Shown here one piece after another: positions 1-52,574 of a stretch of DNA of 52,574 nt. The DNA comes from Acidimicrobiia bacterium. Lineage in GTDB: Bacteria > Actinomycetota > Acidimicrobiia > Spongiisociales > UBA11373. The translations under genes and the position numbers were made by a program. A model generated the notes under the pieces. That model was not told the origin of the DNA and searched no databases. It saw only the letters and a list, made by a program, of their open reading frames with translations. The stretch lies in contig JBBDMM010000009.1 of assembly GCA_040878325.1 (NCBI GenBank), forward strand, positions 21,557 through 74,130, written 5' to 3'. Position 1 is the first letter of the stretch, and every line of letters begins with the position of its first letter.

Positions 1-34
1 CTTCCGCCGGCCCCGAGCGACTCGAACCGACCGC

Positions 35-544
35 CTACGCGATTATCAGTCCCTGGACGTAGATCGAAATCGCCGCGGCGAGGGCCACGAACAGCAGGTC
101 GATGACGTAGGCATTCATCTTGTAGTTCATCCACACCACCGCCGAGTACATCATTGACCCGATCAGCAGGACGCCGATGACGAGCCCACCAAAGACCAGG
201 GCTTGCTCGATGTCGTCGAGTGGGGTGGTGTAAGCGATGCCGATGTTGAACACGAACGAGTACAAGAAGGTGCCAACCAACTTGCTTGTCTCCGGCCTGC
301 CCGACGCCACCGGCTGACCGGTCGCCGCGGACCACTTCTTGCCGAACAGTGGTCCGTACCACAGCCAACCGAACACCATGATGGCGACGGCCCCCGCCAG
401 CACAGCGAGCCAGTCGATTTCCCCGAGATAGTCGAAGCCGGCAGCCGGCAGCCGTCTCTCTTCTTGCCGGTAGCGGGCAGCGGGTAGCGGGCAGCCCCCA
501 CACCGCCGGTCTCCGGTACCCCCCGGTTTCGGACGATCGCTCAA
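35..544 (-). CDS. DUF1761-like small membrane protein
   Basis: The ORF encodes 169 residues. From about residue 45 it has hydrophobic helices with the WYGPLFGKKW motif typical of DUF1761 proteins, which usually have about 130-140 residues and four membrane spans; three further hydrophobic stretches follow. The function of the family is unknown. The first 37 or so residues are read through a heptamer-repeat element at 434-496 and look unlike the family, so translation may really start further in, although no ATG is available close to the FDYLGEIDW stretch. It is divergent from nuoA, with only 41 bp between the two start codons. The membrane family call is fairly sure and the start is uncertain. 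Confidence 0.65.
   Translation of the reverse strand: MSDRPKPGGTGDRRCGGCPLPAARYRQEERRLPAAGFDYLGEIDWLAVLAGAVAIMVFGWLWYGPLFGKKWSAATGQPVASGRPETSKLVGTFLYSFVFNIGIAYTTPLDDIEQALVFGGLVIGVLLIGSMMYSAVVWMNYKMNAYVIDLLFVALAAAISIYVQGLIIA
434..496. repeat. heptamer repeat element 1 (GCCGGCA and TAGCGGG/CAGCGGG units)
   Basis: Two GCCGGCA units are followed by TCTTGC (462-467, reverse complement of GCAAGA) and then alternating TAGCGGG/CAGCGGG heptamers. Read on the minus strand it is a CCCGCTA-type array ending in GGCAAGA, the same architecture as the other elements here. It lies inside the N-terminal reading frame of the DUF1761-like gene. Confidence 0.75.
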
Positions 545-585
545 CCTCTTCTAATCTCGGGCCGACCGCGAACCTTTGGAAGGCC

Positions 586-1005
586 ATGACGCTGAGCGCC
601 TACCTCCCGATCGCATTGATGTTCATCCTGGTGGTGGGGTTTGCCGGTGTGTCGATGGTGTTGAGCCGGGCAATCGCCCCTCACAACCCGACGCCGGCCA
701 AACTCGATCCATACGAGTGCGGCATCGTTCCGTTGCAGGAGCCCGTGCAACGGTTCCCGGTGAAGTTCTACGTCGTGGCGATGCTGTTCGTGATCTTCGA
801 CATCGAGATCGTTTTCCTCTTCGCGTGGGCAGCCCGCTTCGTCGACCTCGGGTGGTACGGGATCGCCGCCGTGGGAATCTTCACCCTTCTGCTGGTCGAG
901 ACGCTGGTCTACGTGTGGAAGCGGGGCGCCCTCGATTGGAACGTCCCGCATCGGGCGCGCTACCGGCGTGTGGTGGCCGTCGACGCCGCGAGGGAGGCGG
1001 CCTAG
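586..1005 (+). CDS. nuoA: NADH-quinone oxidoreductase subunit A (cluster 1)
   Basis: NuoA (ND3 homologue) is a small membrane subunit at the junction of the membrane and peripheral arms of complex I. The 139-residue product has three membrane helices, the family motif YECGIVP around residues 43-49, and the conserved VIFDIEIVFLFAWA helix with its acidic residues. The start ATG has TGGAAGG a few bases upstream. A possible -10 (TAATCT, 552-557) lies in the 41-bp gap to the divergent gene, so the operon promoter probably sits there. nuoB follows immediately after the stop codon. The tail beyond about residue 120 is basic and not conserved. This is the first gene of a complete nuoA-N operon. Confidence 0.96.
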   Translation: MTLSAYLPIALMFILVVGFAGVSMVLSRAIAPHNPTPAKLDPYECGIVPLQEPVQRFPVKFYVVAMLFVIFDIEIVFLFAWAARFVDLGWYGIAAVGIFTLLLVETLVYVWKRGALDWNVPHRARYRRVVAVDAAREAA

Positions 1006-1479
1006 ATGGCTCGCCCGTCGGCGCCGCCGAATTTCCTCACGGCGGTACTGGGCAAGGCCGTCGGCTGGGCCCGAACCCGCTCGATGTGGCCCGCATCCTT
1101 CGGACTGGCGTGCTGTGCGATCGAGATGATGGCCACCGGGGCCGCCCACAACGACCTGGCCCGCTTCGGCATGGAGGTCTTCCGAGCCTCTCCCCGCCAG
1201 GCCGATCTGATGATCGTCGCCGGCCGGGTGTCACAGAAGATGGCCCCGGTTCTCCGCCAGGTGTACGACCAGATGGCCGAACCCAAGTGGGTCATTTCGA
1301 TGGGGGCTTGTGCTTCCACGGGCGGCATGTTCAACAACTACGCGTTGGTGCAGGGGGTCGATCAGGTGGTTCCGGTCGACGTGTATGTGCCCGGATGCCC
1401 GCCCGGACCGCAGGGACTGATCCACGGGATCCTCACGCTGCAGAACCGCATCAGCGCGGGGGAGTACGCGATCCGATGA
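1006..1479 (+). CDS. nuoB: NADH-quinone oxidoreductase subunit B (cluster 1)
   Basis: NuoB (PSST homologue) carries the terminal [4Fe-4S] cluster N2, which passes electrons to quinone at the interface with NuoD. The 157-residue product shows the tandem cysteines in [11 protein letters not shown], the third in GACASTGG and the fourth in YVPGCPPGP, so all four N2 ligands are present. [15 protein letters not shown] is also typical. The start directly abuts the nuoA stop, and the stop overlaps the nuoC start (ATGA). It differs from the cluster 2 paralogue in several otherwise conserved positions (GACASTGG against GSCANCGG), so the two clusters are not a recent duplication. Confidence 0.97.
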
Positions 1480-1958
1480 CGACACCCTCGCTCGACTCGA
1501 TGTACGAGGACCTGGCGTCGCGATTCGAGTCGGCCGGGTTCGGCGACTCGAAGGGGCAGGTGATCGTCCGGGTGCCGTCGGCCGATCTGGTCGGCTTCGT
1601 CGACGCCGCCAAGGACGTCGGGTTCCGGATGTTCATCGACCTATGCGCGGTGGACTACCTACATCGCGACCCTCGATTCGAGGTGGTCATCAACCTGCTG
1701 TCGATTGATCCGCCGGCACGGGTTCGCATCCTGGTCGGGGTGCCCGCCGGCGAATCCGTGCCGTCGATCACCGGCGTCTTCCCGGGGGCCGACTTCTACG
1801 AGCGGGAGGCGTTCGACCTGTTCGGAGTCCAGTTCGAGGGGCACCCCGACTTGACCCGGATCCTCCTGCCCGACGACTGGGAGGGGCATCCCCTTCGCAA
1901 GGACGTGCCGGTGGGGTCCGTGCCCGTGCAGTTCAAGGGGACGCACCGGGTCTCATGA
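1476..1958 (+). CDS. nuoC: NADH-quinone oxidoreductase subunit C (cluster 1)
   Basis: NuoC (30 kDa homologue) is a structural subunit of the hydrophilic arm that packs against NuoD. The 160-residue product ends with the 30-kDa subunit signature [18 protein letters not shown] followed by the [11 protein letters not shown] block. The ATG at 1476 overlaps the nuoB stop by four bases (ATGA) and is preceded by a GGGGGAG stretch, so this start is preferred over longer in-frame readings that run back through nuoA and nuoB. The stop overlaps the nuoD start in the same way. NuoC and NuoD are separate proteins here, not the NuoCD fusion of enterobacteria. Confidence 0.95.
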
Positions 1959-3382
1959 GCAAACCTCCCGACATCATCACCGGCGACACCGAAGCGCCGG
2001 AAATCGCCGAGGCTGCCAAGCAGGGGCTGGTGACGCCGGCTTCGGAGCGCCGCGTCACTCACGATCTCTGGCTGAGCGGCACCGAAGCCCCCACCGGCAC
2101 CGGCCGCTTCACCGATGAGGGCGCCCAGGAGATGTTGCTCGACGAGGGTCCGGAGGTGCTCGCCGGGCAACGGGGCACCCTGGTGGTCGACGACTACGGC
2201 GATGACGCGGTCTCGGACGAGGTCACCCAGATCATCAACATGGGTCCGCAACATCCGGCGACCCATGGGGTGCTTCGCCTCCACTTGGAACTCGAGGGCG
2301 AGACGATCAAGCGGGTGAAGCCGATCATCGGTTACCTGCACACCGGCATGGAGCGCACCGCCGAGGCCCTCACCTACATGCAGGGGCCCACCAACGTCAC
2401 TCGCATGGACTACCTGTCGCCGTTTCACAATGAACTGGCGTTCTCGCTGGCAGTAGAGCACCTGCTCGATCTGGAGATCCCGCCTCGGGCGCAGACCATC
2501 AGAATCCTGATGACCGAGCTCAACCGGGTGGCCAGCCATCTGCTGTGGGCGGCCACCACGGGACTCGACCTCGGCGCTCTCTCGATGATGATCTACGGGT
2601 GGCGGGAACGCGAGGCGGTGCTGGCATTCTTCGAGAAGACCACGGGCCTGCGGATGAACCACAACTACATCCGTCCCGGCGGGGTCGCCGCCGATCTTCC
2701 CGACGGGTGGGAAGAAGACGTGGTTTCGATCGAGAAGACCGTGTTGGCCGGCCTCACCGACTACGAGGGCCTCCTCATGGGAAACCCTATCTTCATCGAG
2801 CGCACCCAGGGCGTGGGGGTGCTCACTCCGGCCGAATGCTTCGCCTTCGGGGTGACCGGCCCGATGGCCCGGGCGTCGGGCATCGACTTCGACCTCCGCA
2901 AAGCATTCCCCTACTCAGGGATCGAGAACTACGAGTTCGAGGTTCCCACCGCCCAGCACGGCGATGTGTACGACCGGTTCATCGTGCGGTTCGAGGAGAT
3001 CAGGCAGTCGCTGCGGATCGTCCGCCAGGCGGCGGAAGCGATGCCGCTCGGCGACACCCGCACCGAGGATCGCAAGGTCACCCCGCCCCCTCGCGCCCGG
3101 ATCGACCAGTCGATGGAGGCTCTCATCCATCACTTCAAGATCTTCACCGAGGGCTTCAAGGTTCCGGCGGGCGAGGTGTACCAGGCCGTCGAGTCGCCGC
3201 GCGGGGAGCTGGGGATGTACCTGGTGTCCGACGGCAGCGCCAAGCCGTGGCGCCTCCACGTCCGCGGCCCATCCTTCGCCCACGTCCAGGCCCTCCCCGC
3301 AATGCTCACCGACTCCCTGATAGCCGACACCATCGCCGCCCTCGCCAGCGCCGACCCCGTGATGGGGGATGTGGATCGATGA
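1955..3382 (+). CDS. nuoD: NADH-quinone oxidoreductase subunit D (cluster 1), with N-terminal extension
   Basis: NuoD (49 kDa homologue) forms the quinone-binding pocket with NuoB. In the 475-residue product the quinone-site motif GPQHPATHG begins at residue 97, against about residue 31 in Thermus Nqo4, so there is an unusual acidic extension of roughly 65 residues. The pocket His (PATHG) and Tyr (RMDYLSPF) are both present, as are the NYIRPGG and PRGELGMYLVSDG blocks and the terminal DPVMGDVDR. The start overlaps the nuoC stop (ATGA). The stop is followed within a few bases by a heptamer-repeat element that separates it from nuoE. The canonical residues make it a likely catalytic NuoD. Confidence 0.96.
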   Translation: MSKPPDIITGDTEAPEIAEAAKQGLVTPASERRVTHDLWLSGTEAPTGTGRFTDEGAQEMLLDEGPEVLAGQRGTLVVDDYGDDAVSDEVTQIINMGPQHPATHGVLRLHLELEGETIKRVKPIIGYLHTGMERTAEALTYMQGPTNVTRMDYLSPFHNELAFSLAVEHLLDLEIPPRAQTIRILMTELNRVASHLLWAATTGLDLGALSMMIYGWREREAVLAFFEKTTGLRMNHNYIRPGGVAADLPDGWEEDVVSIEKTVLAGLTDYEGLLMGNPIFIERTQGVGVLTPAECFAFGVTGPMARASGIDFDLRKAFPYSGIENYEFEVPTAQHGDVYDRFIVRFEEIRQSLRIVRQAAEAMPLGDTRTEDRKVTPPPRARIDQSMEALIHHFKIFTEGFKVPAGEVYQAVESPRGELGMYLVSDGSAKPWRLHVRGPSFAHVQALPAMLTDSLIADTIAALASADPVMGDVDR

Positions 3383-3384
3383 GA

Positions 3385-3540
3385 AGGAAGTCTCCAGTCT
3401 CCAGTCTCCAGTCTCCAGTAGGAAGGGTCGAGGGGTGGTGGCCTTCCGCCTTCCGCCTTCCGCCATCCGCAAGAAGAAGCGCGTCGATCGGGCCTTTCCG
3501 GTGTCTGACTGGGGACTGGGGACTGGAGACTGGGGACTTC
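3385..3540. repeat. heptamer repeat element 2 at the nuoD/nuoE junction
   Basis: GGAAG is followed by four TCTCCAG units (3391-3418), then three CTTCCGC and one CATCCGC unit (3443-3470) ending in GCAAGA (3469-3474), then an array of ACTGGGG/ACTGGAG units (3508-3537). The first and last arrays are near-complementary and could form a long hairpin in the mRNA. The last unit supplies GGGGA upstream of the nuoE ATG. The element fills almost the whole 160-bp gap. Confidence 0.9.
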
Positions 3541-3542
3541 TC

Positions 3543-4154
3543 ATGACCTGGTCCCCCGCCACCGTCGAACGCGCCGAGGCGATTGTTTCGCTCTACCCGA
3601 ACCCGCGGTCTGCCGTGATGCCGCTCCTTTATATGGCGATGCATGAGGAGGGGCGGCTCACCGACGAAGGGATGCAGGAGGTGGCCAGGTGGACCGGGGT
3701 TTCTTCCGCCCAGGTGCTGGCGGTGGCTTCCTTCTACACCATGTACAAGCAGCATGTGGGGCGCCACCTGGTGTCGGTGTGCCGGTCGATCTCCTGCCAT
3801 CTGCTCGACTCCTCGGCGGTGATCGATGCGGTCGCCGACGAGGCGGGGGTGCCTGCGGGCGAGACGGCAGCGGACGGCTCGATCACGGTGGAGACGGTCG
3901 AATGCATCGGGGCGTGCGGCGGAGCTCCGGCGGTCCAGGTGGATTACGAGATGGTCGAAGGCGTGACCCCTGACAAGGCACGGGCCCTGGTGCGATGGCT
4001 GCTCGACGAGCGCCCTGAGACGGTGCGGTCGGACGATCTGCAGGAACGGTTCGGAGGAGCCCGCTCCTTCGACTGGGGACCAGCCGACTCCGCTGAGGCG
4101 GTGGGGCCCTTCCCGGCCTACGGGCCTTACGGCACCGTGGGAGGCTCAAGATGA
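3543..4154 (+). CDS. nuoE: NADH-quinone oxidoreductase subunit E (cluster 1)
   Basis: NuoE (24 kDa homologue) has a thioredoxin-like fold and binds [2Fe-2S] cluster N1a in the NADH dehydrogenase module. From ATG 3543 the product has 203 residues. The ligand pattern is visible as VCRSISC and ECIGACGGAPA. The N-terminal helical domain includes TGVSSAQVLAVASFYTMY, normal for the family. A longer in-frame reading from 3369 is rejected because its first 58 residues are translated repeat element. The repeat supplies GGGGA as Shine-Dalgarno. A tail of about 50 residues after RWLLDE is not conserved. The stop overlaps the nuoF ATG. Confidence 0.95.
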   Translation: MTWSPATVERAEAIVSLYPNPRSAVMPLLYMAMHEEGRLTDEGMQEVARWTGVSSAQVLAVASFYTMYKQHVGRHLVSVCRSISCHLLDSSAVIDAVADEAGVPAGETAADGSITVETVECIGACGGAPAVQVDYEMVEGVTPDKARALVRWLLDERPETVRSDDLQERFGGARSFDWGPADSAEAVGPFPAYGPYGTVGGSR

Positions 4155-5437
4155 TCGAGTCTCTCCTCACGTCACGGATGGACGCCCATCCCGCCGATTC
4201 GCACACCATCGCCCGGTACGAGGCGACCGGGGGGTATGAGGCGCTGCGCAAGGCGCTCAAGATGAAGCCGGAGGAGATCGCCGCGGAGGTCAAAGCCTCG
4301 AACCTCGCCGGCCGGGGCGGAGCCGGGTTTCCCACCGGCGTGAAGTGGGGTTTCCTCGCCCCGGCGACTCCCCGCTACCTGGTGATCAATGCCGACGAGT
4401 CCGAGCCCGGCACCTTCAAGGACCGGCAGTTGCTCGAGCGCGATCCCCATCAGTTGGTCGAAGGCATCGTCATCGCAGCTTACGCACTGAACGCCAACCG
4501 CGCCTTCGTGTACATCCGCGGCGAATATCCCCGGCCCGCCCGCCGTCTGCACGCTGCGATCGAGGAGGCGCGCACCGCCGGATACATCGGCGACGACGTG
4601 CTCGGCAGCGGCTTCGCCCTCGAGGTGACGATTCACCTCGGCGCCGGGGCGTACATCTGTGGGGAGGAAACCGCCCTGCTCAACAGCCTCGAGGGGTTGC
4701 GGGGGGAGCCGCGGATCAAGCCCCCGTTCCCGGCGGTGGCCGGCCTATACGCCCAGCCGACGATCGTCAACAACGTCGAGACGATCTCGAATCTCCCCTG
4801 GATCGTCACTCACGGGGGGGCCGCCTACGACGCCATCGGTCCCGAGGGCTCCCGTGGCACCCGGCTCTTCTCGGTGTCCGGTCATGTCGAGCGCCCCGGC
4901 AACTACGAGATCGTCATGGGGATGTCCTGGCGCGATCTCATATACGACGTGGGCGGCGGGGTGCGCGGAGGCAAGGCCCTCAAGTGCTGGATCCCCGGCG
5001 GGGCGTCGGCCCCGTGGCTGACCCCGGAGCACCTGGACGAACCCATCACGATCCAGGCGTGTACCCGGCTCGGCACCATGCTCGGCTCCGGGGGGATCGT
5101 GGTGATGGATGAGACCACCAACGTGGTCGCGGCCGCGCTCAGCCTGGTGCGCTTCTTCGCCCACGAATCGTGTGGCAAGTGCACCCCATGCCGGGAAGGC
5201 ACCTCGTGGCTGGAGCGGATCCTCGAGCGGATCCTCCACGGCCAGGGCCGGATGTCCGATCTCGAGCTACTGCTGGATGTCAGCGACAACATCAGCCCCG
5301 GACTGCGGTGGCCGCCGACGATGACCACGATCTGCCCGCTGGGACCTTCGGCCGTGTCGCCGATCACTTCGATCATGGCGAACTTCCGCGACGAGGTGGT
5401 GGCGATGATCGGCGGGGAGGTGCCGGCCGGTGTCTGA
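4151..5437 (+). CDS. nuoF: NADH-quinone oxidoreductase subunit F (cluster 1)
   Basis: NuoF (51 kDa homologue) is the NADH-oxidising subunit carrying FMN and [4Fe-4S] cluster N3. The 428-residue product shows GRGGAGFPTGVKWGF (FMN/NADH glycine-rich site, near residue 53), ESEPGTFKDR, GAGAYICGEETALL, and the cluster N3 ligands in SCGKCTPCREG with the fourth Cys in TTICPLGPSA. Length and order are normal. It overlaps nuoE upstream (ATGA) and nuoG downstream by eight bases. No homologue exists in cluster 2, so this is the only NADH-oxidising subunit in the window. Confidence 0.97.
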   Translation: MIESLLTSRMDAHPADSHTIARYEATGGYEALRKALKMKPEEIAAEVKASNLAGRGGAGFPTGVKWGFLAPATPRYLVINADESEPGTFKDRQLLERDPHQLVEGIVIAAYALNANRAFVYIRGEYPRPARRLHAAIEEARTAGYIGDDVLGSGFALEVTIHLGAGAYICGEETALLNSLEGLRGEPRIKPPFPAVAGLYAQPTIVNNVETISNLPWIVTHGGAAYDAIGPEGSRGTRLFSVSGHVERPGNYEIVMGMSWRDLIYDVGGGVRGGKALKCWIPGGASAPWLTPEHLDEPITIQACTRLGTMLGSGGIVVMDETTNVVAAALSLVRFFAHESCGKCTPCREGTSWLERILERILHGQGRMSDLELLLDVSDNISPGLRWPPTMTTICPLGPSAVSPITSIMANFRDEVVAMIGGEVPAGV

Positions 5438-7847
5438 GATGGTGAAGGTCACGATCGACGGGGTCGAGGTGGAGGTCCCGGCCGGCGAGCTGATCATCAA
5501 GGCCGCCCAGGATCACGGCACCTACATCCCCCGGTTCTGCTGGCACCCGCGCATGGAGCCGGTGGGGATGTGCCGGATGTGCCTGGTCGAAGTGGAGACC
5601 CCGCGCGGCAAGGGCTTGATCACCGCCTGCACCCAGCGGGTGGCCGACGGCGTGGTGATCGACACCAAGTCGGAGGTCGTCAAGAAGGCGCAGGAAGGGG
5701 TGCTGGAGTTCCTCCTGATCAACCACCCCCTCGACTGCCCGGTGTGCGACCGCGGAGGTGAGTGCCCGCTCCAGGACCAGACCCTGTCGCACGGACCAGG
5801 CGAGAGTCGGTTCGTCGAAGAGAAACGTCACTTCGAGAAGCCGATCCCGATCAGCGATCTGGTGATGCTCGACCGCGAGCGCTGCATCCTCTGTGCCCGG
5901 TGCACCCGATTCAGCGACGAGATCTCCGGCGACCCGCTCATCGAGTTCATCGATCGAGGGAACTACACCCAGATCAACACATTCCCCGACGAGCCGTTCT
6001 CCTCGTACTTCTCGGGCAACACCGTGCAGCTTTGCCCGGTAGGCGCACTCACGGCCACTCCCTACCGGTTCCGGGCAAGACCGTGGGACCTCGAGGCGGT
6101 AGAGAGCACCTGCACCATGTGCTCCGTGGGCTGCCGGGTGTCGGTACAGGCGAGTCAGAACGAGGTGCTCCGGCTGCTGGCGGTCGACTCCGAGCCCGTT
6201 GGCCACGGTTGGCTCTGCGACAAGGGTCGGTTCGGCTACGAGTACTTGCGGTCCCCGGCCCGACTGGGGACGCCGCTCGTCCGTGGCGACGACGGTGAAC
6301 TGCGCGAAGCAGCGTGGGGTGAGGCTCTGTCGGTGGCTGCGGAGGGGATCAAGGGAGTCGTCGCTCGCCATGGGGCGGGCGCGATCGCCGGGCTCGGTGG
6401 GGCTCGCAGCACCAACGAGGAGGCCTACGCCTTCGGCAAGCTGCTGCGGGGAGTGATCGGCACCGGCAACCTCGACGCCCGGGTGGGGGACGCCCTCGAC
6501 CCGACGCTGATGGCCACCGGCGAAGCGCGCGGTCTGATCGGCGACCTGGAGCGAGCCAAGACGGTGTTGGTGTGGGGGCCCGATCTGAAGGAAGAGCTTC
6601 CGGTCCTTTACCTGCGGGTTCGGCGGGCGGCGACTGCGCTCGGCGCCACCCTGATCGTCGTCCACCCGCGTGCCTCCGGCCTCGACCGCGAGGCGACCCA
6701 CGTCGTGCGGTATCGGCCAGGCGAAGGCGCCGCGCTGCTCGATCGCCTGACTCGGGGCGACGGCGATCTCGCCGCGGTGCGTGAGGCCCTGACCGCCGGT
6801 CCCGTGGTGGCGATCGTGGGCCGGCCGGGCCTGGCCGAGTCGCCCGACCTGGCTGCGGCGGTGGCGGCGTTCGCCGCCGGACTCCCTGACGCATCGGTGC
6901 TGCCCGTCACTCGCAGGGGGAACGTCTACGGGGCGGTCGACATGGGAGTCGTCCCCGGTTTGTTGCCCGGCCGGGTGCTCGCCGACGAGGCGGGCCGCGA
7001 CGAACTCGCCACCGCTTGGGGGCTGTCCGTCCCGGAGCCCGGTCGTGACGCCGACGGGATCCTGGCGGGTCTCGCCGACGGCTCGGTTCGCGGCCTCCTC
7101 CTGCTCGGGGCGGACCCCGCCGCCGACAATCCCGACCGGGCAGCCGCCGTGGCCGGCGCAGAGTTCGTGGTGTCTCTCGATCTGTTCGTGAACGACTCGA
7201 ACCGGGCTGCCGACGTGATCCTCCCGGTGGACGGGTTCTCTGAGGTCGAGGGCACCGTCACCAACCTCGAGGGCCGGGTGCAGAAGGTGAACCGGGTCGC
7301 GCCGGGAATCGGTCAGTCACGCCAGGCCACCGAAGTGCTGGGCGATCTCGCGGTACTGCTCGGCGGATCGCTGGGCGGCCCGGCGGATGCGCTGTTCAAG
7401 GAGATCTCCGCGGTGGCGCCGGCCTATAGGCATATCACCTGGGACGGGCTGGCGTGGAGCGCCGGGCGCGACGGCATCCTCGCCTTGAATTCCGGGCTTC
7501 CCTTGCCCCGACCCGGCTCCGACATCGACTCTCCTGCGCCCGGTCTCGCGCTGCACCTGGGGAGGGTGCTCTATGACGCCGGGACGATGGTCACCTCGGG
7601 GCCGTCGCTGGCGAAGTTGGCGGCTCGTCCGATGGCGCACCTCCATCCCGACGATGCGGCGCGTCTCGGGATCGCCGACGGAGGCTGGGCGAAGGTGGGC
7701 GCTGGTTCGGGTGAGGCGGTGCTCCCCGCGGCGATCGACCCATCGCTCGCTCCGGGGACGGTCTACGTGCCCCTCAACTTCGCCCTCGCCCTCAGCGGGA
7801 ATTCGGTCGAGGTGTCCGCCGCGGCGGGTCCGGGGGAGGCGCCATGA
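5430..7847 (+). CDS. nuoG: NADH-quinone oxidoreductase subunit G (cluster 1)
   Basis: NuoG (75 kDa homologue) conducts electrons from NuoF through several iron-sulfur clusters. The 805-residue product has a [2Fe-2S] ferredoxin domain (Cys 37, 48, 51 and 67), the His-Cys motif HPLDCPVCDRGGECPLQ, the cluster set CILCARC with a distal CPVGAL, and the extra set CTMCSVGC with GWLCDKGR that resembles the N7 ligands found in some bacteria. A molybdopterin-oxidoreductase-like domain follows, with a molydop-binding fold at the C-terminus (VYVPLNFA). The start is GTG 5430 or ATG 5439. The stop overlaps nuoH (ATGA). Confidence 0.95.
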   Translation: MSEMVKVTIDGVEVEVPAGELIIKAAQDHGTYIPRFCWHPRMEPVGMCRMCLVEVETPRGKGLITACTQRVADGVVIDTKSEVVKKAQEGVLEFLLINHPLDCPVCDRGGECPLQDQTLSHGPGESRFVEEKRHFEKPIPISDLVMLDRERCILCARCTRFSDEISGDPLIEFIDRGNYTQINTFPDEPFSSYFSGNTVQLCPVGALTATPYRFRARPWDLEAVESTCTMCSVGCRVSVQASQNEVLRLLAVDSEPVGHGWLCDKGRFGYEYLRSPARLGTPLVRGDDGELREAAWGEALSVAAEGIKGVVARHGAGAIAGLGGARSTNEEAYAFGKLLRGVIGTGNLDARVGDALDPTLMATGEARGLIGDLERAKTVLVWGPDLKEELPVLYLRVRRAATALGATLIVVHPRASGLDREATHVVRYRPGEGAALLDRLTRGDGDLAAVREALTAGPVVAIVGRPGLAESPDLAAAVAAFAAGLPDASVLPVTRRGNVYGAVDMGVVPGLLPGRVLADEAGRDELATAWGLSVPEPGRDADGILAGLADGSVRGLLLLGADPAADNPDRAAAVAGAEFVVSLDLFVNDSNRAADVILPVDGFSEVEGTVTNLEGRVQKVNRVAPGIGQSRQATEVLGDLAVLLGGSLGGPADALFKEISAVAPAYRHITWDGLAWSAGRDGILALNSGLPLPRPGSDIDSPAPGLALHLGRVLYDAGTMVTSGPSLAKLAARPMAHLHPDDAARLGIADGGWAKVGAGSGEAVLPAAIDPSLAPGTVYVPLNFALALSGNSVEVSAAAGPGEAP

Positions 7848-8968
7848 CTTCGTTTCTCGACGGCCTGTTCGAAAATGTCTTCTGGTCGGCGGCGATCAAA
7901 GTGGTGGTGGCGTTCGGGCTGCTGGTGGTCAACACGCTGCTCCTCGTGTGGTTCGAGCGCCGGGTGGTGGCGTTCATGCAGAACCGCATCGGCCCCAACC
8001 GCGCCGGGCCCTTCGGAATCCTCCAGACCCTGGCCGACGGGCTCAAACTGTTCTTCAAGGAGCAGATCACCCCCCGCAAGGTGGAACTGGGGATGTATCT
8101 GCTGGCGCCGATGGCGGCGCTGCTCCCCGCGTTCCTCATCTTCCTGGTAGTTCCGTTTGGGGCGCCGATCACCATCGGCGAGACCACCGTGACCCTCCAG
8201 GGCACCGACCTCAATGTGGGGCTGCTGTTCATCCTGGCGATGTCGTCGCTGGCGGTGTACTCGATCGTCCTCGCCGGTTGGGCATCCGGCTCCAAGTACC
8301 CGCTGCTGGGCGGGGTGCGGGCCACCGCGCAGATGATCTCCTACGAGGCGGCGATGGGCCTGGCATTGGTGCCGGTGGTGGTGCTCGCCGCGGTCAACCT
8401 GGGCGAGGGCGGGGTGGGGTCGATGTCCCTCGCCACGATTGTCGAACTCCAGCAGGGCTCCTTCCGGGGGCTGATCCCCGGGTGGTTCGTCTTCTGGCTC
8501 CTACCCTCGTTTCTCATCTTCTTGGTGGCCGGGGTGGCCGAGACCAACCGGGCGCCCTTCGACCTGGTCGAGGCCGAGTCGGAGATCGTCGGCGGATACC
8601 ACACGGAGTACTCGGGGATCAGGTTCGCCCTGTTCTTCCTCGCCGAGTACGTCAACATGTTCAACGTCTCGGCGATCGCGGTGACCCTGTTCCTGGGCGG
8701 ATGGCTCGGCCCCGACCTCGGCCTGCCTTCGGGGCTTGCCTGGGTGATGCCGATCTTCTGGTTCTTCGCGAAGACCTACGCGCTGCTCTTCGTGTTCGTA
8801 TGGCTGCGGGCCACCCTTCCCCGGATGCGCTACGACCAACTGATGTCCTTCGGGTGGAAGCGGATGATCCCCTTCAGCATCGGCTGGCTGGTCCTCTTCT
8901 CGCTGGTGATGGCCCTCGACAACTTCGGATGGCCAGTAGAAGTCCCGGAGTGGTTCCCATGGGCATAA
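7844..8968 (+). CDS. nuoH: NADH-quinone oxidoreductase subunit H (cluster 1)
   Basis: NuoH (ND1 homologue) is the membrane subunit that forms the quinone entry channel under NuoB/NuoD. The 374-residue product has about eight membrane helices with family motifs QNRIGPNRAGPFG, LADGLKLFFKE, AETNRAPFDLVEAESE and EYSGIRFALFFLAEY. The acidic loop after AETNRAPFD that couples quinone chemistry to proton pumping is intact. The start overlaps the nuoG stop. After the TAA stop comes a 145-bp gap filled by a repeat element before nuoI. Confidence 0.96.
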   Translation: MTSFLDGLFENVFWSAAIKVVVAFGLLVVNTLLLVWFERRVVAFMQNRIGPNRAGPFGILQTLADGLKLFFKEQITPRKVELGMYLLAPMAALLPAFLIFLVVPFGAPITIGETTVTLQGTDLNVGLLFILAMSSLAVYSIVLAGWASGSKYPLLGGVRATAQMISYEAAMGLALVPVVVLAAVNLGEGGVGSMSLATIVELQQGSFRGLIPGWFVFWLLPSFLIFLVAGVAETNRAPFDLVEAESEIVGGYHTEYSGIRFALFFLAEYVNMFNVSAIAVTLFLGGWLGPDLGLPSGLAWVMPIFWFFAKTYALLFVFVWLRATLPRMRYDQLMSFGWKRMIPFSIGWLVLFSLVMALDNFGWPVEVPEWFPWA

Positions 8969-8969
8969 C

Positions 8970-9106
8970 TCGCCTCCCGCCACCCGCCTCCCGCCCCCCG
9001 CAGGAACCGGCGATCGCGTTCGTAGAGCATGAACCGTCTCTTGCTGAAGGCGGAGGGCTGAAGGCGGAGGGCCCTCTTCCTGGCGACTGGAGACTGGCGA
9101 CTGGGG
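8970..9106. repeat. heptamer repeat element 3 at the nuoH/nuoI junction
   Basis: CCTCCCG/CCACCCG/CCCCCCG heptamers are followed by GCAGGA (variant of GCAAGA), then two copies of the 14-mer GCTGAAGGCGGAGG, then GACTGGA/GACTGGC/GACTGGG units. The last unit puts GGGGA about 7 bases before the nuoI ATG. Nothing else is seen in this gap. Confidence 0.85.
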
Positions 9107-9113
9107 ACTCAAC

Positions 9114-9848
9114 ATGAGCCGTCTCGGCCCCCTCGAAGGCTTCGCCATCACTCTCAGGCAGATCTTCAAGAAGAAGGTCACCACTCAGTACCCGAAGGAG
9201 AAGCGGGTCAAGCCGCAGCGGTTCCACGGGCGGCATGTGCTGAACCGCTATCCGGACGGGATGGAGAAGTGCATCGGCTGCGAGCTGTGCGCCGGGGTGT
9301 GCCCGGCCCGCTGCATCTACGTGCGTGGCAAGGAAAACCCGCCCGACGCCCCGGTGAGCCCCGGGGAGCGGTACGGCTTCATCTACGAGATCAACATGCT
9401 CCGCTGCATCTTCTGCGCACTGTGCGTCGAGGCGTGCCCCACCGAGGCGATCACGATGAGCCAGTTGTTCGAGATGTCGGTGACCAACCGGGACGATGCC
9501 ATCTACACCCGGGACGAGCTGCTGATGGACGAGCACGGCAACGTCCCCCATCCGGAGGCGGACAGCATCCTCATCGACAAGGGAGAGCTGCTGCTGTCCG
9601 ACGGCTGGATGCGGGCCACCTCGCCATCCGGCCGGGCCGCCTACGAGGGTGTGGTGGCCTGGACGCCGACGGCGGGGGTGGGGATTCGACCGCCGGAGAG
9701 GGGGCAGAGTGGAAGTCTCCAGTCTCCAGTCTCCGGTCTCCAGGACACGGAGGGCCTCCCGCCTCCCGCTTCCCGCCTCCCGCAAGAGGAAGAAGGAGAA
9801 GATGCGGACGGCGCTGGGAGTGGGTCCGGGACTGGGGACGAGTCCTGA
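9114..9848 (+). CDS. nuoI: NADH-quinone oxidoreductase subunit I (cluster 1), C-terminus extended by repeat
   Basis: NuoI (TYKY homologue) carries [4Fe-4S] clusters N6a and N6b linking NuoG to NuoB. Both ferredoxin motifs are complete: CIGCELCAGVCP near residue 54 and CIFCALCVEACP near residue 100. The usual N-terminal amphipathic region (QIFKKKVTTQYPKEK) is present. The product is 244 residues; family members usually have 160-200. The last 45 or so residues (from about residue 200) are translated repeat element, an unusual low-complexity acidic, Pro- and Gly-rich tail. The repeat seems to have replaced the natural stop. The stop overlaps the nuoJ ATG by one base. Confidence 0.94.
   Translation: MSRLGPLEGFAITLRQIFKKKVTTQYPKEKRVKPQRFHGRHVLNRYPDGMEKCIGCELCAGVCPARCIYVRGKENPPDAPVSPGERYGFIYEINMLRCIFCALCVEACPTEAITMSQLFEMSVTNRDDAIYTRDELLMDEHGNVPHPEADSILIDKGELLLSDGWMRATSPSGRAAYEGVVAWTPTAGVGIRPPERGQSGSLQSPVSGLQDTEGLPPPASRLPQEEEGEDADGAGSGSGTGDES
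9711..9841. repeat. heptamer repeat element 4 inside the 3' end of nuoI
   Basis: GGAAG is followed by TCTCCAG units (one TCTCCGG), then CCTCCCG/CTTCCCG units ending in GCAAGA (9782-9787), then a degenerate G-rich arm ending in GGGACTGGGGACGAG. The whole element is in frame with nuoI and encodes its C-terminal tail, and its last part gives a GGGGA Shine-Dalgarno for nuoJ. Confidence 0.85.
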
Positions 9849-10366
9849 TGGTGGAACTCGTGCTGTTCGTCATCTTTGGGACTGCGGCGCTCTTTGGGGC
9901 GGTCAGCATGGTTTGGGCTCGGAATCCGGTGTATTCGGCGATGGGGTTGATGCTCACCATGTTTTCGGTGGCGGTGTTCTATGTGTCGAACGCCGCCCAC
10001 TTCATCGCGGTGGTCCAGGTGATCATCTATGCCGGGGCGGTGATGACGCTGTTCCTCTTCGTGATCATGCTGATCGGGGTCGACCGCGAGGAGCACCGCC
10101 GCGAGTCGATCCCTTTCCACCGGCCGATCGCGCTCGTGGTCCTGGCCCTCTTCGGGGCGGGGGTGCTGGTGGCGGGCCGGGTCGCCTGGGTGACCGGGCC
10201 GACCACGGCGGGTGAGCCGATCAACGGGACCGTCGAGGTGATCGGCGAAGAATTGTTCCGCAAATGGGTGCTGCCGTTCGAGGTGACCGCCCTGCTGTTG
10301 ATCATCGCCTCCGTTGGTGCCATCGGCCTGGCGCTTTTCAAGGGGGACCGGGAGGCCGGGTCATGA
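9848..10366 (+). CDS. nuoJ: NADH-quinone oxidoreductase subunit J (cluster 1)
   Basis: NuoJ (ND6 homologue) is a five-helix membrane subunit. The 172-residue product contains the conserved third helix with [21 protein letters not shown], whose pi-bulge region takes part in energy coupling. ATG 9848 overlaps the nuoI stop (TGATG); a longer in-frame reading back into nuoI is rejected as an out-of-frame shadow of nuoI. The last bases overlap the nuoK start (ATGA). Confidence 0.95.
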
Positions 10367-10668
10367 TCGTCACCCCCGGCTGGTACATGGCGCTCGCCGC
10401 GGTGCTGTTCCTGATAGGCGCGTCCGGCATCCTCCTCCGCCGCAATGCCCTGGTGATGTTCATGTCGATCGAGTTGATGCTCAACGCGGTCAACCTCACC
10501 TTCGTGGCGGCCGGTCGCGAGCTGAACCTCATCGACGGCCAGATCTCGGTGCTGTTCGTGATGGTGGTGGCCGCCGCCGAGGTGGTCGTGGGCCTGGCGA
10601 TCATCGTCGCGGTGTTCCGCCGCCGGAGCACCGCCTCCGTCGACGAGTTGGCGGAGTTGAAGGGCTGA
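10363..10668 (+). CDS. nuoK: NADH-quinone oxidoreductase subunit K (cluster 1)
   Basis: NuoK (ND4L homologue) is a three-helix proton-pathway subunit. The 101-residue product is of normal length, with the conserved glutamates in [12 protein letters not shown] (helix 2) and [11 protein letters not shown] (helix 3). The start overlaps the nuoJ stop (ATGA), and the stop overlaps the nuoL ATG (TGATG). Confidence 0.96.
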
Positions 10669-12536
10669 TGGAGTCGCTGGTCACCCTCGCCGTGCTCCTG
10701 CCCCTCGCCGGGACCGTTCTGCTCGCCGGGTTCGGCCGACGGCTCCCCGAGCCGCTCGCCGGCGTGGTCGGCACCCTCACGGTGGCCGGATCGTTCGGGT
10801 GCGTCGCCCTCGCCTCGTTGGACTTCTTCGCCGGTTCGGGTGAACCTCTGGTGGTCACCTGGTTCGAGTGGTTCCCCGCCTTCGGGGTGGACGTCGCCTT
10901 CCACTTCGACCAGCTTTCTGCGTTGATGACCCTGGTGGTCACCGGCGTGGGCACGCTGATCCACCTCTACTCGATCGGGTACATGCATGGCGACCCGCGG
11001 TTCGGGCAGTTCTTCACCTACTTGAACCTGTTCATCACCTCCATGCTGATCCTGGTGCTTGCCGGCAACTTCGCGGTGATGTTCGTGGGGTGGGAACTGG
11101 TCGGTCTGTGCTCGTACCTTTTGATCTCGTTCTGGTTCGAACGCGAGACCGCGGCCGCGGCGGGGAAGAAGGCGTTCGTGGTCAACCGGGTGGGCGACCT
11201 CGGGTTCCTCGTGGCGATGATGATCGTGTTCGTCACCTTCGGTACCTTCGACTTCGGCGAGGTGTTCGCCGCCGCCCCGTCGGTGCTCACCACCGGGACC
11301 GCCACCGCCATCGGACTCCTGCTGCTCTTGGGCGCCGCCGGCAAGTCGGCGCAGCTGCCCCTCTATGTGTGGCTGCCCGACGCGATGGAGGGCCCCACCC
11401 CGGTGTCGGCCCTGATCCACGCCGCCACCATGGTCACCGCCGGTGTCTACCTGGTGGCCCGCACCGGGGTGATCTTCGAGCTGGCTCCGGTGGCCGCCGC
11501 GGTGGTTGCCATCGTCGGCACCGCAACCGCGCTGTTCGCCGCCACCATCGCCGTGGCCCAGGCCGACATCAAACGGGTGCTGGCCTACTCGACGATCAGC
11601 CAACTCGGCTTCATGTTCATGTCCGTGGGCGCCGCCGCCCATGTGGCGGGCATGTTCCATCTGATGACCCACGCCTTCTTCAAGGCACTGCTCTTCCTCG
11701 GCGCCGGTTCGGTGATCCACGGGATGCATGACGAGCAGGACATGACCCGGATGGGCGGCCTCGCCCGGAAGATGCCGGTGACCTTCGCCACGATGGCGAT
11801 CGGCTGGCTCGCCATCTCCGGCATCCCGCCGCTGGCCGGCTTCTGGTCGAAGGATGAGATCCTTGGCGCGGTGTTCGAGCGAGGTGGGTTGTGGACAGTC
11901 CTCTGGGGCGTCGGGATCTTCACCGCGCTGCTCACCGCCTTCTACATGACCCGGATGATGTGGCTCACCTTCTTCGGTGCCCCTCGGTGGGCCGATGGGG
12001 TGGAGCCACACGAATCCCCGCGAGTGATGACCGTGCCGTTGATGGCGTTGGCCGGGCTCTCCATCGTCGGTGGCCTGGTCAACACTCCGTTCCGCACATC
12101 GCTCGAGCACTTCCTCGCTCCGGCTTTCGCCGCCGTCCACCTGAGCCATCCTCCCGAGGGTGCCGCTGCCTGGATCCTCGCCGGGATCTCGGTGGTGGCC
12201 GCGGTGGCCGGCATAGGGATGGCCGCCCTGCGCTACCGCGACCGAATCCCTGCCGAGCAAGGGCTGGGATGGCGAGTCCTCAGCCGCGGCTACTACCTCG
12301 ACGACGTGTACGGCCAGGTGTTCGCCCGCTCTGGCAAACTCGGCGCCGCCTGGCTGGCGTTCCGCTTCGATTCGCGCGGCATCGACGGCGCAGTGGAAGG
12401 CGTAGGCGGCCTCACCCGTCGGGTCGCCTCCTGGCTCCGCCCCCTCCAAACCGGCTTCGTCCGCTCCTACGGCGTAGCAATCCTCCTCGGCGGAGTGGCC
12501 CTACTGGCGTGGTTCTTGAGTAGGGGGGCGCTGTGA
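10668..12536 (+). CDS. nuoL: NADH-quinone oxidoreductase subunit L (cluster 1)
   Basis: NuoL (ND5 homologue) is the distal antiporter-like proton-pumping subunit. The 622-residue product shows the first-domain motif FVGWELVGLCSYLLI with the key Glu, the central lysine helix around GKSAQLPLYVWLPDAMEGP, HAATMVTAGVYL, and DIKRVLAYSTISQLG. The C-terminal part includes the long lateral helix region. The start is set by the TGATG overlap with nuoK. The TGA stop is immediately followed by the next repeat element. Long open frames on the opposite strand here are GC-driven shadows. Confidence 0.96.
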   Translation: MESLVTLAVLLPLAGTVLLAGFGRRLPEPLAGVVGTLTVAGSFGCVALASLDFFAGSGEPLVVTWFEWFPAFGVDVAFHFDQLSALMTLVVTGVGTLIHLYSIGYMHGDPRFGQFFTYLNLFITSMLILVLAGNFAVMFVGWELVGLCSYLLISFWFERETAAAAGKKAFVVNRVGDLGFLVAMMIVFVTFGTFDFGEVFAAAPSVLTTGTATAIGLLLLLGAAGKSAQLPLYVWLPDAMEGPTPVSALIHAATMVTAGVYLVARTGVIFELAPVAAAVVAIVGTATALFAATIAVAQADIKRVLAYSTISQLGFMFMSVGAAAHVAGMFHLMTHAFFKALLFLGAGSVIHGMHDEQDMTRMGGLARKMPVTFATMAIGWLAISGIPPLAGFWSKDEILGAVFERGGLWTVLWGVGIFTALLTAFYMTRMMWLTFFGAPRWADGVEPHESPRVMTVPLMALAGLSIVGGLVNTPFRTSLEHFLAPAFAAVHLSHPPEGAAAWILAGISVVAAVAGIGMAALRYRDRIPAEQGLGWRVLSRGYYLDDVYGQVFARSGKLGAAWLAFRFDSRGIDGAVEGVGGLTRRVASWLRPLQTGFVRSYGVAILLGGVALLAWFLSRGAL

Positions 12537-12695
12537 GTCTCCAGTCTCCAGTCTCCAGTCTCCAGCAAGAGATGCGATCGGGCGTTTCGCAGCTCGCCAC
12601 GCCTTCCGCCTTCCGCCTTCCGCAAGACCCGCGCCTGCAGCACCGAACCCGATCACCCGTTCCCGCTGGAGACTGGCGACTGGAGACTGGAGACT
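12537..12695. repeat. heptamer repeat element 5 at the nuoL/nuoM junction
   Basis: GTCTCCA heptamers begin right after the nuoL TGA and end in GCAAGA (12565-12570). CTTCCGC units follow and end in GCAAGA again (12622-12627). A GACTGGA/GACTGGC array then runs into the nuoM start as GGAGACTGATG. TGA flanks both ends (12534-12536 and 12695-12697). If the element is removed, nuoL and nuoM would overlap as TGATG, as at the nuoK/nuoL junction. Confidence 0.9.
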
Positions 12696-12696
12696 G

Positions 12697-14196
12697 ATGG
12701 ACTTCCCCATCCTCTCCACCATCATCCTCCTCCCCATTGCCGGGGCGATTGTTGTGATGTTCTTGCCTTCGCGGCGGCCGGAGTTGGTGTTGCCGGTGGC
12801 GATCGCAGGATCGTTGGTGACTCTGGGCGCCGTCGGGTGGTTGCTGGTCGAGTTCGAGGCGGGGGAGGCCGGGTTCCAGTTCGTCGAGCAGGTCTCCTGG
12901 TACGCCGACTGGGGTGTCGGCTGGCATGTCGGGGTGGACGGGATCTCGCTGCTGCTGGTGGCGCTCACCGCGCTGTTGTTCCCGATCAGCCTCGCTGCCT
13001 CCACCGGAATCACCCATCGGGTCCGCGAGTACGCCGCGTCGATGCTGTTCCTCGAGGCGGGGATCCTCGGGGTGTTCCTCTGCCTCGACCTCCTGGTCTT
13101 CTTCATCTTCTGGGAGGCGATGCTCGTCCCGATGTACTTCATCATCGGGATCTGGGGCGGCGAGCGCCGGGTCCACGCCGCCATCAAGTTCTTCCTCTAC
13201 ACCGCGCTGGGGTCGGCGTTGATGCTGTCCGGAATCATCTTCCTCGGCCTCACCGGCGGGGAGGGTGGTCCCACCTTCGACTTCGTGGAGCTGCTCGGCG
13301 CCGACCTCTCCCGCACCACTCAGTTCTGGCTGTTCGCCGCGTTCGGCCTCTCGTTCGCCATCAAGGTGCCGGTGTTCCCGTTCCACACCTGGCTCCCCGA
13401 CGCCCATGTCGAAGCGCCCACCGCCGGCTCGGTGATCCTGGCGGGCGTGCTGCTCAAGCTGGGCGCCTACGGGCTGCTCCGCTTCAACCTCACGCTGTTC
13501 CCCGAGGCGGCCGTGGAGTTGGTGCCGGTGCTGGCGGTGCTCGCCGTGATCGGCATCGTCTACGGGGCGATCGTCGCCATCGTCCAGACCGACATCAAGC
13601 GGCTGGTGGCGTACTCGTCGGTGAGCCACCTCGGCTTCGTCGTTCTCGGCATCTTCGCCCTCACCTCCCACGGCCTCCAGGGGAGCGTGTTGCAGATGGT
13701 GAACCACGGCCTCACCACCGGCGCTCTCTTCCTGTTGGTCGGCATGATCTACGAGCGCCGCCACACCCGCGAGATCTCCCAGTTCGGCGGCCTGGCCACG
13801 GTGATGCCCCGCTACGCCGCCGCCTTCCTGTTCGTCGCCTTCGCCTCGATCGGTCTCCCCGGCCTCAACGGGTTCGTTGGCGAATTCTTCATCCTCATCG
13901 GCGCGTATCTGTCGCTGCCCGTCTACACCATCGTCGGCGCCAGCGGGGTGGTCCTCGCCGCGGTGTACCTGTTGTGGGCCTACCAGCGGATGTTCACCGG
14001 CCCGATCGTCGTCGAAGAGAACCGGGCGCTGCGCGACATCGGGTTCCGCGAGGTGGCGATCCTCGCCCCCCTGCTCGCCCTCATCCTCTTTCTCGGCATC
14101 TACCCCAAGCCCGCCCTCGACCGAATCGAGCCCTCAGTGAACCGGGTACTGGAACGGATAGAGCAGAGCACCGAGTACGAGGTTCCGCAGCCATGA
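12697..14196 (+). CDS. nuoM: NADH-quinone oxidoreductase subunit M (cluster 1)
   Basis: NuoM (ND4 homologue) is an antiporter-like proton-pumping subunit. The 499-residue product has about fourteen helices, with the Glu-bearing FIFWEAMLVPMYFIIGIWGG, the PVFPFHTWLPDAHVEAP helix after a conserved Lys, and DIKRLVAYSSVSHLG. The start ATG is preceded at 6 bases by GGAG that belongs to the repeat element, so the repeat provides the Shine-Dalgarno. The stop is directly followed by the next element. Confidence 0.96.
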   Translation: MDFPILSTIILLPIAGAIVVMFLPSRRPELVLPVAIAGSLVTLGAVGWLLVEFEAGEAGFQFVEQVSWYADWGVGWHVGVDGISLLLVALTALLFPISLAASTGITHRVREYAASMLFLEAGILGVFLCLDLLVFFIFWEAMLVPMYFIIGIWGGERRVHAAIKFFLYTALGSALMLSGIIFLGLTGGEGGPTFDFVELLGADLSRTTQFWLFAAFGLSFAIKVPVFPFHTWLPDAHVEAPTAGSVILAGVLLKLGAYGLLRFNLTLFPEAAVELVPVLAVLAVIGIVYGAIVAIVQTDIKRLVAYSSVSHLGFVVLGIFALTSHGLQGSVLQMVNHGLTTGALFLLVGMIYERRHTREISQFGGLATVMPRYAAAFLFVAFASIGLPGLNGFVGEFFILIGAYLSLPVYTIVGASGVVLAAVYLLWAYQRMFTGPIVVEENRALRDIGFREVAILAPLLALILFLGIYPKPALDRIEPSVNRVLERIEQSTEYEVPQP

Positions 14197-14398
14197 GTCT
14201 CCAGTCTCCAGTCTCCAGTCTCCAGTCCCCAGAGCGTCCTCCTCCGTGCCGAAGGCACGGGGGAGGTGGCGCCGCCATCGGGCAGCCTTCGGCCGCCTGG
14301 GGCGGTGACGGAGGGGGCAGCGGAGACAGCGTGCGCGCCGGCGCGCTCTTGCCAATCGCCAATCGCCAATCGCCAATTGCTCGCCCGAAGGGCAAATC
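14197..14398. repeat. heptamer repeat element 6 at the nuoM/nuoN junction
   Basis: Four TCTCCAG units follow the nuoM TGA. The middle has several perfect small hairpins (GTGCCGAAGGCAC, GCGCGCCGGCGCGC, GCCCGAAGGGC). TCTTGC (14347-14352, reverse GCAAGA) is followed by four CCAATCG-type heptamers (14351-14378). GAAGGG at the end can act as Shine-Dalgarno for the nuoN GTG. It is the longest and most structured element of operon 1. Confidence 0.85.
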
Positions 14399-15853
14399 GT
14401 GAACCTCGACCTCCTCGCCATCGCTCCCGAAGCCATCCTCACCTTGGCCGTCGTCGTGCTGCTGCTCGTCGATGTGCAGTTTCATCCGGGGCACCGGTGG
14501 TGGGGGTTAGCGGCGGGGTTGGGGCTGTTTGGCGCCACTGCCGCCTCCGTGCTGCAGTGGGTCGATTTCCGGGGCGCCGACGGCGAGGCGTTCTTCGGCG
14601 GGATGATGCTGGTGGACGGGTTCTCGTCTTTCGCCGGCATGGTGATCTTCCCGCTTACCGGCCTCGCGCTGATGACGGCGTGGCCGCTGGTGCGGCGGCT
14701 CGAGGGGCGGGGCGCCGAATTCGTCACCTTGGTGCTGATCGCCGCAACCGGGGCCGATCTGATGGCGGGCGCCGGCAACCTGGTGATGCTGTTCGTCGGC
14801 CTCGAGGTGTTCTCGATCAGCCTCTATGTGCTCGCCGGCTTCACTCGCGACCGGGTGGACTCCGATGAGGCGGCGCTGAAGTACTTCCTGCTCGGCGGCC
14901 TGGCTTCGGCGATCTTCCTCTACGGCGTGGCGCTGGTGTTCGCCGCCACCGGGTCGCTGTCGATCAACGGGATCGGGGAGTACCTGGACACCACGGTGCT
15001 CCTGCGGCCGGGGATCCTCCTCGCCGGGATCGCCCTGCTGGTGGTGGGCCTCGGCTTCAAGGTGTCGGCGGCGCCCTTCCATGTGTGGGCCCCCGACGTT
15101 TATCAGGGGGCGCCGGGCGCAGTCACCGGCTTCCTCGCTTCCAGCGCCAAGGTGGCGGGCTTCGCCGCCCTCGCCCGGGTGCTGACGGTGGCACTCGGTG
15201 CCCGTATCGACGACTGGGCGCCGGCGGTGGCGGTGATCGCCGCCTTGTCGATCGTGATCGGCACCCTGCTCGCCCTTGCCCAGACCGACCTGAAGCGGAT
15301 GCTGGCCTACTCCTCGGTCGCCCATGCCGGGTTCATTCTCAGCGCGCTGGTCGCCGGCGCCTCGGGGGTGCCTGACATGTGGTTCTACGTCGCCACCTAT
15401 TCGGTCCAGGTGCTGGCGGCCTTTGCGGTTGCCGCGGTGGTGTCAGGTCCTGCGGTGGGCCGGGCGCCGCTCACCGACTACGCCGGCTTGTCGGCGCGAT
15501 CACCCTTCCTGGCGGCGATGCTCGGGCTGACGATGCTGGCGATGGGCGGTATCCCGGTGACCGCCGGGTTCGTGGGCAAGGTGGCGGTGTTCCGTTCGGC
15601 GATCGACGCCGGCTACCTGTGGCTGGTGATCACCGGCGTGGTGGCCACCGTTGCTGGTTTGTTCTTCTACCTTCGGGTCATCGTGCTGATGTACATGCAG
15701 CCTGCCGCCGAGCCTCCGGGCACTCCGGGGGGGCGATTGTCCGTGCCGCTGGGGGCAGGGATCGCGCTGACGATGGCTGCGCTAGTCACCCTCCTGGCCG
15801 GGCTGGTGCCCTGGCCACTGCTCGAATGGCTGCGGGATGCGCTCCCGCTCTGA
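14399..15853 (+). CDS. nuoN: NADH-quinone oxidoreductase subunit N (cluster 1)
   Basis: NuoN (ND2 homologue) is the third antiporter-like pump subunit. The 484-residue product has the GLEVFSISLYVLAGF helix with the key Glu, SDEAALKYFLLG, FKVSAAPFHVWAPDVYQGAP, and DLKRMLAYSSVAHAG. The start is GTG 14399, eight bases after a GAAGGG; the ORF has no closer ATG. Family length is normal. The last 17 bases overlap the start of the following beta-helix membrane protein, so that gene is probably part of the operon transcript. Confidence 0.95.
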   Translation: MNLDLLAIAPEAILTLAVVVLLLVDVQFHPGHRWWGLAAGLGLFGATAASVLQWVDFRGADGEAFFGGMMLVDGFSSFAGMVIFPLTGLALMTAWPLVRRLEGRGAEFVTLVLIAATGADLMAGAGNLVMLFVGLEVFSISLYVLAGFTRDRVDSDEAALKYFLLGGLASAIFLYGVALVFAATGSLSINGIGEYLDTTVLLRPGILLAGIALLVVGLGFKVSAAPFHVWAPDVYQGAPGAVTGFLASSAKVAGFAALARVLTVALGARIDDWAPAVAVIAALSIVIGTLLALAQTDLKRMLAYSSVAHAGFILSALVAGASGVPDMWFYVATYSVQVLAAFAVAAVVSGPAVGRAPLTDYAGLSARSPFLAAMLGLTMLAMGGIPVTAGFVGKVAVFRSAIDAGYLWLVITGVVATVAGLFFYLRVIVLMYMQPAAEPPGTPGGRLSVPLGAGIALTMAALVTLLAGLVPWPLLEWLRDALPL

Positions 15854-16952
15854 TCGGCTGCTTGGCCTCACCTCCCTCGGACTCATAGCCGCGATCCCCC
15901 TGCTCATCGCGGGGCTGCGGGTGGGTGGCGTCGTGATCGTCGCCGAGGACGAGGTGGTGCGCGAGGACCTCTACGCGATGGGGGAGCGGGTCATCGTCGA
16001 GGGGGTCATCCAGGGCGACCTGTTCGTCATCGCCGGCCACCTCACCGTGGCGGGGCGGGTCGAGGGGGATGTGCTGGGGTTGGTGGGCGGACCCGCCGTC
16101 ATCTCCGGCGAGGTGATCGGGTCGGTGCGTCTCGCCGCCAACACCATTTCGATCACAGGAGCGATCCGCGACGACCTGGCCGCAGCCGCGGTGGAGACCA
16201 CCATCTCCGGCGGGATCGGTCGCGACGCCTTCCTCTACACCGGCGAGATGTCTACCGAAGGGATCATCGGCCGCGAGATCAGGGCGCACGCCTGGCGGAT
16301 GTCGATCGATGGCCCGGTGGGCAAGGACGTCAAGGTGCGGGTGGACTCCCTCATCCTGGGCGACAACGCCTTCGTAGGCGGCGACGTCTTCTACAAGGGC
16401 ACCGAGGCGGCACGGGTCTCCTCCGACGCCCTCGTCCTCGGGGCGATCACCCGTCGCGACGCGCTCGCACCCGTGTGGGCGAAAGCGCTGACGCGGTTGT
16501 TCGCCATCCTCAGCGTTTTCGGTTTCGTCGTCGCCGGCATGATCGGGTCCTGGCTCTTCCGGGGAACCTCCCGTCGGGCGGTGGCCGAGGTTGGTGCCCG
16601 CCCAGGGCGCGCCGCTCTCGTGGGCCTGGGGGTGGTGTTGCTGGTGCCCGTCCTGGTGCTGCCGCTATTCCTCACGCTGGTGGGGATTCCGGTAGCACTG
16701 GTGCTGCTGCTGTTGTGGCTGGTCGCCCTTTTCCTCGGGCCACTCCCCGCGGTCACCTGGGTGGGCACACGCCTCACCCGGGGTGGGATGGTCGTGGGCC
16801 TGGTGATCGGGACCCTGGTGTGGCGGGGGGCGATGTGGCTGCTGCCGCTGCTGGCCGCAGTGCTCTACCTCAGTGCGCTGCTGATCGGCCTGGGCGCCGC
16901 GGTCCTGGCAGCCTGGGAGCAACGGCGCGCTTCAGGCGTGGCGCCGGGCTGA
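15837..16952 (+). CDS. bactofilin-like polymer-forming beta-helix membrane protein
   Basis: The 371-residue product begins with a signal-anchor helix (residues 8-28). A run of short beta-helix repeats rich in the V-x-G-x-I/V-x-G-D pattern (about residues 40-190, for example EGVIQGDLFVIAG and GRVEGDVLG) resembles polymer-forming cytoskeletal domains of bactofilins. The C-terminal half has about five membrane helices. Such fusions are common and poorly characterised; a role in envelope organisation is inference. The ATG lies inside the end of nuoN (17-base overlap), which suggests coupled translation with complex I genes. No catalytic motif is seen. Confidence 0.7.
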   Translation: MRSRSDRLLGLTSLGLIAAIPLLIAGLRVGGVVIVAEDEVVREDLYAMGERVIVEGVIQGDLFVIAGHLTVAGRVEGDVLGLVGGPAVISGEVIGSVRLAANTISITGAIRDDLAAAAVETTISGGIGRDAFLYTGEMSTEGIIGREIRAHAWRMSIDGPVGKDVKVRVDSLILGDNAFVGGDVFYKGTEAARVSSDALVLGAITRRDALAPVWAKALTRLFAILSVFGFVVAGMIGSWLFRGTSRRAVAEVGARPGRAALVGLGVVLLVPVLVLPLFLTLVGIPVALVLLLLWLVALFLGPLPAVTWVGTRLTRGGMVVGLVIGTLVWRGAMWLLPLLAAVLYLSALLIGLGAAVLAAWEQRRASGVAPG

Positions 16953-16977
16953 GGCCTCGCCCGGCAGCAGTGAACCC

Positions 16978-18033
16978 TCAGCCCATCTTGCTGGGGACTG
17001 GGGACTGGTGACTGGGGACTGCCTCGAACACCACCACCTCGGTGATCTCGTATCTCGCATGGTCGCCCGGGTTGAAGATCACATCAGGCCCGGCCCGGGC
17101 GAGCAGGCGGCGACCGCCGTCGAGGTGGAGGGTGACCAACTGGTCGTGGCCGTAGAACTCACGCTCGACCACCAGGGCCGAGCCGCCCTCGTCTTCTGTG
17201 AGGCGGACGTGCTCGGGGCGGATCAGTACCTCGACCGGGCCGATCAGGTGGGTATCGACCGGAAAGCGCCCCAGGGCGGTGTCGACCACGCCGTTACTGA
17301 CAGTGCCGTCGAGGAACTCCCCCTCGCCGAGAAAGCGGGCCACCCAGCGGTCCACCGGCTTGCGGTACAGATCGTGGGGGGTGGCCGACTGCAGCACCCG
17401 GCCCTCGCGCATGACGGCGAGGATGTCGCTGACCGCCAGCGCCTCCTCCTGATCGTGGGTGACGAAGATCGCCGTGGCGCGGGCTTCGACGAGGATCCCC
17501 CGCACCTCGCGTCGCACTCGCTCCCGCTGGGGGGCATCGAGGTTGGAGAAGGGCTCGTCGAGGAGTACCACCGCCGGTGAAGGGGCCAGCGCTCGGGCAA
17601 GGGCGACCCGTTGCTGTTCGCCGCCCGACAACTCGTGGGGCATCCGCTTCTCCATCCCGGAGAGACCCACCATCTCGAGCACCTCACCGACCCGACGCCT
17701 TCGCTCCGCCCCCTTGGAAAGTCCGTAGGCGACGTTGTCGCCCACCGTCATGTGCGGGAAAAGGGCGAAATCCTGGAAGACCATTCCCACCCGCCTCCGC
17801 TCGGGCGGGATGAAGGTATCGCCGTCGACGACTGTCTCACCGGCCACCTCGACCGAGCCGCCGTCAGGCCGCTCGAACCCGGCGATGAGGCGGAGGGCGG
17901 TGGTCTTACCGGAGCCGGACGGGCCGAGGAGTCCGAGGACCTGGCCCGCGGCGGCGTCAAGCGAGAAGTCGTCGAGGGCGACGACGCCCGCATACGACTT
18001 GGAGAGGCTGCGGCAGTTGATGGCGTCGGTCAT
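16978..18033 (-). CDS. fbpC: ferric-iron type ABC transporter ATP-binding protein
   Basis: The ATPase of an FbpABC/FutABC-type importer couples ATP hydrolysis to uptake. The 351-residue product has Walker A GPSGSGKTT, Q-loop FQDFALFPHM, signature LSGGEQQRVALARAL, Walker B VVLLDEPFSNLD and switch THDQEEAL, followed by a TOBE-like C-terminal domain. ATG 18033 overlaps the permease stop (ATGA); a longer in-frame reading upstream runs through the permease and is rejected. The last 13 or so residues (ending QSPVPSKMG) are translated heptamer repeat. It is the third gene of a minus-strand operon. The substrate is taken to be Fe3+ from the operon as a whole, and could be another small ion. Confidence 0.88.
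   Translation of the reverse strand: MTDAINCRSLSKSYAGVVALDDFSLDAAAGQVLGLLGPSGSGKTTALRLIAGFERPDGGSVEVAGETVVDGDTFIPPERRRVGMVFQDFALFPHMTVGDNVAYGLSKGAERRRRVGEVLEMVGLSGMEKRMPHELSGGEQQRVALARALAPSPAVVLLDEPFSNLDAPQRERVRREVRGILVEARATAIFVTHDQEEALAVSDILAVMREGRVLQSATPHDLYRKPVDRWVARFLGEGEFLDGTVSNGVVDTALGRFPVDTHLIGPVEVLIRPEHVRLTEDEGGSALVVEREFYGHDQLVTLHLDGGRRLLARAGPDVIFNPGDHARYEITEVVVFEAVPSHQSPVPSKMG
16986..17021. repeat. heptamer repeat element 7 (CTGGGGA units) at the fbpC 3' end
   Basis: TCTTGC (16986-16991) is followed by four TGGGGAC/TGGTGAC heptamers. On the minus strand this reads as a TCCCCAG array ending in GCAAGA, inside the last codons of fbpC. It sits where the convergent beta-helix protein gene and the ABC operon meet. 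Confidence 0.85.
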
Positions 18034-19640
18034 CGTTCTCTCGTTGCGAGCAGGTACATCGGTATGGCGGAGACCGCGATCAACAGTAACGCCGGGGCGG
18101 CCGCCCTCGAATAGAGCAGCGAATCCGCCGCCGACCAGATGCCGACCGCCAGCGTGTCGAACCCGGTGGGGCGGAGGAGGAGGGTGGCGGGAAGCTCCTT
18201 CATGGTGGTGAGGAACACCAACAGGCTTCCGGCGATTAGCCCCCGGCGGACCATCGGTGCAGTCACTCGGAGCATCGTCTTCAGTGGTCCGACCCCGAGG
18301 CTTCGCGACGCCTCTTCCACCGACGGGCTCAACTGGAGGAGGGACGAGCGGGCCGCGCCAAGTGCCTGGGCGAAGAAGATGGAGGCGTAGACGAGGACTA
18401 GGACCGTGAGGCTCTGATACCAGTCGCCGAGATACCGGGACGCGAAGAAGACCATCGCCAGGCCCACCGTGATGTGGGGTAGGGCAAACACCGTGTATGC
18501 CGCCCGCTCCACCCAGGCGGTGCGGCGCGAAGCGTGACGGGTGACCAGGACGGCGGTAGGCAGTGCCAGCAGTGCCACCAGTAGGGCGGCGAGGAGGGAT
18601 CCGGCCAGTGACCCACCGACGGCGCCCCACGGGAAAGGCCGACCGGCGCCGCTGCCGCGGTCGAGCCAACCGACCAGGGTTCCGATCGGGACGCCAAGGG
18701 AGATGACAGCCAACATCGAAAGGCCGGCGATCCCTGCCCATCGCCCCCGCGTGCTGAGCCGGGAGATGCGGGCGGGGCGGGTGACCGGTCGCCCGTGATA
18801 CGCCGCCCTCCCCCGGGTGGCGCGTTCGGCCCACACGATCACCAGGGCGAGGAGTACCAGGAGCACGGCCAGGGCGGCAGCAGGGGTGCGGTCGAGGCGG
18901 CCGGCGTAGTGGGCGTAGATCACCCGGGTGAATGAGTCGAAGCGGACCAGGGATACCGCCCCAAAGTCAGAGAGCGTGTAGAGGGCGACGAGAAGCAACC
19001 CGGCGCCAAGGGATGGCCGCAACTGCGGCGCGACGATCGTCCGGAACACCTTTCCTTGCGAGGCGCCGAGGCCTCGGGCCGCCTCCTCGTGGGCTGGGTC
19101 CATCCGCCGCAACGCCGTGGCGGTGGTGAGGTAGACGAACGGATAGGTCGCAAGGGTGAGCGCCAGCCAGGCGCCCGGCAATCCGACAAGGGAGGGGACG
19201 GTGATCCCGAGGGTCTCTGCGAGTAGGCCGCGGGGTCCGGTGGCCGACAGGAGGGCCAGCGCCACCACGTATGAGGGGATCACCAGCGGAAGGGCCACGA
19301 GCACCCTCCAGATCCTCCGCCCTGGCAGGTCGGTCCGTTCTGTGAGCCACGCCGCGGCCACTCCGACGACTGCGGTCGTGACGACTACGAGGATGATCAG
19401 CAGGGAGGTGTTCCAGATGAGCCGTGCCGTGTTCGACGACACCACCACCCGGGCCGCGGTCGCGCCGTCGTTCAGCACCCGCCCGAGGAGAAAGCCGAAG
19501 GGCACGACGGTGGGGATCAGCGCAACGATTGCGGGGAACCACAGCCATGCCGGCGGCTTCGCGCGGGGACGCGAACGCCGTGGCGTCCGCGTCCCCACGA
19601 GTGGGCTCTCTGCCGGCGCAGGGGCCGGCAACGATGTCAC
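18030..19640 (-). CDS. fbpB: ferric-iron type ABC transporter permease, fused two-domain
   Basis: The 536-residue product has about twelve membrane helices in two homologous halves. Each half carries the EAA loop that docks the ATPase: EEAARGLGASQGKVF and EEASRSLGVGPLKTM. This two-in-one permease is typical of FbpB/FutB-type importers. The GTG start at 19640 overlaps the TGA of the binding-protein gene (GTGA), and its end overlaps the ATPase start. The N-terminal 30 residues are Pro/Arg-rich and cytoplasmic. It belongs to the operon binding protein, permease, ATPase. Confidence 0.88.
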   Translation of the reverse strand: MTSLPAPAPAESPLVGTRTPRRSRPRAKPPAWLWFPAIVALIPTVVPFGFLLGRVLNDGATAARVVVSSNTARLIWNTSLLIILVVVTTAVVGVAAAWLTERTDLPGRRIWRVLVALPLVIPSYVVALALLSATGPRGLLAETLGITVPSLVGLPGAWLALTLATYPFVYLTTATALRRMDPAHEEAARGLGASQGKVFRTIVAPQLRPSLGAGLLLVALYTLSDFGAVSLVRFDSFTRVIYAHYAGRLDRTPAAALAVLLVLLALVIVWAERATRGRAAYHGRPVTRPARISRLSTRGRWAGIAGLSMLAVISLGVPIGTLVGWLDRGSGAGRPFPWGAVGGSLAGSLLAALLVALLALPTAVLVTRHASRRTAWVERAAYTVFALPHITVGLAMVFFASRYLGDWYQSLTVLVLVYASIFFAQALGAARSSLLQLSPSVEEASRSLGVGPLKTMLRVTAPMVRRGLIAGSLLVFLTTMKELPATLLLRPTGFDTLAVGIWSAADSLLYSRAAAPALLLIAVSAIPMYLLATRER

Positions 19641-20653
19641 AAGAGGCCGGCCTCGGCGACGAGATCGGTGGCCAGGTCGAGGGCCGCCGCCAGGTCCGAC
19701 AGGTCGATGTCGGGCTGGGCAAGCGAAGCCAATGGCGGCAGGATGGGATCCGGGGCCACTCCTTCGATCACCGGGTACTCGAACGTCTTGGTGGCGAAGT
19801 ACTCCTGGGCCGACTGGCTCAGCAGGAACTCGACGAACTGCTCCGCCTCGTCACCGTTGTCGGTGGTGTTGAGGATCCCGACGCCGGCAGGCATCACGAG
19901 CGAGCCGGGGCTCGGGTTCGCGAAGAAGTAGTTGGCGGCGGTCACCTCGCCGAGTTCGGCCCGAAGCTGCAGCAGGTAGTAGTGGTTCACCAGGCCGACC
20001 TCCACCGTGCCGTCATTGGTCGCGGCGACTATCGGGGAGTTGCCCTCGAATCTCTGGGGGTTGTTGGCGGCAATGGCCTCCAGCCACTCCCGGGTGGCGT
20101 CTTCGCCTCGCTCTAAGATCATCGCTGCCACGAAGGCGAGGAACGACGCATTCGATGGGGCGATGGCGAGACGGCCATCCCATTCGGGATCGGTGAACCC
20201 GTCCACCGAGTCGGGTAGGTCGTCGGGGGAGATCCGGGTCGAGTCGTAGATGACCACCCGAGACCGTGCGCTTACTCCGACCCACAGGCCTTCCCGATCG
20301 GAGAACCGCGAGGGCACCAGCGCGAGCACCTCATCCGAGAGGGCCTGGAACATGCCTGCTTCGGCTACTGCGCCGAGCGAAGCCGGGTCTTGGGCGAAGA
20401 ACACGTCGGCGGGAGTATTGGCGCCCTCCTCACGGAGAGTGGCGGCCAGGTCGGTACTCGAGGCGTACCGGACCTCGACCTCGATGCCGGTTTCGGCCTC
20501 GAATTGGTCGATGAGGGCTCCGACGAGTTCTTCGTTGCGGCCCGAGTAGACGGTCAGGGTTCCGCCGCCGGAGTCGTCACTGCAGGCAGTAGCGAATACG
20601 GCGAGGACCACGGCGATAAGCACCAGACGGGTTTTTGAGAGTGTTTTGTACAT
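19637..20653 (-). CDS. fbpA: ferric-iron type ABC transporter substrate-binding lipoprotein
   Basis: The 338-residue product starts MYKTLSKTR and has a signal peptide ending in a lipobox (ATAC), so it should be anchored outside the membrane. The mature part has the periplasmic-binding fold of FbpA/FutA proteins: LTVYSGRNEELVGALI, ADVFFAQDPASLG, and a NHYYL tyrosine pair of the kind that ligates Fe3+ in that family. A longer reading from a TTG at 20689 is rejected, since that TTG is part of the -35 box. The ATG has no Shine-Dalgarno and lies about where transcription should start, so the mRNA is probably leaderless. No clear IdeR box was found. Confidence 0.88.
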   Translation of the reverse strand: MYKTLSKTRLVLIAVVLAVFATACSDDSGGGTLTVYSGRNEELVGALIDQFEAETGIEVEVRYASSTDLAATLREEGANTPADVFFAQDPASLGAVAEAGMFQALSDEVLALVPSRFSDREGLWVGVSARSRVVIYDSTRISPDDLPDSVDGFTDPEWDGRLAIAPSNASFLAFVAAMILERGEDATREWLEAIAANNPQRFEGNSPIVAATNDGTVEVGLVNHYYLLQLRAELGEVTAANYFFANPSPGSLVMPAGVGILNTTDNGDEAEQFVEFLLSQSAQEYFATKTFEYPVIEGVAPDPILPPLASLAQPDIDLSDLAAALDLATDLVAEAGLL

Positions 20654-20661
20654 GGCGGGGG

Positions 20662-20689
20662 AATCTACGGCACCGTCCGGAATTGTCAA
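20662..20689 (-). promoter_or_regulatory. promoter of the iron ABC operon
   Basis: On the minus strand a perfect TTGACA (20684-20689) is followed after 16 bases by TAGATT (20662-20667). The expected transcription start falls within two or three bases of the fbpA ATG. An imperfect AT-rich dyad (TTACAAATAGTTAA, 20698-20711) just upstream could be a regulator site; that part is speculative. Confidence 0.6.
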
Positions 20690-20730
20690 GTTGGGTGTTA
20701 CAAATAGTTAAAGGGGGGTTACTGATAAGA

Positions 20731-20758
20731 GCCGACGGCCGACGGCCGACGGCCAAGA
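20731..20758. repeat. heptamer repeat element 8 (GCCGACG units)
   Basis: Three GCCGACG heptamers are followed by GCCAAGA, close to the GCAAGA end of the other elements. It lies in the 186-bp divergent gap between the iron ABC operon and the DoxX-like gene. The rest of that gap holds the promoters. Confidence 0.75.
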
Positions 20759-20803
20759 CAGCGGGCTATATCCCGGATTTCGATCACTCTTGACCCTTGA
20801 GTC

Positions 20804-20833
20804 TTGGCTCCCGGTTCGCTCGTCGCCCATACT
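20804..20833 (+). promoter_or_regulatory. possible promoter of the DoxX-like gene
   Basis: TTGGCT (20804-20809) and CATACT (20828-20833) are separated by 18 bases, with the ATG seven bases after the -10. This would again give a leaderless transcript. Both boxes are imperfect. Confidence 0.35.
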
Positions 20834-20839
20834 CCGGCC

Positions 20840-21343
20840 ATGAGATTGATCGCCCGGATCGACTCCTTCCTCATCCCGTGGCTGCGCCGGTGGAGCCTGC
20901 CGGTCCTCCGGATCTCCCTCGGGGTCGTCTTCGTCTGGTTCGGGGCACTCAAGGTCCTTGGGGTGACTCCCGTTTTCGACCTCGTGGCGGCCACCGTGTA
21001 CTGGGTCGACCCCGACTGGTTCGTGCCGACCCTTGGGGTGGCCGAGATCCTGATCGGCATCGGTCTCATCGGTGGCTGGCTGCTGCGCTGGGTGCTCCTC
21101 GCCTTCGTTGCTCAAATGGTCGGCACGGCCCTGGTGTTCGTGACCCTTCCGGAGGTGGCCTTCCAGGACAACAACCCCCTCAAACTCACCGTCGAGGGTG
21201 AGTTCGTCATCAAGAATCTGGTGCTACTCGCCGCCGGGCTGGTGGTGGGGTCGACGATCGAGCCGCGGAAGAATCAAGAATCAAGAATCAAGAAGCGCGG
21301 GTCACCCTCGAGTCGTGATCCGGGGTCCTGTCTTGATTCTTGA
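20840..21343 (+). CDS. DoxX-like integral membrane protein
   Basis: From ATG 20840 the product has 167 residues with four membrane helices. The conserved DoxX-family start of helix 1 is seen as LRISLGVVFVWFGALKVLG, followed by the GVAEILIGIGLI helix. DoxX-type proteins are associated with thiol or oxidative stress handling in mycobacteria, but no specific role can be given here. A start 12 codons upstream is possible but would overlap the promoter. The last 23 or so residues are translated from the AATCAAG repeat. It converges on the phosphodiesterase gene. Confidence 0.7.
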   Translation: MRLIARIDSFLIPWLRRWSLPVLRISLGVVFVWFGALKVLGVTPVFDLVAATVYWVDPDWFVPTLGVAEILIGIGLIGGWLLRWVLLAFVAQMVGTALVFVTLPEVAFQDNNPLKLTVEGEFVIKNLVLLAAGLVVGSTIEPRKNQESRIKKRGSPSSRDPGSCLDS

Positions 21344-21353
21344 CTCTTGATTC
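21271..21353. repeat. heptamer repeat element 9, long inverted repeat between convergent genes
   Basis: Three GAATCAA heptamers (21271-21294) are matched by a reverse-complement arm ending at 21353, giving a stem of about 23 bp with one mismatch and a loop of about 35 bases. It covers the end of the DoxX-like gene and finishes just before the stop of the convergent phosphodiesterase gene. It could act as a bidirectional terminator. Confidence 0.85.
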
Positions 21354-21357
21354 CCCT

Positions 21358-22446
21358 CTAGCCGCCGGTGACCAGAAGAGGTATCCGCAACTCCGCATCC
21401 GTGGGCGCTCCGTGCTGGCCGATGAGGCTGTCGTCGCTGTGGCGATGGAGGAGGGCGTATCCCTCGTCGGCGATGAGCACCCCGTCCGGTGCCCGGGCGT
21501 CGAACTCGGGGTGACGGGTGCCGGGGCCCCACCAGTGCTCCATTTCGGACCGGGGCACCCAGATCGCCGGCAGCCGATCCGCCAACGAAGCCCCATCGCC
21601 GCGCACGAACATGGCCCGGGTGTCCCCATAGAAGGTTCGATCGTCCTGGTCGGCGTTGGTGAGGCGGACCTGATGGTCGAGTGGGATGTCGACGTGTCCG
21701 TGGTCGGCAGTGCCGATGAGTGCCGCCCCCGGTGGCATGCGCCGCGCCAGCCGCTCCCATAGCCGATCGACGATTCGCATCGCCTCGTGATACCCCTCGT
21801 CGTCCTGCCCGCCGACATGGGCGGCGAAGTCGACATGGGGGATATAGAGGAACACCAAACGACCCGGCTCGGCGGCCAGCGAGACCGCGGCGTCGGCGGC
21901 CTCGTCTTCGCTGGCCCACGGTTCGAACCGGGCGCCGCGGTAGAGCATTCGCGACATCGGCGATCGCTCGAAGTTCCATGGCTGGAGGGTGATCGGCTCG
22001 GCGCCGGCGGCGCGGAGGCGCTCCCAAAGATTCGGTGAGGGGAGGAAGCCGCCGGTGTCGTACTCGACTCGTTCACCCCACAGCGTCGACCACTGGATTG
22101 TGTTGATCACGGTGTCGAGGTCCGGCATCCAGAGCTGATACCCGAGCAGACCGTGCTCGGCCGGGGAGCGCCCCGTGGCGATCGTCGCCAGGCTCACTGT
22201 GGTGGTGGCAGGAAACGGCGAGTCCAGCGCTCCCACCCGGTGGGAACGCATCGTTCCGGCGGCGAGATGGTCGAGCTGGTGATCGCCGAGCCCGTCGAAG
22301 AGCACTACGACATACGATCGGGCGTCGGGCACCGACCCGGCCAGCTCCGGCGACAGCCCGGACCCCGGCGCCGACCCGGTCATCCGCCGCTCGATTTCGT
22401 TCACCAGATCGAGAAGGTTGGCGCCGGAATAGTCGGGGGAGCGCAT
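21358..22446 (-). CDS. type I phosphodiesterase / nucleotide pyrophosphatase family protein
   Basis: The 362-residue product belongs to the alkaline phosphatase superfamily (phosphodiest family). Metal and nucleophile positions are visible: VVLFDGLGD (first Asp), PATTTVS (catalytic Thr), IPHVDFAAH and GTADHGHVD (Asp/His ligands). These enzymes hydrolyse phosphodiester or pyrophosphate bonds; the substrate here is unknown. No signal peptide is seen from ATG 22446, so it appears cytoplasmic. A longer reading from 22497 is rejected because its 17 extra residues are translated repeat. It diverges from the RTX-amidase gene. Confidence 0.8.
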   Translation of the reverse strand: MRSPDYSGANLLDLVNEIERRMTGSAPGSGLSPELAGSVPDARSYVVVLFDGLGDHQLDHLAAGTMRSHRVGALDSPFPATTTVSLATIATGRSPAEHGLLGYQLWMPDLDTVINTIQWSTLWGERVEYDTGGFLPSPNLWERLRAAGAEPITLQPWNFERSPMSRMLYRGARFEPWASEDEAADAAVSLAAEPGRLVFLYIPHVDFAAHVGGQDDEGYHEAMRIVDRLWERLARRMPPGAALIGTADHGHVDIPLDHQVRLTNADQDDRTFYGDTRAMFVRGDGASLADRLPAIWVPRSEMEHWWGPGTRHPEFDARAPDGVLIADEGYALLHRHSDDSLIGQHGAPTDAELRIPLLVTGG

Positions 22447-22461
22447 TTCGGAGGAAGGGTA

Positions 22462-22570
22462 GGAAGTCGCCAGTCTCCAGTCACCAGTCTCCAGCAAGAT
22501 GGCCGTCCGCCTTCCGCAAGATCGCCTGCCTGCTCTTCCTTCTGGGGACTGGAGACTGGAGGCTGGAGGC
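22462..22570. repeat. heptamer repeat element 10 in a divergent gap
   Basis: GGAAG is followed by TCGCCAG/TCTCCAG/TCACCAG units ending in GCAAGA (22494-22499), then GTCCGCC/TTCCGC ending in GCAAGA (22516-22521), then CTGGGGA/CTGGAGA/CTGGAGG units. It has the same modular order as elements 2 and 5. It lies between the phosphodiesterase and RTX-amidase starts, so it is transcribed in at most one 5' leader. Confidence 0.88.
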
Positions 22571-22601
22571 TATTTTCTCTTACCCCTCGTACCGATAGAG
22601 A

Positions 22602-24497
22602 ATGGTGCCAATGACGCGACTCATCCCTTTGGGGCCCCGTGCCTTGTTTCTGATCACGGCCCTGGTCGGGTCGCTGTTGGCTCCGCTGGCCTCGTCCGGC
22701 GCCGGTGAGAAGGTTCACCGATGCAACGGGTTGGTGGCGACCATCGTGGGAACTTTTGGGGACGATGTGATCGTGGGGACCTCCGGCGACGATGTGATCG
22801 TGGGTCTCGGGGGGCAGGACGTCATCCGCGGTCGTGGGGGGAACGACACGATATGTGGCGGTGGCGGGCCTGACAGCATCTACGGCGGTAGTGGGTCCGA
22901 CACCCTGTTCGGCAACAAGGGCGGCGACCTGCTGTTCGGGGGACGGGGCCACGACACCCTGGTAGGGAACAAGGGGTTCGACGGATTGTCGGCGGGCGGC
23001 GGGACCGACCAGTGCATCACCGGTGAGTACTTCCGGGGGTGCGAGCTGCCGCTCTCGGTGTCGTTCAACCCGCTCGGCAAGACGATTCCCCAGATGCAGG
23101 CGGCCTTGGAGTCGGGCCTGGTGACCTCGGTCGGGCTGGTGGATTTCTACCTGGCGCGGATCGCCGCCTACGACGACGAAGGCCCGCAGCTCAGGGCGAT
23201 CATCGCTCTGAACCCCGACGCACACTCCGACGCGCAAGCGCTGGATGTCGAGCGGTCGCTGCTCGGACCACGCGGTCCGCTCCACGGCATCCCGATCGTT
23301 CTCAAAGACAACATGGGCACCATCGGCATGGCCACGACCGCCGGATCGCTCTCGCTCGAAGGATTCATCCCCGGCGAGGATGCGTTCCAGGTGGCCCGAC
23401 TGCGCTCCGCAGGGGCGATCATCCTCGCCAAGACCAATCTCCACGAGTTCGCCCGCAACATCACCACGGTCTCGTCGCTCGGGGGGCAAACCAGAAATCC
23501 CTACGACCTGGCCCGAAATCCGGGCGGGTCGAGCGGCGGCACCGGCGCCGCCCTCGCCGCCGAGTTCGCCGCCGCGGGAATGGGGACCGACAGCTGCGGC
23601 TCGATTCGGATCCCCGCCGCTCACAACAACCTCTACGGTCTCCGCCCGACCATCGGGCTCTCATCGCGCGCCGGCATCGTGCCGCTCTCCTTCACGGAAG
23701 ACACCGCCGGGCCTCTTGCGAGAAGCGTCATCGACCTGGCGATCGTCCTCGATGCCACCGTGGGGGTCGATCCCGACGACCCGACGACGGTGTTCGTGAA
23801 CGCCGACTACTCGGGCGCGGTCGACCCCGACGGCCTCGAAGGAATGCGGATCGGCGTGCTCAACGTGCTCTTCGAAGGATCACACGCCGGGGTCGACTCG
23901 ACGGTCCGGGCCGCGCTCGACGAGATGGAGGCGCACGGGGCGGTCGTCATCCCGGTGGTGATTCCGAATCTGAACGACCTGCGGGGGAGCGCGGCCGTGA
24001 TCTTCCTCCGTGAGTTCAAGTTCGCCTTCGACGACTATCTCGACGACCACCCGGGCGCTCCGGTTGGGTCACTTCAAGAGGTGTTCGACTCGGGGCGGTA
24101 CCACCCGGCAATCCACACCGCCCTGGTGAGCGCGTTGGCGGTCGACACCCTCGACACTGCCGACTACCACGACGCCCTTTCCCGGCGCGACCTGGTGCGC
24201 GACGCCATCGTCGACTTCATGGACGATCGCGATCTCGACGCCCTCGCCTATCCGACGATCACCTACCCGCCCAGTGCGATCGGCGCCCAGCAGTCGGGGA
24301 GGAACAACTGTGGCACCGCCTCCGTGGGCGGCCTTCCCGCCATCGTGGTTCCGGCCGGGTTCACCGGCGGCCTGCCGGTAGGCCTCGAGCTGATGGGCCG
24401 CCCCTTCTCGGAGGAGACCCTGATCGCCATCGCCGCCGGATACGAGGCGAACGTCGATGTGCGCAAACTCCCCAAGGAGACCCCGCGCTTGCCCTAG
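22602..24497 (+). CDS. secreted amidase-signature protein with N-terminal RTX repeats
   Basis: The 631-residue product has a signal peptide (about residues 1-33), then five to six calcium-binding RTX nonapeptide repeats (GGxGxDxI/L type, about residues 45-130), then an amidase-signature domain (about 150-625). The Ser-Ser-Lys triad is visible as IVLKDN, NPGGSSGG and TDSCGSIRIPA. Such enzymes cleave amides; the substrate is unknown. RTX repeats suggest folding outside the cell in Ca2+. Having the repeats before the catalytic domain is unusual, since RTX blocks are generally C-terminal. The start may be ATG 22602 or ATG 22611. Confidence 0.85.
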   Translation: MVPMTRLIPLGPRALFLITALVGSLLAPLASSGAGEKVHRCNGLVATIVGTFGDDVIVGTSGDDVIVGLGGQDVIRGRGGNDTICGGGGPDSIYGGSGSDTLFGNKGGDLLFGGRGHDTLVGNKGFDGLSAGGGTDQCITGEYFRGCELPLSVSFNPLGKTIPQMQAALESGLVTSVGLVDFYLARIAAYDDEGPQLRAIIALNPDAHSDAQALDVERSLLGPRGPLHGIPIVLKDNMGTIGMATTAGSLSLEGFIPGEDAFQVARLRSAGAIILAKTNLHEFARNITTVSSLGGQTRNPYDLARNPGGSSGGTGAALAAEFAAAGMGTDSCGSIRIPAAHNNLYGLRPTIGLSSRAGIVPLSFTEDTAGPLARSVIDLAIVLDATVGVDPDDPTTVFVNADYSGAVDPDGLEGMRIGVLNVLFEGSHAGVDSTVRAALDEMEAHGAVVIPVVIPNLNDLRGSAAVIFLREFKFAFDDYLDDHPGAPVGSLQEVFDSGRYHPAIHTALVSALAVDTLDTADYHDALSRRDLVRDAIVDFMDDRDLDALAYPTITYPPSAIGAQQSGRNNCGTASVGGLPAIVVPAGFTGGLPVGLELMGRPFSEETLIAIAAGYEANVDVRKLPKETPRLP

Positions 24498-24508
24498 GCA
24501 GCTCTTCC

Positions 24509-24561
24509 TGCGACCTGCCACCTGCCACCTGCTGACTGCCACCTGCTCCCTGCCACCCGCC
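24509..24561. repeat. heptamer repeat element 11 (CCACCTG units) upstream of cluster 2
   Basis: Seven consecutive heptamers of the form NNNCCTG (mainly CCACCTG) lie between the RTX-amidase stop and the second nuo cluster. No GCAAGA copy is seen in this one. A promoter-like sequence follows. Confidence 0.8.
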
Positions 24562-24583
24562 GAGCGCAGCGAGGCTCCCAACC

Positions 24584-24615
24584 GTTTCAGCCGCACGCGC
24601 GCCGCTTCCTATACT
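24584..24615 (+). promoter_or_regulatory. probable promoter of the second nuo cluster
   Basis: TATACT at 24610-24615 is a strong actinobacterial -10 and is placed 34 bases before the nuoA2 GTG. The -35 is weak (TTTCAG, 24585-24590, 19-base spacer). The leader carries GAGG as Shine-Dalgarno. Confidence 0.45.
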
Positions 24616-24648
24616 CCCCCCGGCACCGACATCGACCACTGAGGAATC

Positions 24649-25017
24649 GTGACGCGGTACTTCCACGACTACATCACCGTGGCCGTCTTCGCAGGTGTCG
24701 GCATTCTGCTGGTCGCGGTGGCGATCGGCCTCAGCGCCCTCCTCAGGCCGAACAATCCGACCAAGGTCAAGCGGCAGACCTATGAGTGCGGCATCGACCC
24801 GGTGGGGACCGGGTTCAGCCAGACCCACGTTCGCTACTACATCTTTGCCCTGCTGTTCCTGATCTTCGACGTCGAGGCGGTGTTCATCTTCCCGTGGGCG
24901 ATCAGGTTGGAGTCGCTGGGCGCATTCGCACTCGTCGAGATGGTGATCTTCCTGGTGATCCTGCTGGCCGGGCTCGTGTACGCCATCCGCAAGGGAGTGC
25001 TCCGGTGGGAGTCCTAG
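24649..25017 (+). CDS. nuoA2: NADH-quinone oxidoreductase-like subunit A (cluster 2)
   Basis: This second copy of the ND3-like membrane subunit has 122 residues and three helices, with the motif YECGIDPVG and the acidic helix [14 protein letters not shown]. It is more typical in length than the cluster 1 copy. The GTG start has TGAGGAA upstream. It overlaps nuoB2 by 13 bases. It opens an 11-gene cluster nuoABCD-HIJKLMN that lacks nuoE, nuoF and nuoG. Confidence 0.95.
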
Positions 25018-25502
25018 ACCGCTTCGAGGCGCCCAAACCGCTCTCGTGGCTCCTCAACTGGGGCCGCAAGTACTCGCTGTGGATGTTTCAGTTCGGCCTG
25101 GCCTGCTGTGCCATCGAGATGATGGCCGCCTCCGGCCCCCGCTACGACTTCATGCGCTTCGGGATCATCCCGTTGCCCGCCTCGCCGCGCCAGGCCGACC
25201 TGATGATCGTGGCGGGCACGGTCACCGACAAGATGGCGCCGGCGATCCGCAAGCTCTACGACCAGATGCCCGACCCCAAGTACGTCATCTCGATGGGCTC
25301 GTGCGCCAACTGCGGCGGGCCGTATTGGGACTCCTACAGCGTGACCAAGGGCGTCGATCAAATCATCCCTGTCGACGTATACGTGCCGGGTTGCCCCCCT
25401 CGCCCCGAGGCGCTGATGGAGGGCATCGTCCTGCTCCAGCAGCTGATCACCAACGAGAACATCAAGGAGAAGTGGAGCCGGCGTGACCGACAGCCCGTCT
25501 GA
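25005..25502 (+). CDS. nuoB2: NADH-quinone oxidoreductase-like subunit B (cluster 2)
   Basis: This is the N2-cluster subunit. The 165-residue product from GTG 25005 (inside the end of nuoA2) has [24 protein letters not shown] and [13 protein letters not shown], giving all four cluster ligands. The start was chosen because no ATG precedes the conserved [14 protein letters not shown] region and the GTG keeps the usual N-terminal length. Its 3' end overlaps nuoC2 by 20 bases. The sequence is closer to the canonical family than nuoB of cluster 1. Confidence 0.94.
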
Positions 25503-26094
25503 CACATCGGCTCCCGCGGCTCCATCGGCGGCGGCAGCCGTCGCCGAGCGCTTTGGGGCCATGGTCGGTGCCGTCGCCACCAGCGGGGACTTCGCCACCG
25601 CCCGCATCCGGGTTACGCCCGACCAGTGGGTGGACACCCACCGCACACTTTCCACGCACCTGCCGTTCTTCTCGTTTCTGTCGGCGATCGACTGGGCGAG
25701 CGAGGTGGCGGTCGGTGATCCGCCGGAAGGCGAGGTGGCGGAGCGTTACGAGGTGTTCACCCGGCTCGCCGACGTGGGCAAGGGCGAAGGGGTGATCATC
25801 TCGACCGACATCTCGAAGGACGACCCGAGGCTCCCCACCTTGATCGAGGTCTTCGGCGGCGCCAACTGGCACGAGCGCGAGGCTCATGAGATGTTCGGCA
25901 TCGTGTTCGAGGGCCATCCCAAACTCGACAACCTGTACCTGCCCGACGGTTTCGAGGGTCACCCGCTCCGCAAGACGTTCCCGCTGCTGAGCCGCGAGGT
26001 GAAGCCGTGGCCGGGCACCGTGGACGTCGAGGCGATGCCCGGCACCGAGAACGTGGAAGCCGACGCGCTCGCGAGCGATGGGGAGGCGGAGTGA
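25483..26094 (+). CDS. nuoC2: NADH-quinone oxidoreductase-like subunit C (cluster 2)
   Basis: This hydrophilic structural subunit pairs with NuoD2. The 203-residue product from GTG 25483 has the 30-kDa signature [17 protein letters not shown] and [13 protein letters not shown]. It has an Ala/Ser/Pro-rich N-terminal segment of about 20 residues and an acidic C-terminal tail of about 35 residues, both absent from the cluster 1 copy. Its stop overlaps the nuoD2 start (GTGA). Confidence 0.93.
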
Positions 26095-27281
26095 CCGACC
26101 AGCACCTCCTTGCCATGCACCACTCCGAGGTCCAGGTCTCGGTGGAGCTGGAGACCCCCGACGTCACGCTCAACATCGGCCCTCAGCATCCGTCGACCCA
26201 CGGCGTGCTCCGCCTGGTGGCGAAGGTGGACGGCGAGGTGATCCAGGAAGTCGAGCCGGTGATCGGGTACATGCACCGCGGCTACGAGAAGCTCGCCGAG
26301 GTCCGCACCTACCCACAGATCGTCGCCCTGGTGTCGCGGATCGACTGGGTGTCGGGGTACGCCAGCGAAGTTCCGCTGATGGTGGCGGTGGAGCGCCTGA
26401 TGGACATCGAGCCGCCGGAACGCGCCCAGTACATCCGGCTGATACTCACCGAGCTGGCGCGCATCTCATCGCATCTGGTGTTCCTCTCGTCCTATCCGCT
26501 CGAACTCGGGGCGGCGACGCCGCTGATGCACGCCCTCCGCGAGCGCGAGCGGGTCCTCGAGCTGATCGAGATGGTCACCGGCGGCCGCTTCCACCCGAAC
26601 TTCAATCGGATCGGCGGCGTCAAGCCTGTCGCCGGGGCAGGCAGCACCCAGAAGAAGGCGTCGCAGGACCTGCCTCAGGGTTTCATCGACCAGACGCTGG
26701 CGGCGATGACGGCCGTGCTCGACGTATGCGACGACATGGATGATCTGGTCGTCGGCAACGAGATCTTCCTCCAGCGCACCAAAGGAGTAGGGCTCATCCC
26801 GGCCGACAAGGCCCTCGCCTTCGGGGTGTCCGGGCCCAACCTGCGAGCCTCCGGAGTGCGCTTCGATCTGCGCAAAACCGATGACTACCTGCCCTACGAC
26901 CGGTTCGACTTCAACATCCCAGCAGGCGAGAACGGCGACTGCTTCGACCGCTACTGGGTCAGGCTGCAGGAGATCCGCGAGGCGGCCAGCATCGTTCGGC
27001 AGGCGGTTACCACGCTCCCGTCGGGTGATCTTCTGGCGAAGGTGCCGCGGATCATCAAGGTGCCCAAGGGTGAGGTGTACGTCCGGGCCGAGAACCCCAA
27101 GGGGGAGATGGGCTACCACATCGTGTCCGAGGGCGGCCGCGGTCCCTACCGCTTGAAGATCCGCTCGGCGTCGTTCTCGAACCTGTCGGTGCTCCCCTGG
27201 CTGCTGAAGGGCCAGTTGGTGCCCGACATCATCGCCATTCTCGGCAGCCTCGACTTCGTGCTCGGGGACGTGGACCGATGA
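26091..27281 (+). CDS. nuoD2: NADH-quinone oxidoreductase-like subunit D (cluster 2), quinone-site Tyr replaced by Trp
   Basis: This is the 49-kDa homologue, 396 residues from GTG 26091 (overlap with nuoC2), a normal length without the extension of the cluster 1 copy. The pocket His is kept (GPQHPSTHG, His 37). The position equal to the Tyr of Thermus Nqo4 Tyr87 is Trp 86 (SRIDWVSGY; codon 26346-26348), whereas cluster 1 has RMDYLS. As I recall it, the Streptomyces NuoD2 also has Trp here, so this may mark a functional subclass. FHPNFNRIGG, NPKGEMGYHIVSEGG and the ending VLGDVDR are present. HRG at residues 62-64 matches the methylated-Arg site of the mitochondrial homologue; cluster 1 has HTG. 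Confidence 0.95.
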   Translation: MTDQHLLAMHHSEVQVSVELETPDVTLNIGPQHPSTHGVLRLVAKVDGEVIQEVEPVIGYMHRGYEKLAEVRTYPQIVALVSRIDWVSGYASEVPLMVAVERLMDIEPPERAQYIRLILTELARISSHLVFLSSYPLELGAATPLMHALRERERVLELIEMVTGGRFHPNFNRIGGVKPVAGAGSTQKKASQDLPQGFIDQTLAAMTAVLDVCDDMDDLVVGNEIFLQRTKGVGLIPADKALAFGVSGPNLRASGVRFDLRKTDDYLPYDRFDFNIPAGENGDCFDRYWVRLQEIREAASIVRQAVTTLPSGDLLAKVPRIIKVPKGEVYVRAENPKGEMGYHIVSEGGRGPYRLKIRSASFSNLSVLPWLLKGQLVPDIIAILGSLDFVLGDVDR

Positions 27282-28303
27282 CGGCGTTGTTCGAGAACTT
27301 CTGGGTGCTGCTGGCGCTGAAGGTCCTGATCATCGCCGCCGTGATCCCCGGTGTCGCCCTGGTGTTCATCTTCGCCGAGCTGAAGATCTCGGCCCACATG
27401 CAGTCCCGCATCGGTCCGTACTTTGCCGGAGGGCGGTGGGGATGGGCGCAGCCCCTGGCCGACGGCATCAAGTTCATGCAGAAGGAGGACCTGGTCCCGG
27501 CCGACGCCGACCGGCCCGTCTTCAAATTTGCCCCGATGGTGGTGCTGATGGGCACGCTGGCGGTGTTCGTGATCGTGCCGTTCGGACCCAACCTGATCGT
27601 CCGTGACCTCGACGTCGGCATCTTCTTCGCATTGGCTGCCGGATCGGTCACGACCATCGGCGTGCTGATGGCCGGCTGGTCGTCGGCCAACAAGTACTCG
27701 TTGATGGGTGGCCTCCGTGCCGGCGCTCAGTTGATCGCCTATGAGTTGCCGCTCCTGCTGGCGGTCGTCGGCGTGGTCATCCAGGCGGGCACGATGTCGA
27801 TGAACGGCATCGTCGCCGCCCAGATCGAGCCAGTGTTCCACATCGGCGAGGTCGCCATACGGCTGCCCTTCCTGCTCCAGGGGCAGGTGATCGGGTTCGC
27901 CATTTTCATGATTGCCGCCCTCGCCGAGTTGAACCGGACGCCGTTCGACATGCCGATCGCCGAGTCCGAACTGGTGATGGGCTACCTGACCGAGTACTCC
28001 GGCATCCGCTTCACGATGTTCTTCCTCGCCGAGTACGCCGGGATGTTCTCGATGTCGGCGATCGCGTCCACCCTGTTCCTCGGTGGCTACTACCTGCCGG
28101 GCATCCCGCTCGGGGCGCTCGACTACCTCGGTCCCCTGATCCTGATGGGGAAGGTGAGCTTCCTGGTGTTCGTGATCATCTGGATGCGGTGGACCTTCCC
28201 CCGCTTGCGCGAGGACCAGCTGCAGGCGCTCGCCTGGCACTGGTTGATCCCTCTGGCGTTGGCGAACATCGCGGTGACCGCGGTCGCAAAGGTGGTTTTC
28301 TGA
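27278..28303 (+). CDS. nuoH2: NADH-quinone oxidoreductase-like subunit H (cluster 2)
   Basis: The ND1 homologue has 341 residues and about eight helices, with [43 protein letters not shown] and [15 protein letters not shown]. The coupling loop is intact, so the subunit looks functional. The ATG overlaps the nuoD2 stop (ATGA), which puts nuoH directly after nuoD where nuoE, F and G stand in cluster 1. A 28-bp gap containing GGGGAGGGA leads to nuoI2. Confidence 0.95.
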
Positions 28304-28331
28304 TGTTCTACATTCCCCCCGGGGAGGGACC

Positions 28332-28808
28332 GTGGCGTTGAAGCTTCCGAAGGTGCCGGGAATCGGCCTGGGTAAGGGCATGTGGCTGACGCTGCGCACC
28401 CTGTTCAAGCGGCCGGTGACCATCAACTACCCGAAGGAGAAGGAGATCCCCGTGCCGCGGGCGCGCGGGGTGATCGCCCTCGACGTGGAGGCGTGCACCG
28501 TCTGCATGTTGTGTGCCCGGGAGTGCCCCGACTGGTGCATCTATATCGAGGGTCATAAGGAGATGCAGCCGCCGGCGAAGGAAGGCGGGCGCCCGCGCAG
28601 CCGGGCCACGCTCGACCGCTTCGACATCGATTACGCCCTATGCATGTACTGCGGCATCTGCGTCGAGGTGTGCCCGTTCGATGCCCTGTTCTGGTCGCCG
28701 GAGTACGAGTACTCGGAAGGGTCGATGTCGGCGATGCTTCATGACAAGGAGCGCCTCACCGACTGGCTCGCCACCGTGCCCTCCGCTCCCCCGCTGGAGA
28801 AGAACTGA
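28332..28808 (+). CDS. nuoI2: NADH-quinone oxidoreductase-like subunit I (cluster 2)
   Basis: The TYKY homologue has 158 residues and both [4Fe-4S] motifs intact: [12 protein letters not shown] and [12 protein letters not shown]. The GTG 28332 start has GGGGAGGGA as Shine-Dalgarno. With no NuoG in this cluster, NuoI2 would be the electron entry point, as in ferredoxin-using complex I relatives; that is inference. Its length is normal, unlike the repeat-extended cluster 1 copy. The stop overlaps the nuoJ2 ATG. Confidence 0.95.
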
Positions 28809-29347
28809 TGGACGTGGGGGCGTGGATCGACTGGACCCTGGACTGGCTGTCGAACGCGCAGAACGTGCTGTTCGTCGTAATGGCGCTGGCGATGGTGGCG
28901 GCGGCCTTGCGCGTCGTCACCAGCCCCAACGTGGTCCATGCGGCGCTGATGCTGGTGGTCGCCCTCGGGGGTTCGGCGGTGCTGTTTCTGATGCTGGGGG
29001 CGGAGTTCGTGGCCTGGGCGCTGGTGCTCGTCTACATCGGCGCCGTGGTCGTGCTGTTCCTCTTCGGCATCATGATCACCCGGGCGCCAACCGGACGCGA
29101 CCCGGTTCGCCTCGACCACAAGCGGCGCTGGCCGGCGGCGCTGGTGGCTTTCGCCACCTTCGTCACCTTGGCGTCGGTGAGCGTGGCGGCCTTTGAGGAC
29201 GCGGTGATCGAGGGGCAGGTCACCCGGACCGACGAACTTGGCGAGCTGCTGTTCACCCGCTACGTGATTCCGTTCGAAGCCGTGTCGTTCGTCCTGCTGG
29301 CCGCCCTGATCGGCGGCATCGTCCTCGCCCGGAAGGACCCTGAGTGA
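28808..29347 (+). CDS. nuoJ2: NADH-quinone oxidoreductase-like subunit J (cluster 2)
   Basis: The ND6 homologue has 179 residues and five predicted helices. The conserved helix 3 appears as [20 protein letters not shown]. The ATG overlaps the nuoI2 stop (TGATG). The C-terminal half carries a loop with [19 protein letters not shown] before the last helix, as in other NuoJ proteins. Confidence 0.93.
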
Positions 29348-29652
29348 TGCTGGTCACCCAGTTCCTCATCCTCGGCGCCCTCCTCTTCTCCATCGGGATC
29401 TACGGCGTATTGGTGCGTCGGAACGCGGTCCTGGTGCTGCTCTCGATCGAACTGATGCTGGCCGCGGTGAACATCAACCTGGTGGCATTCGGTGCGTTCC
29501 TCCAGGACACGATGCTCGGTGGCCAGGCATTCGCCTTGTTCGTGATCACCATCGCCGCGGCCGAAGTCGGCATCGGCCTGGCGATCGTGGTGCTCATATT
29601 CCGCAACCGGTCGTCGGCGAACGTCGACGAACTAGATCTGATGCGGTGGTGA
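29347..29652 (+). CDS. nuoK2: NADH-quinone oxidoreductase-like subunit K (cluster 2)
   Basis: The ND4L homologue has 101 residues and three helices, with conserved Glu residues in [13 protein letters not shown] and [12 protein letters not shown]. The start is ATG 29347 (TGATG overlap with nuoJ2); a GTG one codon earlier at 29344 is equally possible. GGAAGGA lies just upstream. Four bases separate the stop from the nuoL2 ATG. Confidence 0.94.
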
Positions 29653-29656
29653 GCCG

Positions 29657-31705
29657 ATGAGCCCGACCCTTGCGCTGTTCGCTCTTCAGGCCCACGAGCC
29701 GGGGCACCTGTCCGACGGCGGGGTGCTCGCCGAGTTCGCCTGGCTGATACCCCTCGTCCCCCTGGTGCTGATGGTCGCCATCGTCTTCGTCGGCAAGCGC
29801 CTTCCGTACAAGGGATGGGAGCTGGCCGAGGCGGCGATGCTGTTCGTGGCCGTCTACGGCGTGACGCTGCTGGTCATGAACGCCTCAGGCGGCATCTACC
29901 ACGAGGGGTCGGTCGAAATCGCCCGGATCGGGGCCTACACGATCGAGTGGGGATGGGTGGTCGACGGCCTTTCCATCATGATGTATTCGGTGGTCGGCGT
30001 GGTGGGTCTGGCGGTGTTCACCTACTCCAAGGGCTACATGATGGGCGACGTCCGTTACACCTGGTTCTTCGCGGCGTTCACCCTCTTCGCCGGGGCGATG
30101 CTGGTGCTGGTCTCCTCGGCGAACATGATCCAGCTGCTCGTCGGCTGGGAGCTGGTGGGCCTGGCGTCCTACCTGTTGATCGGTCACTACTGGGAGGACC
30201 ACTCCAACAACGCCGCGGCGATCAAGGCCTTCCTGACCAACAAGATCGCCGACGTGGGGTTGGTCATCGGGATCATCATCATCGGCGTCACCGTTGGGTC
30301 GTTCCGGTTCAACGACGTGCTCAGTGCGGTATTCGAGGGCGATTCGGCCCTGGCCCAGGTGGCATTCTGGGCAGGTCTGGCGCTCTTCATCGGGGCGATG
30401 GGCAAGAGCGCCCAGTTCCCCTTCCATGTGTGGCTCCCCGACGCCATGGCAGGCCCCACCCCGGTGTCGTCCCTGATGCACGCCGCCACCATGGTCACCG
30501 CCGGGGTGTACCTGCTGGGAAGGATGTTCCCGTTCTATCAGTCGGACGTGTTCGCCGCCGACGTCAAAACGATCATCATCGTCATCGGGGCAATCACCCT
30601 CTTTGCCATGGGCCTCATCGCCCTGGTCCAGGACGACATCAAGAAGGTGCTGGCGTATTCGACCCTGTCGCAGCTGGGATACATGACCGTGGCGATGGGG
30701 GCGGGGGCATACACCGCCGGCCTGTTCCACCTATTCACTCACGCCTTCTTCAAGGGCCTGCTCTTCCTCGCCGCCGGGTCGGTGATCCATGCGGTCCACT
30801 CCAACAACATGAGCGACATGGGTGGCCTGCGAAAATCGATGCCCTGGACGTACAAGACGTTCTTGGTGGGGTCGCTCGCGCTTGCAGGCATCTTTCCGCT
30901 GGCCGGCTTCTGGTCGAAGGACGAGATCCTCGCCTCCATCTCCTACGACGCCGGGCACGGGGGCGGGACCGTCGCCTCGGTGGTGCTGTGGATCGCCATC
31001 GCGGGCGCCTTCGTCACCGCGTTCTACATGGCACGGGCGGTCTATCTCACCTTCTTCGGCGAGTACAAGGGTCATGCCCATCCGCACGAGTCGCCGAAGA
31101 TCATGACCTATCCGCTGATCGGCCTCGCCGGGCTGTCCATCGTGGCCGGCTTCGTCAATGTCCCGGGGGTGTACACCGGCTTCACCGAATGGCTCGCCGC
31201 CCGTCCGTTCCCGATGGGCGACCATCATGCCGAGTCCATCAACTTCGCCCTCGCCGCCATCGGGCTGCTGGTTGCTCTCGCCGGAATCGGCGCCGGAACC
31301 CGCCTGTGGCGCAAGGACGCCGCCACCCAGGCGGAACGCGATCGGTTCCGGATTCCGGTGTTGTATCCGGTGCTCGAGCACAAGTACTACATCGACGACT
31401 TCTATCGGGTGGCGCTGGTCGATCCGATCAGGGGGCCGGTGGCACGGTTCGTCAACTGGACGAACACCTATGTCATCGACGCGGTGGTGAACGCCTTTGG
31501 CGGGTTGAGCATGGTCTTGGCGAAGGGCGTCTACCGCGGGATCGATCAGCGAGGGATCGACCTGGCGATCAACGCCGTCGCCGGAGCGACCGGGGAGGCG
31601 GGGGAGGCCCTTCGCCACACGACGACCGGGCGGGTACAGCAGTACGCAGGAGCCTTGTTTGCAGGAGCGGTGCTCCTGGTGCTCGGTTTGCTGATCTTCA
31701 CGTAG
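29657..31705 (+). CDS. nuoL2: NADH-quinone oxidoreductase-like subunit L (cluster 2)
   Basis: The ND5 homologue has 682 residues, 60 more than the cluster 1 copy. Conserved parts are LVGWELVGLASYLLIG, GKSAQFPFHVWLPDAMAGP, HAATMVTAGVYLLGR and DIKKVLAYSTLSQLG. The extra length is at the N-terminus and in the C-terminal lateral-helix region (VLEHKYYIDDFYRVAL). All proton-path lysines and the key Glu appear to be in place, so pumping is expected. The stop is followed by a strong GGAGGAGG Shine-Dalgarno for nuoM2. Confidence 0.95.
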   Translation: MSPTLALFALQAHEPGHLSDGGVLAEFAWLIPLVPLVLMVAIVFVGKRLPYKGWELAEAAMLFVAVYGVTLLVMNASGGIYHEGSVEIARIGAYTIEWGWVVDGLSIMMYSVVGVVGLAVFTYSKGYMMGDVRYTWFFAAFTLFAGAMLVLVSSANMIQLLVGWELVGLASYLLIGHYWEDHSNNAAAIKAFLTNKIADVGLVIGIIIIGVTVGSFRFNDVLSAVFEGDSALAQVAFWAGLALFIGAMGKSAQFPFHVWLPDAMAGPTPVSSLMHAATMVTAGVYLLGRMFPFYQSDVFAADVKTIIIVIGAITLFAMGLIALVQDDIKKVLAYSTLSQLGYMTVAMGAGAYTAGLFHLFTHAFFKGLLFLAAGSVIHAVHSNNMSDMGGLRKSMPWTYKTFLVGSLALAGIFPLAGFWSKDEILASISYDAGHGGGTVASVVLWIAIAGAFVTAFYMARAVYLTFFGEYKGHAHPHESPKIMTYPLIGLAGLSIVAGFVNVPGVYTGFTEWLAARPFPMGDHHAESINFALAAIGLLVALAGIGAGTRLWRKDAATQAERDRFRIPVLYPVLEHKYYIDDFYRVALVDPIRGPVARFVNWTNTYVIDAVVNAFGGLSMVLAKGVYRGIDQRGIDLAINAVAGATGEAGEALRHTTTGRVQQYAGALFAGAVLLVLGLLIFT

Positions 31706-31721
31706 GAGGAGGACGAGCGTG

Positions 31722-33293
31722 ATGGAGATGTTCGACGACGGGTGGGGCCTGAGCCTCATCGTGTTCCTGCCCCTTGCGGGCGCGGGGCTGATATTGCTGT
31801 TGCCCAAGGCGCAGGAAGCCCTGATCAAGCTCGTGGGGCTGGCGTCTGCCCTGCTGTCGTTCGCGGCGTCGGTCGTCGCCATTCTGCGGTTCGACTTCGG
31901 GGCCGCCGAGCAGTTCCAGTTCGGCACCGACCTCTCGTGGATCTCCGCCATCGGCTCGCGGTATCACATCGGCATCGACGGCATCAGCCTGCCCCTCCTC
32001 GTCCTCTCGACGCTGATGACCGTGCTGGCGATCGTCTACTCGTGGCACCACTGGCCGGAGCCGCACAACCCGAAGGCGTTCCTGGTGCTGCTGCTGCTGC
32101 TTGCCACCGGGATGAACGGCACCTTCGTCGCTCTCGACCTGGTGCTTTTCTTCATCTTCTTCGAGCTGGTGCTCCTCCCGATGTACTTCATGATCGGGAT
32201 CTGGGGCGACCGCGCCAAGATCCGGCTGCCGGGGTTCCGCCGCGAAGTGGAGACGAGGCTCTACGCCTCGATCAAGTTCTTCCTGTTCACGCTGTTCGGC
32301 TCCGCCTTCATGCTCCTCGGGTTCCTGGCGCTCTACTTCAAGAGCGATCCGCACACCTTCGACATGGTCGCCCTGGCCGAGGCCGGCCAGATGGGACTAT
32401 TCGACGGAACCTTCGGCGCGTGGGTGTTCGCCGCCCTCTTCATCGGATTCGCGGTGAAGGTGCCGATGTGGCCGCTGCACACCTGGTTGCCGGATGCCCA
32501 CACCGCCGCCCCCACCGTGGGCTCGGTGCTCCTGGCCGCCATCCTCTTGAAGCTGGGTTCTTACGGCTTCATCCGGATCAGCCTGCCGATCCTCCCGCAG
32601 CAGGCACAGGACTGGGCGCCGATCATCGCGGTACTGGCGGTGATCGCCATCATCTACGGGGCGTTGGCCTGTCTGGCCCAGACCGACCTGAAACGGCTCA
32701 TCGCGTTCTCGTCGGTGGGGCACATGGGCTTCGTTATGCTCGGCATCTCGACCCTGACGGATGTGGGCATCAATGCCGCCGTCATCGGGATGGTCGCCCA
32801 CGGAATCATCACGGGGATGCTGTTCTTCCTCGCCGGATCGATGCAGCATCGGTACCACACGCGTGACATGGCCCGCCTCGGCGGGAACATGAAGACGCTG
32901 CCGATCATCGGTGGCTTGTTGGCGTTCACCGCGATGGCCTCACTCGGCCTCCCCGGCCTCGCCGGCTTCTGGGGCGAGTTCATGGCGCTGCTGGCGTCGT
33001 TCAACCCGCTCGACGGGCTCAGCCTTGCGCTGTTCCGGATGGCGATGGTGGTCGGCGCGGTCGGCACCGTGCTCACCGCCGGCTACATGCTGTGGATGCT
33101 CCAGAAGGTCAACCTCGGGGAGCCCTCCGAGGAATGGGCCGGCAAGGACCTCCACGACGCCGACAAGTTCGAATTGGCGGCGTGGGTGCCGCTGGTGCTC
33201 GGCATCGTGGCCATCGGCGTGTACCCCAAGATCGTCTTCGGCGCCACCAACGACGCGGTCTCCGAGCTGGTTCGCCGGGCGTTCGGGGGCTGA
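31722..33293 (+). CDS. nuoM2: NADH-quinone oxidoreductase-like subunit M (cluster 2)
   Basis: The ND4 homologue has 523 residues from ATG 31722 (a GTG at 31719 is also possible), behind the best Shine-Dalgarno in the cluster (GGAGGAGG, 31705-31712). Motifs are FIFFELVLLPMYFMIGIWG, PMWPLHTWLPDAHTAAP and DLKRLIAFSSVGHMG. Antiporter-like pump subunit with about fourteen helices. The stop directly abuts the nuoN2 GTG (TGAGTG). Confidence 0.95.
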   Translation: MEMFDDGWGLSLIVFLPLAGAGLILLLPKAQEALIKLVGLASALLSFAASVVAILRFDFGAAEQFQFGTDLSWISAIGSRYHIGIDGISLPLLVLSTLMTVLAIVYSWHHWPEPHNPKAFLVLLLLLATGMNGTFVALDLVLFFIFFELVLLPMYFMIGIWGDRAKIRLPGFRREVETRLYASIKFFLFTLFGSAFMLLGFLALYFKSDPHTFDMVALAEAGQMGLFDGTFGAWVFAALFIGFAVKVPMWPLHTWLPDAHTAAPTVGSVLLAAILLKLGSYGFIRISLPILPQQAQDWAPIIAVLAVIAIIYGALACLAQTDLKRLIAFSSVGHMGFVMLGISTLTDVGINAAVIGMVAHGIITGMLFFLAGSMQHRYHTRDMARLGGNMKTLPIIGGLLAFTAMASLGLPGLAGFWGEFMALLASFNPLDGLSLALFRMAMVVGAVGTVLTAGYMLWMLQKVNLGEPSEEWAGKDLHDADKFELAAWVPLVLGIVAIGVYPKIVFGATNDAVSELVRRAFGG

Positions 33294-34811
33294 GTGTTCG
33301 ATTACCACGCCCTCGCCCCTGAACTGATCATCGGCATCGCCCTGCTGGCGACGATCGTCGCCGACCTGGTGTTGCCCGATCGGCTCAAGTACCTGGTGGG
33401 GGTGACCGCGCTGCTGGGGCTGGTGGCTGCGGCCGTTCCCCTGCTCACCCTGGCGCTCTGTGGCGATATCAGCGGATGCACCGACACCGGCACCAGGACG
33501 TTCTTCGGGGGGTCGTATGTGGTCGACGACTTCGCCCTCGTCCTCAAGGGGCTATTCATCGTCTCGGGCGTGCTGTCGCTGCTGCTGTCGGTGGGGTACC
33601 TCGAGAGCGACGACTACTACCAGGGCGAGTTCTACTTCCTCCTGCTCGCCTCGGTCACCGGCGCGCTGATCATGGCCTCCTCCCGTGACCTCCTGACGAT
33701 GTTCGTTGGCCTCGAGCTGGTGTCGGCGCCGGCGTTCCTGCTGGCCGGCTGGAGGAAGGGCGATCTGCGGAGCAATGAGGCCTCGCTGAAGTTCTTCCTG
33801 ACAGGGGTGCTCTCGGTGGCGGTGATGCTGATGGGGATGTCCCTGATCTATGGGCTGACCGGCCAGTTGACCTTCGGGGGCATCGCCTCGGCTGCATCGG
33901 TGAGCGGTGTGGGTGACTCGCCGGCGTTCGTCCTCGGGGTCGTGTTCGTGCTCGTGGGCTTTGCGTTCAAGGTGTCGGCGGTGCCGTTCCACTTCTGGGC
34001 GCCGGACACCTATCAGGGCGCTCCGACCCCGGTGGCGGCCTATCTCTCGGTTGGCTCGAAGGCCGCGGGAGTGGTGGGGCTGCTGGCGCTCTGCTACCAG
34101 GCGTTCTCGACGGTCCCCGAGATCTGGGGTCCCCTCCTGTGGGTGCTGGCGGTTGCCTCGATGACGGTGGGGAATCTCATCGCCCTCAAGCAGACCAACA
34201 TCGTTCGCCTGCTCGGCTACTCGTCGATCGCCCAGGGCGGTTTCATCCTGGTGCCGTTCGCGATGGCGGCCTCGTACGACACCGTGGGCCTGTCGGATGC
34301 ATTCTTCGCCTCGGTGACGTACGTGCTGGTCTATGCCTTCATGAACCTGGGGGCGTTTGCGGTGGTGATCGCAGTGGCCGCCAAGACCGAGAGCGGCGAG
34401 ATCGAGGATTGGGGAGGGCTGAACCGGTACGCGCCGGGACTGGCGGCACTACTAGGGCTCTTCTTCTTCTCTTTGGCCGGTATCCCGCCGCTGGCCGGAT
34501 GGTTCGCCAAGTTCGTGATGTTCCGGGCGGTCATCGGCGTGTTCGAGTCTCCCTGGGCGGTGGCGCTGGCGGTGATCGCCGCGGTGAACGCGGTGATCGC
34601 ACTCGTCTACTACGCCAAGGTGGTCAAGACGGTGTACATGGACGCGGTGCCTGTCACGGTCCCGGTCGACCGGGCCACCCAGACGCCGGTGGCTCGCCCG
34701 CTCGCCCTGGCGATCGGCGTCACCGCGGCGATGGTCATCGCCGTCGGTTTCTTCCCCCAGATCCTCGCCTTCTTCGGAGAAATCACGGAGCGGCTGGTAG
34801 CGGGGCCGTAG
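33294..34811 (+). CDS. nuoN2: NADH-quinone oxidoreductase-like subunit N (cluster 2)
   Basis: The ND2 homologue has 505 residues from GTG 33294. Seen are GLELVSAPAFLLAGWRKGD with the conserved Glu, SNEASLKFFLTG, FKVSAVPFHFWAPDTYQGAP and IVRLLGYSSIAQGG. It ends the second cluster. Immediately after its stop the intergenic repeats resume (element 12), in contrast to the repeat-free interior of the cluster. Confidence 0.95.
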   Translation: MFDYHALAPELIIGIALLATIVADLVLPDRLKYLVGVTALLGLVAAAVPLLTLALCGDISGCTDTGTRTFFGGSYVVDDFALVLKGLFIVSGVLSLLLSVGYLESDDYYQGEFYFLLLASVTGALIMASSRDLLTMFVGLELVSAPAFLLAGWRKGDLRSNEASLKFFLTGVLSVAVMLMGMSLIYGLTGQLTFGGIASAASVSGVGDSPAFVLGVVFVLVGFAFKVSAVPFHFWAPDTYQGAPTPVAAYLSVGSKAAGVVGLLALCYQAFSTVPEIWGPLLWVLAVASMTVGNLIALKQTNIVRLLGYSSIAQGGFILVPFAMAASYDTVGLSDAFFASVTYVLVYAFMNLGAFAVVIAVAAKTESGEIEDWGGLNRYAPGLAALLGLFFFSLAGIPPLAGWFAKFVMFRAVIGVFESPWAVALAVIAAVNAVIALVYYAKVVKTVYMDAVPVTVPVDRATQTPVARPLALAIGVTAAMVIAVGFFPQILAFFGEITERLVAGP

Positions 34812-34928
34812 GGAAGCCACCAGCCTCCAGCCTCCAGCCTCCAGCCAGAAGGGCCTTCACTTCCGCAAGAACTAGGCCCGCCACTGTTCTTGACTCTTGA
34901 CTCTTGCTGGCGGCTGGAGGCTGGGGGC
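34812..34928. repeat. heptamer repeat element 12 downstream of nuoN2
   Basis: GGAAG is followed by four CCACCAG/CCTCCAG units, CTTCACTTCCGCAAGA (GCAAGA 34865-34870), three TTGACTC units ending in TCTTGC (34902-34907), and CTGGCGG/CTGGAGG/CTGGGGG. A C-rich and a G-rich arm again flank the centre. It fills most of the gap between nuoN2 and the next lipoprotein gene. Confidence 0.88.
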
Positions 34929-34973
34929 GAGGCGCCGGGGAACCTGGCGGCCTACTTCTCCGTCTCACCCGTC

Positions 34974-35435
34974 ATGAAGAAACTGATATCTCTCATTGCA
35001 CTTCTCGCCGTGGTCGCTGTTGCTTGTGGTGACGACGATGCCGGCGAATCCACCACCACCACTCCCACCACTACGAGTCCCACCACCACGCCCACCACCC
35101 TTCCCGATGGGTCGGTGATCGCCGAGTTCCAGACTCCTGACGGCGAGACCTATCGGATCCTTCTCACCGGCGATGCCGCGGTCGCCGCCCGGGCGGCATT
35201 TGCTTCCGGGACCAACCCCGGGATTCCCAATGGGAAGATCCTTGCGGGCGATGGTGGCGTGAACATCGGCCACGAGTGGCACATCGTCGAGGTCGAGTTC
35301 GCCGACTTCGCCATCGAGGTGTGCGACGGCACCGTCTCATACATCGATGACCTTGGTTTTGACGAGTACGTCAACCAGCACGGCGATCGCTACTGCCCCT
35401 GGTCTGCAGAGTTGATCGGCCTGATCGACGGCTGA
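34974..35435 (+). CDS. lipoprotein with BP74-like domain
   Basis: The 153-residue product has a signal peptide ending in a lipobox (AVAC), then a Thr/Pro-rich linker of about 20 residues, then a globular domain. The latter contains GIPNGKILAGDGGVN, EWHIVEVEFADFAIEVCDG and RYCPWSAELI. This pattern recalls the N-terminal domain of BP74-type secreted proteins (tentative, from memory of the pattern). The function is unknown. Start ATG 34974 is chosen because it opens a clean signal peptide; the longer frame reads through the repeat element. It is exported and membrane-anchored. Confidence 0.75.
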   Translation: MKKLISLIALLAVVAVACGDDDAGESTTTTPTTTSPTTTPTTLPDGSVIAEFQTPDGETYRILLTGDAAVAARAAFASGTNPGIPNGKILAGDGGVNIGHEWHIVEVEFADFAIEVCDGTVSYIDDLGFDEYVNQHGDRYCPWSAELIGLIDG

Positions 35436-35458
35436 CTTTTCCCTCGCCCAGCAAGCGC

Positions 35459-37471
35459 CTACACCTCGGACGGGGCCAGAGTCGTCCAGTAGAGGATTGT
35501 CGTGCCATCTGGTGTCCACGATGGGAGGCCGTCGAAGTTGGGGTCATCGGTGAGTTGGACACGGTCGGTCCCATTTGCGGCCATGCTGAATATGTCGCTG
35601 CCGCCGGCTTCATCGAGGGCTGCAAAGGCGATGCGGGTTCCGTCCGGTGACCAGCGCGGGAAAAAGCCCAGACCGAGGTCGGAGACCGTGCCAGTGTCCA
35701 GATCGAGCAACCCGATGCGGCCGGCGGCGGTAATGCTGTCAAAGACGATCTGGCGACCGTCGGGGGACCAGATCGGGTTGGTAGTGGGTGCCTCGCGCAA
35801 CTGGCGGAGGTTCGACCCGTCCCGATCGATCACCCACAGCTCCCCGGGGTGACCCCAACCTCTGATGTCGCCGTGTCCCCAGATGAACGCGATCCTGGTC
35901 CCATCGGTTGACCAGGCGGGGGCGTGCGCGTATCCGTCGAGGTCGGTTAGCTGGGTCAGTGCGGATCCATCGGCGTTGATCAGGTACAGGTCGCTTTGTC
36001 CAGGTTCGCCTCGAACGAACGCCAGCATCGTCCCGTCAGGAGACCACGACGGCATCGCATCGGGCACCGCGTCGCGGGTGACTCGACGAATATCGGTTCC
36101 GTTGCGACTGATGGTGTACAGGTCCCAGTAGTCCAGATAGAGCTCGGTGTACGCCAGTCGCTCGGCGCCCGGTGAGAACGGCCCGGCAGTGTTGGCGGGC
36201 CAGCCGGGAACCGGCGACGGCGGCGTGGAACCGTCGGCGGCAACGGTTGCCAACGTGAACACCGACGACTGACATTCGGTGGGTTCTGTAGGCGGGGCTT
36301 GACCGTGGACGGCTTGGAGCAGTAACTCGTAGAACAGTGCACGCATCGGGACCCTCGCACCACCGATCTCGGTCGTGTCATGGGTGATGACGGCCACCAG
36401 ATCGAGATCGTCGACGATCATCATGTCCTGTCCCCCGTACCCGGAGGCAATCCAGACCTCATGCCCCCCGATGTCATAACCCCACCAGAGGTACCCGTAG
36501 CGCATGGGGATGGGCGGATACTGCACGCAGCCCAAATCCCACCGTGGCGACAGGGATTGGTCGAGCCACGATGACGAGACGATTTGATCGCCGCCGAGAG
36601 CGCCCTCATCGAGGACGAGCTGACCGAACCGGGCGATCTCCCGGGGGGTCATGAACATGTCGAAGCCTCCCGAGAGGTAGCCGCCGGGCTCGACATGCCA
36701 CCCCTCGACGTCGATTCCCAAGGGTCCTAGCAACCGGTCGGCCGCGTACTGGCATAGGGACATCCCGGTCGCCTCGGTGAGCATCGCAGCCAGTACCTGA
36801 GTCAACCCGGTGTTGTAAGCGAACTCTGTGCCCGGTGCGACGACACGTGGGCTTGCCAACACTGCCCGCACCAAGGAGGGTTCCCCGGGCACCGTGCTGG
36901 GCTGCCACTCGTAGTTGGTGTCCGGTTCCGGTACCTCCAACCCGCCTGCCATCGTCAAGAGATCGCGAACGGTCAGTTCTCCGTGGTTCACGACCAGGTT
37001 CGGCGGCAGGACGTCGCCGACCTGCGCATCTAGGGTGAGATGACCTTCGTCGATCGCGATACCAGTGACCACCGACAGGATGGACTTCGAGAGCGAATGG
37101 ACGTTGTTGGCGTCCGTGGCATCGAAGCCGTTGAAGTAGCGCTCGAATACCAGCTTGCCGTTGCGTACGACCAGCAGGCTGGCGGTCATCGGTGACAACG
37201 CCACCTCTTCTGCCGCCTGCTCGAGCACGGCCGAGTCCAGACCGACCGTACCCGGATCGGCGGTCGGCCAATCGAGCGGGCTGGGGTCGGTGAGCGTCCG
37301 GTTGACCGCGTGGAAGGGATCGTCGAGGTTGGGTTGGAATGAGTCGCACTCCTCGCCGAATGCGGACTTGGCCCCGCTGCACGCCGCCATCAACGCGGCA
37401 ACTAGGAGGACGGACGAGACGGCGAGGGGCCAGGGAAGCTGGGGCGCTCGGACATTGCGGAGAGCACTCAT
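35459..37471 (-). CDS. serine hydrolase (beta-lactamase class C fold) fused to TolB-like beta-propeller
   Basis: The 670-residue product from ATG 37471 begins with a lipoprotein signal (VAALMAAC). A class C beta-lactamase / esterase-like domain follows (about residues 70-390) with the SxxK nucleophile HSLSKS, a FAYNTG block in the Tyr position, and DMFMTPREIARFGQL. After a Pro-rich linker come about five WD40-like/PD40 blades of the TolB type (WSPDGTMLAFVRG, WSTDGTRIAFIWG, WSPDGRQIVFDS, WSPDGTRIAFAAL, WTPDGTTILYWT). An upstream GTG start at 37516 is possible. A -10-like TACCAT lies just before the ATG. The substrate is unknown; a cell-wall peptide or ester is a guess. Confidence 0.85.
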   Translation of the reverse strand: MSALRNVRAPQLPWPLAVSSVLLVAALMAACSGAKSAFGEECDSFQPNLDDPFHAVNRTLTDPSPLDWPTADPGTVGLDSAVLEQAAEEVALSPMTASLLVVRNGKLVFERYFNGFDATDANNVHSLSKSILSVVTGIAIDEGHLTLDAQVGDVLPPNLVVNHGELTVRDLLTMAGGLEVPEPDTNYEWQPSTVPGEPSLVRAVLASPRVVAPGTEFAYNTGLTQVLAAMLTEATGMSLCQYAADRLLGPLGIDVEGWHVEPGGYLSGGFDMFMTPREIARFGQLVLDEGALGGDQIVSSSWLDQSLSPRWDLGCVQYPPIPMRYGYLWWGYDIGGHEVWIASGYGGQDMMIVDDLDLVAVITHDTTEIGGARVPMRALFYELLLQAVHGQAPPTEPTECQSSVFTLATVAADGSTPPSPVPGWPANTAGPFSPGAERLAYTELYLDYWDLYTISRNGTDIRRVTRDAVPDAMPSWSPDGTMLAFVRGEPGQSDLYLINADGSALTQLTDLDGYAHAPAWSTDGTRIAFIWGHGDIRGWGHPGELWVIDRDGSNLRQLREAPTTNPIWSPDGRQIVFDSITAAGRIGLLDLDTGTVSDLGLGFFPRWSPDGTRIAFAALDEAGGSDIFSMAANGTDRVQLTDDPNFDGLPSWTPDGTTILYWTTLAPSEV

Positions 37472-37554
37472 TCGGGATCGGGCGAATGGTACGTGGTTGC
37501 GTTCGTCCGACCTCACCCGATCGACGGCTGAGGTCTCTCAACCGGGCGTGGTGA

Positions 37555-37935
37555 TCACCCAGGGTTGGCGACGGCCATCGACGCGAGCATTCCTTGCTCG
37601 TAGTGGTCGACGATCGTGCCGTCGAGGAGTTGAACCACGATCCGGCACGACACTTCGTAACCGCCGGGTTCGAGGTCGAGAGGCAACTCGACCGCGCTCC
37701 CCGGAGCGATCGTCTCGGTGGCGGCGACTGCGCTCCCATCGGCGCGGGCGACGACCAGAGTGTGCGAGAACTCGCCGGCGTTTTCGACGGTCAAGACGAT
37801 CGGTCCGGTCTGGACCACTGGAGCGGACACCTCGATCGAATACTCGTCGAGCACGATCACCGCGGAGTCCACCGGCGTCGATCCGCACCCTGCGAGGATC
37901 ATCGTGGTGAACGCCAGGGCCGGGATTCTCCTCAT
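37555..37935 (-). CDS. cupredoxin-like lipoprotein
   Basis: The 126-residue product has a lipobox (ILAGC) near residue 17 and a single cupredoxin-type domain. Likely blue-copper ligands are His in EFSHTLVV, Cys in YEVSCRI, and His and Met in DHYEQGM; the Cys-to-His spacing is longer than usual, so metal binding is not certain. Its ATG overlaps the stop of the histidine kinase gene (ATGA), which implies coupled expression. It may carry electrons or copper at the outer face of the membrane, or be a ligand-sensing partner of the kinase; both are inference. Confidence 0.7.
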   Translation of the reverse strand: MRRIPALAFTTMILAGCGSTPVDSAVIVLDEYSIEVSAPVVQTGPIVLTVENAGEFSHTLVVARADGSAVAATETIAPGSAVELPLDLEPGGYEVSCRIVVQLLDGTIVDHYEQGMLASMAVANPG

Positions 37936-39293
37936 GCGGCTGCCGCCTCGCGGGCGAGTGCCACTCCGACGGCCATCGTCGTGCCATCAGGCCCGGACTT
38001 GACGGCGATCGACGCGCCGATCGCCTCCGCGATCAACCGGGCGAGGTACAGCCCCAGGCCGGTCCCCGGGCTGTCGCTGCGCTTCTCGAACTTCTCGAAG
38101 ATGCGGGGGAGGAACTCCTGGTCGATGCCGGGGCCGTCATCTCGAACCGCAACCCACATGGCGGCGTTCGAAGGGGTGCCGACGATCAGATCCGGCTCGA
38201 ATGGCAGCGCCTCGAGGAAGTCGACCGCCACAGTCTTGGCTCCGTGGGTGCGGGCGTTCTCGGTGAGCGATGCGACCAGTGCGACCAGGCCCTCGGGGTC
38301 GGTCATGACATCGGCGGCCGCCGGCGCCACCAGCGTTCCGGTCTGGGTGGCCGGGCGGAGGAGTTCGACCAGAGTCGCTGCCTCGATTCGGCGGAGGCTG
38401 TAGCCGAGCCCCTGGTTCTCGATTCGGGCGACGGTCAGCATGCGGTCGATGAGACCGCGGAGCTTGTCACCCTCGCGCACCATGTCGGCCAGGAGTTCGC
38501 CCCGATCGGCGGCAGGCATCTCGGGATGTGTGGCCAGCAGCTCGGCGCTGGTCACCACCCCTGTCAACGGTGTATTCAATTCGTGGTTGATCATCAGCAC
38601 GAACTCGGAACGAATTCGGTTCTTTTCCTCGGCCAGCGCCAGGGCGCGTTCGGCCGCCGACCGGGCCTCGTCGAGTTCCTTGTTGTGCGTGGCCAGTTCA
38701 CGGGCACGAGCCTGGAGGCCGAAAGACTCCTCGATCGACCGCCGAACGCGGCGATGGGCGCCGGCCCTACCGGCCGCGAGCACCAGGGTCATCACCCCGA
38801 AGAACACGGCGACTCCGGCGAGTTGCAGGGTCTCCGGGTGGATTCCACGCGGAATTGCCCTGCGCTCGACCAGCCTCTGGAGGTCGTAGAACAGCACGGC
38901 GATTCGCCCGTCATCGAGGGGTCGCATCACCTGGTACAGCACGGCGTCCGCCGGCCACTCCTCGATGCCGTCGATCATCACCGGCAGGCCGATCGGGGCG
39001 GCGAGGGCCCGCAATGGCATCGGACTGCCCGCAAAGAAGGGCGATTCGAGGTGCGATCCGACGAGGTTGCGCGAGCTCGAAGCGATGAACGTCAGGTTGT
39101 CGTCGAGCAGCGACACCGCCTCGATCCGCAGGGTGTTCCGAGCCTCCCGCACTGCCTGCGACGGGTCGAGGGCCCCGGTGAGGAAATCGGCCGCCATCGC
39201 GGCGTCATGGGTGAACAGCTCGCCCTCGCCGACGGGGCGGGTGAGGTCTGCCTGATGGCGGACGGCGACGATCGCCGCAGTGGCGGCAATCAA
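37932..39293 (-). CDS. membrane sensor histidine kinase (orphan)
   Basis: The product has an N-terminal membrane helix, an extracytoplasmic sensor region of about 120 residues, a second helix (about 160-180), a coiled-coil linker, the HisKA dimer domain with H-box MINHELNTPLTG, and an HATPase domain with N box LTENARTHG, G1 DDGPGID and G2 GTGLGLYLA. No response regulator gene is adjacent. The listed TTG start (39293) falls inside the first helix; the open frame continues upstream and a CTG at 39356 would give a complete helix, so the true N-terminus is probably about 21 residues longer. It is coupled by a 4-base overlap to the cupredoxin lipoprotein gene. Confidence 0.85.
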   Translation of the reverse strand: MIAATAAIVAVRHQADLTRPVGEGELFTHDAAMAADFLTGALDPSQAVREARNTLRIEAVSLLDDNLTFIASSSRNLVGSHLESPFFAGSPMPLRALAAPIGLPVMIDGIEEWPADAVLYQVMRPLDDGRIAVLFYDLQRLVERRAIPRGIHPETLQLAGVAVFFGVMTLVLAAGRAGAHRRVRRSIEESFGLQARARELATHNKELDEARSAAERALALAEEKNRIRSEFVLMINHELNTPLTGVVTSAELLATHPEMPAADRGELLADMVREGDKLRGLIDRMLTVARIENQGLGYSLRRIEAATLVELLRPATQTGTLVAPAAADVMTDPEGLVALVASLTENARTHGAKTVAVDFLEALPFEPDLIVGTPSNAAMWVAVRDDGPGIDQEFLPRIFEKFEKRSDSPGTGLGLYLARLIAEAIGASIAVKSGPDGTTMAVGVALAREAAAA

Positions 39294-39424
39294 TGCCGTC
39301 AGGGCCGCGCTGGCCAGCCAGAGACGGCTGACGCGTTGGTGGCGGTCGAAGATCAGAGAACTCCTGGGGTCGTCTGATCAATTTCGACCGAAAACGCCGC
39401 TCCCTTGAGGATTCCGGCCCCTGG

Positions 39425-40081
39425 CTATTGGTTGACGGTGTATCTCCGCCCACAGCTGCCGCAGGTGACCGGCTTTCCTGCCGTCCCCTCGATGGCGGCC
39501 CCACAGAAGGGGCAGTTCTTAAACTGATCGCCTGGCCGCCCCCCGCCCCCCCGATACAGCACCGGCACCGCCAGTACCGACGCCGACAGCAGCACCACCA
39601 CGATGGCGAACATTCTCCAATATCCGCCGTCCCCGCCGACCTCGGTCCAAATGGGAAGCAGGATCATTGCCGCCACCGCGGCGATCAAGAGGTTTGCGGC
39701 CATCCCGACCCAGGCGGAACCGCCCTGCAGCCTCCAACCCGACAGCAAGCAGGCAAGGGCAGCGGCGCCGGCAACCACGTAGGCGCTCCCGGCGACCTTC
39801 CCGAGAGTGAGCGAGTCGAGATCGGCCCAGATGAAGATGGTGACCGCGACGAATCCCACGGCGGCGGCAGCCATTCCCAGGTGAGGGACGAATCCCAGTC
39901 GTCCCTTCGAAAGGGCGGGGGCGCACGCCATCGCCAGGATCGCCGAGGCCGTAGCGATCAGCGAGGTGCCGAGAATGCGGCCTTCGACGTCCCCGATGTC
40001 GCCACCCAGCAGGACGAAGATGGCGAATGCGGCGTTGGCGACGATCAGCCCGATGACAATGCGAGTGAAGAGCGATTTCAT
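39425..40081 (-). CDS. multi-spanning membrane protein with C-terminal zinc ribbon
   Basis: The 218-residue product from ATG 40081 has six predicted membrane helices and ends in a zinc-ribbon (CPFCGAAIEGTAGKPVTCGSCGRRY, two CxxC knuckles in the last 30 residues, quoted only for its cysteine spacing). The family is not recognised. The zinc ribbon would be cytoplasmic. It is divergent from the nitroreductase-like gene with only 14 bp between the start codons, so the promoters must overlap the coding regions. Confidence 0.65.
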   Translation of the reverse strand: MKSLFTRIVIGLIVANAAFAIFVLLGGDIGDVEGRILGTSLIATASAILAMACAPALSKGRLGFVPHLGMAAAAVGFVAVTIFIWADLDSLTLGKVAGSAYVVAGAAALACLLSGWRLQGGSAWVGMAANLLIAAVAAMILLPIWTEVGGDGGYWRMFAIVVVLLSASVLAVPVLYRGGGGRPGDQFKNCPFCGAAIEGTAGKPVTCGSCGRRYTVNQ

Positions 40082-40095
40082 GTGCACATCTTCGC

Positions 40096-40578
40096 ATGAG
40101 TACCGCGGCATCGTTCCCGGGCCCTCGCGGGTGGGTCGGACCTAAGATGCCACCGGCGTACGAGGAATATGACTTGACCGATCCAGTGGTCGTCGCGCTG
40201 GCGCGCGGCGGCATCGTCGGCATTACCACTACTGGTCGGACGTCGGGCCGTCCCCACACCGTCGACGTGACGCTTCACAACGTCGATCGGAATTTGGTAA
40301 TCGCCGGGCGCCCGGGCACGCGGGACTGGTACGCCAATGTCCAGGCCGATCCGCACTTCACGATTCAGTTGAGGGGTGCAGTGGAGGCCGACATCGAGGC
40401 GACCGCCGTGCCGGTCACCGATTGGTCGGCGCGTCGCTCCTTGATGGAGCGCGTGATGATCAAGGGATTCGGCTTCTCGCCCCAGCGCACCCAACGCGAA
40501 CTCCACTTCTGGGTCACTCGCTCACCGCTCGTCCTGGTCAATGCCGACTGGCCGGGGTGGGTGAACAACCCGAACTAG
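40096..40578 (+). CDS. deazaflavin (F420)-dependent nitroreductase family protein
   Basis: The 160-residue product has the split-barrel DDN/Rv3547-like fold. Typical elements are GIVGITTTGRTSGRPHTV, NLVIAGRPGTRDWYANV and PLVLVNADWPGW. Members bind coenzyme F420 or a flavin and reduce quinones or nitro compounds in actinobacteria. ATG 40096 gives an N-terminal extension of 17 residues compared with ATG 40147; either may be used. No genes of a pathway lie nearby. Confidence 0.72.
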   Translation: MSTAASFPGPRGWVGPKMPPAYEEYDLTDPVVVALARGGIVGITTTGRTSGRPHTVDVTLHNVDRNLVIAGRPGTRDWYANVQADPHFTIQLRGAVEADIEATAVPVTDWSARRSLMERVMIKGFGFSPQRTQRELHFWVTRSPLVLVNADWPGWVNNPN

Positions 40579-40623
40579 CGGGTCGCGACGGAACCGACAG
40601 AGCCGTCGGTACGCTCCAACCGC

Positions 40624-41373
40624 ATGATCGGATTCTTCGACTCCGGCGTTGGCGGTCTCGCAGTTCTCCGCGAGGTGACGATGCTGCTGCCCTCCGCCGA
40701 CATCGTGTATCTGGCCGACCAAGGCAACGCCCCGTACGGCCAGCGGTCCATCGCCCAGGTACGGGAGTTCTCCGAGCAGGCCACCGAACGGCTCGTCGAC
40801 CGGGGTGCCGACACCGTGGTGATCGCCTGCAACACCGCTTCGGCGGCGGCGCTCCAGCACCTACGGGATCAGCACTCCGAGATTCCCTTCGTCGGCATGG
40901 AGCCAGCGGTGAAGCCCGCGGTGGCCGCAACTCGATCGGGTGTGGTGGGGGTGCTCGCGACCCCGACCACCTTCGCCGCCTCGGTCTTGGGGGACTTGGT
41001 GGGCCGGTTCTCTGAGGGGATCAAAGTGATCGCCCACCCGTGCCCCGGGTGGGCGGAAGCGGTGGAGGACGGCTGGGACGGCTCGGGCCCTGAGATCGCG
41101 GCCCACCTCGCCCCGTTGATCGACCAGGGAGTCGACACGCTGGTGATCGCTTGCACCCACTACTCCTTCCTCGCCGGCGCCATATCAGCGGCTGCTCCTG
41201 GCGTCACGGTGATCGATCCCGCCGGCGCGGTCGCCCGGCAGGTGGTTCGTGTCGCCGGCGACTCCCCCGGTTCTGGCGACGCCACCTACCTCACCACCGG
41301 TGATCCAGCCCGCTTCGCCTCCCAGGTGGAACGCCTGCTGGGCGCGACGATCGACGTGACCGCGGTCGCCTGA
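40624..41373 (+). CDS. murI: glutamate racemase
   Basis: The enzyme interconverts L- and D-glutamate for peptidoglycan. The 249-residue product has the N-terminal FFDSGVGGLAVLR, the catalytic cysteines Cys 69 (IACNTAS) and the second in IACTHYSFL, and PYGQRS. Length is normal. The ATG follows the previous gene by 45 bases. It is followed after 22 bases by the MidA-like gene, probably on the same transcript. Confidence 0.95.
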   Translation: MIGFFDSGVGGLAVLREVTMLLPSADIVYLADQGNAPYGQRSIAQVREFSEQATERLVDRGADTVVIACNTASAAALQHLRDQHSEIPFVGMEPAVKPAVAATRSGVVGVLATPTTFAASVLGDLVGRFSEGIKVIAHPCPGWAEAVEDGWDGSGPEIAAHLAPLIDQGVDTLVIACTHYSFLAGAISAAAPGVTVIDPAGAVARQVVRVAGDSPGSGDATYLTTGDPARFASQVERLLGATIDVTAVA

Positions 41374-41395
41374 CAGCCCGGGGCACAATGCTCCG

Positions 41396-42448
41396 GTGCT
41401 GGAACGCATCCGATCCGAGATCGCCGCGCACGGACCGCTGCCATTCGACCACTTCATGACGCTTGCCCTTTACGACCCCGACGGGGGTTACTTCGCCGCG
41501 TCGACGACCCTGCGGTCCTCCGAGGAGGGCGACTTCCTCACCAGCCCGGAGGTGAGCCCCTTGTTCGGAGGCACCGTCGCTCACTTTGTGGCATCCGAGG
41601 TGGAGCGGGTCGGGCCGCTCACTCTGGTCGAGGCCGGGGCGGGTTCGGGCGCCCTGCTCCGCGCCGTGCTCGAGGAGTTGGCCGAGGCGCCTGCGGCCGT
41701 GTTTGCCGTGGAGGTGTCGGCGGCCGCCACCGAACGCCTCGGTGGCTCGGTGCCGGAGGCCATTGTCGTCGCCGACCTGGCCCAGGTCCCTCGAGGGGGC
41801 GCGGCCGTGGTCATCGCCAACGAGTTGATCGACAATCTGCCCGCAGCGGTGGCAGTGCGACGGGGAGCAGGTTGGACCGAGCAAGTCATCGACCTCGAAG
41901 ACGCCGGTCTGATGACGAAGGAGGTGCCGGCGCGCCGCGAGGTCGCTTCCTGGGCCGACGCGTTCGCGGGACCGGTGGTCGAGGGTGACCTGGTGGAGGT
42001 GCAAGTCGTCGCCGGCGAATGGATTACGACCGCATTGGGGCGGTTCGATGTCGGTTCGGTGGTGGTGTTCGACTACGGCGAGACGGCAGACGGGTTGAGC
42101 CACCGGCGAGCCCAGGGCACCGTGAGGACCTACCGGTCACATCATCTCGGCCCGGATCCGTTGCTCACACCCGGTGAGACGGACATCACCATGGACGTGA
42201 ACTTCACCGCCCTGGCGGCGGCGGCCGAATCCGCCGGAGCCACGGTCACCGTCGAGCGGCAAGACGACTTCCTGACTCGGTGGGGCCTGCGCGACACACT
42301 GCGAGGGCTGCGCGAAGCCGAGCTGGATGCCGCCCGCACAGGCCGAACCATGGAGCGGCTGACCCTGCGCAGCCAGCTCACCGGAGCAGAAGCACTGCTG
42401 CATCCGAGGGGTCTCGGTGATTTCAGAGTGCTGGTAGCGAGTAAATGA
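41396..42448 (+). CDS. MidA/NDUFAF7-family SAM-dependent protein arginine methyltransferase
   Basis: The 350-residue product from GTG 41396 has the MidA family opening (GPLPFDHFMTLALYDPDGGYF) in two halves, the signature GDFLTSPEVSPLFG, a SAM-binding VEAGAGSGALLRAVL and NELIDNLP. In mitochondria the orthologue NDUFAF7 dimethylates an Arg of the NuoD homologue and is needed for complex I assembly. The presence of this gene in a window with two complex I clusters is suggestive, though bacterial members also occur without such linkage. The start is inferred from spacing. Confidence 0.85.
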   Translation: MLERIRSEIAAHGPLPFDHFMTLALYDPDGGYFAASTTLRSSEEGDFLTSPEVSPLFGGTVAHFVASEVERVGPLTLVEAGAGSGALLRAVLEELAEAPAAVFAVEVSAAATERLGGSVPEAIVVADLAQVPRGGAAVVIANELIDNLPAAVAVRRGAGWTEQVIDLEDAGLMTKEVPARREVASWADAFAGPVVEGDLVEVQVVAGEWITTALGRFDVGSVVVFDYGETADGLSHRRAQGTVRTYRSHHLGPDPLLTPGETDITMDVNFTALAAAAESAGATVTVERQDDFLTRWGLRDTLRGLREAELDAARTGRTMERLTLRSQLTGAEALLHPRGLGDFRVLVASK

Positions 42449-42450
42449 AT

Positions 42451-42495
42451 CGCTACCCGCTACCGGCTACCGGCAAGAATCAGAAATCAAGAACG
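42451..42495. repeat. heptamer repeat element 13 (CTACCCG/CTACCGG units) upstream of htpX
   Basis: CGCTACCCGCTACCGG units continue to GGCAAGA (GCAAGA 42473-42478), followed by a degenerate AATCAAGA. It lies in the 98-bp gap before htpX. It is the plus-strand counterpart of element 1, which has the same heptamer in reverse. Confidence 0.8.
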
Positions 42496-42546
42496 CGTCG
42501 GGCCTCCCGGAATCTCTCCGAACCCCCCGCCGTTACTCTTCTCACG

Positions 42547-43416
42547 ATGCGTAACAACTTCAAGACGATGGTTCTGATGGCGGGGCTCGGGGCTCTCTTT
42601 GTCCTGGTCGGTCAGTTGCTCGGGGGTACCAGTGGCGCGATCACGGCTCTGGTGATCGCCGGGCTCATCAACTTCGGGATGTACTTTTTCTCGCACAAGA
42701 TCGCCCTCGCTTCGGCGAAGGCCAAGCCGGCGGAGGAGAAGGATCTACCCAACGTCTACTCGATCGTGCGTTCGCTGGCTCAGCGCGAGAACATGCCGAT
42801 GCCCAAGATCTATCTGATCGACTCACCGCAGCCCAATGCATTCGCCACGGGCCGCAACCCGAAGAACGCTGCGGTCGCGGTCACCTCGGGGATCTTGACC
42901 CTGATGGACCACTCCGAGCTCGAAGGCGTGCTGGCCCACGAGCTGTCGCACGTCAAGAACCGCGACATCCTCATCTCGACGATCGCCGCGACCGTGGCCG
43001 TCGCCTTATCGTTCCTGACGAGGATCGCTTTTTGGACCGGCGGCGATCGTCGTCGCAACGACCCCATCTCCGGGGTGATCATGATCGCGTCGCTCATCCT
43101 TGCTCCGCTGGCGGCCATGGTCATCCAGATGGCGATCAGCCGGTCGCGCGAGTACCAGGCCGATCGGAGCGGGGCGGAGATCACCGGGTCTCCACTCAAT
43201 CTGGCGCGTGCCCTGGAGAAGCTCGAGGCCGGTACGGCCAAGATCCCCATGCAGGTGAACCCTTCCACCGCCCAGCTGTTTATCGCCGATCCGTTGAAGG
43301 CCTTCGGGCGGAGCGGCTCGACCGGCGGCCTGGCCCGGATGTTCTCGACTCACCCCCCGATTACCGAGCGCGTTCGGCGGCTCACCGACATGGCCCAAAG
43401 CGGGATCATTCGGTAA
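42547..43416 (+). CDS. htpX: membrane zinc metalloprotease HtpX
   Basis: HtpX degrades damaged membrane proteins with its active site in the cytoplasm. The 289-residue product has two N-terminal helices, the zinc motif HELSH near residue 131 with SHVKNRDILIS, a third and fourth helix, and the third zinc ligand region EYQADRSGAE. The longer in-frame reading from 42445 is rejected, because its first residues are translated repeat. A TACTCT box seven bases before the ATG suggests a leaderless start. It ends with a strong hairpin terminator. Confidence 0.93.
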   Translation: MRNNFKTMVLMAGLGALFVLVGQLLGGTSGAITALVIAGLINFGMYFFSHKIALASAKAKPAEEKDLPNVYSIVRSLAQRENMPMPKIYLIDSPQPNAFATGRNPKNAAVAVTSGILTLMDHSELEGVLAHELSHVKNRDILISTIAATVAVALSFLTRIAFWTGGDRRRNDPISGVIMIASLILAPLAAMVIQMAISRSREYQADRSGAEITGSPLNLARALEKLEAGTAKIPMQVNPSTAQLFIADPLKAFGRSGSTGGLARMFSTHPPITERVRRLTDMAQSGIIR

Positions 43417-43440
43417 CTGCCGAGCAAACGAGATAAGTGA

Positions 43441-43473
43441 GAGGGGGCCGGGTGAATCCCGGCCCCCTCTTCT
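43441..43473 (+). terminator. rho-independent-like terminator after htpX
   Basis: A 12-bp perfect stem (GAGGGGGCCGGG and CCCGGCCCCCTC) with a 5-base loop is followed by TTCT. The T tract is short, as is common in high-GC genomes. It also faces the end of the convergent membrane protein gene and may serve both. Confidence 0.8.
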
Positions 43474-43496
43474 ACCCCACGGTTCACTCCTCGCAG

Positions 43497-44546
43497 CTAC
43501 TCGCCTCCCGCCTGACTGGCCGGAGCCGGAGCCGGAGCAGGGGCCGGCAAGGGCGACCCCGAGTCACCCTTGCCATTCAGCATCCAGAACGCCCCGGTCG
43601 TCACTGCGCCGGCTACTCCGAACCAGAGCAGCACTTCGTTGGCACCGATCCCGTCGTGGACGAGTGTGATCAACTGGAAGATCACCACGATCATCCCGAC
43701 TGACCCGACCGCGGCCAACACCGAGGTACCCCACTGCCGGGCACCCCAGAGGTAGGCGAGAACGAGACCGAGTGAGAGGACGAGCCATCCATCCGCGGTC
43801 GAGAACAGCGCGATCGAGAACAGCATCGCGTACACCGCGCCGATGAAGAACGCCGCATTTCGCGGGCCTACTCCGCCGGTGCGGGCGAGCCAGATCCATG
43901 TCAGCCCGAGGCCGACACTTGCCAGGAACGAGATCCAACTGCCGAGGTCGGGCGATGCCCCGAGTGCGGCCGTCAGCACCAGGTCGCTCACCTCGGTGGG
44001 TTCCTCCACCTGGACGAGCACGAGGATCGCGGAGAGGACCCTCGTCGCCACTGCGAACAGCGCAAGCAACGTCGGCACCGATCGCAGCCTGCCGTATCCG
44101 ATCAGGGCCACGACCGCTGAAGGGATCACCACCACGAGCGGGGTGAAGTCACCGATGTCCAGGTCGAGCATGAGCAGTCCCGTCGCGACGGTTGCCAGCG
44201 ACCAACCCAGAAGCATCAGGAACCCCGAGCTGCGGCGGACGGCGCCGGCCCGGTCGGCGAATCGGTAACCGGTACCGAACACGATCGCGGCGCCGAGCAG
44301 GGCGACCCCACCGCCTTGCAGGTGGTCGTAGTCGCCGGTGAGGAGCGCGAACGTCGGGTCGTCGGGAAACATCACCTTGACGACTGCCGCGAATGTGGCG
44401 ATGAAGAGGGCGATGGCTCCGATGTAACCGAGCATTTCGGCGGTCCTCGGCCCACCCGGCTTGTCGGGAGGCGCATCGCCGTGAAGGCGCTCCGCCTGCT
44501 CGAAAGAGATGACCCCCCGGTCGACCAAGCGGTCCCTGTCAGTCAT
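43497..44546 (-). CDS. multi-spanning membrane protein, DUF2157-like
   Basis: The 349-residue product from ATG 44546 (GGGGAG upstream) starts with a cytoplasmic LVDRGVISFEQAERLH segment of the kind that begins DUF2157 proteins, then about ten membrane helices. The function is unknown. The C-terminus is a PAPAPAPAPA run coded by GGAGCC hexamers followed by GGCAAG, which resembles the intergenic repeat elements and may derive from one. It converges on htpX. Confidence 0.6.
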   Translation of the reverse strand: MTDRDRLVDRGVISFEQAERLHGDAPPDKPGGPRTAEMLGYIGAIALFIATFAAVVKVMFPDDPTFALLTGDYDHLQGGGVALLGAAIVFGTGYRFADRAGAVRRSSGFLMLLGWSLATVATGLLMLDLDIGDFTPLVVVIPSAVVALIGYGRLRSVPTLLALFAVATRVLSAILVLVQVEEPTEVSDLVLTAALGASPDLGSWISFLASVGLGLTWIWLARTGGVGPRNAAFFIGAVYAMLFSIALFSTADGWLVLSLGLVLAYLWGARQWGTSVLAAVGSVGMIVVIFQLITLVHDGIGANEVLLWFGVAGAVTTGAFWMLNGKGDSGSPLPAPAPAPAPASQAGGE

Positions 44547-44708
44547 GATCTCCCCTGGTAGGTGGCGGGGCACAGCCTATCGGCCGCGCCCCCAGACCTT
44601 CGACGCTGGCCGTTCAGGTGAGGCCGCCTCGGGAAGGTTCGGATCGATCGACGTGTTGCGACACCGGGCAGGAGGTGCTCGAGCCTGGCACTATCCTCCG
44701 CGCCTTCC

Positions 44709-44791
44709 GGGGGGCTGCCCGAGCGGCCAAAGGGAGCAGACTGTAAATCTGCCGGCTAACGCCTACGGAGGTTCAAATCCTTCGCCCCCCA
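44709..44791 (+). tRNA. tRNA-Tyr (anticodon GTA)
   Basis: The 7-bp acceptor GGGGGGC/GCCCCCC, the anticodon loop CTGTAAA, the long variable arm of a class II tRNA and the T loop TTCAAAT are seen. CCA is not encoded. An ACTATCCT box (44690-44697) lies 11 bases upstream. Confidence 0.93.
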
Positions 44792-44803
44792 CGGCGGCCT
44801 TCG

Positions 44804-44826
44804 TTCGCCGCCTTACCGGCGGCGAA
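44804..44826 (+). terminator. hairpin after tRNA-Tyr
   Basis: A perfect 9-bp stem TTCGCCGCC / GGCGGCGAA has the loop TTACC. No T tract follows. It could terminate or process the tRNA-Tyr transcript before the next tRNA, which has its own possible -10 (TATCCT, 44871-44876). Confidence 0.45.
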
Positions 44827-44890
44827 CTTGCCCCCTGCTGCTCAGCGGCCGCTGGGCGCTGAGCATTGACTATCCTGCCGACGCCTACGC

Positions 44891-44962
<72 letters not shown>

Positions 44963-44992
44963 CAGGCGGCGACGGTATTGTGCTGTCGCCGA

Positions 44993-45064
44993 GGCGGCGT
45001 AGCTCAGAGGTAGAGCACCCGGCTCATAATCGGGTAGTCGGTGGTTCGAGTCCACCCGCCGCTA
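44993..45064 (+). tRNA. tRNA-Met (anticodon CAT)
   Basis: Acceptor GGCGGCG pairs with CGCCGCT (first pair G-U). The anticodon loop is CTCATAA in a stem CCCGG/TCGGG without the three G-C pairs diagnostic of initiator tRNA, so it is elongator Met (or an Ile-CAT tRNA to be modified). CCA is not encoded. It ends 45 bp before tuf. Confidence 0.88.
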
Positions 45065-45109
45065 CGCACCCGGCAACGTCGGATCGACACAACGAGGAGA
45101 TCGGAACCC

Positions 45110-46303
45110 ATGGGTAAGGAGAAGTTTGAGCGGTCGAAGCCGCATGTGAATGTGGGGACGATGGGTCATATTGATCATGGGAAGACGACGTTGACTGCTG
45201 CGATCACGAAGGTGTTGGCGGAGTCGGGGGTGGGTGGGTCGAATCGGTTTACGGCGTTTGATGAGATTGATAAGGCGCCGGAGGAGCGTGAGCGGGGTAT
45301 CACGATTGCGATTGCGCATGTGGAGTATGAGACGGCGAATCGTCATTATGCGCATGTGGATATGCCGGGTCATGCGGATTATGTGAAGAACATGATTACG
45401 GGTGCGGCGCAGGTGGATGGTGCGATTCTGGTGGTGTCGGCGGCGGATGGTCCGATGCCGCAGACTCGGGAGCATGTGTTGTTGGCTCGGCAGGTGGGGG
45501 TGCCGTTCATTGTGGTGTTCTTGAACAAGGTGGACATGGTCGATGATCCCGAGCTTCTTGATCTGGTGGAGTTGGAGGTGCGGGATTTGTTGACGGAGTA
45601 TGAGTATCCGGGTGATGAGGTGCCGGTGGTGCGGGGTTCGGCGTTGAAGGCGTTGGAGGGTGATGGGGAGGCTGCGGGTCAGGTGATGGAGTTGATGGCG
45701 GCGGTGGATTCGTATATCCCGGAGCCGGAGCGGGATGTGGATAAGCCGTTCCAGATGCCGATCGAGGACGTGTTTTCGATTACGGGTCGGGGGACGGTGG
45801 TGACTGGTCGGGTGGAGCAGGGGATTTTGCGGGTGGGGGCGGAGGCGGAGATTGTGGGGATCCGGGCGACGCAGAAGACGACGGTGACTGGGGTTGAGAT
45901 GTTCCGCAAGTTGTTGGATGAGGCGCGGGCTGGCGACAACGTGGGGCTTCTCCTGCGGGGGATTGGTAAGGAGGATGTGGAGCGGGGTCAGGTGGTGTGT
46001 GCGCCTGGGTCGATTACTCCTCATACCGATTTCTCGGCGCAGGTGTATGTGTTGACGAAGGAGGAGGGGGGGCGTCATAACCCGTTCTTCTCGGGGTATC
46101 GGCCGCAGTTCTATTTCCGGACGACGGATATCACTGGTTCGATCACGTTGCCGGAGGGGACGCAGATGGTGATGCCGGGTGACAACACGGAGATGACGGT
46201 GGAGTTGATCCACGCGATCGCGATGGAAGATGGTTTGCGGTTCGCGATCCGTGAGGGTGGCCGCACCGTCGGCGCCGGCCGCGTCGTCAAGATCATCAAG
46301 TAA
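45110..46303 (+). CDS. tuf: elongation factor Tu
   Basis: EF-Tu delivers aminoacyl-tRNA to the ribosome. The 397-residue product starts [16 protein letters not shown] and has GHIDHGKTT (G1), the RGITI switch I segment, [12 protein letters not shown] (G3) and NKVDMV (G4). ATG 45110 with GAGGAGA upstream is chosen over a longer frame that runs through tRNA-Met. Codon use is strange for this genome: almost all two-fold codons end in T (GAT, CAT, TAT, TTT, AAT) and four-fold codons mostly in G (GTG, GGG, GCG), while the last 15 or so codons return to C endings. It follows three tRNA genes as in many bacteria. Confidence 0.97.
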
Positions 46304-46305
46304 CC

Positions 46306-46331
46306 CAGCCACAGCCACAGCCCCAGCAAGA
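46306..46331. repeat. short repeat element 14 (CACAGC hexamers) after tuf
   Basis: CCAGCCACAGCCACAGCCCC leads into GCAAGA (46325-46330). The unit is 6 bp rather than 7, but the GCAAGA end is the same. It lies between tuf and rpmG. Confidence 0.65.
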
Positions 46332-46355
46332 CAAGAACAGAGAAGAGTTTTCTAG

Positions 46356-46517
46356 ATGCCTAGTGACAAGCGGCCTCCGATCACGCTCGCGTGCGAGTCG
46401 TGCAAACGCCGCAACTACGTGACGAACAAGAACAAGACGAATACGCGCGATCGGCTCGAGCTGAAGAAGTTCTGCCGCTGGTGCCGCGAGCACACGGCTC
46501 ACAAAGAGACCCGGTAG
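46356..46517 (+). CDS. rpmG: 50S ribosomal protein L33
   Basis: The 53-residue product starts [17 protein letters not shown] and has two CxxC pairs (CESC and CRWC), so it is the zinc-binding form of L33. [17 protein letters not shown] is typical. Length is normal. It lies between tuf and a dehydratase gene, matching actinobacterial rpmG-had-secE order. Confidence 0.92.
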
Positions 46518-46592
46518 TGGGCCGGGCGACCTGATGGTCGGCGCCCTCCCGCCACCCGGTACTCGCCATTCGTCGCCAGCCGAGGTCCGCCG

Positions 46593-47453
46593 ATGAGCCA
46601 CCTCGCCGGCCTGGTCGGCCATTCCTACGGGCCGTTCACGGTTGAGGTGACCGCCGATCGGGTGGCCGAGTTCGCCGACGCCACCGGTGACGACGCCGCC
46701 AGGTGGGTGGAGCATGCGCCTCCGCTGTTCGCCAATGTCGCCCTGTTCGCGGCGGCTCCAGCGTTTCTCGAAGACCCGGCGGTGGTGCCGTTCACTACGT
46801 CGTTGATTCACTCCGAGCAGTCGTTCGAGTGGCATCGCAGCCTGCAGGTTGGTGAGCGGCTTCGAATAGTGGGCAAGGTCGAGGGGGCCAAGGCCCGGTC
46901 GGGGCTGAACCTCGTCACGTTCGGCCTGCAAGCCGAATCGGATGCCGGCGAGTGGCTCGACGGGAGGGCAGTGTTCGTGATGGCCGACGCGGCCGCGGGC
47001 GCCCTCCCCGAGCAACCCGAGCCCGCGGTCGGGGAACGACCGGCGACCGACCCGCCCGCACCGTCGAGGCCACTGCCGATTGAAGGGGAGCCGATCGTCC
47101 CGCTGAACGCGGGCGCATCCCGCCTCGACCTGGTGCACTATGCCGCAGCCACCCGCGACTGGAATCCGATTCATTGGGATCACGATTCGGCCCGCGCCGC
47201 CGGTTTGTCAGGGACGATCGTCCATGGCCTGCTCATGGCGGCATGGATGGGCCGGGCCGCGGCTCGTTACTCGCCGAACGCCCACTCGCTGGCGGCGATG
47301 AGCGTGCGGTTTCGTAAGCCGTTGCGACCGGCCGAGCCGGCGACGGTCACCGGCACCGTCGGCGCAATCGCTGCTGACGGAGCCGATATCGATCTGGTCC
47401 TCGAATCCGGGGGAGACCGGCTGGTGACGGGCCGCGCCCGGGTAACGCGATGA
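46593..47453 (+). CDS. two-domain MaoC-like dehydratase (HadA-HadB fusion type)
   Basis: The 286-residue product has two hot-dog domains. The N-terminal one (about 1-145) resembles the HadA/FAS1-dehydratase N domain (GHSYGPFTVEVTADRV). The C-terminal one (about 165-286) is MaoC-like with the active-site segment YAAATRDWNPIHWDHD and GTIVHGLLMAAW. In mycobacteria hadA and hadB are separate genes between rpmG and secE and dehydrate 3-hydroxyacyl-ACP; here they appear joined with a Pro-rich linker. The fatty-acid role is inferred from location and fold. The stop overlaps the sigma factor ATG. Confidence 0.82.
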   Translation: MSHLAGLVGHSYGPFTVEVTADRVAEFADATGDDAARWVEHAPPLFANVALFAAAPAFLEDPAVVPFTTSLIHSEQSFEWHRSLQVGERLRIVGKVEGAKARSGLNLVTFGLQAESDAGEWLDGRAVFVMADAAAGALPEQPEPAVGERPATDPPAPSRPLPIEGEPIVPLNAGASRLDLVHYAAATRDWNPIHWDHDSARAAGLSGTIVHGLLMAAWMGRAAARYSPNAHSLAAMSVRFRKPLRPAEPATVTGTVGAIAADGADIDLVLESGGDRLVTGRARVTR

Positions 47454-47998
47454 CCGGGGGCGGGGTCCAACGCGACGAGGCCGAGCTCATCGAGGCCGCC
47501 CGGGGTGGTGACTCGGATGCATTCGGAGAACTCGTCTGGAGGTATCGAAACAGCGTGTACACGCTTGCCGTCAGGCTCGTCGGTCCCGACCTCGCCCCCG
47601 ATGTGACCCAGGAGGCGCTGATTCGCGCCTGGCGTGCCATGCCGCGGTTTCGGGGCGACGCCGCACTGGGAACCTGGCTGCATCGGATCACAGTCAATAC
47701 GGCGTGGACCCTTCGCAAACGAGCCAACCGGCACGAGGTGCAGCAGCTCGACGAGATGCTGATCGACCCTGCCACCGGCCCGGAGCGAGCGGGGGAGCTG
47801 GCGGAGGTGAGAGCGGAACTCGGTTCGGCGATCAACCAGTTGAGCCCCGGTCAGCGAGCGGTGCTCGTGTTGCGGGACGTCTATGGGTGGAGCCACGCCG
47901 AGGTCGGGCGCGAGCTCGGCATCACCCAGACCACTGCGAAGGTGAGGTTGCATCGGGCGCGCAAGCGGGTTCGGTCGATCCTCGAGGGGTCGGAATGA
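47450..47998 (+). CDS. ECF-family RNA polymerase sigma factor
   Basis: The 182-residue product has region 2 (FGELVWRYRNSVYTLAVRL, then DVTQEALIRAWRAM) and region 4 (LSPGQRAVLVLRDVYGWSHAEVGRELGIT, shown here only by its ends LSPGQRAV and GRELGIT, with TAKVRLHRARK). It has no domain 3, as expected for ECF. ATG 47450 overlaps the dehydratase stop (ATGA), so it is translated from the same mRNA. Next is a cognate anti-sigma candidate. The target genes are unknown. Confidence 0.9.
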   Translation: MTGGGVQRDEAELIEAARGGDSDAFGELVWRYRNSVYTLAVRLVGPDLAPDVTQEALIRAWRAMPRFRGDAALGTWLHRITVNTAWTLRKRANRHEVQQLDEMLIDPATGPERAGELAEVRAELGSAINQLSPGQRAVLVLRDVYGWSHAEVGRELGITQTTAKVRLHRARKRVRSILEGSE

Positions 47999-48333
47999 GC
48001 GCTCTCATCTGTCGACTGGTTTCGACGGTCCCGCCTGACACGCCTCTGAATCGAGTATTGGAAGCCCACCGCGAACAGTGCCTCCGATGCCAGGCCGATG
48101 TCGCCCGTTCGACCGGCATGTCCCGCGACCTCTCCTCGATCGGGCATGAGACCCTCGTTGCCCCCGAGGGGCTGGCCACGACCGTGATGTCGCGGCTTCC
48201 CTTCCAGGATGGCTCGGATCCACGACGACCCCTGGTGGTCCGCCTCGCAGTCCGCTACTCGGTCGCCGCAGCGATAGCCGTAGCAACGGCAGCAGCCCTG
48301 ATTGCCCACGCCCTCGCAAAGCGAGAGCACTGA
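47995..48333 (+). CDS. putative zinc-binding anti-sigma factor
   Basis: The 112-residue product has the ZAS motif HREQCLRC (His-x3-Cys-x2-Cys, near residue 25) and one membrane helix near the C-terminus (VAAAIAVATAAALIAHALA). ATG 47995 overlaps the stop of the ECF sigma gene (ATGA), the usual layout of an ECF sigma and its membrane-bound anti-sigma. The ZAS motif often senses thiol redox state, but that is not shown here. Confidence 0.75.
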   Translation: MSALICRLVSTVPPDTPLNRVLEAHREQCLRCQADVARSTGMSRDLSSIGHETLVAPEGLATTVMSRLPFQDGSDPRRPLVVRLAVRYSVAAAIAVATAAALIAHALAKREH

Positions 48334-48340
48334 GTTCTCT

Positions 48341-48434
48341 CGGCTCCGGCTACAGCCACAGCCACAGCCAGACCGAGCCCCCCCACCAATCTGCTTCTGA
48401 CTCTGGCCGTGGCTGTGGCCGGTTGGCTCACGGC
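48341..48434. repeat. repeat element 15 (CACAGC hexamers with inverted partner)
   Basis: GGCTACAGCCACAGCCACAGCC is here split by its hexamer period; a reverse-complement arm (GGCCGTGGCTGTGGCC, 48405-48420) follows after about 30 bases, so a hairpin of about 14 bp is possible. It lies just after the anti-sigma stop and may end that transcript. Confidence 0.7.
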
Positions 48435-48457
48435 CATGGTTGGAGGCCCTCCCAAAG

Positions 48458-48486
48458 TGTGCAGTGAGGGTTTCCCGGCCTACAAT
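48458..48486 (+). promoter_or_regulatory. probable promoter of tRNA-Trp and secE
   Basis: TACAAT (48481-48486) is a near-consensus -10, with TGTGCA (48458-48463) as a weak -35 at 17 bases. The gap between the repeat element and tRNA-Trp otherwise holds nothing recognisable. Confidence 0.5.
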
Positions 48487-48533
48487 GCCCGCCGTTCGCC
48501 TCCTAGGCTCGCGCGCGGGATCGAACACCCCAA

Positions 48534-48607
48534 AGGGGCGTAGCTCAATTTGGCAGAGCACTGGTCTCCAAAACCAGCGGTTGGGGGTTCGAGTCCCTCC
48601 GCCCCTG
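48534..48607 (+). tRNA. tRNA-Trp (anticodon CCA)
   Basis: Acceptor AGGGGCG/CGCCCCT, anticodon stem CTGGT/ACCAG with loop CTCCAAA, T loop TTCGAGT and discriminator G. CCA is not encoded. tRNA-Trp directly before secE is a common arrangement. Confidence 0.95.
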
Positions 48608-48679
48608 CTGGATGCCCCAACAACAAGAGGACGGACCACCGGTGGCTGCGGCCTGTGATCCGGACCGAGAGGTAACGAC

Positions 48680-48961
48680 ATGAACCGCGAGTTGCGGCGG
48701 CTACAGGAGATGGAAGAGAAGCGGGCGAAGGATCGTCGCGCTCAGGCGATGACGCAACGGCGTCGTAAGGAGCGCGTCGGCTTCCGCCAGTTCGTATCCG
48801 AGGTCCGTACCGAACTTCGTCGGGTGGCCTGGCCGGGAAGGCGCGAGACCATCACCTTCACCGTGGTCACTCTCATCACTGCAGGGTTCGTCACCCTCTA
48901 CACCCTCGGGCTCGACCTCACGCTCAAGCGCGGCATCCTGGCGCTTCTGGAGTTGCGGTGA
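48680..48961 (+). CDS. secE: preprotein translocase subunit SecE
   Basis: SecE clamps SecY in the membrane. The 93-residue product has a basic N-terminal half, the conserved FVSEVRTELRRVAWPGRRE amphipathic stretch and one membrane helix (TFTVVTLITAGFVTLYTLG). ATG 48680 follows GAGAGG. The stop overlaps the nusG GTG (GTGA). Confidence 0.93.
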   Translation: MNRELRRLQEMEEKRAKDRRAQAMTQRRRKERVGFRQFVSEVRTELRRVAWPGRRETITFTVVTLITAGFVTLYTLGLDLTLKRGILALLELR

Positions 48962-49734
48962 ACGACGAAACCCTTGACGACCTGACTGCAACACCGGACC
49001 CGGCCGACGATGCCGCCGATTCCCCGGGGGACGCGCTCGACCGCGCCCGTGAGCTCTTGGGTACGTCGATCGCCACCGAGGAGCGCCCCGAGGAGCCCGA
49101 GGCCGAGGTGTCGGCGGAGGAGGAGCCGGTTGGTTCCGCCCCCGGCGAGGGGGCCGAAGGCGGGGCCGAACCGGTGCGTCCGCCCTCGAGCCCGTTCGAC
49201 CTGCCGGGATCGTGGTTCGTGATCCACTCGTACAGCGGCTACGAGAACAAGGTCAAGGCCAACCTCACCACCCGCATCACCTCGATGCACATGGAGGACG
49301 CCATCTTCGACGTCGTCATTCCGATGGAGGATGTCGTCGAGATCAAGAGTGGGCGGAAGGTGACCGTGGCCCGCAAGCAGTTCCCGGGTTATTTGCTGGT
49401 GCGCATGTACCTCGACGACGACTCATGGGGCGTGGTCCGCAACACTCCCGGCGTCACCGGATTCGTCGGATCGGGTACCAAGCCGACTCCGCTGTCGCGG
49501 CGCGAGGTCGAACGGATCCTCGGCGTCCGCAAGGACGAGGAGAAGAAGGCACCCAGGTTCAAGCCGGATTGGGAAGTGGGCGAGACGGTTCGGGTCACCG
49601 AAGGCCCGTTCGCCGATTTCAACGGCGTCATCGAAGACATCAACCTCGACCAGTCGAAGGTCAGGGTTCTCGTCGACATCTTCGGCCGGGAGACCCCGGT
49701 CGAGCTCAACTTCGAGCAGATTCAGAAGTTCTAG
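48958..49734 (+). CDS. nusG: transcription termination/antitermination factor NusG
   Basis: The 258-residue product has an acidic, disordered N-terminal extension of about 80 residues, typical of actinobacterial NusG. The NGN domain follows (SWFVIHSYSGYENKVKANL, FPGYLLVRMYLDDDSWGVV) with a KOW domain at the end (EGPFADFNGVIEDIN). It acts with RNA polymerase. The GTG start overlaps secE. rplK follows after 14 bases. Confidence 0.94.
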   Translation: MNDETLDDLTATPDPADDAADSPGDALDRARELLGTSIATEERPEEPEAEVSAEEEPVGSAPGEGAEGGAEPVRPPSSPFDLPGSWFVIHSYSGYENKVKANLTTRITSMHMEDAIFDVVIPMEDVVEIKSGRKVTVARKQFPGYLLVRMYLDDDSWGVVRNTPGVTGFVGSGTKPTPLSRREVERILGVRKDEEKKAPRFKPDWEVGETVRVTEGPFADFNGVIEDINLDQSKVRVLVDIFGRETPVELNFEQIQKF

Positions 49735-49748
49735 GAAGGAACTGACCA

Positions 49749-50177
49749 ATGGGCCGCAAGAAAGTCGCCGCGATGCTCAAGCTGCAGATTCCCGCCGGGC
49801 AGGCAACCCCTGCACCTCCGGTGGGTCCGGCGCTGGGCCAGCACGGCGTGAACATCATGGACTTCGTCAAGGCTTACAACGCGGCCACCGAGAGTCAGTC
49901 CGGGACGATCGTCCCGGTCGAGATCACTATCTACGACGACCGGTCATTCACCTTCGTGACGAAGACGCCACCGGCATCGGTGATGCTCCGCCAGGCAGCG
50001 CGCATCGAGAAGGGTTCGGCGGTACCGCACACCGAGAAGGTGGGCACGGTCACTCGTGCCCAGGTGAAGCAGATCGCCGAGACCAAGATGGTCGACCTCA
50101 ACGCCAACGACGTCGAGGCCGCGATGAAGATCATCGAGGGAACCGCACGATCGATGGGTTTGAAGGTCGAAGGCTGA
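49749..50177 (+). CDS. rplK: 50S ribosomal protein L11
   Basis: The 142-residue product has [33 protein letters not shown] and the C-terminal rRNA-binding domain with [19 protein letters not shown]. Length is normal. GGAAGGA precedes the ATG. L11 forms the GTPase-associated centre of the ribosome. Confidence 0.96.
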
Positions 50178-50189
50178 GCGCCCCTAGGC

Positions 50190-50222
50190 GCCTGGCTACC
50201 GACCAAGTGACTACCGACTGAC
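50190..50222. repeat. weak heptamer element 16 (CTACCGA units)
   Basis: GGCTACCGACCAAG and GACTACCGACTGACAG form two separated CTACCGA copies between rplK and rplA. Much weaker than the others and included only because of the same style. Confidence 0.35.
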
Positions 50223-50272
50223 AGATGTGGGAGGCGCGTGAGCGCCGTTTGCACCGCAAGGAGATGATCGAC

Positions 50273-50974
50273 ATGGGCAAGAAGCGCGACGACGCCATCA
50301 AGCGGCTCGATCGAGAGAAGCTGCACTCCCCCGTAGAGGCCCTGGATTTAGTGAAGGCGACGGCCACCGCCGGCTTCGACGAGACCGTCGAAGCCGCTTT
50401 CAACCTCGGCATCGACGCCCGGCAGGCCGATCAGGCCGTTCGCGGCACGATCTCACTCCCTCATGGCACCGGCAAGTCGGTGCGGGTGCTCGTCTTTGCA
50501 GAAGGTGACCAAGCGCGTGCCGCGCAAGAGGCCGGGGCCTATGTCGTGGGAGGTAACGAGCTCGCCGCCGCGGTCGAGTCGGGCGCCCAGCCCGCCGATT
50601 GGGACGTGACCATCGCCGCGCCGTCGATGATGGCGGCGGTGGGGAAGCTGGGCCGGGTGCTGGGCCCGCGCGGCCTGATGCCGAACCCGAAGGCGGGGAC
50701 CGTCACCGAGGACATTGGTAAGGCGGTCAACGAGTTCCGCACTGGTCGGGTCGAGTATCGCAATGACAAATTTGGCAATGTCCATGTGCCCATCGGGAAG
50801 GTGTCGTTCGACGCAGACCAGCTGCGGGCGAACCTCGCCGCGGCCATCGACGAGTTGATGAGGGTGAAGCCGGCTTCGGCGAAGGGCCGTTACATCCGCA
50901 AGCTCGCCGTCGCCTCGACGATGGGCCCCGGCGTCAAGGTGGACGTCGGAGCATTGGACACCCTGGACGAGTAG
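50273..50974 (+). CDS. rplA: 50S ribosomal protein L1
   Basis: The 233-residue product starts [13 protein letters not shown] and has the L1 signature [18 protein letters not shown] and [14 protein letters not shown]. The start at 50273 is set by AAGGAG at 50258-50263 and by family length, not the frame opening at 50225. L1 forms the L1 stalk and in many bacteria represses its own operon. A long leader separates it from rplJ. Confidence 0.95.
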
Positions 50975-51447
50975 CCCGCAGCCGGCGCTTCTCCCGCCGA
51001 GGCGGGAAGAAATGCGGGAGCACCGGGGCCTTCGTCGGCACTGGGACCTGCGGCCGGCCAGGGTTGCCGCATTCCCCCTCTTCTCAGACGGGCCGGGGTA
51101 GGGATCCAAGCCTGCGTCTCCGAGTTGCCGGTGCGGGGCGGTGGTGGTCGGCCCCGCCAGCGCCGGTGCTCCCGCTGCCTAAGTGTCTCCCCCCTCGGCG
51201 GCGGTGTCCAATGACGTTTTTCGCGGACTGGCGTCGGGCGAGCTCTCTTTTGTTCAACCCCGCCGGTGTCGCTACGCTCCCGCTCGACAATCAAGAGCCG
51301 ACCCGAGACCGTTGGTCCCCGCTGGGGATAAGGCCATGAGGCCGCCAACGTAGGTGGGCGAGAGAGGTTTCTGCCGCTCCCGCGCATGTCTCGCGTCGGG
51401 AGTTTTTCCGTTTCAGGGGAGCGATCCCCATAACAAGGAGAACGGCC
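50975..51447 (+). promoter_or_regulatory. rplJ leader, probable L10(L12)4-binding regulatory region
   Basis: This 473-base stretch holds no gene. It begins with a hairpin CCCGC CGAG GCGGG just after rplA. Further on it has several stems and the segment GAGACCGTTGGTCCCC (about 51306-51321) in the position where bacterial L10 leaders bind the L10-L12 complex. It ends with a terminator-like hairpin and the rplJ Shine-Dalgarno AAGGAG. Autoregulation of rplJL by attenuation is known widely; here it is inferred from position and structure. Confidence 0.6.
51377..51407 (+). terminator. attenuator hairpin in the rplJ leader
   Basis: CTCCCG + CGC pairs with GCG + CGGGAG (one bulged T), and TTTTT follows at 51403-51407. 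It is the best intrinsic terminator in the window and lies 40 bases before rplJ, as expected for an attenuator. Confidence 0.7.
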
Positions 51448-52131
51448 ATGCCACGACCAGAAAAGGTCCAGGCGGTTGCCGACATCAAAGAGCGTCTCGA
51501 GGGTTCGTCGGCCGTCTTCATGGCGGAATTCGCCGGCCTCTCGGTGAAGGAGCAGCGGGCTCTGCGTCGTGCCCTGAGCGACGCCGATGGTGACTTCAAG
51601 GTCTACAAGATGACCCTCGCCCGAATTGCCGCCACCGAGATGGGACGCGACGAGATACTCGAGATGCTCGTCGGTCCGACGGGTCTGACTTTTGCCAGGG
51701 GCGACGCGGCGGCGACCGCGAAGGTGCTGCGCGACTTCTCCAAGGACCATGCCAGGCTGATCATCAAGGGCGCTCTGCTGGGCACCGAGGTCCTCACGCC
51801 GGAGCGGGTTGCCGCTCTCGCCGATCTCGAACCGCGCGATGTGCTGCTGGCGAAGATCGCCGGCGCATTGCAGGCGCCGATGGCGGCGATGGCCGGCCTG
51901 ATGGCGGCGATGCCGCGCAACCTCGCCTCGATGATCAAGCAGTTGATCGACAAGTCCCCGGCTCCAACAGCCGAACCGGCTGCTTCGGCAGGCGAAGAGG
52001 AGTCTGCAGCCGAGGCTGTCGTCACCGGCGACGACGCCCCCGCTGAGGCAACCACCACTGACGACGATGCGGCCGCCGCGGCCGAGGTAATCACCGAAGA
52101 TGAAACGGCCATAAAGGCCGAGGAGGAATAG
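51448..52131 (+). CDS. rplJ: 50S ribosomal protein L10
   Basis: The 227-residue product has the L10 fold: [38 protein letters not shown] and [13 protein letters not shown], then the helix that binds L7/L12 dimers. It has an Ala/Glu/Thr-rich acidic tail of about 55 residues beyond the usual 170, a feature seen in some actinobacteria. AAGGAG lies ahead of the ATG. rplL follows after 4 bases. Confidence 0.95.
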
Positions 52132-52135
52132 ACCA

Positions 52136-52522
52136 ATGGCAACCAAGCTCAGCCACGACGACCTGCTCGAGGTCTTCGCGAACATGTCCGTGCTCGAGCT
52201 CTCCGAGTTCCTCAAGGAGTTCGAGGAGAAGTTCGATGTGACGGCCGCCGCCCCGATGGCGATGGCGATGGCGGGAGGCGGCGGTGGCGCTGCCGCGGTC
52301 GTCGAGGAGCAGGACGAGTTCGACGTCATCCTCACCGGTGCCGGCGACAAGAAGATCCAGGTGATCAAGGAAGTCCGCAGCCTCACCAGCCTCGGGCTCA
52401 AGGAGGCGAAGGCTCTCGTCGACGAGGCGCCCAAGCCCGTTCTCGAGCACGTCTCCAAGGAAGACGCCGAGAAGGCGAAGGCCATCCTGGAAGGCGCCGG
52501 AGCCACCGTCGAGATCAAGTAG
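52136..52522 (+). CDS. rplL: 50S ribosomal protein L7/L12
   Basis: The 128-residue product has an N-terminal dimer domain ([19 protein letters not shown]), the Ala/Gly hinge, and the C-terminal factor-binding domain ([27 protein letters not shown]). Length is normal. It forms the ribosomal stalk with L10. In this gene order rpoB usually follows beyond the window end. Confidence 0.96.
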
Positions 52523-52530
52523 AAGAGGTC

Positions 52531-52549
52531 GGCCGCCCTTCGGGCGGCC
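52531..52549 (+). terminator. hairpin after rplL
   Basis: GGCCGCCC / GGGCGGCC forms an 8-bp stem with a TTC loop, starting 9 bases after the rplL stop. No T tract follows. It may terminate or attenuate before the next gene. Confidence 0.6.
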
Positions 52550-52574
52550 TCCCGCGATGGTTCGGCCGGCCAAA

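Follow-up and report, generated by a model that had tools for sequence, protein, structure and literature searches.

A conserved ECF sigma/anti-sigma pair beside secE in Acidimicrobiia and its predicted link to fatty-acid genes

Genes of the rpmG-secE interval

We analyzed a 52,574-nucleotide stretch of DNA (the window) from an Acidimicrobiia bacterium, in which a dehydratase gene and an ECF sigma/anti-sigma gene pair lie between rpmG and secE. The features of this interval are as follows, numbered from the first letter of the window.

46356..46517, + strand: rpmG (ribosomal protein L33), the left border; an ORF with orthologs in the same place
46593..47453, + strand: fused HadA-HadB-like (3R)-hydroxyacyl-ACP dehydratase, a double hotdog with DWNPIH in the second domain
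47442..47470, + strand: predicted ECF-sigma promoter, GTAAC (47442-47446)-N18-GTC (47465-47467)CAA, spanning the end of hadAB and the start codon of the sigma
47450..47998, + strand: ECF sigma factor of the secE-locus clade, 182 aa
47995..48333, + strand: putative short ZAS-type anti-sigma, 112 aa, with one C-terminal transmembrane helix
48534..48608, + strand: tRNA-Trp (CCA), the right border
48680..48961, + strand: secE, from the ORF and profile matches
48958..49734, + strand: nusG, from the ORF and searches

Further out, tuf lies upstream on the rpmG side and nusG past secE. The sequence-only reading had described a fused HadA-HadB-like gene, an ECF sigma gene and a ZAS anti-sigma gene chained by ATGA in the secE locus, and both the gene order and the two 4-nt ATGA overlaps (hadAB/sigma and sigma/anti-sigma) were confirmed in the window. 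In mycobacteria, the rpmG-secE interval holds hadA-hadB-hadC, which encode the FAS-II dehydratase; the HadAB-like gene takes their place here, as had been proposed, and NCBIfam models of HadA and HadB match its product. Unlike the mycobacterial cluster, the window has one fused protein and no hadC, followed by the sigma/anti-sigma pair. No sigma-70 promoter or terminator was found on the + strand of the interval. By eye, a CAGCCACAGCCACAG repeat was noted 3' of tuf (46304-46325) and again 3' of the anti-sigma gene (48345-48375), the second copy with an inverted partner near 48400. Elsewhere in the window, dispersed intergenic repeats with the translations SPVSSLQSPVSS or GDWRLETGDWRL occur at about 3370-3560, 8870-9200, 12400, 14200 and 21300-22500, and ORFs for complex I (nuo) subunits, recognized by eye from translations, form two separate stretches (600-16000 and 26000-35000). 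A paralogous nuo cluster is mentioned for Ca. Actinomarinales (PMC7771536).

The HadAB-like ORF encodes 286 residues that match Pfam FAS1_DH_region (7-106) and MaoC (177-253), and its predicted structure is a double hotdog of high confidence (pLDDT 95), with a non-catalytic and a catalytic domain, the latter carrying DxNPxH as in HadAB-type dehydratases. The best whole-length structure matches of this model were MSMEG_6754 and MaoC-like double-hotdog dehydratases (4v12 and 5i7n, E ~1e-21), although the window protein has only 22-23% identity to them. Among NCBIfam models the best was fused_HadA_HadB (NF040620), at 62 bits under a cut-off of 350; scores also fell below the equivalog cut-offs of NF040624 (45 vs. 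180 bits) and NF010246 (38 vs. 203 bits). The window protein is HadAB-like and is not fileable as an NCBIfam equivalog, and the earlier HadA-HadB identification is borne out at that level by the best model, the DxNPxH motif and the double-hotdog fold. A HadAB ortholog (E ≤1e-37) was present in 48 of 59 relatives, with the catalytic DxNPxH of the second half retained in all 48 homologues of the home order and the sigma gene adjacent in 47 of the 48, more than would be expected by chance. The distance between the two genes was -4 in 20 of these 47 loci, +4 in 17 and some other value in 10. The sole exception is genome G021, whose locus keeps the fused hadAB and has no sigma or anti-sigma gene between hadAB and tRNA-Trp (L076). 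Outside the home order, hadAB-like genes occurred at only 2 of 60 class loci; elsewhere, where rpmG was visible, the sigma gene lay directly 3' of it.

The sigma factor contains just the two ECF regions, sigma2 and sigma4 (Pfam Sigma70_r2 and r4_2), and passes the sigma70-ECF model TIGR02937 with 96.8 bits vs. a cut-off of 42.9, placing it among the ECF (group IV) factors. It was found at E ≤1e-35 in 138 of 246 Acidimicrobiia genomes, and in all 60 class loci fetched from outside the home order (out of 71 sigma matches) at least one of tuf, rpmG, tRNA-Trp, secE and nusG stood beside it. When 20 class loci without a strong sigma match were read, 6 held a diverged sigma, 11 were cleanly empty and 3 could not be judged; since 11 of the 17 assessable genomes have an empty interval, the module is dispensable. 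In one of the diverged cases (L271) the sigma gene directly abuts tRNA-Trp and leaves no room for an anti-sigma gene. A profile search of the phylum matched the sigma in 75 of 296 genomes (E ≤1e-45), and several Actinomycetota outside the class show the order (hadA-hadB-)sigma-tRNA-Trp-secE. Many other ECF candidates occur in the class genomes, and in a tree of 131 sequences the 63 locus sigmas formed a group separate from other ECFs except for two intruding sequences (support 0.916); one of these two, an Acidimicrobiaceae record, carries the motif described below as well. Eight class genomes of one genus, only 0.9-1.1 Mb in size, also carry the sigma, as their single ECF candidate in seven and as one of two in the eighth; each of the five such loci that were read has the sigma with a ZAS protein beside secE, and an OCS155-cluster record (GC 33%) has the same gene order. 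The survey of rpmG-secE intervals for which the sequence-only reading had called thus places the pair there through most of Acidimicrobiia and in other Actinomycetota lineages, and it rules out a pair confined to one strain, the outcome that would have told against that reading. From the tree and the spread of the locus, the interval appears to be old: it probably housed both hadAB and the sigma gene since deep in Actinomycetota, and lineages have since kept hadAB, the sigma, both or neither. The deep feature of the locus is the sigma/anti-sigma pair, hadAB being mostly absent outside the home order.

The 112-aa protein encoded after the sigma carries HREQCLRC, an instance of HxxxCxxC, and a single C-terminal hydrophobic helix. 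It has the ZAS features, namely HxxxCxxC with an upstream Cys/His ligand and a gene overlapping that of an ECF factor, and is preceded in the window by GAGGGG five bases 5' of its ATG. It had no Pfam match, and Foldseek of its model gave no match at E ≤0.001; RseA, RsiW and RslA were among the top four rows of weak fold matches, all with Z <5. A ZAS protein follows the sigma in 97 of 107 loci, a set without L076, which has no sigma, without L087-L096, which lack one or duplicate other loci, and without L097/L098, which are other ECFs; L084 and L086 were kept despite no flank gene being found there. The protein is predicted to inhibit the sigma. Of 96 relatives (window excluded), 92 had a helix score of at least 1.6; a median of 10 residues followed the helix, so that the anti-sigma has almost no extracytoplasmic part. 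Envelope or redox stress, suggested by the sequence-only reading, is at most a candidate signal. Because the protein ends about 10 residues after its helix, its sensing is presumably limited to the membrane or to its own zinc thiols, unless it is cleaved or displaced by a factor encoded elsewhere. In family f36 (L117, L120 and L146) the anti-sigma is down to 61-67 residues and has lost the zinc motif, and the sigma is kept.

Four possible metal ligands (C6, H25, C29 and C32) show no variation in an alignment of 34 anti-sigmas, which were picked among those with the ZAS motif. RsrA and similar ZAS proteins are redox switches, and the C-H-C-C protein could likewise be an RsrA-like switch for thiol stress, with lipid genes only part of an oxidative-stress regulon. 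We consider this unlikely: no thiol-redox gene was recognized among the motif-site contexts examined (a minority of all sites), ZAS proteins such as RsiW need not sense redox, and families f11, f24 and f36 include some proteins downstream of the sigma without the ZAS motif.

A promoter motif at the sigma gene

The motif GTAAC-N18-GTC lies within -300..+60 of the sigma start in about 66-67 of 107 loci. When spacings of 12 to 24 were counted, only 18 stood out (the 12 others gave 0-4 each, and the antisense strand 0-1), and the A of GTCNNA was present in 67 of 67 motif sites, though it had not been selected for. We infer that the sigma binds GTAAC-N18-GTCNNA. An exact motif was missing at the sigma gene in 40 of the 107 loci, including all 5 loci of the streamlined family f12. 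Outside the home order, the motif is mostly a few bases 5' of the sigma start, a distance that fits leaderless or nearly leaderless messages. It also precedes the sigma outside the class, with a spacing of 17 or 18; of the 80 loci of one set only 14 have it, and each of these records bears the name Acidimicrobiia (or that of a rank inside the class), Actinobacteria or Actinomycetota.

In the home order, the motif overlaps the start of the gene. In the 32 order sites that have it, the spacer contains the ATG or GTG, the T of this codon being present in 30 of the 32 and its G likewise in 30; the GTC of the window forms codon 6 of the sigma. It is possible, but rather doubtful, that GTAAC...GTC is here a remnant, or a constraint on the protein (V-Q/E at sigma codons 6-7), and not a working promoter; the motif is embedded in the sigma reading frame, the window has no in-frame start codon closely 3' of it, and it is missing from 15 of 47 order loci. 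However, GTAAC is retained where it is hadAB coding sequence in some genomes and where it forms the hadAB stop codon in others, and the family of the window keeps the motif in 10 of 10 loci. All 32 sites have A as the third codon base, whereas GAA and CAA make up 27% of such codons; codon use cannot explain this (5e-19 by codon use alone, relatedness ignored). A promoter placed across the sigma start codon would probably supply anti-sigma and not sigma, and we therefore expect the sigma-driven message of the home order to serve the anti-sigma. No promoter motif was seen by eye upstream of hadAB, in the rpmG-hadAB gap, and since hadAB lies upstream of the sigma-dependent promoter, hadAB as a target of the sigma is not supported.

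The motif at fatty-acid genes of relatives

We then considered where else the motif occurs. A scan of 30 class genomes, with one first-listed, unselected match per genome, returned 7 of the sigma's own sites and 23 others, 9 of which start 11-42 nt 5' of fatty-acid genes: FabD (L318, L335 and L338), the carboxyltransferase of acyl-CoA carboxylase (L315 and L316) and ligases of the acyl-AMP type (L320, L323, L325 and L332). The other 14 lie inside ORFs or 5' of ORFs that are doubtful or unrelated, one example being a NadB-like gene (L329). A further 20 class sites, kept outside the 9/23, were chosen by eye from a sequence list; 5 repeat earlier loci and 15 are new. Their neighbors include FabI (L345 and L355), a PlsC-type protein (L344), FabD (L349, L358 and L359), the ligase (L350 and L356), the carboxyltransferase (L357) and a 4HBT protein (L354), and the rest are not lipid genes. 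In the home order, 30 genomes were scanned with a pattern that skips most of the sigma's own sites; 6 of the 30 loci returned lie at fabD, with 12-13 nt between the -10 element and the start codon, in families f2 to f5, and the 24 others do not, one being at a glyoxalase-fold protein. Pfam searches with 10 downstream proteins matched six class and two order genes as named and gave no hit for two; the remaining downstream genes were named by eye from sequence. In L339, a perfect motif lies 12 nt before the start of an ORF (1536-1913) whose 126-aa product has a membrane helix and matched nothing in Pfam; this ORF is a further possible target.

Motif totals were level with or below those of a reversed control pattern (135 vs. 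133 in the 30 class genomes, and 86 vs. 131 in the 30 order genomes). A large regulon is rejected on these numbers, and the case therefore rests on the positions of the sites. Crude chance estimates for these positions are 4e-36 (class) and 1e-24 (order), or 2e-22 for the 9/23 if 100 lipid genes are allowed. The motif sites at lipid genes agree with those at the sigma gene in spacing, in GTCNNA and in lying equally close to the start codon, and in a small control of sigma-less class genomes with a FabD match it was found at fabD in 0 of 6. One genome with a diverged sigma likewise had no motif at fabD. We consider it decidedly improbable that the interval is only a conserved landing place, its sigma running an unrelated stress response and the lipid-gene sites belonging to another ECF factor with the same -35: 58 of 60 class loci outside the order have no hadAB beside the sigma, site counts do not rise above the control, other ECF candidates are many and sigma-D of C. 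glutamicum, also an ECF factor, uses a -35 of GTAAC (PMC6338062), but the likeness of the sites at lipid and sigma genes and the motif-free fabD of sigma-less genomes speak against it.

The picture differs in the window's own family. No motif was found at fabD in any of its 10 readable loci, own genome included (one of the ten genomes has its sigma locus off the contig), and a relaxed motif, with one mismatch or an exact match at spacing 17 or 19, gave one far-upstream match (L399) and nothing at fabD. In the window's own genome the only motif besides that of the sigma gene lies inside a Rep-like ORF, with no other credible site. A site in a relative of family f1 (L367) was rejected as a lipid-gene site, its neighbor being an L25-like gene. 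The streamlined f12 genomes also had no motif at fabD (0 of 8). The earlier proposal that this locus ties lipid synthesis to the sigma is thus upheld by promoter motifs at fatty-acid genes in relatives (9/23 and 6/30) and not in the family from which it was drawn, where fabD is motif-free in 10 of 10. We regard the link as a promoter-based prediction that applies to some 16 families of relatives (12 outside the order and 4 inside), a figure counted from the loci with lipid-gene sites.

A predicted lipid switch and its relation to known systems

ECF factors with comparable roles or partners are known. Sigma-W/RsiW is likewise an ECF factor with a zinc anti-sigma, and RsiW was a weak fold match (Z 4.4); however, it comes from a Firmicute, its promoter motif and neighborhood differ from those of the window, and RsiW has a cleaved extracytoplasmic part. 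The locus of sigma-D also differs from the secE locus. A profile of the clade matched sigma-E/SigW-type structures with up to 153 bits and the sigma-D region-4 chain with 41 bits over 72 residues. Corynebacterial and mycobacterial sigma-D/RsdA also pair an ECF sigma with a membrane-anchored anti-sigma and a -35 of GTAAC, and the described regulon includes a fatty acid ligase (fadD2) and mycolate genes (PMC6338062, PMC11175481). The -10 given for sigma-D is GAT, whereas that of the window's clade is GTC, and RsdA is given a periplasmic domain of about 160 residues vs. about 10 residues past the helix (median 10) in the clade; in these two features the clade departs from the SigD/RsdA system. 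Another ECF factor, SigX of Pseudomonas aeruginosa, increases FabD, subunits of acetyl-CoA carboxylase and further FAS enzymes when overproduced (PMC3875570); it belongs to a Gammaproteobacterium, and no discernible consensus is reported upstream of its targets. The same source describes activation of fabF by Bacillus subtilis sigma-W from a promoter inside fabHa (PMC3875570). ECF control of lipid synthesis is therefore already known, and it is the secE-locus clade, its place and its motif that appear to be new. Among open-licence papers, we found none on the secE-locus sigma group, on a sigma between rpmG and secE, or on ECF regulation of lipids in Acidimicrobiia.

We think it likely that the rpmG-secE interval holds an ancient, self-regulated ECF/ZAS switch that runs fatty-acid genes in most of the class. 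This proposal builds on gene order, conservation, the motif and the positions of its targets, with binding, inhibition, signal, feedback direction and the HadAB substrate as its predicted parts. A membrane-tethered ZAS anti-sigma would hold the ECF sigma, which would recognize GTAAC-N18-GTCNNA; upon release, the sigma would drive transcription of the pair that encodes it and its anti-sigma; in most of the class it would also transcribe fabD and the genes for the acyl-CoA carboxylase carboxyltransferase and an acyl-AMP/CoA ligase, with fabI and a PlsC-type acyltransferase as candidate targets in single cases. HadAB may be the dehydratase of the same FAS-II pathway, read together with the sigma from an upstream promoter and not driven by it. 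In the home order (presumably UBA5794) the promoter would have slid over the sigma start codon; sigma protein would then come from read-through across rpmG-hadAB and the sigma-driven transcript would yield mainly anti-sigma, which would close a negative-feedback loop. The window's own family may have lost the link to fabD, or the link may have changed its sequence there.

A more far-reaching version, which we offer only tentatively, is a previously undescribed homeostat as old as the phylum that would couple fatty-acid synthesis to the core of translation and secretion, and in which a membrane-buried anti-sigma with no outside sensor would read the bilayer (or its zinc thiols) and free the sigma for malonyl-CoA supply, fabD and acyl activation; the factor would be the only alternative sigma in the streamlined marine Actinomarinales, and UBA5794 would have been rewired to negative feedback. 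Genomes of Ca. Actinomarinales are tabulated with two sigma factors each (PMC7771536), and the secE-locus sigma may be one of the two. If these organisms do keep it as their second sigma, control of membrane lipids may be their one remaining regulatory decision of this kind.

Acidimicrobiia are common in soils and oceans and have little genetics, and the motif, derived purely from sequence, gives them a candidate lipid regulon. The promoter that overlaps the sigma start codon in UBA5794 provides a testable case of a feedback loop switching sign. The motif also offers an explanation for why a sigma/anti-sigma pair may have been kept beside secE across the class.
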